From Methanospirillaceae archaeon (GTDB taxonomy: Archaea; Halobacteriota; Methanomicrobia; Methanomicrobiales; Methanospirillaceae): a stretch of 33,789 nt of DNA. The notes under the pieces are model-generated. The model saw nothing but the letters and a program-made list of their open reading frames with translations, was not told the DNA's origin and made no database searches. A program made the translations under genes and the position numbers. Location of the stretch: positions 1 to 33,789 of the forward strand of contig JAFGOM010000039.1 of the NCBI GenBank assembly GCA_016926505.1, in the 5' to 3' direction. Every line of letters begins with the position of its first letter. Positions within the stretch are counted from its first letter, which is position 1. Positions 1 through 33,789 of the stretch are shown here, in pieces.

Positions 1-144
1 ATAGGTAGAAACCTTGAAAAAAGAGGCAATGAAACCGTTTTTTCCCTTTATGATCATGACAGTCTGATTTTTTTCGTATTGCATACAGAATTTACAGATA
101 CATTTGTGACCATTGAGGTGCCGCATGTTAATAAGCTTTTTTGA
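1..144 (+). CDS. 3' end of an unidentified gene (partial)
   Basis: The first frame is open from the window edge to a TGA at 142-144 and gives 47 residues ending in VPHVNKLF. It is rich in Phe, Val and Thr with alternating polar and hydrophobic residues, as in beta strands. I do not recognise the family. It is the only plus-strand coding candidate in the glycan locus and would converge on the glycosyltransferase gene that ends at 285. A run of T overlaps the stop region and might help termination. The open frame is short, so this could be chance. Confidence 0.35.
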   Translation: MGRNLEKRGNETVFSLYDHDSLIFFVLHTEFTDTFVTIEVPHVNKLF

Positions 145-284
145 CCCTTGATTTGAGATTGGTTGAAATTACTTTTTAATATTTATTATTAATATTGTAT
201 TACTATCAAGAGACCGCCGTCGCTAAACTGAGATAGATGAATAATATTTATTGATATTAGCAGAGAGTTACAAATTTTATTATT

Positions 285-1259
285 TCAATCATCTTTGATA
301 CATTCCTGACTATTTTGCCTCTTCTGATTCTGTTCTGATAAAATCGTATCAATATAAAAAGGAGGCCTGTTGTTAACCTCATAAAATAATCGTTGCAAAT
401 ACTCACCTAATATCCCAAAAGAAAATAGTAAAATGCCTGACAATAAACTCATTGCAACCATTAATGATGTCCAGCCTTCCAGTCCAATTTGTGGATACAG
501 CATCTTTTGAATAACTAAGTAGGAGGCAAAAATAAAACTAATAATACTGACAAATATTCCAATTATCCCAATAAACTGTAATGGTATTGAAGAGTGATTA
601 ATTGTTAGATCAAGAAATATCCTGAGATATTTTATCATTGAATAATTTGTCGTCCCATATTTTCTATTGTAATGGACCACATCAACATTCACGATTTTAT
701 TAGGATTTGTTGCATAGAGGATCAATGCATTGTATTGAATTCTCGAGGGATTCTGAGAAGATATCCGTTTAATTATTTTTTTCCGTATTGCGAAATAATC
801 TGATAATGTAATATTTTTTGGGACATGTAAAACAATATGCAATAGTTTTTGCATTATCCATGAACCTATCAAAAGCTTGGTTTTTTTATCAACTAATTTT
901 GCATAGACAACATCATACCCCATATTTATTTTAGCAATAAAGAGAGGGATATCTTCTGGAGCATGCTGAAGATCATCACAGATTACAATCACAATATCAT
1001 AATTGGAGTTTACTAGCCCACAGAATGTAGCGGCATGTTGCCCTGCATTTTTATCGAGATGTATTATTGTGATATTTGTATATTTTTCAAATAAATTTTG
1101 AAGGGCATTGTAACTATTATCAGTACTAGCATCATTTACAAAAATGATTTCATAAATATAATTATTATGCTCCATCACCTGGATAATACGTTCTGTTAAT
1201 TCGCTTAGGGAATTTTCAGAGTTATATACCGGGATTACTATAGATATTTGTTCAGTCAT
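285..1259 (-). CDS. GT2 family glycosyltransferase with C-terminal membrane anchor (polyprenyl-phosphate sugar transferase type)
   Basis: Predicted 324-residue enzyme of the DPM1/GtrB/ArnC-like GT2 group, which moves a sugar from a nucleotide donor to a lipid phosphate at the cytoplasmic face. The N-terminus has the GT-A signature VIPVYNSENSL. An acidic CDDLQ motif lies near residue 95 (metal and donor binding). Two strongly hydrophobic segments near residues 230-258 and 268-295 fit the paired C-terminal helices of this group. The ATG at 1259 is chosen over an upstream in-frame start at 1316. It puts the signature at the N-terminus, has a GGAG ribosome site, and overlaps the wbqC-like stop by 8 nt. 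It is the last gene of the minus-strand glycan operon. The sugar donor is not deducible. Confidence 0.88.
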   Translation of the reverse strand: MTEQISIVIPVYNSENSLSELTERIIQVMEHNNYIYEIIFVNDASTDNSYNALQNLFEKYTNITIIHLDKNAGQHAATFCGLVNSNYDIVIVICDDLQHAPEDIPLFIAKINMGYDVVYAKLVDKKTKLLIGSWIMQKLLHIVLHVPKNITLSDYFAIRKKIIKRISSQNPSRIQYNALILYATNPNKIVNVDVVHYNRKYGTTNYSMIKYLRIFLDLTINHSSIPLQFIGIIGIFVSIISFIFASYLVIQKMLYPQIGLEGWTSLMVAMSLLSGILLFSFGILGEYLQRLFYEVNNRPPFYIDTILSEQNQKRQNSQECIKDD

Positions 1260-1941
1260 TTCTCCAACCCCATATGTAATCCGGTGATTTCTCCCCACAA
1301 TTAAAAAGAAGATCAATTATTGACACATCATGTCTAAATTCTCCCCATAATTGAGAATATTTTGGATATCCTGAATAATCCTTGTAAACCAGGGAAATAT
1401 TTTCACAGGAAAACCTTTTTTCATTAATATAGGCTTGAGCAGCCGGACCAGACTGATAGGTATCTGCACCTAATTTGATGCAAATATCTATTAGTTTTTC
1501 GTCCTTACTACCTTCAGGATTCAATTCTAATGAGTTGACAAATTCTGTTTCAATGCCAAACAGTTCTGATAGTTTCCGGATAAGGATGATGTTTAAATTT
1601 GAAAGATATTTCTCCTCTTTTTTAAGAGTATCCATAATGTCATCTTTATAAGAATGATAATAGGGAGCAGACGCATAACTATGGTGGATTGATAAAACTA
1701 ATTTATCCCTCCAGTTTAAAGAATTATTAATTTCAGTTTCATTAATCGCCTGTAAATCTTTTTTTATCACTGGAATGGAAATCCATTTCAAACCATTTGG
1801 AGTCTTAATTTTATTCCGGTTTCTCCAGTCACGATGGGTATATTGTACGTCTTCGAGAAAAACAAATTTGTCAACATCATGAATAAAGTCAAAATATCCT
1901 TTCCATGGTAGAAAATTCGATTGAATTATACCAATTTTCAT
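1252..1941 (-). CDS. WbqC-like family protein
   Basis: The 229-residue product starts MKIGIIQSNFLPWKGYFDFI and continues with FLEDVQYTHRDWRNRNKIKTPNG, the conserved opening of the WbqC-like family. WbqC-like genes sit in bacterial O-antigen and capsule clusters, often next to aminotransferase and acyl-transfer genes; their biochemical role is not firmly established. It overlaps the upstream methyltransferase by 4 nt (ATGA) and the downstream glycosyltransferase by 8 nt, so it is translationally coupled to both. The length is full for the family and no damage is seen. By context it probably helps make or modify an amino-sugar residue of a surface glycan. Confidence 0.85.
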   Translation of the reverse strand: MKIGIIQSNFLPWKGYFDFIHDVDKFVFLEDVQYTHRDWRNRNKIKTPNGLKWISIPVIKKDLQAINETEINNSLNWRDKLVLSIHHSYASAPYYHSYKDDIMDTLKKEEKYLSNLNIILIRKLSELFGIETEFVNSLELNPEGSKDEKLIDICIKLGADTYQSGPAAQAYINEKRFSCENISLVYKDYSGYPKYSQLWGEFRHDVSIIDLLFNCGEKSPDYIWGWRND

Positions 1942-2693
1942 ATATTTTTGAAGTACTTGTGATGCTCGGGATATGTTTTTTTAATGAAATCTTCTTTGTA
2001 TATATATACAAAAAATTCAAATAATGGAAGATCATGGCGGATTGAGATAAATCGCGAGCAGTTTCTTAAGCACCATGTAATTATTTCTGCTGGATTTGCA
2101 TAGTATAAAGAAGAATCATAATAATCTGAGTTTGATGTGAGAAAATTAAATGCAATTCCTTTTTTAGCTAAAGTAAACATATTTTTAATACTTTTAAAAA
2201 TGAAATTCTCCCATTCATGTACAGAATTTTCTTCTTTAGTATGAAATGTTCCATTTAGGCAATAATAATCTACATCCATAAAAGAGAGAACAGAATCAGA
2301 TTTTTCTGATGCAATATTATCAAGAAAAAATTGTTTGTCTGGATATTTTTTTTTGTTATATTCAAGAAATTCAGGAACTATATCACTTCCAGAATAAAGG
2401 GCTTGGGGATACCGATGGGATAAATATTCCAAGTAATGTGCTAAACCACATCCCACCTCGTGGATACTGAATGGAATGTTGTTCTCATGTTTAAAAAGAT
2501 CAGATATTAGATTAAACCGTATCTCCTGTGTTTTCTCATCATTCCATGATAATGCTTTAGGAGAATCTCCATATCGTAAAAATTTATTGAGATAAAAGGT
2601 TTTTTGACTGTTTTCAATATCGTCCATTTCTCTAGTTGAATTTATTAGATATTTCAGCATATCCACAACCGGTTGATCCATAATTATTCCCAT
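1938..2693 (-). CDS. class I SAM-dependent methyltransferase
   Basis: About 250 residues. A motif-I glycine loop, HEVGCGLAHYLEYL, near residues 78-91 and an acidic SGSDIVP strand about 20 residues later are typical of Rossmann-fold SAM methyltransferases. The substrate is not visible; in a glycan operon a sugar or an acyl substituent is likely. Its start overlaps the end of the upstream propeller gene by about 62 nt if the ATG at 2693 is used, or 50 nt with the ATG at 2681. The second start has a closer GGGA ribosome site. This is an unusually long overlap for this locus. The 3' end overlaps the wbqC-like gene by 4 nt. Confidence 0.78.
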   Translation of the reverse strand: MGIIMDQPVVDMLKYLINSTREMDDIENSQKTFYLNKFLRYGDSPKALSWNDEKTQEIRFNLISDLFKHENNIPFSIHEVGCGLAHYLEYLSHRYPQALYSGSDIVPEFLEYNKKKYPDKQFFLDNIASEKSDSVLSFMDVDYYCLNGTFHTKEENSVHEWENFIFKSIKNMFTLAKKGIAFNFLTSNSDYYDSSLYYANPAEIITWCLRNCSRFISIRHDLPLFEFFVYIYKEDFIKKTYPEHHKYFKNI

Positions 2694-3582
2694 TATATAA
2701 AAGAAAAGTTTTTTCCTTATGAATTAGAATGCAACCGTAACATATCATCTGACTATCCCATCCTGTTTTTGATTTTTCAAGATTTAATTTGTTATCTTTG
2801 CGGTTCCATATGATTCCATCATTTGATACAGCATATCCCAGCCGATAAGTCATATTCCCTCCTCGAAATGAAAAAAACATATGATATTTACCCATTTCAT
2901 CTTTCCATACCATCGGACGGGCTATTGCGTATTCGTCATCATTAAAATCAATACAAGTATTATCATTAGTATTCCATGAAATACCATCTTTAGAGCTACT
3001 GTACTTTATTCGATAATAATGCTTAATATTAGTTGATATTAGGCTTCCTTTATTATCAGACACTAAATCACCATCCCAACCAGAACATGATACATACCAC
3101 ATTCTAAAAATATCATCTTCAACAATGATCCAGGGAGATGCAACCATGTATGGATCATAGAAATTTCTGTCTAATACTGGAGCTTGTGAATATCTATTAT
3201 AGGTTTTTCCATCATCATTACTTATTGCAAGTCCGATAAAAAAGGAGAAAGGAGTTAATTTTCGTTGTGTCCATCCTGTATAATATAAATATTTCAAATT
3301 ATTTATCTTTATTATGCAGGAGGGCATCACACCACAATCATCAAAGCAACCAAGTTTTCCTGGTGAAAGACTTGGGGTAGAATTAATGTGCAATAATTCC
3401 AAGTGATTACTAATTTTTACTATTGCGTATCCTCCATGTGCCCTATTATATTTATCACGCCCTGCAAAATGGACTCGAATTATATTATTTTCGATGATTT
3501 CTGGGAAAGGGTTTTGAGCATGTGTTACCATCCAAGGATAGGATCCTGGCGCTATAAGAAGGCCTTTTTTTTCCCAAATCAT
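2632..3582 (-). CDS. beta-propeller glycosidase-like protein (GH43/GH130-like fold)
   Basis: The 316-residue product has repeated propeller-like blades: a Trp/Tyr-rich strand followed by SNDDGKTYNR-type or SKDGISWN-type turns (residues about 110, 195 and 255). Such repeats are seen in five-bladed glycosidase-related proteins. No signal peptide is visible, so it is probably cytoplasmic. Proteins of this kind occur in polysaccharide biosynthesis clusters, where they may act as glycosidases, phosphorylases or transferases; the actual reaction cannot be read from sequence. It lies 15 nt after the acyltransferase gene in the same operon. Catalytic acids could not be assigned with confidence. Confidence 0.7.
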   Translation of the reverse strand: MIWEKKGLLIAPGSYPWMVTHAQNPFPEIIENNIIRVHFAGRDKYNRAHGGYAIVKISNHLELLHINSTPSLSPGKLGCFDDCGVMPSCIIKINNLKYLYYTGWTQRKLTPFSFFIGLAISNDDGKTYNRYSQAPVLDRNFYDPYMVASPWIIVEDDIFRMWYVSCSGWDGDLVSDNKGSLISTNIKHYYRIKYSSSKDGISWNTNDNTCIDFNDDEYAIARPMVWKDEMGKYHMFFSFRGGNMTYRLGYAVSNDGIIWNRKDNKLNLEKSKTGWDSQMICYGCILIHKEKTFLLYNGNNYGSTGCGYAEISNKFN

Positions 3583-3597
3583 ATTAATACATTTTGG

Positions 3598-4296
3598 TCA
3601 TGAGTTTTTCGATGAAATATCCATCATTCTTTCAAATTGGGCACTCGTTAGTGGATATTTTTTTGTATTCTCTACAACATATACTTCTTCATCTTTAGTT
3701 TTATGGGTAATTACGACTCCTGCCCCAATGATACAACGTGAACCAATTGATATATGATCACGGATAGCTGCATTAATCCCAATGAAAGTATTTTCACCGA
3801 TATCAACATTTCCTGATATCACTACTTGAGATGCAATATAACAATTATCTCCAATATTTACGTCATGTCCAATATGATTACCACTCCATAGAAATACATT
3901 ATTTCCAATTTTAACATTGGGTTGAATTACCTGATTTTCCAGAATAAAACAATTTTCCCCGATTTTCAAGTCATTCCAAGCAATACAAGTTGAACTAATG
4001 TAGCTTACTAAGTGATAACCTTTGGATTTTGCTTCAGAATATTTTTTTGTTCTTATTTCATTTAACTTTGAATAACCAATAGCAATAAACATCTGATAGT
4101 TATCAGGGGAGTAAGAATCTGTTACATTATCAAAGGGTACAACAGGTAAATTATGAAATGTTGATTCAGTTATGTAATTATTATCAACCGTGAATGCGAC
4201 TGGATTGTAAATACTATCATGTAAAAAATACATATAAGCGAGGGATGCCATCTTTCCATTCCCGAAAATAATAATCTCTTGTTTTTTACATTCCAT
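3598..4296 (-). CDS. NeuD/PglD-like sugar O/N-acyltransferase (left-handed beta-helix)
   Basis: The 232-residue product has the two-domain layout of sialic-acid NeuD and bacillosamine PglD enzymes. An N-terminal Rossmann-like domain (IIIFGNGKMASLA, residues 8-20) is followed by hexapeptide repeats from about residue 110 to 205 (IGENCFI, IGNNVFL, IGDNCYI, IGENTFIG, IGSRCIIGAG). HIGHD at residues 141-145 matches the position of the catalytic histidine of PglD. These enzymes usually use acetyl-CoA. With wecE in the same locus, the 4-amino group of dTDP-4-amino-4,6-dideoxygalactose is a likely acceptor. The ACP genes upstream raise the possibility of an acyl-ACP donor, which is inference. Confidence 0.85.
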   Translation of the reverse strand: MECKKQEIIIFGNGKMASLAYMYFLHDSIYNPVAFTVDNNYITESTFHNLPVVPFDNVTDSYSPDNYQMFIAIGYSKLNEIRTKKYSEAKSKGYHLVSYISSTCIAWNDLKIGENCFILENQVIQPNVKIGNNVFLWSGNHIGHDVNIGDNCYIASQVVISGNVDIGENTFIGINAAIRDHISIGSRCIIGAGVVITHKTKDEEVYVVENTKKYPLTSAQFERMMDISSKNS

Positions 4297-4318
4297 CTAA
4301 AAACCACCTTTTTTATTA

Positions 4319-5092
4319 TCAGATTTTACATTTTATAAGATAATTAATACCCATTTCTGAATGGAAAAACAGTCTTTGACAAAGAAGGAATGGATACATT
4401 GCTTTCCTATTTAAAAATAATTTAAACATTTTTGGAAATACAGTTTTGTATGGGATTTCACGGACCCCGCTTCCTTTAGTCTGCTCTATTTTTGAGCAAT
4501 TCAATTTATTCTTCTCCATACTTTTAATGATTGTCAGATTTGATAATTTTAGTATTGCGTTACATAATGGCACTCCAATTGAAAAGATATCAAAAATAGA
4601 AATATCACATTTCTTAAATAAATTTATGAGATCGGTTTTTTCATATCGCCGTAAATGCCCTACAGTATCATCTTCAATCCCCCACTTATCGCTTTGAGCA
4701 GGAACAGCGAATAATAGATATCCACCAGGACGAACCCTCTTCTTTAGCAATCGTAAGAACTTTTCATCATCTTCGATATGTTCCATAGTAAAAAAACTTA
4801 TAACCAAATCAAAATTATGTCCTATATCAGTAGTATCAAAAAAATCCCCTTGGATAAGTTTATATTTCCCATCTTTGATATAATCATCCAACAATGCTTG
4901 AGATCTCTGAATTGCAAGGGGGGAGAAATCTATTCCTACTCCTTTCATGCCTTTCTGAAGTGCTATTTGAGAATTTTCACCTCCACCACAACCCACGTCA
5001 AGAAAATTATTGACATTAATATCACGGAGGATCTTTTCATACACATCATTAAAACAGATTGTTCCAGGAGGATTCATTTTAATAAAATTCAT
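4319..5092 (-). CDS. class I SAM-dependent methyltransferase
   Basis: About 257 residues. Motif I is FLDVGCGGGENSQIAL (about residues 31-46). GIDFSP provides the acidic SAM-ribose strand, and DLVISFFTMEHIEDD and RPGGYLLFAVPAQ are the usual post-I motifs. This resembles UbiE/UbiG-type enzymes acting on small molecules or carrier-bound acyl groups. I place the start at the ATG at 5092, which overlaps the acpS stop as ATGA. A TTG at 5101 has better spacing to a GGAGGAG ribosome site and is a real alternative. Directly following acpS, it may methylate the ACP-bound unit or the final sugar; the substrate is unknown. Confidence 0.8.
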   Translation of the reverse strand: MNFIKMNPPGTICFNDVYEKILRDINVNNFLDVGCGGGENSQIALQKGMKGVGIDFSPLAIQRSQALLDDYIKDGKYKLIQGDFFDTTDIGHNFDLVISFFTMEHIEDDEKFLRLLKKRVRPGGYLLFAVPAQSDKWGIEDDTVGHLRRYEKTDLINLFKKCDISIFDIFSIGVPLCNAILKLSNLTIIKSMEKNKLNCSKIEQTKGSGVREIPYKTVFPKMFKLFLNRKAMYPFLLCQRLFFHSEMGINYLIKCKI

Positions 5093-5469
5093 TTCCAACA
5101 ACTCTCCTCCAATGCCTTAAGGAATTGGCTCTCCATGACAAGTGCACAAGCTACAGCCACTGAATTATTATGTGAAATACTGATTTGAACAGAATATTCT
5201 TTATGTATGTACTCTGGAATGATAACTTGTGGCATTCCTTTTTCAGTATTGATAATTTCAATATCCAGTAAGGATAACTGGATATCATAATTAAAAAAAG
5301 CTTTAATTATCGACTCCTTAGCACAAAATTTTCCGGCCAGATGATGACTCTGTGGACTTTTATCTTTACAATATTCAATCTCCCGATAGGTAAATATCTT
5401 CTGCAATAATTGCTCATCCAGACTCTCAAAGCGACTTACCTCTTCACTATCAATGCCAATGTGAAACAT
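5089..5469 (-). CDS. acpS: holo-[acyl-carrier-protein] synthase (phosphopantetheinyl transferase)
   Basis: The 126-residue product has both AcpS signatures: GIDSEEVSRF at residues 5-14, with the Mg-binding Asp7, and KFCAKESIIKAF at residues 47-58, with the second metal ligand Glu52. The length is the usual one for AcpS-type transferases. It would attach 4'-phosphopantetheine from CoA to Ser34 of the ACP encoded two genes upstream. The start codon shares one nucleotide with the stop of the FabG-like gene (TAATG), so the two are tightly coupled. Most archaea lack an ACP system; finding a dedicated AcpS beside its ACP suggests import from bacteria as a functional unit. Confidence 0.9.
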   Translation of the reverse strand: MFHIGIDSEEVSRFESLDEQLLQKIFTYREIEYCKDKSPQSHHLAGKFCAKESIIKAFFNYDIQLSLLDIEIINTEKGMPQVIIPEYIHKEYSVQISISHNNSVAVACALVMESQFLKALEESCWK

Positions 5470-6215
5470 TACAGGATTACTCCACCGTCTAGTTCTAGTG
5501 TTTTACCATTAAAGTAATCATTGGCGATAATAAATAAAATCCCTGATGCAATCTCATCAGGTTCTGCCAGACGTTTGATCGGAATTCTTTTAGCCCATTC
5601 CTGAGTTATTTTCTCCCCCATGGCTTTAATTGCTGAATCAGTATTCGTAAACCCCGGAGCGATGCAGGCTACCCTTATTCCAAATCCATTCAATTCCTTT
5701 GCCCAGGTTTTAGTTAGTGCAGCGACACCGGCTTTTGCTGCAGCATAAGCTGACTGGCCTGGATTCCCTTGAGCACTAATTGAACTGACATTGACGATCA
5801 GTCCCTTGGTTCTTTTCTGAATCATTTTTTCGACAACATGCGAAGAAACAATGAAAACTGAATTTAGATTAACATCGATAACCTGTTTCCACAGTTCATA
5901 CTTATGTCGTTCTAATTTCCTACTCAAGGAAATGAGAGGGCTATCTCTGATAATACCTGCATTATTGATAAGGATATCAATTCTTCCTCTGGAAGAAAAA
6001 AATTCTTCTACTGCCTGACTTACACTTGCCTCATCACAGATATTACAATTTTTAACATAAACCGATGGAAACTGGTTATGAAGAGAATCAAGAGCCGGTT
6101 GATCTACATCAAGAACTCCCACTTCTGCACCAGATTCAACTAAATGATGCACAAGGCAACGTCCTATTCCATTTGCTCCACCGGTTATTAATACCGTTTT
6201 CTCCGGAATATCCAT
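5469..6215 (-). CDS. short-chain dehydrogenase/reductase, FabG-like (3-oxoacyl-ACP reductase type)
   Basis: The 248-residue classical SDR has TGGANGIG at 11-18 (dinucleotide binding), NNAG at 84-87, VSSIS around Ser144/145 and YAAAK with Tyr157 and Lys161 (catalytic tetrad), and ends with LELDGGVIL as FabG proteins do. An extra stretch of about 10 residues after NNAG (DSPLISLSRKLERHK) is longer than in housekeeping FabG. Position between the ACP gene and acpS suggests that it reduces or oxidises an ACP-bound acyl group rather than a free sugar. A strong AAGGAG ribosome site precedes the ATG at 6215. Confidence 0.87.
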   Translation of the reverse strand: MDIPEKTVLITGGANGIGRCLVHHLVESGAEVGVLDVDQPALDSLHNQFPSVYVKNCNICDEASVSQAVEEFFSSRGRIDILINNAGIIRDSPLISLSRKLERHKYELWKQVIDVNLNSVFIVSSHVVEKMIQKRTKGLIVNVSSISAQGNPGQSAYAAAKAGVAALTKTWAKELNGFGIRVACIAPGFTNTDSAIKAMGEKITQEWAKRIPIKRLAEPDEIASGILFIIANDYFNGKTLELDGGVIL

Positions 6216-6255
6216 ACAATCTCTCCTTTATCCATTCTTCCATTTTAAACTAAAT

Positions 6256-6483
6256 TCACTTAATTTTTTCAGATATTGTTTTTACTATAGCCTTAAAATT
6301 TGTCATCTCAACCATCTCATCCGCTTGTAAAAGAATTCCGAACTCGCTTTCTAATGCAAACATTAATTGGATATGCTTAAGCGAATCCCAGTTTTCAACT
6401 GTATCCATTGATGAATTATCAGATATTTCCGTGACTGGCATTTCAAAAACCACTGCCATTATTTGTATTAATTTATCCTGCAT
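6256..6483 (-). CDS. acyl carrier protein
   Basis: The 75-residue acidic protein has the ACP signature DSLKHIQL at residues 33-40. Ser34 is the predicted phosphopantetheine attachment site, and the rest is predicted helical. The length and the positions of the four helices match discrete type II ACPs. It begins 4 nt after the stop of the fkbH-like gene and lies 40 nt before the reductase gene. No ketosynthase or malonyl transferase is nearby, so this is not a fatty-acid synthase. It more likely holds a short acyl group loaded by the FkbH-like protein. Archaeal ACPs are rare, which makes the acpS partner in the same operon informative. Confidence 0.92.
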   Translation of the reverse strand: MQDKLIQIMAVVFEMPVTEISDNSSMDTVENWDSLKHIQLMFALESEFGILLQADEMVEMTNFKAIVKTISEKIK

Positions 6484-6487
6484 GATA

Positions 6488-8326
6488 TCAACACCGGACT
6501 ACTTTTTTAAAAAAACCTGGATAATTGGGGTATATATTCTTGAGATCAAACTCAAATCTCCTTTCATTCTCAATGTTAGCATTATCATTTCGTTCAGAAT
6601 CATGAAAAGAGTGCCGGAGGTAAAAGTCACTTACCTGACTATTCTTTTTTGTTGGTATATATGTACCTCTGACCTTTGTGCATCCGTTCAATCGTGCTGT
6701 CTCAATACAATCCCATAGTAATACGTCTTCAATTGCACGACCAATAACTCTGCAACTTAATAGGAATGTATCAATTATTCCAATTTTTTCAATAATTTTT
6801 AAAATATAGAGGCCTACAATGCCTTGTGATCCAAATTTATCTGATACACTCATAGTTCTAATGATAATATCTGAAGAATTCATAAAATACCTGATTTCAG
6901 ATTCTGAATATCTTTTCGTTGTCAGGTTAAATTGATTGGTTTTCTGCGTCAATTGAGAAGCCCGGGGAATAATCAGTTCATCCACATTTTTTATATTAAT
7001 TTCCATTTCCAATGAATTTAAGTATTCATCCAGATTAGTAATGGAAGTACGGGATTTATCCCTCATTATGTCTGATGCGTACATTTTGTTGCGTTCTCTA
7101 TCTTCATGAGAATAGGTGAGTGTATCGAATAGTCCAGAAATGAATAAAAGATCACGGAAAAATGTTCCTTCAAGAATATCCCCTGCTAATAGTGTTACTA
7201 CCTCCGGGATCTGATAGGTAACCTGCGATATTTCATGAATATTATCATCAATAAAAACTATGCTTTCTAGACCAATGTTTAGCTCTGAAGCAATTTCTTT
7301 TATATTAGTTACTTTATCATTCCAGTTAATTTTCATAACCAGAAAATGCTCCTTTTTGAGAGCCATTCCTGGATGTCTCTCAAATACCTCTATTACATCT
7401 TCTTCATTATTTTTGCTGGCAATAGCAAGCATAATCCCTTTATTGTATAAATTGAGTATAGATTTTTGAAAATCGAGGTATTTTATTCCTGGGTATTCTT
7501 CTCCAATCTCAATGTTGGCTAAACCGTCCTCACCAATTATACCTCCCCAAAGGGTATTATCACAATCCAGAATTAAACATTTTTTTGTTTTTCCTTTTAG
7601 AGTTAAAATAAATTTTAAATATTCACTTGCTATCCAGGCTAGAGCGGTTTGAGAATAAGGATTCTTATATAGATAGTACATTCTGCTATCAAACATTGAT
7701 AATGATCCAATTGTTGATTGCAATTTCTCAATATCAAAGATGTATACTCCAGAATGTGAATTTACAATCTGGATGAGATCAGAATTTAATTTTCTTATGG
7801 TATTACATTGAAGGCATGGTAGGGAATTATCGCATATCCCAAAAAACGGAAAAGTGGGTGATGAAAAGTTATGAAACAGAATAGTTCCTTTACTCCGTTG
7901 AACCAGTTCTTTTATGATATTATTGCAATTCAAAAGTATTGAATCAACCTTTTTTTTTCTTTCAATTTCTGTTAAGGAAATATATTGAGTACATAATTCA
8001 TCATTAAGATGGTCTAATATTTGACTGACAATGATAAGATCATAATCGATATTTCTATTCAATATCTCTTCAGCAAAAATATCCTGAAATATACCATTAT
8101 ATGTTCCTGTTGTAATCAATGGAGTTATCCCGTTTTTATAACATAAGTATTCCAGAAAGGGGATAATTGGTTCTGTCGTATAATTTCGAAGAAAAAGAAT
8201 CCTGATTGACAATTCATTCCTGGATTCTTTCTTCATAGAATGAATTAAAGGAAGTATCTTTTGAAGTTTTAAATCTCCAGGAAATAGCATATTCGCTGCT
8301 TGTTTTTCTCTCATTTCAGGTTCCAT
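6488..8326 (-). CDS. FkbH-like HAD-superfamily protein with C-terminal GNAT-like domain
   Basis: The 612-residue product has three parts. An N-terminal region to about residue 240 resembles the SGNH-like extension of long FkbH proteins. A HAD-IIIC domain starts at LILDCDNTLWGG (Asp254 and Asp256). A C-terminal GNAT-like region covers about residues 445-600. In FK520-type polyketide pathways FkbH takes glycerate from 1,3-bisphosphoglycerate and loads a glyceryl unit on an ACP. The ACP gene follows 4 nt later, which fits the same chemistry here. It lies 30 nt after the radical SAM gene in one operon. Which acyl unit is loaded is inferred, not shown. Confidence 0.88.
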   Translation of the reverse strand: MEPEMREKQAANMLFPGDLKLQKILPLIHSMKKESRNELSIRILFLRNYTTEPIIPFLEYLCYKNGITPLITTGTYNGIFQDIFAEEILNRNIDYDLIIVSQILDHLNDELCTQYISLTEIERKKKVDSILLNCNNIIKELVQRSKGTILFHNFSSPTFPFFGICDNSLPCLQCNTIRKLNSDLIQIVNSHSGVYIFDIEKLQSTIGSLSMFDSRMYYLYKNPYSQTALAWIASEYLKFILTLKGKTKKCLILDCDNTLWGGIIGEDGLANIEIGEEYPGIKYLDFQKSILNLYNKGIMLAIASKNNEEDVIEVFERHPGMALKKEHFLVMKINWNDKVTNIKEIASELNIGLESIVFIDDNIHEISQVTYQIPEVVTLLAGDILEGTFFRDLLFISGLFDTLTYSHEDRERNKMYASDIMRDKSRTSITNLDEYLNSLEMEINIKNVDELIIPRASQLTQKTNQFNLTTKRYSESEIRYFMNSSDIIIRTMSVSDKFGSQGIVGLYILKIIEKIGIIDTFLLSCRVIGRAIEDVLLWDCIETARLNGCTKVRGTYIPTKKNSQVSDFYLRHSFHDSERNDNANIENERRFEFDLKNIYPNYPGFFKKVVRC

Positions 8327-8356
8327 TACAAAAAAATCCGATTTTAATTTGAAAAT

Positions 8357-9934
8357 CTAATAAGAAAATTCTTTGTTGATATCCATATACTCAATGAGAT
8401 ATTGAGAAGGAATTTCTGAAAAAACCTTTCCGTTCCAGTATTCATCATCAACCCAGAGATTTTGAATGAACTCTGTCGATTCTAATCTCGAATCAGTCTC
8501 TATCTGCACATAAAATTTTTTTAGATATCTTTCAAGACTTAAATCTGATTTTTCCCATGATTTATAGAATCGATCTCTTAATGGTGAATTTATGATACGA
8601 AATAGTAATCCACTCAATTTACATGCCAGAATCATCTCTTCCTTGGTCATTGAAGATGTGGATAATATGAAATGGGGAGATCCTGATGAATAAGAAAGAT
8701 TGAATTTACACTTAAGTTTTTCCAAATCTGAGCCAGGTAATACCTGCAGGCGGTGAATATTAAGGATATGATCAGTGTCTTTAAAGAATGGAATTATTTT
8801 ATCAAGTCCGGTCATAAAGGACAAGTATGTTTCACCCGGTAGACCAAGTATGATGTCGAGTTTTATAACCAGGTTATTCTTATTAATCTCGTGCATAAAC
8901 GAACAAAACCGACTCCAATCTGTTTTGGGGCGCCCTACATTTCTTAATGCCTCCGGATTGAATGATTGGAGTCCGATACAATTTATTGCGATATAATCCT
9001 GAAGCATATCTGAATATAACTGGGCACGGTCTTTTGGGAGCAGATTCGAGGAATTGGATATTTTTTCTCGATCTTTTAACAGTGAAACCAAATATAGAAA
9101 TTCATTATCAACACTGTCATACGTGTACTCCCAATAGATCCAGGGAATGTGATGTCCTCTTGTTTTTAATTTGTGTAAATGCTTCACGATTTTTTTTGCT
9201 CGCGATAAATCTGAAGTGAAAATTGCATCAAAAATTCGGAGTGCAGTAATTTTTTTTTCGCAAATCAAAAAATCTAATTCTTGAAGCACTCTCTCTATTG
9301 AATAATATGATATTTGTCTGATATTTTTATGATACACACAATATTTACAACGGTATTTGCACCCTCTTTGAGTTTCTATAAACGCCTGTTGATATGCATA
9401 TAATCTATCTTCTATTATATTGTTAACGTATATTGATGGGATAATATCTAGATCTTTGATAGTTGTCAGATTAGATTCATATTCAATGTTACCATCCTTT
9501 AAATACGCAACTCCAGGTGGAAGGATTATATCGCCCTTTTCGATACTTATTATCAGATTACTGAACTTTTCCTCTCCTTCCCCGATAATATAAAAAACAT
9601 TTTCCTGGGAACAATTCAAATTTGATAATCTTTCAATAGTTATTTCAGGCCCTCCAAAAATGTGGATTAATTCACTTTCGGCAAGAGATGTAAGTGTTTC
9701 AAATATTTGATCAATTAATGAGATATTCCATACATAACAACTATAACTGATAATATCAGGGGCCAATTTTTTTATTTCTGTAATAATCTGATCAGGTTTT
9801 AATGCATCTGGAAAATTTAAAATTTTAGTTTCATGGTTTGATGATTGTGAGAGATATCCCTTGAGAAGATAAGAAGACAATAAGTATCTTGCCATGGTGT
9901 TTTGAGGATAGATGTTTAAAAAGAGGATTTTCAT
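8357..9934 (-). CDS. B12-binding-domain radical SAM protein
   Basis: The 525-residue product begins with a cobalamin-binding-type Rossmann region (KILFLNIYPQNT, then HIFGGPEITIERL near residue 92). A radical SAM core follows with the [4Fe-4S] motif C192-x3-C196-x2-C199 and a KLDIILGLPGET strand near residue 360. Class B enzymes of this kind perform methylations or ring rearrangements on unactivated carbons. A canonical DxHxxG B12 ligand is not seen, as in many BchE-like members. It is first in the string that leads to the ACP genes, after about 100 bp of noncoding DNA. It may C-methylate or rearrange the sugar or the carrier-bound acyl unit; the substrate is unknown. Confidence 0.83.
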   Translation of the reverse strand: MKILFLNIYPQNTMARYLLSSYLLKGYLSQSSNHETKILNFPDALKPDQIITEIKKLAPDIISYSCYVWNISLIDQIFETLTSLAESELIHIFGGPEITIERLSNLNCSQENVFYIIGEGEEKFSNLIISIEKGDIILPPGVAYLKDGNIEYESNLTTIKDLDIIPSIYVNNIIEDRLYAYQQAFIETQRGCKYRCKYCVYHKNIRQISYYSIERVLQELDFLICEKKITALRIFDAIFTSDLSRAKKIVKHLHKLKTRGHHIPWIYWEYTYDSVDNEFLYLVSLLKDREKISNSSNLLPKDRAQLYSDMLQDYIAINCIGLQSFNPEALRNVGRPKTDWSRFCSFMHEINKNNLVIKLDIILGLPGETYLSFMTGLDKIIPFFKDTDHILNIHRLQVLPGSDLEKLKCKFNLSYSSGSPHFILSTSSMTKEEMILACKLSGLLFRIINSPLRDRFYKSWEKSDLSLERYLKKFYVQIETDSRLESTEFIQNLWVDDEYWNGKVFSEIPSQYLIEYMDINKEFSY

Positions 9935-10037
9935 AAGTAATCAATATTTTAAATTCAAGTGAGTGTTATGTATGCAATACAAATAACCATTTTCAGATTA
10001 ATTCAATTTCTCTTCATTGTGAGTAATTTCTTATTGC

Positions 10038-11195
10038 TCATAAAAAATTAGTCACAATTTTCTCAAATATTGATATTACATAGTTAATTTCTTTAGAATT
10101 CATCCCTGAATAGATTGGAAAACGCAAAATCCGTCGACTTATCTCGTCTGTGATGGGAATTGATGTTTGATCTCCTCTTTCTTTCTTGCCTTGTGGTGAT
10201 GAATGTAATGGCATATAATGAAAAACAGCATGGATTTTATCTTTTTTTAACCTGTCCATGATGATGTCTCTTACTATTAGATCCCGGAATAAAATATAAA
10301 AAATATGGGCATTATGTTCGGCGTAATCGGGGATTACCGGTAACCTGATCATACCCGACTCCTCAAAAGGTTTTAGCTGAGTATAATAATCATTCCATAT
10401 CTCCATCCTCCTCTGGTTCATCTCATCCATTGCTTCAAGCTGAGCGTACAAAAACGCTGCTAATATATCACTTTGCACATAACTGGATCCGACATCCACC
10501 CAGGTATACTTATCAACCTGACCACGGTGAAACTTACTCCGGTCAGTTCCTTTCTCCCGTATAATCTCAGCCCGTTCAATCAGTTCCTGGTCATCGCGGT
10601 TGATAACGAGGGCTCCTCCCTCACCACAGGTAATATTCTTTGTTTCATGGAAACTATAGCACCCAAAATCCCCTATAGTCCCAAGATGTCTCTCCTTGTA
10701 TCTCGCCCCGACTCCTTGGGCAGCATCTTCCACAACCCATAAACCATGCCTCTTCGCAATCGACATGATCTCATCCATGGCACAGGAAACACCTGCGTAA
10801 TGGACCGAGTAAATAGCCTTTGTCCGTGGGGTTATTGCCTCTTCTATCTTTGTCGGATCGATATTGAGTGTATCCGGGTCGATATCCACAAAAACTGGCC
10901 TTCCTCTAGCAATTACTACCGGGTTCGCGGTGGAAACAAAGGTGAAGGAAGGCATGATCACTTCATCTCCGGGCTGTATATTAATGAGACGAGTAGCCAT
11001 CTCAAGGGCACTCGTACATGATGTAGTAAGAAGAACCTTACGTGCCACGAACTTCTCCTCCATTAATTGTTCGCACTTCTTTCCGTAAGGTCCGTCACCA
11101 CTTATTTGTGCTCCGTTCTGGATATTTGCCAGGATATCGTTGATATATTTTTGTTCATTTCCGGTTAGATAAGGACGTGCAAAAGGAATTTTCAT
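10038..11195 (-). CDS. wecE: dTDP-4-amino-4,6-dideoxygalactose transaminase (WecE/RffA type)
   Basis: The 385-residue PLP enzyme of the DegT/DnrJ/EryC1/StrS family has VVEDAAQ with Asp157 contacting the PLP ring and SFHETKNITCGEGGAL with Lys186 as the Schiff-base lysine. The FHETKN motif is typical of WecE/RffA, which aminates dTDP-4-keto-6-deoxyglucose to dTDP-4-amino-4,6-dideoxygalactose using glutamate. The partners rmlA and rmlB are in the same operon; rmlC and rmlD are absent from the window, so the 4-keto intermediate is more likely to flow to the amino sugar than to rhamnose. It overlaps rmlA by 4 nt. Base composition is richer in G+C than the genes that follow it. Confidence 0.88.
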   Translation of the reverse strand: MKIPFARPYLTGNEQKYINDILANIQNGAQISGDGPYGKKCEQLMEEKFVARKVLLTTSCTSALEMATRLINIQPGDEVIMPSFTFVSTANPVVIARGRPVFVDIDPDTLNIDPTKIEEAITPRTKAIYSVHYAGVSCAMDEIMSIAKRHGLWVVEDAAQGVGARYKERHLGTIGDFGCYSFHETKNITCGEGGALVINRDDQELIERAEIIREKGTDRSKFHRGQVDKYTWVDVGSSYVQSDILAAFLYAQLEAMDEMNQRRMEIWNDYYTQLKPFEESGMIRLPVIPDYAEHNAHIFYILFRDLIVRDIIMDRLKKDKIHAVFHYMPLHSSPQGKKERGDQTSIPITDEISRRILRFPIYSGMNSKEINYVISIFEKIVTNFL

Positions 11196-11932
11196 AAAGA
11201 ATTCTCTATTATATTATCCCGTGAGAGCATAAGCTCATTTGCATATACCAGGGATTCAAATGTTCCGGCATCAGTCCAGTCTCCCTCAATGAAATCATAG
11301 GTCATCGTATTCTGTTCCACGTACCAGTTGTTGACGGAGGTGATCTCAAGTTCTCCACGTGCAGAGGGTCTGAGACTCTGAATTACATCAAACACATGAG
11401 AATCATACATATACACCCCGATTACTGCATAATCGCTTTTAGGGGTTTCCGGTTTTTCTTCAATCTGTATGATCATTTTGTTCCGCTCATCCAGCGCCGC
11501 CACACCGAACCGTTCCGGATCTCCAACGCGTTTTAACAAAATCTTCGCACCAATAGATTGTTTCTTGAAAGTGTCCACATATTTCCGGATACTATGCGTG
11601 AGGATATTATCTCCAAGAATGACGACAAGCCTGTCGCCATTTGCAAATACATTCGCAAGCGCAAGGGCATCTGCAATTCCTCCTGCTTTCTCCTGCACCC
11701 TGAATGTAAAATTGCAATCAAAATCAGAGCCACTTCCAAGCAATCGGACAATTTCTCCCATGTGATCTTTTCCGGTAACAACAAGGATATCAGTAATCCC
11801 CGCAGAGAGTAATTGCCGAATAGGATTGAAGATCATCGGTTCTTTTCCTACAGGTAGTAGATGCTTATTTGTCACCTTGGTGAGAGGGTATAACCGCGTA
11901 CCGGTTCCACCCGCGAGTATGACACCTTTCAT
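11192..11932 (-). CDS. rmlA: glucose-1-phosphate thymidylyltransferase
   Basis: The 246-residue nucleotidyltransferase starts MKGVILAGGTGTRLYPLT, the RmlA/RfbA signature with the catalytic loop at residues 8-18, followed by the NKHLLPVGKEPMI and ILGDNIL motifs and EGDWTDAGTFESL near the C-terminus. It joins dTTP and glucose-1-phosphate to give dTDP-glucose for RmlB. It is shorter than the common roughly 290-residue enterobacterial enzymes, missing part of the C-terminal allosteric region, as in many archaeal copies. An AAGGAG ribosome site precedes the ATG. It lies 4 nt after the methyltransferase gene and overlaps wecE by 4 nt. Confidence 0.9.
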   Translation of the reverse strand: MKGVILAGGTGTRLYPLTKVTNKHLLPVGKEPMIFNPIRQLLSAGITDILVVTGKDHMGEIVRLLGSGSDFDCNFTFRVQEKAGGIADALALANVFANGDRLVVILGDNILTHSIRKYVDTFKKQSIGAKILLKRVGDPERFGVAALDERNKMIIQIEEKPETPKSDYAVIGVYMYDSHVFDVIQSLRPSARGELEITSVNNWYVEQNTMTYDFIEGDWTDAGTFESLVYANELMLSRDNIIENSL

Positions 11933-11936
11933 GGCA

Positions 11937-12845
11937 TCACGGCTCCTTTACTGCAATACAGAGTAAACTGCTACCGAATGGCAAGGCGATTGTATTAATA
12001 AGGGGCACTTCCAAGCTGAAAATAAGAAAAAACATGGAATTAATGATTCCATTGGGCTGCAATTCACTCATGGCATCTTTTTGAATCTGCTTCTTAACAT
12101 TCTCATCATTCATATTCCCTGTTCGCAATGATATTTTTCGTGCGAGAAGAATGAACGGATAGAGGAGTGTCATAAAATAACTTATTTTTTTCACCTTAAA
12201 TCCATTATCTTCAATTTTTTCTCGCAATTCCTGTAGAGAATATCTTCGCTTGTGTTCCGCATAGATATCCATCGCAGACCACAAATGTCGATCAGCCGGA
12301 ACTGTAATAAAAAGAATGCCATCCGGTTTCAGAGCGGCATGCATATTTTTCAGGATGGCGACATCATCATTAATATGCTCAAGGACATCAAAAGCACAAA
12401 TTGCGTCAAATTCTTCAATAAAAATCTGGTCTGACAGATTACATTGGTAGTAATAATCTCCCGCATCCCTCTCCTTACAGAATCGTAGCGCAGCAAAAAA
12501 CAGATCTGCGCACTCAACATGATATCCCATTTTTTTCAGGTACCGTGAAACATATCCGGTACCGCATCCTACTTCTAGAATACACGACTGCAAAGATAAG
12601 TATCGGGTAATTACATTTCCGATGATTTTGTTCCGGACCTTGAACCAGAAATTTTTTTCTTCTGACTGATACAAAATTTCAAACCCATTATCGGGAAAGT
12701 ACTGCTCTTCGTGAAGCGTATTTCCGGTTAATTGAATTATCCCGTCTTTACTCGAATACGTTTTGCCGCAATTCTGACAGAGATACTGCATAGCTTCCCT
12801 CAACAATGGATTTTTACATATGGGGCAGAGGAGCAATAAAATCAC
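11937..12845 (-). CDS. SAM-dependent methyltransferase with N-terminal zinc ribbon
   Basis: The 302-residue product starts at a GTG that overlaps the rmlB stop (GTGA). Four cysteines in two CxxC pairs (C7/C10 and C23/C26) form a Trm112-like zinc ribbon. A class I methyltransferase domain follows with ILEVGCGTGYVSRYL, FDAICAFDVLEHI and LKPDGILFITVPAD. The C-terminal part carries hydrophobic stretches (MTLLYPFILLA and MFFLIFSLEVPLINTIALPFG) that could touch the membrane or a lipid-linked substrate. Location between rmlB and rmlA points to methylation of a dTDP-derived sugar or a lipid-linked glycan; the target atom cannot be predicted. Confidence 0.8.
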   Translation of the reverse strand: MILLLLCPICKNPLLREAMQYLCQNCGKTYSSKDGIIQLTGNTLHEEQYFPDNGFEILYQSEEKNFWFKVRNKIIGNVITRYLSLQSCILEVGCGTGYVSRYLKKMGYHVECADLFFAALRFCKERDAGDYYYQCNLSDQIFIEEFDAICAFDVLEHINDDVAILKNMHAALKPDGILFITVPADRHLWSAMDIYAEHKRRYSLQELREKIEDNGFKVKKISYFMTLLYPFILLARKISLRTGNMNDENVKKQIQKDAMSELQPNGIINSMFFLIFSLEVPLINTIALPFGSSLLCIAVKEP

Positions 12846-13891
12846 AACTGAAAACTATTACCATACAAATTCTGGTAATACAAGAAATAGTCTTTTGTAA
12901 TTATTGAATTCAACCAATCAGGGTGTAAAAGATACCACCTGATAGTATTTATCATTCCGGATTCAAAGGAAATAGATGGTTTCCAATGCAGTTCTTTTTG
13001 GATTTTATTTGAATTAATTGCATAGCGCTGATCGTGGCCTTTACGATCTTTGACATAGGAAATAAGGTCATCTGAAACCTTCAAATCCTGATGTAAATCT
13101 GTAATAATCTGAATGATCAATTTCACAATCTCAATATTGGATCGTTCATTATTTGCACCAACATTGTAGATCTCTCCAGGAATACCTTTATGGAGAACCA
13201 GATCGATCGCAGCACAATGATCGTCCACATGGATCCAGTCCCGGATATTCAGACCATCCCCATATATTGGAATTTTTTTCCCGCTTAGGCAGTTGAGAAT
13301 TGTAAGGGGGATCAATTTCTCTGGGAATTGATATGGGCCATAGTTGTTTGAACTCCGAGTGATATTTATCGGCAGATTGAATGTGTGAAAATATGCCTGT
13401 GTCAGCAAATCAGCGCTGGCTTTGCTTGCAGAGTATGGGCTGCGGGGATCAAGTGACGTGGTTTCTGTGAATGCACCCGTTTTTCCAAGTGAACCATAGA
13501 CTTCATCGGTGGAGATCTGGAGATATTTTTTTACACCCTGTTTTAATGAAACCTCCAATAAGTTCAGAACTCCCAAAACATTCGACGTAAAAAAAATATT
13601 CGGATTGAGGATGCTTCGGTCAACATGTGACTCTGCTGCAAAATTGATTATGTAATCCATGTGAAATTGATCGAATGCATTTTCAATATTTTTTTTATCG
13701 CAAATGTCCCCTCTGAAAAAAATATAACGTGGATCCTTTTCAATATCGGATAAATTATTGAGATTTCCGGCATAAGTCAACTTATCAAAATTGATAATTC
13801 TAATATCTTGATAACGGTTTAAGAGATAGCGGATGAAGTTACTACCGATAAAACCTGCGCCACCGGTTACGAAATAGTTATTAAGAGTCAT
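12842..13891 (-). CDS. rmlB: dTDP-glucose 4,6-dehydratase
   Basis: The 349-residue extended SDR has TGGAGFIGS near residue 9 (NAD binding), the dehydratase signature STDEVYG (127-133, with Asp and Glu acting in water elimination) and YSASK (Tyr153 and Lys157). It converts dTDP-glucose to dTDP-4-keto-6-deoxyglucose. The ATG at 13891 is preferred. An in-frame TTG at 13903 would run into the remnant of the upstream ABC ATPase. No good ribosome site is seen for either. The gene therefore sits directly at the broken edge of the old transport gene, which suggests that the dTDP module was joined here by recombination. Confidence 0.92.
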   Translation of the reverse strand: MTLNNYFVTGGAGFIGSNFIRYLLNRYQDIRIINFDKLTYAGNLNNLSDIEKDPRYIFFRGDICDKKNIENAFDQFHMDYIINFAAESHVDRSILNPNIFFTSNVLGVLNLLEVSLKQGVKKYLQISTDEVYGSLGKTGAFTETTSLDPRSPYSASKASADLLTQAYFHTFNLPINITRSSNNYGPYQFPEKLIPLTILNCLSGKKIPIYGDGLNIRDWIHVDDHCAAIDLVLHKGIPGEIYNVGANNERSNIEIVKLIIQIITDLHQDLKVSDDLISYVKDRKGHDQRYAINSNKIQKELHWKPSISFESGMINTIRWYLLHPDWLNSIITKDYFLYYQNLYGNSFQL

Positions 13892-13901
13892 TTTTTGATT
13901 C

Positions 13902-14190
13902 AATTAGAAATGTTATTCTAGATCCATTGCGACCCGATGATGCACACAATTTCTCCTGATCTATCATAGAATGTGAAATTCCTTGATGCACAAAACCATC
14001 ACATCATTGATATATTTAAATGTTCATGATGGATTGCATCTTTCTTGGCGTCGGGATCATCTCTTCCCCTAAATCGTGCCCATTTGCTCTGTAGATCGTG
14101 GGATAAAGTTTTATGACCAATTACTCCCAGCTGGTACTCTTTGGATACATGCTCCACTCTGATAACTACATCATCCATAATACACCCCAC
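13902..14190 (-). pseudogene. decayed Wzt-like ABC transporter ATPase (5' remnant)
   Basis: The first 63 codons, from a GTG at 14190 (or ATG at 14178), read VVIRVEHVSKEYQLG and FRGRDDPDA. This is the normal start of O-antigen/teichoic-acid export ATPases. A TGA at 13999-14001 stops it. Beyond the stop the same frame continues with recognisable SGEIVCIIG at 13933-13959. After a one-base frameshift at 13932 it continues with RNGSRITFLI at 13902-13931, which is a damaged Walker A loop (compare RNGSGKSTLLKI). The remaining two thirds of the ATPase is gone and rmlB begins. Stop, frameshift, lost Gly-Lys-Ser and truncation together mark a dead gene. The intact permease lies 3 nt upstream. Confidence 0.85.
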
Positions 14191-14193
14191 TGA

Positions 14194-15051
14194 CTAAACC
14201 GTATCCATAAATGTCTTTTCAACACGACTAAAAAACATAATACCAACTATCAGAATCAATACTGTCACTCCCGCACTCAAAATAAGCATCCAGGGCTGAA
14301 TCGCCCCACTTCCTAAAAATGCATACCGAAATGTCTCAATTATGGCAGTCATAGGATTAAATGCAAAGAGCCATTGCCATTTTAGTGGAATTTGAGATAG
14401 TGGGTAGACTATGGGTGTTGCATACATCCAGAGCTGGACACCAAATCCGAGCGCCATTGCCAGATCCCGATATTTTGTTGTCATACTTGAGATAAGAATA
14501 CCCATACCAAGTCCAAGGGTCGCCATTTGAACCAGAAGAAACGGTGTAAGTAGTACCCAGACTGTAGGATGAATGGGAGCTCCCACAAGAAAAAAATAGA
14601 GAATGAATGCCAGAAACATCCCAAATTGAATAAAAAAAGTGAGCAGATTCGTTATCACAACAGATATGGGAACTACAAGCCGAGGGAAATATACTTTGCC
14701 AAATATCCCGGCATTGGAAATGAACGTATTAGAGGTCTGGGTCATACAACTCGCAAAATAAGCCCAGCAAACAGTACCTGACATATAGAACAACATCGGA
14801 GGAAGTCCATCTGTTGGGATTTTTGCAATATTACTAAATATCACGGTAAAAACGATGGTGGTGAACAGAGGTTGTATTAAAAACCAAATCGGGCCAAGAA
14901 TTGTTTGTTTATAAACTGCAACAAAATCACGACGAACAAAGAGAAAGATGAGATCCCGATAACGCCAGAGTTCTGCAAGGTCTATGTTAAACCAACCACA
15001 TTGTGGACGGATTTCCATGGTCCAGATAACATCATCCTTATTAGTTCTCAA
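14194..15051 (-). CDS. ABC-2 type polysaccharide export permease (Wzm-like)
   Basis: The 285-residue membrane protein starts with a cytoplasmic amphipathic lead (GWFNIDLAELWRYRDLIFLFVRRDF) and YKQTILGPIWFLIQP, the hallmark of Wzm/TagG-family permeases. About six hydrophobic helices follow. With a Wzt ATPase such permeases move finished lipid-linked glycans across the membrane. I favour the TTG at 15051 because GAGG lies 7 nt upstream and the WxxxIxPxxGWF stretch is then complete; ATG at 15018 is the alternative. Its ATPase partner immediately downstream is a pseudogene, so the permease either works with an ATPase encoded elsewhere or is itself on the way out. No damage is seen in the permease. 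Confidence 0.9.
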   Translation of the reverse strand: MRTNKDDVIWTMEIRPQCGWFNIDLAELWRYRDLIFLFVRRDFVAVYKQTILGPIWFLIQPLFTTIVFTVIFSNIAKIPTDGLPPMLFYMSGTVCWAYFASCMTQTSNTFISNAGIFGKVYFPRLVVPISVVITNLLTFFIQFGMFLAFILYFFLVGAPIHPTVWVLLTPFLLVQMATLGLGMGILISSMTTKYRDLAMALGFGVQLWMYATPIVYPLSQIPLKWQWLFAFNPMTAIIETFRYAFLGSGAIQPWMLILSAGVTVLILIVGIMFFSRVEKTFMDTV

Positions 15052-15080
15052 TTATACCCTCTATACATTATTATGTTCCT

Positions 15081-15087
15081 TATTTAT
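15081..15087 (-). promoter_or_regulatory. candidate TATA box for the export permease
   Basis: On the minus strand this reads ATAAATA, about 30 nt before the TTG at 15051, within a 180-bp AT-rich noncoding stretch. Spacing fits an archaeal TATA box with a very short leader that still carries the GAGG ribosome site. No clear BRE is seen. Confidence 0.3.
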
Positions 15088-15231
15088 GGACAATACCGTA
15101 TTTGTATGTCACTCAACCCAGATGAACACCAGATATGATTACTTAAAAAGATCTAGATTCAGATTATTCATACAAGAGTAATGGTTTTCAATGATTCTCT
15201 ATTGATTTAGCATTGATAACACAATTAGATA

Positions 15232-16170
15232 TCACAAAAAATTACCATTAAACCATCCACTCACAATCTCTCTCAACCCCTCCTCTAGCCTAATCTCCGG
15301 CACAAATCCAAACACTTCGCGTATTCGAGAAATGTCAGCAAGCGATCTATGTATATCCCCAGGACGTGGAGGTAGATAGACCGGGCTCCCGATAAATCCA
15401 CAATCATCAGCAATAATCCAAAACAATTCATTGACACTCACCTCTCTTCCCCCGGCAACGTTACATATCCCGGTTACAGTTCCTTCCATTGCCATAATAT
15501 TGGCCCGTACCACATCATGAACCGAGATAAAATCCCGGGTCTGCGTGCCATCACCGTAAATAACCGGTTGTTCTCCGGAAATCATGGCACTGATAAATCT
15601 GGGTATGACTGCAGCATAATCGGAATTCGGATCCTGGCGTGGTCCATAGACATTGAAATACCTGAGAAATACCGACTCAAGACCGTAATTCTCATAAAAA
15701 ACCGATCCATAATACTCTCCGGCCAACTTTGCAACAGCATACGGCGAGAGCGGCCTGGGAACCATATCCTCCTTTTTCGGGAGCGCAGAATCATCTCCAT
15801 AGATAGCAGCAGATGATGCAGCAACAACCCTTCCGACACCGCAGTCCCGAGCGGCAAGCAGAACATTGAGTGTACCGGTGATGTTTACCTCGTTACAGGA
15901 TACCGGGTCCTCTATCGAACGCGGAACCGAGGCAAGCGCTGCTTGGTGGAAGATTCCATCGGCCCTGGTGCATATCCTCCGAAGAAGGCTTACGTCAGTG
16001 ATACTTCCCTCTATGAGGGTGACATGTGGATGAGTGGTTAAATGCCTGATATTCTGATTTCCATCTACCCGGGTATCAAGGATAACTACTTCATGGGTCT
16101 GAGCAAGGGCATCAGCAAGATGGGAGCCGATAAACCCAGCTCCCCCGGTGATGACATACTTTTTTTTCAT
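15232..16170 (-). CDS. NAD-dependent nucleotide-sugar epimerase (UDP-glucose/GlcNAc 4-epimerase type)
   Basis: The 312-residue extended SDR has GGAGFIGSH (residues 9-17) for NAD binding and YAVAK with Tyr144 and Lys148, preceded by an AASSAAIYG strand that supplies the catalytic Ser. RYFNVYGPRQDPNS and GDGTQTRDFI are typical of GalE/WbpP epimerases. It interconverts the C4 configuration of UDP-hexoses or UDP-N-acetylhexosamines; which one is not clear. It stands about 180 bp before the permease gene and probably has its own promoter. G+C content is higher than in the low-GC half of the glycan locus, closer to the core genome on the right. Confidence 0.85.
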   Translation of the reverse strand: MKKKYVITGGAGFIGSHLADALAQTHEVVILDTRVDGNQNIRHLTTHPHVTLIEGSITDVSLLRRICTRADGIFHQAALASVPRSIEDPVSCNEVNITGTLNVLLAARDCGVGRVVAASSAAIYGDDSALPKKEDMVPRPLSPYAVAKLAGEYYGSVFYENYGLESVFLRYFNVYGPRQDPNSDYAAVIPRFISAMISGEQPVIYGDGTQTRDFISVHDVVRANIMAMEGTVTGICNVAGGREVSVNELFWIIADDCGFIGSPVYLPPRPGDIHRSLADISRIREVFGFVPEIRLEEGLREIVSGWFNGNFL

Positions 16171-16775
16171 GATTGTGTTCGAATCGAAAGTGACCTCTGT
16201 ACACTCACAACAACCGCTTATGAGAGTTAAAAACCCTTGACAGGTCGTGACCTGTCAGATGCACTTCTATAGTATACGAGAGAGAAGGGTTTATACAAAC
16301 TGCCTGGAAACCCATTCATCAGAACAATGACCTGATGTACTTGCTCTCTACACAAATATAGCAGGTTTTACCCCTGATTATCGAATAAACCGGGATATAA
16401 CTTACATAATTATGCCGATTCAGGTACCGGATACCATTGGCCGATATCTCTCATTCATCCGGAACGTTTTTGTGTTAACGCACCCACAGCGGGTGTATCT
16501 CTCATGAAATTAGGGAGGTCTTATCCCTATTCCGGTAAAGGCCGGTATGAACCTCTCATGAAAAAACCATGACAGGATCTTTCTCTCAATGAAAAGAATC
16601 CGTAATGGTGAGATGAACGCCCATTTGCAGATTATACAGATAACGTAATGAAAAACAGGATATGACACATCGCGCAACAAATATAAGAAATTTCCATGTA
16701 TTCCCCATAAGGAAACCCGTAAACCCATCAATGAAGACCAATTCAAATAACCTCCAAAATCCTGTTAAAAAAGAT
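16171..16775. other. 605-bp stretch without a convincing gene
   Basis: Open frames here are short, overlap antisense to each other and show no family motif. The stretch holds a perfect 20-bp palindrome (16238-16257), a TATA-like TATACTATA on the minus strand around 16268-16276 that could serve the epimerase gene, and a copy pair of CTCTCATGAAA near 16500 and 16553. Nothing else was recognised. Confidence 0.5.
16238..16257. repeat. perfect 20-bp palindrome, possible operator
   Basis: TGACAGGTCGTGACCTGTCA consists of two perfect 9-bp arms around a GT centre. It lies about 70 bp upstream of the epimerase start and just downstream of a TATA-like sequence on the same strand, so a transcription factor bound there could block initiation. 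A short 2-nt loop argues against an RNA hairpin terminator and for a dimeric protein site. Only one copy was noticed in the window. Confidence 0.4.
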
Positions 16776-18077
16776 TTAAGGATACAGATCCGGGTACAGC
16801 ATATATTTCCAGGCGGGAGTAATGATAATCTCTTTGCCGGCTGCTTCTTCTTTCCCATCACAATCCAAAGTAAGAATGTAGCCCTGGCGTAACCGGTATT
16901 CATGTAAAGCATCAAGAAGCCCGGCTATCTCCCTGGCTTTCGTTTTCTCACTCCTGATATCAGATGAGATCTGGATGGCAGATATGACAGAGGTACTGTT
17001 CATGATCAGGAAATCGCATTCTTTTCCGGATTTTTTACCGGTGTGATAAAAAAGGGAAGCGCCCTTCTTTGATTGTCGCAAGTGCAAATACAGGAGGTTT
17101 TCAAGCTTTTGTTCGGCATTCTCTGAAAATGAAAATGAGACTGTTGTTAAAAAACTATTATCCCCGGAATACACCTTCGATGATGCCTGGGCCTGTCTCT
17201 TTAACGAGAAGTAAAATGCCGGAAGCGTATAGAAGAGATATGAATCCCTGAAATAATCCAGGTACTGACTGATCGTATTGTTGCTTTTTATTCCGGTAAC
17301 ATTCCTGAGCGTTGTATACGTAAAAACAGAGCCTGAGTTTGTAGCCAGGTATGTGGCAAGCCTTTCGAGTCCCGTTCTCTCCCGTATCTGGTTCCGGTTT
17401 TGTATATCCCGCTTGATAATGTCATTAAAGTAATATCCTGAAAGTTCAATGTTTACCTCCTTGAGTACTTCGGGAAATCCCCCGTATTCCAGATAAAATT
17501 TAAAATAATGAAGGATCTCAGCTGACTTGTGTGATGTCAGATAGGTAACAGCCGGGACATCTACTCCTTTTAAGATCAGGTATTCCCTGAAACTGAAAGG
17601 GTACATATCTAGCACCACATTTCTCCCGGTTAGAGATGTGGCAATCTCTCTTCCAAGAATGCTCGCATTCGATCCGGTTACATATACCTTATAGCCTTTA
17701 AAATGAAGATTATTCAGCCAGCGCTCCCATAATGGAGCATACTGAATCTCATCAAAGAAAAAAACAGTCTTTTTCTTTGCAGAGAACAACTCAATTGCGA
17801 TATTCTCGATATCCTGATAATTATCAGGAGAGATGTCAGAAAGCCTGATATCTTCAAAATTGATGAAAAGAGTATTCTCACCCTGATCCTTATACCGGTT
17901 CGCGATTAGTTTTAAGACGGTACTTTTCCCTGATCTTCTGATCCCGGTGATGATCACGATCTCTTTTCCGCGCATATATTTTTCAGAATCGATATCTCTC
18001 TCGATGATATCAGATGGAATCTGATTGAAAATATCCTGCTGTTGCAGAATAACATCGAGAAGATGACCTTTATCCAT
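16776..18077 (-). CDS. AAA-family ATPase with DUF4143-type C-terminal domain
   Basis: The 433-residue product carries GIRRSGKS (45-52, Walker A) and VFFFDEIQY (Walker B, Asp109-Glu110), followed by VTGSNASIL as sensor 1 and the DMYPFSFREYL stretch typical of the AAA_14/DUF4143 group. The C-terminal half ends with a nuclease-like GKECDFLIMN motif, in which Glu and Asp could form part of a restriction-endonuclease fold. Such ATPases are abundant, patchily distributed and often present in several copies in methanogen genomes; their function is unknown. It stands alone between two gene-poor segments, which suggests an independently acquired single-gene unit. No transposase or flanking repeat was seen. 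Confidence 0.85.
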   Translation of the reverse strand: MDKGHLLDVILQQQDIFNQIPSDIIERDIDSEKYMRGKEIVIITGIRRSGKSTVLKLIANRYKDQGENTLFINFEDIRLSDISPDNYQDIENIAIELFSAKKKTVFFFDEIQYAPLWERWLNNLHFKGYKVYVTGSNASILGREIATSLTGRNVVLDMYPFSFREYLILKGVDVPAVTYLTSHKSAEILHYFKFYLEYGGFPEVLKEVNIELSGYYFNDIIKRDIQNRNQIRERTGLERLATYLATNSGSVFTYTTLRNVTGIKSNNTISQYLDYFRDSYLFYTLPAFYFSLKRQAQASSKVYSGDNSFLTTVSFSFSENAEQKLENLLYLHLRQSKKGASLFYHTGKKSGKECDFLIMNSTSVISAIQISSDIRSEKTKAREIAGLLDALHEYRLRQGYILTLDCDGKEEAAGKEIIITPAWKYMLYPDLYP

Positions 18078-18624
18078 GGTATATCATGATCTCTTTACTT
18101 CTTAACCGTTCTTTCATATTGAGTATCTTATTATAAATAATATATCATCGATAATGAACAGTATAAAACATATCGATCAAAAGCGACATTGTGCCCATTG
18201 CCCTCCGAAGAGAGAATTGTCAGGTTTTTTTGCAACCCCGGCAGATATTCCTGCGTTTTCCCATGGATGTACCCGAACGCGAACTGGAATCGTGACCATC
18301 ATACCATCGAGGGGATAGCGAGTGCCAAAAAACGCCACCCCCGATTAAGATACGAAACCTCCCGGATCTCGTAAAGAGCGGGATATATGAAAGAGAACTG
18401 CCCAAGAAAAAAGAGCAAATGAATAGGGATACCGCTTTTAATGCCATACTGCTGTTGTCAGGTACGATTATCTGGATAATCCTGGCACCGTTCTCTACAA
18501 TCACGATATTATTCTTCTCTGTTCCTGTGAAAGACAGAGGATCAATTCTGAATCAGATGAAAGGCCTGACATTGGTATCTAACAGACTGGAATGCATATT
18601 CTTCACTGGGGGTGAACAGTAAAA
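18078..18624. other. gene-poor stretch with a doubtful small membrane-protein ORF
   Basis: The best candidate is a 67-codon plus-strand frame at 18419-18622 with one hydrophobic segment (AILLLSGTIIWIILAPFSTITILFF). The same frame is open upstream to about 18290 and reads plausibly as protein (RNLPDLVKSGIYERELPKKKEQ) without a good start. There is no ribosome site and no family match that I recognise, so it may be the tail of a broken gene. It converges on fmdC with 2 nt between the stops. A weak TTCAC/GTGAA hairpin lies at about 18600-18614. Confidence 0.3.
18130..18137 (-). promoter_or_regulatory. candidate TATA box for the AAA ATPase gene
   Basis: On the minus strand it reads TTTATAAT, close to the archaeal TATA consensus, about 53 nt before the ATG at 18077. 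This would give a leader of roughly 25-30 nt. The surrounding sequence is strongly AT-rich compared with the genes on both sides. Confidence 0.4.
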
Positions 18625-19392
18625 TCACCGCTGATACCCTCTGACAATAACCTCCCCTTTCCCCCGGTTTGCCACATCCCCGGTAAACCGGCTATAGGAG
18701 ATTCCGTCAACCATTACCTCCCCATGGTGAGAAAACCCAGGTAACATCTCAAAAGCGGTCCCGTGAATCGTCACGGTCCCCCCGGTCAGATTACCGCAGG
18801 GCCGGTAACAATCCCCGTGAATGGTAAGCGTCCCGGCATGCATCTCAACTCCTGCCATATCCCCGCAGGAGCCATGAATGATGATATCACCCCCACTGTT
18901 ATACTCCCCACAAAAATCCTGTGCATCTCCCATAACCTCTATTGTACCGCCCCGCATCCCGCGTTTCTCACCCCGGTACCCTGACCCGCAGTAATCACCG
19001 CAGGAACCATGACAGATGATCGTGCCGCCCCGCATCTCGCGGCCCAGCCACGCATCGGCATTGCCTGTGATCTCAATGATACCTGACTCCATGAAATTAC
19101 CACAGTGCATCCCGATATCCCCGTGAATAGTGATACGCCCGCCATCCATGTACTCCCCCACCCGTTTTACCCGTCCGGTCTCGCCTAAAAGAACAAGGTG
19201 GATATCACTCACGTCATCGGTACTGCCCTTGTACTCTATCTCTGCAATATCAGAGAGGGATCGCTTCTTGTTCCCCTCCCAGACAAAAATTTCATCCCTT
19301 GCAATAAAAGCAGACGGAACGATGGTCTCGGCCTCTACCGGAATATTCGGCTTATCATTTGGTAAAAAGGTAATGGTAATCTCCATAGGCAT
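18625..19392 (-). CDS. fmdC: formylmethanofuran dehydrogenase subunit C
   Basis: The 255-residue subunit FwdC/FmdC has an N-terminal segment to about residue 70. A right-handed beta-helix of GxxGxxxGxxMxxG repeats follows (GDIGMHCGNFM, GNADAWLGREM, GSCGDYCGSGYRG, GDAQDFCGEY, GSCGDMAGVEM), as in the C-terminal domain of glutamate synthase. In the enzyme it packs against subunits A and B and helps hold the tunnel between the CO2-reducing and formyl-transferring sites. ATG at 19392 or 19386 are both possible. It is separated from fmdDBA by mobB and is transcribed on its own, an uncommon arrangement. Whether the enzyme uses Mo or W is not decidable from this subunit. Confidence 0.93.
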   Translation of the reverse strand: MPMEITITFLPNDKPNIPVEAETIVPSAFIARDEIFVWEGNKKRSLSDIAEIEYKGSTDDVSDIHLVLLGETGRVKRVGEYMDGGRITIHGDIGMHCGNFMESGIIEITGNADAWLGREMRGGTIICHGSCGDYCGSGYRGEKRGMRGGTIEVMGDAQDFCGEYNSGGDIIIHGSCGDMAGVEMHAGTLTIHGDCYRPCGNLTGGTVTIHGTAFEMLPGFSHHGEVMVDGISYSRFTGDVANRGKGEVIVRGYQR

Positions 19393-19570
19393 CTCTCATA
19401 ATCTATTCCATATCAGGGGCATAAAAATAATCGATACTCCTCATGTTCAATCTGGATACAATGAGAGCACTAGTCCGGCCTAGTTGCAATAAAAACAGCA
19501 TGGAAATGATATTTTCTCTGTTCTGGCATCATGCAGGGATCAATACTATTCCAGACACAGGTTTACTCAT

Positions 19571-19627
19571 ATCAGAAGATTGTCTCTAATCTCATGATTT
19601 TCACACAATCGCACACCATCTTCTGAT
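19571..19627. repeat. 10-bp inverted repeat with 37-nt spacer
   Basis: ATCAGAAGAT at 19571-19580 is the exact reverse complement of ATCTTCTGAT at 19618-19627. It lies upstream of the likely mobB TATA box and inside the divergent fmdC-mobB promoter region, so it could be a protein-binding pair or a DNA/RNA stem. Chance is not excluded. Confidence 0.35.
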
Positions 19628-19650
19628 TAGCAAGCATTCCTTTTCAGGCA

Positions 19651-19658
19651 GTATATAA
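19651..19658 (+). promoter_or_regulatory. candidate TATA box for mobB
   Basis: GTATATAA is a near-consensus archaeal TATA box on the mobB strand. Transcription would start near 19680, leaving about 135 nt of leader before the ATG at 19818. Several in-frame codons (from a TTG at 19686) are open in that leader but lack a ribosome site and family similarity. Confidence 0.4.
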
Positions 19659-19817
19659 CCCGTATTACCACTGTTTCCCTTATGTTTGAGGCAGAAAAAC
19701 CGGTTTCTGAAAGGGGAAACTCCAGGCCTGAAGATGAGACGAATTCTCTGTCCCGGATCATCCACAGAAAATCCCGAATCCTATAAGGTATCACTACATA
19801 AACCTTCTCAGGTAATA

Positions 19818-20546
19818 ATGAAGATAATCCAGGTTGTTGGAATATCCGGATCCGGTAAGACAACGTTTATCAGAAAACTCTGTGCAACCCTCGGAAAAAC
19901 AGGTCTGGTTGGAACGATAAAACACCTTGGTCATCACCGGTTTCTCTTAACACCGGACAAGGATACCACCCTCTTTTTCGAGACCGGTATCGGGATATCA
20001 ATCGGGATCGATGATGAGAAGACCGTCCAGACTGAGAGGAGTACATCACTCCACCATGCCCTCTGTTCCCTTGCCGATAAAGGGATAAAATATGCCATAA
20101 TTGAAGGATTCAAGGAGCATTCATACTCCAGGGTTGTCATTGGAGATCTGTCTGCCGATGCACTTCTCTCCAACCCAGAAGTACAAGATATAATTGATAA
20201 TATCGCTCTCTTTCATGACTTTTATACCCTGCAATCACTGTATAAGGATCACAACCATGAGGAACTCCCCCCATCCCCAGTCATCTCATTTCTTCTCCCG
20301 GTACAGAGATCCCAAACCGAATCCTTGGGTGAAACACAGATTAAATTGTTCATTGATGCAATATCACAAAAACACGAGACCCAATTAGTCAGGATCCGGT
20401 ATCCGGTATATCGTCTGGAATTTTCGGATCCATACATCGGGATAGCGATACTGCATCCGGAACCAATTGAGTCCTGTTTATCTGCTGTCCTGGCAGATAT
20501 CAGGAATGAAGGAGAACGTGCGGGACTGCAGATACCCGGATTTTAG
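19818..20546 (+). CDS. mobB: molybdopterin-guanine dinucleotide biosynthesis adapter protein MobB
   Basis: The 242-residue product starts MKIIQVVGISGSGKTTFIRK with the P-loop at residues 8-15, followed by GTIKHLGHHRF and a YAIIEGFKEHSYSRVVIGD strand, the standard MobB pattern of about 150-165 residues. The remaining 75 or so residues form an unfamiliar C-terminal region (YPVYRLEFSDPYIGIAILHP). The ATG at 19818 is chosen because the domain begins there and GGT lies upstream. MobB binds GTP and supports formation of the bis-MGD-type cofactor. Placed between fmdC and fmdDBA, it likely serves formylmethanofuran dehydrogenase, whose catalytic subunit needs molybdopterin-guanine dinucleotide. Confidence 0.88.
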   Translation: MKIIQVVGISGSGKTTFIRKLCATLGKTGLVGTIKHLGHHRFLLTPDKDTTLFFETGIGISIGIDDEKTVQTERSTSLHHALCSLADKGIKYAIIEGFKEHSYSRVVIGDLSADALLSNPEVQDIIDNIALFHDFYTLQSLYKDHNHEELPPSPVISFLLPVQRSQTESLGETQIKLFIDAISQKHETQLVRIRYPVYRLEFSDPYIGIAILHPEPIESCLSAVLADIRNEGERAGLQIPGF

Positions 20547-20602
20547 GGTATCACACCAATACATAACCGATCCTATCATATAATACCCGGGAAATAACAG
20601 GT

Positions 20603-20637
20603 GATGATCCTCTGATCATCTCTGATGCATATCAGAG
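20603..20637. terminator. two adjacent perfect hairpins between convergent mobB and fmdA
   Basis: GATGATC/GATCATC arms (20603-20609 and 20614-20620) enclose a 4-nt loop. They are directly followed by CTCTGAT/ATCAGAG arms (20620-20626 and 20631-20637), also with a 4-nt loop. The second hairpin covers the fmdA stop codon. Being palindromic, they would form in both transcripts and may define the 3' ends of the convergent genes. No strong T tract follows, so archaeal U-tract termination is not supported. Confidence 0.35.
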
Positions 20638-22332
20638 CACCGTTTCTGTCGGAATCCGAACCCCGCGCGGGATGTACCGATCCTGTACCGCGTAATTATT
20701 CATCCTCACCGAATAATAGTGGTCAAACCGTCTCTTAAACGCTTCATCCCGTGAGAGGTCGTATTCATCTGATATCTGCGGATCGACCCAGAACGTCCGG
20801 TTCTTCTCTTCCACGATGACCTCACCGTTTCGTGAGACGAGCGTTCCACCCTTGATGGTAAAGAGTGTCCTTGAAAAAGCCTCCTGTACCTGCAGGTACT
20901 CCTGACCCGGATCGAGAGTGTCGATGCAAAGCGGATACACTGCAACATCGGCGCGTGCCCCCAGACCCAGATGTCCTTTTCCCTGGTCAAGAATACCGAG
21001 TGCACGCGCCTGAGCTGCCCGGGTAATAATCGCAATCTCATACAGATCGAGTTCACGGTCAAGTGAGAGAAGAGGCACCCGGTGTTCTGTCCGGGGGTGA
21101 ATCGTTTTTGCAACCTCGTTTCTATACCTCTGACTTGCAAGGAGTGCGATTATCTCAGGGTACCTGACAAAGGGAGCCCCGTTCGGGTTGTCAGTCGTCA
21201 TCATGACTTTCCAGGGGTTCTGGTTTAACAGCACCAGTTCAAGACCGATTGCCCACATGATACTGTTGACCAGGTTCTTCCTGTTATAATAGACAGGAAT
21301 TATCCCGGAACCGGTCTCGATCTCAACATCATGGTTGCTCCATTTATTATGATGAAGGGTATACAGGCGCCATTCCATCGGGCCGTCAGCAGTCATAGTC
21401 GTCGTCCGCCCGAAAAGAACCTGGCCGATATCAATGGCAATCTGGGGACATGAGTTCAGTTTCTTTGTTATTGCTTCAGAACGCGAGTCCATATCAGCCC
21501 ATGTCGAACCGCCATAGGAATGGAACTGAACATGGGTGAGATACAGGGTCTGCCGTTTTTCATTCTTGTCCTGTGCAAGATCCATCGTCTCTATCGTTGT
21601 TGCATAATTCCCGGGCATTCCAAGATTATTGCAGTGCAGGTGCACCGAATGGGGGAGATTGAGCATCTCGTTTGCCTGGATCATCGTCGTGATGATCTCT
21701 GCCGGAGTAACCCCGAAATCAGGTACGGTCTCATGAATATCCTGTACATCATCTCCCCATCCCCATGCCTCCGTCCCTCCCGGGTTGGTGAGTTTTATTC
21801 CAAATCCTTTCACGGCTGAGAGCGTCCACCCGACGATTGCTGCAGCACGTGTAAGATCCTTCTCGTGAATCGCCTCCATGATGTTCCAGTTCCCGTCAAA
21901 GAGGGTGTTTGCCATCATGTCCTGGAGGGGAGTTGCCATGAACTCCTCGTGGGTATGACGTGCCTCCAGGGGCGCCATGGCTCCCTCAAGGATGGTGGTG
22001 TACCCCATCGCAGAGTACCGGTAACTGTTGGCATAGGTAGTCGGGACACTATAGCCTGATATCGGGTGCATAATGCCGCGCGAAGCTTCCCTGCCTGCGC
22101 GCATATCATTCGGTGACATGTACCTCCCGAAGTTCACCTTGGTCCCGCAGATGTGAGAGTGTGAATCAATGGCTCCTGCCATGGTCAGGTACCCCTTTGC
22201 ATCAAGTACCGGTGCAGTACTGCTCACCTCTTCCACGATCCACCCGTCCCTGATACAGAGATCCATCACTTCGCCCCTGATACCATGGATGGGATCGATA
22301 ACGCAGGCATTTTTGAGAAGTATCTCGTTCAT
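20632..22332 (-). CDS. fmdA: formylmethanofuran dehydrogenase subunit A
   Basis: The 566-residue amidohydrolase-fold subunit moves formate made by subunit B onto methanofuran. Visible metal-site elements are HSH at 58-60, GFGIKLTNPGG with Lys180 at the carboxylysine position, SVHLHCNN with His231 and His233, THVQFHSYGG with His267, and TTDNPNGAPF with Asp381. The length is standard and all key motifs are present, so the enzyme should be active. Its start overlaps the fmdB stop by 4 nt; it is the last gene of the long minus-strand operon that starts with the Eha hydrogenase. It acts in the cytoplasm in the first step of CO2 reduction to methane. Confidence 0.95.
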   Translation of the reverse strand: MNEILLKNACVIDPIHGIRGEVMDLCIRDGWIVEEVSSTAPVLDAKGYLTMAGAIDSHSHICGTKVNFGRYMSPNDMRAGREASRGIMHPISGYSVPTTYANSYRYSAMGYTTILEGAMAPLEARHTHEEFMATPLQDMMANTLFDGNWNIMEAIHEKDLTRAAAIVGWTLSAVKGFGIKLTNPGGTEAWGWGDDVQDIHETVPDFGVTPAEIITTMIQANEMLNLPHSVHLHCNNLGMPGNYATTIETMDLAQDKNEKRQTLYLTHVQFHSYGGSTWADMDSRSEAITKKLNSCPQIAIDIGQVLFGRTTTMTADGPMEWRLYTLHHNKWSNHDVEIETGSGIIPVYYNRKNLVNSIMWAIGLELVLLNQNPWKVMMTTDNPNGAPFVRYPEIIALLASQRYRNEVAKTIHPRTEHRVPLLSLDRELDLYEIAIITRAAQARALGILDQGKGHLGLGARADVAVYPLCIDTLDPGQEYLQVQEAFSRTLFTIKGGTLVSRNGEVIVEEKNRTFWVDPQISDEYDLSRDEAFKRRFDHYYSVRMNNYAVQDRYIPRGVRIPTETVL

Positions 22333-23624
22333 ATTCTCCTCTCCGCGGCAACCAGCCGGTGAATCTCATGCACAATATCACCATCAAAGGGATAATTGGT
22401 ATCGATGAGTTTTCGCGTCTGAATCGGGACCCCATCCATGCGGTAGGTCGTTCCCTCTGCATCAATCCCGTTAATCGCGCATGGGATCTGGATCGTTGCA
22501 AGATGCGTTGTTGCATTTGGATACGGATCGATGAGAACAGTCGGGATCGATGCAAGATAAGAAGCGCAGAACCCGGGGAAATGCGCACCGGGATCACTCC
22601 CGACAATAAGGCACATATCACACTCGCGTCGCCTGAGGATATCGACTGCCGAGGTCTCCCCGGGATTGTAAAAGGCGATTCCCCGTGAATAATCGATCGC
22701 ATACGGGTACCCGCTGATCCAGGTGAACGCCTCGTTTGATCCATACACGTTTCCATGTCCGCGCATTGGCGTGATGGTCCATTTCGTGTGCCGGTTTAAC
22801 TCATCAACGAACTCAATAGCATTCCGTACATTTTTGTACTTCCCCCTGCTCATGGTGACCCCGAGACCAAAGAAGAGCGCCCCGAACCGGGTCTTTTTAC
22901 AGATCTCGGCAACTGCAAGCAACTGTTCTTTAGAAACACCGGCAACAACCGGGGGAACAACCTCAGGTCTTCCCCGGACAATCGTTCGCAAGGCTGACAG
23001 AACCGCGTAATCACCACCAGGGCAGATCTGGATAAACATATCTGCTATATCAGATGACTCGGTTTTCCTGATATCAACCACGATTACCTTCCTGCTCTGA
23101 AGTGTTTTTTTGGTAAAATAGCCATCTGGATAGGTTGAGTACCGGGACATGTGCCGCGGGTGGGCATCTATCGGGTTACACCCCCAGTAGATGACGGTCT
23201 CTGCACGATTCTTCACCTGGCCTAAAGTACATCCGGGGTGACCCACTTCCTGGATGGCAAGGATGGAAGGACCGTGACAGACGGTGGTGGTACTGTCGAT
23301 GACACCACCGATGAGCTCGGCCAGATGTGCTCCCGCCGCCTGGGTTTCTGTCGCGCTGCTGCTCCATCCAAAGAGCAGCGGACGGGAGGCAGAGAGGAGG
23401 AGATCTGTTGTCTTTCTGATGGCCTCATCGTACGAGATATCCTTCCATCCCTCACCATCCCGGATTATCGGTTCGGAAAGTCGGTTCTTTAGATCTTCCC
23501 TGAACCGTGCTGCCCCTAAGGTGCACGCATTATCAACACCGGTTATCTGGTTATCAGTTACTTCTACCGCGATATCATCACAAAGACAACCGCAGAAAGC
23601 ACAGATGGCATCCTCAATCTTCAT
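22329..23624 (-). CDS. fmdB: formylmethanofuran dehydrogenase subunit B (catalytic)
   Basis: The 431-residue molybdopterin subunit reduces CO2 to formate. The N-terminal [4Fe-4S] motif is C8-x2-C11-x3-C15 with Cys34 as the likely fourth ligand. STTTVCHGPS places Cys116 as the ligand of the metal, where some Fwd enzymes carry selenocysteine; here it is an ordinary Cys codon. Further motifs are YWGCNPIDAHPRHMSRYS and MRGHGNVYGS. It is the usual size, without the rest of a formate dehydrogenase. It overlaps fmdD by 11 nt and fmdA by 4 nt. Mo or W use cannot be read from sequence, though the nearby mobB is consistent with either. Confidence 0.95.
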   Translation of the reverse strand: MKIEDAICAFCGCLCDDIAVEVTDNQITGVDNACTLGAARFREDLKNRLSEPIIRDGEGWKDISYDEAIRKTTDLLLSASRPLLFGWSSSATETQAAGAHLAELIGGVIDSTTTVCHGPSILAIQEVGHPGCTLGQVKNRAETVIYWGCNPIDAHPRHMSRYSTYPDGYFTKKTLQSRKVIVVDIRKTESSDIADMFIQICPGGDYAVLSALRTIVRGRPEVVPPVVAGVSKEQLLAVAEICKKTRFGALFFGLGVTMSRGKYKNVRNAIEFVDELNRHTKWTITPMRGHGNVYGSNEAFTWISGYPYAIDYSRGIAFYNPGETSAVDILRRRECDMCLIVGSDPGAHFPGFCASYLASIPTVLIDPYPNATTHLATIQIPCAINGIDAEGTTYRMDGVPIQTRKLIDTNYPFDGDIVHEIHRLVAAERRI

Positions 23625-24003
23625 GAAAACCCTCCCGCATCTTTCGCATGAGATCTCGTACTCCTAAAACAGGATCCTGTGTCGGTTGTATCTCTATCGG
23701 TACTGACTTGTAATCAGGCATACCGGTACTCTGGGTTGTTCCCGGAACCAGCTGGTTTGCATAGGGCCCGAGCGGAAGAAATACCTGTCCGGTTGCGATG
23801 TTATTATCCTCGCATACGGTGCAGACAACAGAACCGTGAGGATTTGTAAGCAGGATCCTGTCGCCGGGAAGAATCCCGAGCCTGAAGAGATCAAGCGGAT
23901 TCATCCTGCAGGAGGAGACTTCATCCTGGTATTCCCTTGATTGTTTCCTGTCGATATGGGAACCCTGGTTCACGGTCCTGCCGGAATAGAAGAGAAATTT
24001 CAT
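23614..24003 (-). CDS. fmdD: formylmethanofuran dehydrogenase subunit D
   Basis: The 129-residue subunit carries the molydopterin-dinucleotide-binding beta-barrel domain that in larger oxidoreductases forms the C-terminal part of the catalytic chain. NPLDLFRLGILPGDRILLTNPHGS and GQVFLPLGPYANQLVP are characteristic of FwdD/FmdD. It covers the cofactor held by subunit B. It starts inside the end of the ABC exporter gene (4-nt ATGA overlap) and its end overlaps fmdB by 11 nt, so translation of exporter, D, B and A is coupled. Confidence 0.93.
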   Translation of the reverse strand: MKFLFYSGRTVNQGSHIDRKQSREYQDEVSSCRMNPLDLFRLGILPGDRILLTNPHGSVVCTVCEDNNIATGQVFLPLGPYANQLVPGTTQSTGMPDYKSVPIEIQPTQDPVLGVRDLMRKMREGFHED

Positions 24004-25850
24004 ACAATAACCTCCCGTTCGTCATTCGCATCCTGCACCGGATCCGGTCTCTCTTTCTTTGCAGCCATCTGCATTGCATAGTACACACCACGCTCTTCCA
24101 TAAGGCTTTCATGGGTTCCGGACTCGGCAACCCGGCCGTGTTCTATCACGTAAATCCTGTCTGCATTCTGAATGGTCGAGAGCCGGTGGGCAATGATGAC
24201 AGACGTACACTCCAGTGCAACCTTGTCAATGGCCTTCTGCACGAGAGTCTCTGATATATTGTCAAGCGAACTCGTTGCCTCATCTAAGATGAGCAGATCC
24301 GGCTTCCTGATTATAGCCCGTGCAATCGCTATCCGCTGCTTCTCACCACCGGAGAGGCGCAGACCCTGGTCCCCGACAACGGTGTTGTACCCATGGGGGA
24401 GTGCCTGAATAAAGGAAGCTGCATCAGCCCGCTCTGCACTCCATTGTACCTCTTCATTGGTGTAATCCATCCCAAATACAATATTGTCCCTGACCGACCC
24501 ATGGAAGATAAACGAGTCCTGACTCACGTAACCGGTGAGGTTGCGATATGACCCGATATCAAATTCACGTACATCGATCCCGTCGATAAGCACCATTCCC
24601 TCCCTCGGGTCATAGAGCCTGAGGAGGAGACTTGTGATCGTGGATTTTCCTGATCCGGAAGGGCCGACAATCGCGGTAACTCTATTCTTCTCGAATCTCA
24701 TCGTCAGGTGGGAGAGAACATCCTTCTGCTGGTAGGCAAAGGATACGTCTTCTAAGACAATGTCCCCTGACATACCGTGAAACTCACGGGTTCCCGGTCT
24801 CATCGTAAGAAATGTCTCATCGGTAAGAAATTCATGCAGATTGCATAAGACCGGGTACTGGTTCGTAAGAGCAAGTTTGTAATTGCCGAAGTTGGTAAAC
24901 CGGGGCAGGATCTTAAAAGCCCCAACCGCAAAGGTCCCGAGTGTGGGAATCACCACCATGAAGTTATCGGCATAATAGATGTAGAGAATGAGAACAATCA
25001 CCCCGACTGCGATGTAGAATAGCGAGTTTATCGCAAGAACCGGTATCCGTTCGATAAACTTTGCCTCCCGGTACCGGTCCCAGTACAGATGGACAGCCAT
25101 TTTGTAGAGATTTTTCCAGAACATCACCGCATTTGACGCGGTTATCATCTTTGATCCGGTGATGTACTCGTTGACTACTTTATACTCTCCCTGACCTGAT
25201 GCAACCGAAAGCCTGCCCAGCTGCTCAGATATCCGGACTCCGATATAGTGCAGAACCCAGTAAAAGATGAGACCGACAATGAGGATGAGAATGAGTCCCC
25301 ATGAGGATATCGTAAAGAGAAGGAGAAGAATAGATGCTGCAAGGGCGAGATCTGCCACGATGTTAATCATCATATCCAGGGTTCCATTTACCGCAACAGG
25401 ACCTGAATTAAAGAGATAGAGGATGTCCCCCTGTTTCTTCTGGACAAAGAACCGGTAATCACTCTTCTCTGTGTGAGAGAAGATATCCATCTTTATCTTT
25501 GTGATGATAGAGGATGAGAACCGATACGCAGTCCTGAAGTAATAGAGCTGCAGAAAGAAGGCAAGGATGGTAAAGAGGATAAAGACGATCCCGTAGTTGA
25601 CAAACGGGGAGCCTATCGGGATTATCGAGTAAAAGAGGGAGAAGAACCAGGAGAAGGGTACTGATTCCTGTTCGATGTGAAAACCTGTAGATATCATGGG
25701 ATAAATCAGTGCGATATTTACCGTCTCGACACATCCAATGATGATGGCAAGAACGACAAGGAAGAGAGCCTGGTGGGAAAAGCCTCTGATAAAGAACAGT
25801 ATCAGTTTGAAAAATGAAACGACCCCGGTTTTTTCAATCGTAGTATCCAT
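24000..25850 (-). CDS. MsbA/LmrA-like ABC exporter (fused membrane and ATPase domains)
   Basis: The 616-residue half-transporter has a membrane domain of about six helices (to about residue 320) and an ATPase domain with GPSGSGKS (396-403), LSGGEKQRIAIARA (from 499) and LLILDEATSSLD (Walker B, Glu524 catalytic). It should form an active homodimer that exports a hydrophobic compound or peptide. The ATG at 25850 has a GGAGAG ribosome site; an upstream frame to 26006 is antisense-like and overlaps ehaP. It lies 22 nt after the ehaP-like ferredoxin gene and overlaps fmdD by 4 nt, so it is embedded in the Eha-Fmd operon. No link between such exporters and methanogenesis is known to me. Confidence 0.9.
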   Translation of the reverse strand: MDTTIEKTGVVSFFKLILFFIRGFSHQALFLVVLAIIIGCVETVNIALIYPMISTGFHIEQESVPFSWFFSLFYSIIPIGSPFVNYGIVFILFTILAFFLQLYYFRTAYRFSSSIITKIKMDIFSHTEKSDYRFFVQKKQGDILYLFNSGPVAVNGTLDMMINIVADLALAASILLLLFTISSWGLILILIVGLIFYWVLHYIGVRISEQLGRLSVASGQGEYKVVNEYITGSKMITASNAVMFWKNLYKMAVHLYWDRYREAKFIERIPVLAINSLFYIAVGVIVLILYIYYADNFMVVIPTLGTFAVGAFKILPRFTNFGNYKLALTNQYPVLCNLHEFLTDETFLTMRPGTREFHGMSGDIVLEDVSFAYQQKDVLSHLTMRFEKNRVTAIVGPSGSGKSTITSLLLRLYDPREGMVLIDGIDVREFDIGSYRNLTGYVSQDSFIFHGSVRDNIVFGMDYTNEEVQWSAERADAASFIQALPHGYNTVVGDQGLRLSGGEKQRIAIARAIIRKPDLLILDEATSSLDNISETLVQKAIDKVALECTSVIIAHRLSTIQNADRIYVIEHGRVAESGTHESLMEERGVYYAMQMAAKKERPDPVQDANDEREVIV

Positions 25851-25872
25851 GATCTCTCCTCGTCTCTCTTCT

Positions 25873-26487
25873 TTATTGCTCGGCTGCCGGAACCTGTTTT
25901 GCTTCGAGCATCCGTGCAACTGTAATAGCCCCGTTCGGACACCCGTTCTCACAGGTCTTACAACCGGTACATTTTGCTTCATTGATAATGCGTGCTTTCC
26001 CCTCAATCACCCGCATGATAACTTCGTCTGAATCGGTATACCCGGAGTGGGCAAGCCCCGGGTCAATCTCCTTGTTGACCGGACAGGAGATGCTGCAGTT
26101 TCCACACCCCATGCATCGTGTTGCATCTACGACCGGGTGGTACGTAAACTGGTAAAACGTGTTATCACGCCCTGTTTTTTTCCTGACGTGTCCGGTCTCA
26201 AGGACATAGTCGGGACAGATCTCAACACAGAGCCCACACCTGATGCAGTGCCCGGGATAAATGACCGGGTGCCATTTTTCACCCTCCTGGATGACCTCTA
26301 TAGCTTCCGGTGCCGGACAGATCATCATGCATGAGAAACAGTGGGTGCACTCGTGATCGGTAAGATGAGGGTAATCACGGAACCCCTCACCGGTAATAAG
26401 GGGTGCGGTTTTTGGAAAGAGAAATGATTGCAGCCATCGCGCCCTGCACATGTTTGCGAGGTAGAGGTATACCGATCTCATGATCAC
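25873..26487 (-). CDS. ehaP: EhaP-like polyferredoxin with four [4Fe-4S] motifs
   Basis: The 204-residue protein has four complete CxxCxxCxxxCP motifs: C47-C50-C53-C57, C81-C84-C87-C91, C125-C128-C131-C135 and C173-C176-C179-C183. The N-terminal pair resembles NuoI/EchF-type electron-transfer subunits of energy-converting hydrogenases and the C-terminal pair looks like an added ferredoxin. It likely carries electrons from the hydrogenase small subunit to soluble ferredoxin or straight to formylmethanofuran dehydrogenase, which is encoded downstream. ATGA overlap with the large-subunit gene. The gene name follows its order in the Eha cluster and is less certain than the function. Confidence 0.82.
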   Translation of the reverse strand: MIMRSVYLYLANMCRARWLQSFLFPKTAPLITGEGFRDYPHLTDHECTHCFSCMMICPAPEAIEVIQEGEKWHPVIYPGHCIRCGLCVEICPDYVLETGHVRKKTGRDNTFYQFTYHPVVDATRCMGCGNCSISCPVNKEIDPGLAHSGYTDSDEVIMRVIEGKARIINEAKCTGCKTCENGCPNGAITVARMLEAKQVPAAEQ

Positions 26488-27569
26488 CGCTCCGTACAGG
26501 CGATACAGGGATCACAACTGATAAAGCTGGAACTGACATCGGCAATCGAAGTGACATCAGTCATCATGAAATGAACACATGCCTCCTCGTTCATGATAGA
26601 GGGGGTCTGAATGGCGATATCAATGATCCTCCCGTACTCATCAGATGTTATCTGGTAGGTGAGCTCTCCTCTCGGGGCTTCTCCGCTGTAGACAACCGAT
26701 CCGGCGGTACACACCCCCCCACCCCGGATCAGCCCTTCCGGGAGCGTAGCAAGTGCCTTCCTGATAAGTGCGATGCTCTGAAATATCTCGTCAAACCGGA
26801 GCATTATCCGGGAGTGGTTATCACATCCTGACCGGGTAACAAGGTTGAATTCAAGATCCCGGTAGGTAGGGTGATCGGATCGTGCGTCATATGCGATTGA
26901 ACTTGCCCGTGCCGTCGGCCCGACCGCATGGGCAAGGAGGGCATCATCAGGGGTAAGGATGCCGACACCAACAGACCTGAGTTTAATGAGCGGTCCGCTC
27001 TCAAACATCCCGGCATACCGGGTAATTTCCTTCTCAAGCGAATCGATGCCGGCATGAATAACCGCATGATCCTCGGGAACGATGTCAAACCTGACACCAC
27101 CGGGGATCATATAGGAACAGGTGACCCGTGCACCGGTTATCATCTCGAGCAGATCCATGACGGTCTCCCTCGTATTGAGGAGATACATGGCTATCGTCTC
27201 GTGTTCGATGGTATAGCAGTACGAGAAGTTGGCGATGAGATGACTCTGTATCCGGTCAAGTTCATTGACGATGACCCGCAGGTATGCTGCCCGTTTCGGG
27301 ACCTCGATCGATGATATCTTCTCCATCGCCTCGATAAAGACCATGTTATGGATGACCGAGCAGATACCGCAGACCCTCTCCGCAAGGAACATAACCTCCT
27401 GCCAGGGACGGCCTTTCATGATCCGCTCAATCCCTTTCTTCATGTACCCGAGTTCCAGTTCGACACTGACAACCCGCTCTCCTCTGGTCTCGCATTTTAT
27501 CCGGCAGGGTTCCTTGAGGATGGGGTGCATGGGACCAAGGGGAATAGAGACATCAACCCGTTTCTTCAT
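26484..27569 (-). CDS. ehaO: energy-converting [NiFe] hydrogenase Eha large subunit
   Basis: The 361-residue large subunit has both nickel-binding pairs: ERVCGIC with Cys67 and Cys70, and DPCIAC with Cys355 and Cys358, three residues before the end. All four cysteines mean an active Ni-Fe site rather than a NuoD-like relative. The C-terminus ends directly as CTER, so there is almost no peptide for a maturation protease to cut. It oxidises H2 and, driven by the ion gradient, passes electrons to low-potential ferredoxin. It overlaps the small-subunit and ferredoxin genes by 4 nt each. Confidence 0.93.
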   Translation of the reverse strand: MKKRVDVSIPLGPMHPILKEPCRIKCETRGERVVSVELELGYMKKGIERIMKGRPWQEVMFLAERVCGICSVIHNMVFIEAMEKISSIEVPKRAAYLRVIVNELDRIQSHLIANFSYCYTIEHETIAMYLLNTRETVMDLLEMITGARVTCSYMIPGGVRFDIVPEDHAVIHAGIDSLEKEITRYAGMFESGPLIKLRSVGVGILTPDDALLAHAVGPTARASSIAYDARSDHPTYRDLEFNLVTRSGCDNHSRIMLRFDEIFQSIALIRKALATLPEGLIRGGGVCTAGSVVYSGEAPRGELTYQITSDEYGRIIDIAIQTPSIMNEEACVHFMMTDVTSIADVSSSFISCDPCIACTER

Positions 27570-28021
27570 GAATGACGCTCCTCCCAGTCCTTAAACACCA
27601 CCGGAGCCAGTGAAAGAACTGCTTTTATAATCTCGTCAGGCCGCGGGGGACAACCAGGTACCTCGGCAGAAATCGGAATAATATGAGAGGCAGGGGGATC
27701 GATGAGTGCATCACGGCGGTTGAATACACAGCCTGAAATGGCACAGTTGCCGATTGCTATCGCTACCTTTGGTTCCGGGATCCTGTTCCAGATCATCAGG
27801 AGTTTCTCCTGCCACTGGGGGGCTATCCCGCCAACGACGAGGAGGATATCTGCTTCCCGCGGGTTGTTATGGACATAGATGCCATACTGTTCGAGATCGT
27901 ACCGGGGGGAGAGGCAGGCCAGGATCTCGATATCGCACCCGTTACACGAACCGGTATCAACATAACAGACATGAATGGATCGCTGCCTGACCGCATTTTT
28001 CAGGCGTGATAAGAGACTCAT
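27566..28021 (-). CDS. ehaN: energy-converting [NiFe] hydrogenase Eha small subunit
   Basis: The 151-residue protein of the NuoB/hydrogenase small-subunit family keeps the proximal [4Fe-4S] ligands: GSCNGCDIE with Cys26 and Cys29, AIGNC with Cys93 and VPGCPPRP with Cys124. The size is typical of group 4 hydrogenases, which have only the proximal cluster. It conducts electrons from the Ni-Fe site in EhaO to the ferredoxin subunit. It overlaps the DUF1959 gene upstream and the large-subunit gene downstream by 4 nt each, preserving the ehaM-N-O-P order known from Methanothermobacter. Confidence 0.93.
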   Translation of the reverse strand: MSLLSRLKNAVRQRSIHVCYVDTGSCNGCDIEILACLSPRYDLEQYGIYVHNNPREADILLVVGGIAPQWQEKLLMIWNRIPEPKVAIAIGNCAISGCVFNRRDALIDPPASHIIPISAEVPGCPPRPDEIIKAVLSLAPVVFKDWEERHS

Positions 28022-28434
28022 TTCAGCAACTCCGCTACAATCATCTTTTTTCCTGCTGCACAGGCATCATCTCGTGCTGTCCCTGCCTGTATCATAGTCT
28101 GTATCTGTGCAAGTACCATGTTCATGTACCCGGTTCTCACGAGCGGTATGACCCGGGTATATAGGTATGGCCTGATGATGGAAGATATCTCACCGGCATC
28201 GTGGGATCCTGACAAGTAGGTGTAGTAACGGGCAGCCAGCGACTCGATAAGGATCATGTCACAATTCTGTATCAGGATCTTTCGTAACTCCTGTACACTG
28301 CAGGGTAAGTCATCTGCAATAATCCTGACCACGTCATCGTGCCGCCTGCTTGTTAAGGCTGCGTACTTAATCGCAGTCAGGTCATACGCGTACCGGATCG
28401 TCTCGTCTTTTTCTTCGCGGGAACCTGTGCTCAT
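28018..28434 (-). CDS. ehaM: Eha hydrogenase subunit M (DUF1959 protein)
   Basis: The 138-residue soluble helical protein lies immediately before the small-subunit gene, the place of ehaM (DUF1959) in Eha operons. Its sequence (IRYAYDLTAIKYAALTSRRHDDVVRIIADDLPCSVQELRKILIQNCDMILIESLAARYYTYL) is strongly helical. The ATG at 28434 overlaps the stop of the upstream membrane subunit as ATGA, so an upstream in-frame start at 28485 is rejected. The biochemical role of EhaM is unknown; no cofactor motif is visible. It is specific to Eha and so supports assigning the cluster to Eha rather than Ehb, Ech or Mbh. Confidence 0.8.
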   Translation of the reverse strand: MSTGSREEKDETIRYAYDLTAIKYAALTSRRHDDVVRIIADDLPCSVQELRKILIQNCDMILIESLAARYYTYLSGSHDAGEISSIIRPYLYTRVIPLVRTGYMNMVLAQIQTMIQAGTARDDACAAGKKMIVAELLK

Positions 28435-28691
28435 AGAAAACCTCCTGCCCTCAATCCTGCATATACGAAAAAGAGTGTGATGCATCCGATAAGGAGAATC
28501 ATCTCCCCGCGGTGAGCCACATGATCACGTTCGGGAGTAGTGTCCCGGTAGATCAAAAATCCAAGTCCGAGGAGAAGGATGATGATTCCGATACTCTCGG
28601 GAAGTACTGCCATATGATCAGTAGCCTCGATGAGAGCAAGGGTGACATAAACCGAAACCCCTGCGATACAGCCAGCAGGTATGAGACTCAC
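28431..28691 (-). CDS. ehaL: small Eha membrane subunit (EhaL- or EhaK-like)
   Basis: The 86-residue protein with three hydrophobic helices (about residues 5-22, 32-48 and 65-83) starts at a GTG overlapping the ehaJ stop. In Methanothermobacter two small genes, ehaK and ehaL, lie between ehaJ and ehaM; only one is present here. I assign ehaL by its position next to ehaM, and ehaK is possible. It is a structural membrane-arm subunit with no catalytic residues visible. Confidence 0.62.
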   Translation of the reverse strand: MSLIPAGCIAGVSVYVTLALIEATDHMAVLPESIGIIILLLGLGFLIYRDTTPERDHVAHRGEMILLIGCITLFFVYAGLRAGGFL

Positions 28692-29530
28692 AAAACCACC
28701 TCAAGAATGATGATGTAGGCAAGCAGAACACCGGTTACCAGACTCTGGACCGTGACCGTGTCATATGGCCCGAGAAGGGGACAGTATGCACAGACAAATG
28801 AGAGTGTCATCAGGATGACTGCCATGATAAGTACAAGCACCGGGAGTGAGAAGCTCCCGAGGAATATGAGAACAAAGGCATTTAAGAGGACGTAGGTCTT
28901 GATTGCGAATCCCGCCTCAAGTCCTGCCCGCCAGACCCCGAAATGCTCGGTCCGGTTTCCTGAAACGATCTCTTTTCCTTCGATTATCGAGAAGGGTCCG
29001 AAATGCATCTTTGAGAGGATGATAAGGTACATGGCTACTGCTGCCGGAAATGCCGGGATGATGAGGGGACCGTTTGATGCCTGCCACTGAATGATATCAC
29101 TTAACATGAGAGAACCGGTGAAGTAGTAGATAAGGAGGATCGTCACAAAGAGCGGGAGCTCAGATGCTGCCGATATGACCGACCTGATAGCCCCGAACTT
29201 GGCATACGGTGAACCGGACGAGAGACCCATCCCGTGCTCGACTATCTTGTGGAGCAGGTAGATAGCAAAGAGCAGAAGAACACTCCCCTCGTAGATTACA
29301 ACCCCAAGGGCAAGGATCCAGATGGCGATAGAGATAAGCACCACCCCGACAAAATGGACCTCGCTTGCGGTATCAGGTATCCATGTCTGTTTGAATGAGA
29401 ACTTGAGCGTATGCAGTATCTCCTGCCAGACTGGCGGTCCCGGTCTTCCCTGGATCCGTGCAATGAGTTTCCGGTGGATGCCATGAAAGAGAAGGCCGGT
29501 TGCAAGTGCAAAGAGGATGTATTGTATCAT
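28688..29530 (-). CDS. ehaJ: Eha hydrogenase subunit J (NuoH/complex I subunit 1-like)
   Basis: The 280-residue polytopic protein begins with a transmembrane helix followed by RIQGRPGPPVWQEILHTLKF, the conserved quinone-site loop signature of NuoH/EchB/HyfC proteins, here without a quinone partner. About eight hydrophobic segments follow, with acidic residues in a SAASELPLFVTI stretch and GPFSIIEGKEIVSG. This subunit links the hydrogenase module to the ion-pumping membrane arm. It starts 1 nt after the ehaI stop and overlaps the next gene by 4 nt. Confidence 0.9.
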   Translation of the reverse strand: MIQYILFALATGLLFHGIHRKLIARIQGRPGPPVWQEILHTLKFSFKQTWIPDTASEVHFVGVVLISIAIWILALGVVIYEGSVLLLFAIYLLHKIVEHGMGLSSGSPYAKFGAIRSVISAASELPLFVTILLIYYFTGSLMLSDIIQWQASNGPLIIPAFPAAVAMYLIILSKMHFGPFSIIEGKEIVSGNRTEHFGVWRAGLEAGFAIKTYVLLNAFVLIFLGSFSLPVLVLIMAVILMTLSFVCAYCPLLGPYDTVTVQSLVTGVLLAYIIILEVVL

Positions 29531-29531
29531 A

Positions 29532-29735
29532 TCAGTACCCGATAAACGGCAGATCGCTCTCTCCCCCGGGGGCTCTCCACCAGAGCATGAGTCCCAGGAG
29601 GAACCAGGGAACGGAGAGGACCAGCAGGATAAACCCTGCCCACGGGGGAATCATTCCTGCTACCGGCAGCAGCTCTGCAAGGATGATGATGACAAGGCTT
29701 GTGCCTGCTATTTTTTTTCCGGTTCTGCTCTGCAT
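29532..29735 (-). CDS. ehaI: small Eha membrane subunit I-like
   Basis: The 67-residue protein has two hydrophobic helices (about residues 9-27 and 31-52). The strong AGGAG ribosome site 6 nt before the ATG shows it is a real gene. It occupies the ehaI position between ehaH and ehaJ, with gaps of 9 nt and 1 nt. The function of EhaI is not known; it is presumed structural. Confidence 0.68.
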   Translation of the reverse strand: MQSRTGKKIAGTSLVIIILAELLPVAGMIPPWAGFILLVLSVPWFLLGLMLWWRAPGGESDLPFIGY

Positions 29736-29744
29736 GCTGTTCTC

Positions 29745-30404
29745 CTATATGGTGATAATTATCTCGATTATCCGCAGGAATATGAGCAAAGAACTGACAT
29801 GGATCATGAGGATATAGGGAGCTCCCTGTGCCCGTGTTATCTCTGCCTTTGCTACATAAAACGGTGCCATCCCCTCACCCATAACACCTAAGACAAGGAA
29901 CGCCTTTGCAACAAACGGGACCGCTATTGCACCTCCTGCCAGTTCCCAAATCGAGAGTGTCCCGGTTGTTGCTGCTACGATTGCCGCACCGCCAAAGAGC
30001 GGTATCATGGCTATCATGGTGACGATTCCATACTCAAAGGCTGCATTTAAAACGTGCCTGTTCCCTGATGACGCAACGATACCGATACAGGTGAGACCCA
30101 CCATGGAGGTGAAGATGCAGAAATTAAAAATATCACCGCTCACCGTTGCTCCCATTGCTGCAAGACCACAGGCGATTGCCATGAACCGCTGGAACCGGTT
30201 CTCGGGCCCTGGTATCCTCCCGGTGTAAACTCCGTCCTCACCAAAGATGATATCGGCATGCTGCTCCGGCCGGGAAAGAATGGCAAGGGCAGTAAAGAGA
30301 GCGGCAAAGAGAAAGAGGATCAGGGTGTACGGACTTGCATAATCGACAATGTCACCAAACGGGATGGAAAAGAGAGCCGGACCTTCGATGGGGAGATCAA
30401 ACAT
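29745..30404 (-). CDS. ehaH: Eha hydrogenase subunit H (short antiporter-like NuoL/M/N relative)
   Basis: The 219-residue membrane protein has about six helices. GDIFNFCIFTSMVGLTCIGIVASSGN and FVAKAFLVLGVMGEGMAPFYVAKAEITRAQGAP resemble the Lys- and Pro-containing core helices of antiporter-like subunits, in a half-length form. It is a candidate ion-translocating subunit, with Lys167 of VAKAF and Glu residues inside helices. It overlaps ehaG by 8 nt. Confidence 0.78.
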   Translation of the reverse strand: MFDLPIEGPALFSIPFGDIVDYASPYTLILFLFAALFTALAILSRPEQHADIIFGEDGVYTGRIPGPENRFQRFMAIACGLAAMGATVSGDIFNFCIFTSMVGLTCIGIVASSGNRHVLNAAFEYGIVTMIAMIPLFGGAAIVAATTGTLSIWELAGGAIAVPFVAKAFLVLGVMGEGMAPFYVAKAEITRAQGAPYILMIHVSSLLIFLRIIEIIITI

Positions 30405-31032
30405 GGTCGGTCTCCTCCAATAGTTGGTCTGGTTTCATGGTGCCGATGAGGGCGAGTTTTATCGTGACCTTGACAAAGATGGCACTTCCTGCCATCATCA
30501 CGGCAAAGAACCAGTATGCCGGAAGCATCATGAAGATAAAGAACGCGAAGACCCAGAGTACCCAGGCATACCCGCTTACCGTCTCTAACAACGCAAACCG
30601 TTCCTTGTGATCAAGGCAGAGATAGTAAAAGAGGAGACCGACACCGGCTACCGCTCCCCCGGTAAACCCGGAGAGGACGATCCCGTAGATGACAAGGATT
30701 GCCGCGATGATCGGTGGTGCTGATGAGAAGACCTCAATCGTCCTGTCAGGTGCCGGTACCAGGCCCAGTCCTTCCTTGTTGATGTATATCTCGGAGAGTG
30801 CAACCAGTTCGGCAAGCGAGACGACAAGTCCCGGGAGGATGAGCGCTTCTGCAAGGTCTGTGGCAAGAAAGGCGATGATACAGAGTGCAACAACCTCGGA
30901 ACAGCCGGTCAGGATAAGCCGGTGCAGGTCATCGTACTCGCGGAAGAATGTCGTCATGAGGATGACTATTGCAACACAGATGATTGCAATGCCGGGCAGG
31001 TAATGGTCTCCTGCCATGATCTCCCCGATCAT
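30397..31032 (-). CDS. ehaG: Eha hydrogenase membrane subunit G
   Basis: The 211-residue protein has about five to six hydrophobic helices with several acidic residues inside them (TGCSEVVALCIIAF, LAELVALSEIYINKEGLG). It resembles the DUF2105-type EhaG subunit by size, order and the INKEGLGLVPAPDR loop. It overlaps ehaF by 4 nt and ehaH by 8 nt. It probably forms part of the membrane arm together with EhaH; no cofactor binding is expected. Confidence 0.72.
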   Translation of the reverse strand: MIGEIMAGDHYLPGIAIICVAIVILMTTFFREYDDLHRLILTGCSEVVALCIIAFLATDLAEALILPGLVVSLAELVALSEIYINKEGLGLVPAPDRTIEVFSSAPPIIAAILVIYGIVLSGFTGGAVAGVGLLFYYLCLDHKERFALLETVSGYAWVLWVFAFFIFMMLPAYWFFAVMMAGSAIFVKVTIKLALIGTMKPDQLLEETDHV

Positions 31033-31514
31033 TCCTCTCTCCTCCGGTACAAAAACGAAGCAACAGCAAAAGCGACAAAAAGGATGCTCGTCTCAACAAT
31101 GGTATCAAGTCCCCGGGTGTAATACAGGATCTCATCGATGATGCCTCCCGGGTGGGCAACGATGGTGGTGCCCATATACTGCGTGGTTGCAGCAAAAAAC
31201 CGGCTGAGCGGGGTTAAATATCCGGTTACGTACCCAATATACGGGGCATTTTCAGGGTACTGGGCATGTACTTCAGCCGCGGTAAAGGGTGCTCCACCCC
31301 GGTCATAGGGATTGAGCGGACTTGACGGATTAAGGGTTTTTGGATAGATCTGGTCAGGTTCATAGGTGAGAAGAGGGAGGGTGAGAAGCCCGATGAGGGC
31401 AACGCATGCGATCATCAGGGCATAGGCAGGGACAAGGTTATCAAAATCAGAGATAAACCGCGATATCCTGCTTACCATGCTCCCGTGTCCTTCCCGGATC
31501 TCCCTCTCTCTCAT
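31029..31514 (-). CDS. ehaF: Eha hydrogenase membrane subunit F
   Basis: The 161-residue protein has a helix at about residues 27-50, a long polar extracytoplasmic-looking loop rich in Pro, Tyr and Asn (YEPDQIYPKTLNPSSPLNPYDRGG) and a second helix near the C-terminus (ILFVAFAVASFLY). This matches the DUF2106-type EhaF, which also shows similarity to the C-terminal part of MnhB/MbhD-type subunits. Overlaps of 4 nt on both sides place it firmly in the operon. Confidence 0.72.
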   Translation of the reverse strand: MREREIREGHGSMVSRISRFISDFDNLVPAYALMIACVALIGLLTLPLLTYEPDQIYPKTLNPSSPLNPYDRGGAPFTAAEVHAQYPENAPYIGYVTGYLTPLSRFFAATTQYMGTTIVAHPGGIIDEILYYTRGLDTIVETSILFVAFAVASFLYRRREE

Positions 31515-31744
31515 CCCTGCCTCCGTTCAATGATCCTGACAAAGATAAACGTGGAGATGCCGTTTACCGCAACAAAGGTGACAAGTGCGATGGTCTCAGA
31601 TAAAGAGAGAAAGACTAAAAGCAGACCGAACGCAGCAATCTCAGTGTTAATGAGACGGGTCAGGTACTCACGGTTCCGGGGGAAGGCAACGGCAAATACA
31701 CCGATGATGAGGATGAAAAGCCCGAGATATAGTGTCTCGCTCAT
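31511..31744 (-). CDS. ehaE: Eha hydrogenase membrane subunit E
   Basis: The 77-residue protein has two helices (about 5-22 and 34-66). It resembles MnhC/NuoK-like small subunits in the stretch LINTEIAAFGLLLVFLSLSETIALVTFVAVN, with a buried Glu in each helix as in NuoK. The DUF2107-type EhaE assignment rests on size and order. It overlaps ehaD and ehaF by 4 nt each. Confidence 0.72.
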   Translation of the reverse strand: MSETLYLGLFILIIGVFAVAFPRNREYLTRLINTEIAAFGLLLVFLSLSETIALVTFVAVNGISTFIFVRIIERRQG

Positions 31745-31977
31745 TCCATCTTCCCCCGTGTTAGTGTGAGGATGAAGATGACGGTCGATATCGGTCCGAT
31801 GAGGGTGACGAGGATCGCGACATCAAGGTATCCGGTTGCTATCACCAGCGGCATGATTCCACCGATAAGAACCGAGAGTCCGATGAGTTTCCGGTACGGG
31901 TTTATCTCGTACCAGGTTGCAACCGCACCACAGACACACAAAAATCCTGAGAAATACAGGATAAGGTCTGCAATCAT
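31741..31977 (-). CDS. ehaD: Eha hydrogenase membrane subunit D
   Basis: The 78-residue protein has three hydrophobic stretches (residues about 3-20, 31-48 and 52-72) and fits the DUF2108-type EhaD by position. The stretch DVAILVTLIGPISTVIFILTLTRGK resembles MnhG/MbhC-type small membrane subunits. It overlaps ehaC and ehaE by 4 nt each. Confidence 0.72.
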   Translation of the reverse strand: MIADLILYFSGFLCVCGAVATWYEINPYRKLIGLSVLIGGIMPLVIATGYLDVAILVTLIGPISTVIFILTLTRGKME

Positions 31978-32264
31978 GGCTTCTCCTCATCTCCCCCGGG
32001 AGACTTAGGTGCTCTTTTTCGTGCGATTGCACTTGCGATGATATTTCCCTCAAGCGTTGTTCCGACAAAGAAGGCAACTGCTGCAATTGCCGTCAGGATG
32101 TCGGGAAAGAGAAGGACAAAGGATCCTGATATGGCAAATCCGAATACATTGAGGTAAAGGAGTTTTTTGGGAATATCCCTCTCCACGAGTGCCCGTATGG
32201 CTGCATAGAAAGCAATACAGCCGCAGACAAGGAGCGGAATATCAGGGGATGTCAGGAACGCCAC
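31974..32264 (-). CDS. ehaC: Eha hydrogenase membrane subunit C
   Basis: The 96-residue protein has three hydrophobic stretches and a charged tail (ARKRAPKSPGGDEEKP), matching DUF2109-type EhaC by size and order. The start is taken as the GTG at 32264, which overlaps the ehaB stop by 13 nt. The frame is open further upstream to 32405, but that part is antisense-like Cys/His-rich sequence overlapping ehaB and is not part of the gene. A GGGA ribosome site lies about 10 nt before the GTG. Confidence 0.68.
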   Translation of the reverse strand: MAFLTSPDIPLLVCGCIAFYAAIRALVERDIPKKLLYLNVFGFAISGSFVLLFPDILTAIAAVAFFVGTTLEGNIIASAIARKRAPKSPGGDEEKP

Positions 32265-32743
32265 CCCCAGATCTTCCCAAGCAGCCGGCTTGCATGGACA
32301 TGGGAGGTGCCCTGAATAGAGAGGATGGCAAGCACCATGCCTGCGATGCAGTGGGAGGCAGGGATACCAAGAAGAGTGAGTGCATATACCACACCGGTCG
32401 CACAAACCGCACCGCTGGTCCCGGCATATCCCTTGTCATGACAGATCCGGTTCCCGATGTACACAAGGACGGCAACCAGAAGTCCGCCTGCGATACCTCC
32501 TGTATACATACCACATGCGGCAAGGAGAGTCCCTCCCGATGCATCAGGAGAGCAGACGATATTTCCCATCATCCGCCCTCCTGACAGGTTACCGCCTGAC
32601 TGTGCGATATGCTCTGCTATCTCTTCGGCACCGCTGACACCCCCCTTTCGTGGCAGGGCACAGATCATGTCAATGGTCACAAACAGTATCCAGCACGTGA
32701 CTGCTGCGATCAGGATTCCGACCAGTTCACCTGGTATATCCAT
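32252..32743 (-). CDS. ehaB: Eha hydrogenase membrane subunit B
   Basis: The 163-residue glycine-rich membrane protein has a first helix at about residues 5-28, two central helices near GGTLLAACGMYTGGIAGGLLVAVLVYIG and a last pair near GVVYALTLLGIPASHCIAGMVLAIL. This fits EhaB as the first visible gene of the Eha cluster. The ATG at 32743 is preferred; ATG at 32755 adds four residues. Neither has a clear ribosome site, so the mRNA may be nearly leaderless. The frame is open to 33175 but that part is antisense to the sulfite-reductase-like gene. An ehaA gene is not seen upstream. Confidence 0.72.
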   Translation of the reverse strand: MDIPGELVGILIAAVTCWILFVTIDMICALPRKGGVSGAEEIAEHIAQSGGNLSGGRMMGNIVCSPDASGGTLLAACGMYTGGIAGGLLVAVLVYIGNRICHDKGYAGTSGAVCATGVVYALTLLGIPASHCIAGMVLAILSIQGTSHVHASRLLGKIWGWRS

Positions 32744-32755
32744 GAGAGTGTACAT

Positions 32756-32968
32756 AGTGTGGTTGGGAAAGTCGCATAAATGTTTTGTATTAATCAAATT
32801 TATTCCGTTAAAACCGTGAAAATGGGCTGGTACTGTAACGATTGTGATACAGGCCCAGACAGTTCCTGATAACACATTATCAGATACTGTTGTATGATAA
32901 AAAACCGGCACGAAATCTGATTCCTGCGGGAAGAGAATATAATGACATGCCATACCATAGTATAAGAT
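32756..32968. promoter_or_regulatory. divergent promoter region of the Eha-Fmd operon and the siroheme protein gene
   Basis: On the minus strand two TATA-like elements precede ehaB: AATAAATTT at about 32797-32805 and CATTTATG at 32775-32782. On the plus strand GAATATAATG at 32935-32944 lies about 30 nt before the ATG at 32969, so that transcript is probably leaderless. The two transcripts point away from each other, allowing shared control. No operator-like palindrome was found. Confidence 0.5.
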
Positions 32969-33789
32969 ATGCGAAGAATTCCGCTTCTTGAGAAAGGCGG
33001 CATTATTACCGAGAAAAATTCTGATTTCTGCACGATACGACTCAGAATACCTGCCGGTGTGATTACTCCCGAACAACTTCAGGGGATAGCAAAAATTGCA
33101 AAACAGTATGGTGGTGGATCGGTACACCTGACAACGCGTCAGACGATTGAGATATCCCATATTAATCCGGAACAACTCGAGAAGATCGTTGAGCGTCTGG
33201 TAAAGAACGGGACTCCGCTCGGATCTGAGAAGAATGAGGTGGTCAACATCACTGCATGCCCGGGAACCGAGCGGTGCAGGCTTGCGCAGATCGAGACGAT
33301 ATCACTTGCACGTGAACTTGATTCCATTTATGCAGGAAAAGAGATGCCGGTCAAGGTAAGGATTGCAATATCCGGGTGTTCCAACTCCTGTTCCAGTGAG
33401 CGGCTCAACGAGATAGGAATTACCGGTCTGGTAAAACCGTTTCGTGAACCCGGTCTCTGTACCGGGTGCGGAACCTGTGTCCAGTACTGCAGGGAGAAGG
33501 CAATCCGGGTTGTATCAGGCAAGATCGTACTGAATGAAGAGAAATGCGTCCATTGCGGCATGTGTGTTGAGTCCTGTCCGTTCCATATCCTCACATCCGA
33601 TCCCCCGGTCTACCACATCACGGTCGGGGGCAGGCGTGGCAGGCATCCAAAGATAGGAAGGCACCTGGTGACGGTAAAGAACCGGGAAGATGTCCTCTTT
33701 GTCGTCGGCCGTATCATTCAGTGGGTCTACCGCCAGGCATGGGGGGATATCCTCCTGCCAGACCAGATCGATGATCTTGATTATGACCG
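32969..33789 (+). CDS. siroheme sulfite/nitrite-reductase-like protein with two ferredoxin motifs (3' truncated by window)
   Basis: The frame is open from the ATG at 32969 to the window edge (273 codons). The siroheme-[4Fe-4S] motif is complete: C97-x5-C103 and C137-x3-C141. A ferredoxin insert follows with C164-C167-C170-C174 and C193-C196-C199-C203. The N-terminal part LTTRQTIEISHI is the ferredoxin-like half-domain of sulfite and nitrite reductases. The layout matches small Dsr-like proteins of methanogens, related to the C-terminal half of F420-dependent sulfite reductase. The electron acceptor, sulfite, nitrite or another, is unknown. No ribosome site is seen and a TATA box lies 30 nt upstream. 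It is divergent from the Eha operon. Confidence 0.9.
   Translation, partial: MRRIPLLEKGGIITEKNSDFCTIRLRIPAGVITPEQLQGIAKIAKQYGGGSVHLTTRQTIEISHINPEQLEKIVERLVKNGTPLGSEKNEVVNITACPGTERCRLAQIETISLARELDSIYAGKEMPVKVRIAISGCSNSCSSERLNEIGITGLVKPFREPGLCTGCGTCVQYCREKAIRVVSGKIVLNEEKCVHCGMCVESCPFHILTSDPPVYHITVGGRRGRHPKIGRHLVTVKNREDVLFVVGRIIQWVYRQAWGDILLPDQIDDLDYD

Follow-up and report, generated by a model that had tools for sequence, protein, structure and literature searches.

The viosamine island of Pseudomonas syringae (vioA, vioB, vioR, vioS, acp and vioM) has been proposed to encode the route to dTDP-N-(3-hydroxy-1-oxobutyl)-2-O-methylviosamine for flagellin (PMC3927599); its acyl unit is started by VioS, a 3-oxoacyl-ACP synthase III. 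In Campylobacter jejuni, flagellin carries di-O-methylglyceroyl-pseudaminic acid (PMC3068675) and the flagellar glycosylation locus holds a gene encoding an FkbH domain, cj1302 (PMC7099621). A role of cj1302 in glyceroyl synthesis is only putative, and the gene shown to be necessary for the glyceroyl group is cj1295. FkbH also belongs to the methoxymalonyl-ACP/glyceryl-ACP pathway (FkbH, RkD, Mad7/Mad14; PMC7489565), where it is adjacent to a stand-alone acyl carrier protein (ACP), with a dehydrogenase and a methyltransferase nearby. According to a review, bacteria were the source, by gene transfer, of the ACP and its processing enzymes in the only archaea that possess them, which are few and unrelated (PMC3533463).

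The window analyzed here is a stretch of 33,789 nucleotides from the 2.94 Mb genome of a methanogenic archaeon of the family Methanospirillaceae. On its minus strand, positions 4319-9934 encode a B12-binding radical SAM protein, an FkbH-family protein, an ACP, a FabG-like SDR, an AcpS-type phosphopantetheinyl transferase (PPTase) and a methyltransferase (Table 1). The initial annotation had described these genes as five on one strand; gene identities, strand and place all stand, but the genes number six. Profile matches agree with its description of an FkbH-like protein, an ACP with a DSL serine (D33-S34-L35), a FabG-like reductase and AcpS framed by the radical SAM protein and the methyltransferase. 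The close packing, with gaps of 4-40 nt or overlaps, was likewise recovered: 30 nt separate the radical SAM and FkbH genes, 4 nt FkbH and ACP, and 40 nt ACP and SDR, and overlaps of 1 nt and 13 nt join SDR to AcpS and AcpS to the methyltransferase gene. The head-to-tail run exceeds this segment in both directions, from RmlB (13903) through NeuD to a GT2 gene at the contig edge, and the ACP cassette is placed after the dTDP-sugar genes (RmlB, RmlA and WecE) and before the NeuD/PglD-type N-acyltransferase gene.

Table 1. Genes of the head-to-tail run in the window, with the profile or structural matches that identify them.
Feature	Position	Strand	Evidence
RmlB, dTDP-glucose 4,6-dehydratase	12842..13903	-	TIGR01181 468 bits, cut-off 365
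Methyltransferase, conserved sugar backbone	11937..12845	-	PF13489; 40-47% identity in syntenic L165, L164
RmlA-like glucose-1-phosphate thymidylyltransferase	11192..11932	-	TIGR01208 237 bits, below cut-off 320
WecE, dTDP-4-amino-4,6-dideoxygalactose transaminase	10038..11195	-	PRK11706 569 bits, cut-off 375; PDB 4piw 422 bits
B12-binding radical SAM protein	8357..9934	-	PF02310 36 bits, PF04055 45 bits, both above cut-off
FkbH-family acyl-ACP loading enzyme, 612 aa (predicted)	6488..8326	-	TIGR01686 308 bits; FkbH_N PF21211; PDB relative 3slr
ACP, 75 aa, Ser34	6256..6483	-	PF00550 25.3 bits, cut-off 20.8
FabG-like SDR	5469..6215	-	PRK08217 258 bits, below cut-off 298
AcpS-type phosphopantetheinyl transferase	5089..5469	-	PF01648 55.7 bits, cut-off 25
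SAM methyltransferase	4319..5101	-	PF13489 64.6 bits
NeuD/PglD/VioB-family left-handed beta-helix sugar N-acyltransferase	3598..4296	-	TIGR03570 191 bits, cut-off 161
WbqC-like protein, conserved locus end	1252..1941	-	PF08889 259 bits; 60% identity in L196
GT2, conserved after WbqC	285..1316	-	PF00535; 41% identity in L196

Like the viosamine island, the locus combines a dTDP-sugar 4-aminotransferase, an N-acyltransferase of the NeuD/VioB family, an ACP, a FabG-like reductase and a methyltransferase. The window differs in having FkbH in place of VioS: a Pfam scan of its 30 ORFs gave no match to a ketosynthase, ketosynthase III included, as had been noted at first reading. AcpS and the B12 radical SAM protein are additional, and the host is archaeal. 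The adjacency of FkbH and a stand-alone ACP, close to a dehydrogenase and a methyltransferase, recalls the methoxymalonyl-ACP pathway; however, the surroundings are those of a dTDP-amino-sugar locus, and among the same 30 ORFs the Pfam scan gave an SDR only, with no FkbI-type acyl-CoA dehydrogenase, FkbK-type dehydrogenase, PKS or ketosynthase. With C. jejuni the locus shares an FkbH-domain gene in a surface glycan setting, and the C. jejuni glycan carries methylated glyceric acid, whereas the sugar in that case is a nonulosonic acid.

In family profile searches of the genome, the window ACP was the sole match to PF00550 and the window AcpS the sole match to PF01648. AcpS carries the GxD and KE motifs (GID at residue 5, AKES at residue 50) and scored 59.2 bits against TIGR00516, just under the cut-off of 59.8. 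With one ACP match and one PPTase match in the genome, and no ketosynthase found among the scanned window ORFs, it is improbable that the ACP takes part in building fatty acid or polyketide chains. FkbH, well above the TIGR01686 cut-off of 146.65 bits, is made up of a HAD-IIIC phosphatase and a transferase domain. Its HAD motifs (DxDxT, S, K and DD) and C-terminal Cys are all intact, and D254, D256, T258, S304, K338, D360, D361 and C525 are invariant in 22 aligned FkbH proteins. Only 1 of the 232 genomes of the order, the host genome itself, has an FkbH above the cut-off; because the single PF00550 and PF01648 matches also both lie here, chance is no realistic account of the association. The SDR has an intact Y157xxxK161 motif, its best PDB matches are 3-oxoacyl-ACP reductases, and it is predicted to be the tailoring enzyme of the cassette. 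The radical SAM protein possesses B12-binding and Radical_SAM domains and a CxxxCxxC motif (CKYRCKYC at residue 192). Its best PDB relative is CysS (99 bits), followed by TokK; it scored 102 bits, below the cut-off, against the KedN5 family, and within the order no kin was found beyond 38% over short stretches. These relationships make it likely to be a C-methyltransferase accessory to the cassette. Assignment as an AprD4-like diol dehydratase was rejected on a PDB match of 24 bits, against 99 for CysS, and is retained as a weak rival only.

A colinear locus is present in a relative from the same family whose finished genome is a single contig; its gene order is RmlB-methyltransferase-RmlA-WecE on one side and NeuD-WbqC-GT2 on the other. 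Identities between the window and this locus are 57% for RmlB, 40% for the methyltransferase, 72% for RmlA, 80% for WecE, 49% for NeuD, 60% for WbqC and 41% for GT2. The middle differs and consists of AcpS-ACP-AMP ligase-LuxE-LuxC-SDR instead of the FkbH cassette. As the flanks are kept, the window represents the same locus with its acyl cassette exchanged, and such an exchange ties the ACP to N-acylation of the amino sugar made by WecE. Cassettes of the second kind occur in the order (L164, L165 and others) and share with the window the position between WecE and NeuD, the ACP, AcpS and the SDR; they differ in that ligase, LuxE and LuxC, not FkbH, set up the acyl group, and are comparable to flagellar glycosylation islands of Enterobacteriaceae (PMC4875605). 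In 9 further fetched loci, the LuxE/LuxC cassette is accompanied by an acyltransferase of the NeuD or LbH type. These data support the proposal that a carrier-bound acyl group is made for an amino sugar: one gene run contains both WecE and an N-acyltransferase of the PglD type, and WecE, NeuD, WbqC and GT2 surround another ACP cassette at the syntenic locus.

We favor, with somewhat better than even confidence, a reading in which the locus encodes an acyl-ACP cassette dedicated to a glycan: a glyceryl unit would be set up on the ACP, edited by the SDR and moved by NeuD to a dTDP-4-amino sugar, with methylation. AcpS would produce the holo-ACP. FkbH would then take D-1,3-bisphosphoglycerate, remove a phosphate and load glyceryl (2,3-dihydroxypropanoyl) on the ACP via Cys525, substrate and acyl acceptor both following from family knowledge; given the function of the family and the intact motifs, glyceryl loading is the best reading of FkbH. 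The ACP thioester would undergo redox editing by the SDR. RmlA, RmlB and WecE would provide dTDP-4-amino-4,6-dideoxyhexose, and the NeuD/PglD-type enzyme would transfer the group from ACP to its 4-amino position. The best PDB matches of NeuD are perosamine N-acetyltransferase and PglD, both N-acyltransferases of nucleotide-linked 4-amino sugars, and we infer that the acceptor is the amine of the WecE product. To our knowledge, NeuD/PglD enzymes of known mechanism use acyl-CoA; by analogy with LpxA and LpxD, acyl-ACP users of the same fold family, the window NeuD may use acyl-ACP as donor. The methyltransferase that overlaps AcpS and the radical SAM protein would carry out methylation, with the acyl unit as one target and, for both enzymes, the sugar as an alternative. 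Candidate final groups are glyceroyl, lactoyl, 3-hydroxypropanoyl or an O-methylated form. The archaellum or S-layer would be a candidate site of attachment, and the genome contains two STT3/AglB-type matches.

Several points count against this pathway, among them the acyl-CoA use of NeuD/PglD enzymes of known mechanism and the demonstrated need for cj1295 in the C. jejuni case. In addition, glyceryl-ACP offers no evident substrate for the SDR: FabG reduces 3-oxoacyl groups, and to form a 3-oxo group an oxidation or dehydration would be needed, yet no enzyme for it was identified (no match to MaoC, PF01575, in the whole genome). The window SDR also resembles the SDRs beside MaoC in other FkbH loci (22-26% identity) less than those of LuxE/LuxC cassettes (mostly 28-34%). 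A plain copy of an FkbH-MaoC-SDR route was rejected because of the missing MaoC match. The glyceryl might instead be deoxygenated before transfer, by diol-dehydratase-like action of the radical SAM protein or another dehydration, the SDR then reducing an oxo thioester and the sugar receiving lactoyl or 3-hydroxypropanoyl; in relatives, MaoC would dehydrate. In the bryostatin BryA loading module, FkbH with DH and KR domains yields a lactyl starter. MaoC occupies the slot after ACP in 21 of 27 archaeal FkbH loci, with an SDR added in four (L068, L069, L093 and L094), and MaoC::SDR fusions adjoin FkbH in L092 and, among bacteria, in L100 and L181; in the window, FkbH is accompanied by an SDR and by a radical SAM protein weakly matching AprD4. 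Nevertheless, we regard deoxygenation as unlikely here: besides the lack of a MaoC match, the radical SAM protein is far nearer to the C-methyltransferases CysS and TokK, and the identities given above place the SDR at a distance from its MaoC-linked counterparts. It is rather improbable that NeuD works on its own with acetyl-CoA while the ACP unit goes into O-acylation of the glycan or into some other small molecule. Bacterial FkbH-ACP loci do often adjoin MBOAT O-acyltransferases or WcbI, and also often ketosynthase III and PKS genes, but the scanned window ORFs gave no match to MBOAT, ketosynthase or PKS, and NeuD is retained beside the ACP cassette in the syntenic locus, as NeuD/LbH enzymes are in the 9 further LuxE/LuxC loci.

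The base composition of the run is uneven. GC3 is 0.22-0.32 for the genes between 285 and 9934, 0.38-0.43 from WecE to RmlB and 0.56-0.62 in core Fwd/Eha genes, a pattern that fits stepwise acquisition. It is very improbable that the low-GC segment reflects a chimeric contig or contaminating bacterial DNA fused to archaeal sequence, even though GC drops sharply from WecE (0.42) to the radical SAM gene (about 0.32) and FkbH is absent from the other tested genomes of the order. The window contains no N bases, and the genes on either side of the step (RmlB to WecE, and NeuD, WbqC and GT2) are colinear in the single-contig genome, where a comparable low-GC stretch occurs; this colinearity argues against misassembly. 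NeuD, the GH-like gene and WbqC are also together in another genome (G765, locus L199), and the stated contamination of the genome is 0.55%.

The suggested survey for co-occurrence of these families in archaea showed that FkbH-ACP-AcpS cassettes recur, in 21 of 300 Nitrososphaeria genomes and in 6 of 279 genomes in the phylum of a woesearchaeote, where the tailoring enzyme is MaoC, VOC or an SDR. A hexapeptide acyltransferase profile matches 24 of the 27 archaeal FkbH loci. Counts from the iterative WbqC and MT3 profiles, which drifted onto other families, and from the SDR profile, which caught sugar epimerases, were excluded. The view that most archaea have no ACP system understates this order: a PPTase was found in 46 of 232 genomes, and an ACP in 17 of 35 fetched PPTase loci.

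Related cassettes in other archaeal sugar loci suggest that archaea may use ACPs for sugar decoration. The evidence seems to us evenly balanced on a wider proposal, that archaeal ACPs often serve acylation of surface glycans through an exchangeable cassette, with RmlA/RmlB/WecE and a hexapeptide acyltransferase constant, ACP-AcpS constant, and both the front end (FkbH or ligase-LuxE-LuxC) and the tailoring enzyme (SDR, MaoC or VOC) interchangeable. If so, an exchange of cassettes would alter the acyl group, and with it the surface chemistry, while the rest of the locus stayed the same. Archaea make isoprenoid lipids, and if the reading of the window locus is correct, decoration of surface sugars would be part of the answer to what archaeal ACPs do; hydroxyacyl amino sugars (glyceroyl or lactoyl) would then be predicted on archaeal surfaces, including those of some ammonia-oxidising archaea. 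The window offers a testable case, with one ACP match, one PPTase match and one FkbH in the genome, and its sister locus with the other cassette is a natural control. A full-text literature search for FkbH, glycan and ACP together found no paper, and a search on FkbH found none on archaea, as judged by title.

The FkbH-ACP-MaoC/VOC-AcpS operons of Nitrososphaeria and the woesearchaeote phylum were found in the present analysis. They resemble the window in carrying FkbH, ACP, a tailoring enzyme, AcpS and a hexapeptide acyltransferase in sugar loci, and differ in that MaoC or VOC fills the tailoring position and their FkbH proteins form a clade of their own. A kinship of the window FkbH with this clade was rejected, as the clade (support 100/99) leaves it out in a tree with long branches whose bacterial sequences came from plasmid and phage-collection records. 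Because it falls outside the clade, the window FkbH was probably recruited separately.

The sugar locus is a block of genes separated by short gaps or overlaps (maximum gap 103 nt), and it may extend further because the contig begins at the GT2 gene. The genes named in the initial annotation are all real and correctly positioned, but the stretch that it described as five genes holds six. GC content at third codon positions marks the cassette region apart, at 0.22-0.32 (genes 285-9934) against 0.38-0.43 from WecE to RmlB and 0.56-0.62 in core genes. The source genome is that of a methanogen (2.94 Mb, 121 contigs), and Fwd genes and an Eha-type hydrogenase are carried by the same contig (C43) as the cassette. 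No ATP-binding partner for the ABC-2 exporter subunit was detected among the neighbouring ORFs scanned. The GH-like ORF and the next ORF overlap by 62 nt; a counterpart in another methanogen (L199:8097-8981, 43% identity) is kept together with NeuD and WbqC.

Features of the sugar locus and of the related cassette
Feature	Position	Strand	Remark
15 genes: RmlB, methyltransferase, RmlA, WecE, B12 radical SAM, FkbH, ACP, SDR, AcpS, methyltransferase, NeuD, GH-like, methyltransferase-like, WbqC, GT2	13903 down to 285	-	
GH-like protein	2632-3582	-	weak match to beta-1,2-mannobiose phosphorylase, 30 bits
ABC-2 type membrane exporter subunit	14194-15051	-	in sugar locus
AAA_14/DUF4143 ATPase	16776-18077	-	between sugar locus and Fwd genes
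AcpS-ACP-AMP ligase-LuxE-LuxC-SDR cassette	L143-L177, 13 loci, e.g. L164:4528-9816		conserved in methanogens of the window's order

A finished genome from the window's own family, G819 (L165 and L196), carries in sequence RmlB, methyltransferase, RmlA, WecE, AcpS, ACP, AMP ligase, LuxE, LuxC, SDR, an insertion with other genes, NeuD, WbqC and GT2. Identity with the window is 57%, 40%, 72% and 80% for RmlB, the methyltransferase, RmlA and WecE on the first flank, and 49%, 60% and 41% for NeuD, WbqC and GT2 on the far flank. Because the flanks match in the same order, the window corresponds to the G819 locus but has another acyl cassette at its centre. Conserved flanks around an exchanged cassette link the ACP to the WecE/NeuD pair. 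The same arrangement argues against a chimeric contig.

With 308 bits, the window FkbH passes the TIGR01686 cut-off of 147; D254, D256, T258, S304, K338, D360, D361 and C525 are invariant across 22 aligned FkbH proteins of archaea and bacteria; from knowledge of the family, we take D254 to be the phosphatase nucleophile and C525 the acyl acceptor. Ser34 of the ACP sits in an ENWDSL context and AcpS has both the GxD and KE motifs. A whole-genome family search gave one match each for PF00550 and PF01648, both inside the cassette operon, and none for PF01575 (MaoC); a Pfam scan of 30 window ORFs revealed no ketosynthase. On the acceptor side, RmlB (dTDP-glucose 4,6-dehydratase, 468 bits) and WecE (dTDP-4-amino-4,6-dideoxygalactose transaminase, 569 bits) exceed the curated NCBIfam cut-offs, and RmlA is a clear relative scoring under its cut-off. 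NeuD passes the TIGR03570 cut-off with 191 bits; its closest PDB relatives are perosamine N-acetyltransferase and PglD, and its fold family also includes the acyl-ACP-dependent LpxA and LpxD.

We propose that AcpS would convert the ACP to holo-ACP, on which FkbH would load a glyceryl unit from 1,3-bisphosphoglycerate, the donor expected from family knowledge and available in methanogens via gluconeogenesis. The SDR would edit the bound unit, NeuD would transfer the acyl unit to the dTDP sugar at its 4-amino group, and methyl groups may come from the CysS-like radical SAM protein and the methyltransferase. In MaoC-bearing relatives, glyceryl-ACP would be dehydrated and reduced to a lactyl group, a route known from the BryA loading module; as the window is without MaoC, the simpler expectation for its acyl group is glyceroyl or one of its derivatives. 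The window's overall logic is common to the P. syringae viosamine island (PMC3927599), where the ketosynthase VioS stands in place of FkbH. In C. jejuni an FkbH-domain gene lies in the flagellar glycan locus and flagellin bears a di-O-methylglyceroyl sugar, but the gene demonstrated to be required is a different one, cj1295 (PMC7099621, PMC3068675). The window does not qualify as a methoxymalonyl-ACP locus (cf. PMC7489565), since neither the additional dehydrogenases nor a PKS turned up among its scanned ORFs.

According to the review of Lombard and co-authors, ACP and its processing enzymes occur in few unrelated archaea, via transfer from bacteria (PMC3533463). Within the window's order, PPTase genes are present in 46 of 232 genomes, and the observations suggest that they are not rare there, many lying in sugar loci. 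Of 35 PPTase loci fetched from this order, 25 have a recognisable AcpS-type enzyme and 17 a recognisable ACP; 13 show the AcpS-ACP-AMP ligase-LuxE-LuxC layout (nearly always with a FabG-like SDR added), and none has FkbH. Some LuxE/LuxC cassettes adjoin WecE and some hexapeptide acyltransferases, and their genes resemble those of enterobacterial flagellin islands.

FkbH above the cut-off was found in 21/300 Nitrososphaeria genomes, 6/279 genomes of a woesearchaeote's phylum and 1/232 genomes of the window's order, namely the window's own (these, like all counts and E-values given here, refer to species-representative genomes, some incomplete). The 27 archaeal FkbH loci inspected, two of them short contigs, include 26 with an ACP profile match, 25 with AcpS and 24 with a hexapeptide acyltransferase. 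The commonest order is FkbH-ACP-MaoC-AcpS, near RmlA and RmlB and divergent from the hexapeptide acyltransferase, which is joined in most loci by a polysaccharide deacetylase. In Nitrososphaeria the FkbH operon lies divergent from the acyltransferase and mostly also from a deacetylase with DUF3473 (L072:9817-11191). Deacetylation followed by acyl-ACP-dependent N-acylation in Nitrososphaeria loci would be similar in logic to rhizobial NodB/NodA. In a maximum-likelihood tree, the FkbH proteins of these other archaea, the long-branched L092 row aside, form one clade (100/99); since it leaves out the window's FkbH, the cassette of the window was probably a separate acquisition, independent of this Nitrososphaeria/woesearchaeote-phylum clade.

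In five Nitrososphaeria loci (L007, 3597-4001; L009, L060, L061, L065) a VOC (glyoxalase_4) protein, which may epimerise the alpha carbon, replaces MaoC between ACP and AcpS, and an extra SDR is present in the archaeal loci L068, L069, L093 and L094. MaoC::SDR fusions lie beside FkbH in the archaeal L092 (9127-10818) and on Niveispirillum and Erwinia plasmids (L100:10544-11992, L181:7260-8654), with the order FkbH-ACP-WcbI-MaoC::SDR in Niveispirillum; they suggest that dehydration and reduction are consecutive steps on the FkbH-loaded unit. As MaoC, VOC and SDR enzymes can all act on acyl thioesters, the position that holds them looks like a tailoring slot. A truncated VOC copy is present at L073:9687-9890, and VOC genes are also found near bacterial FkbH-ACP genes (L101, L102, L178).
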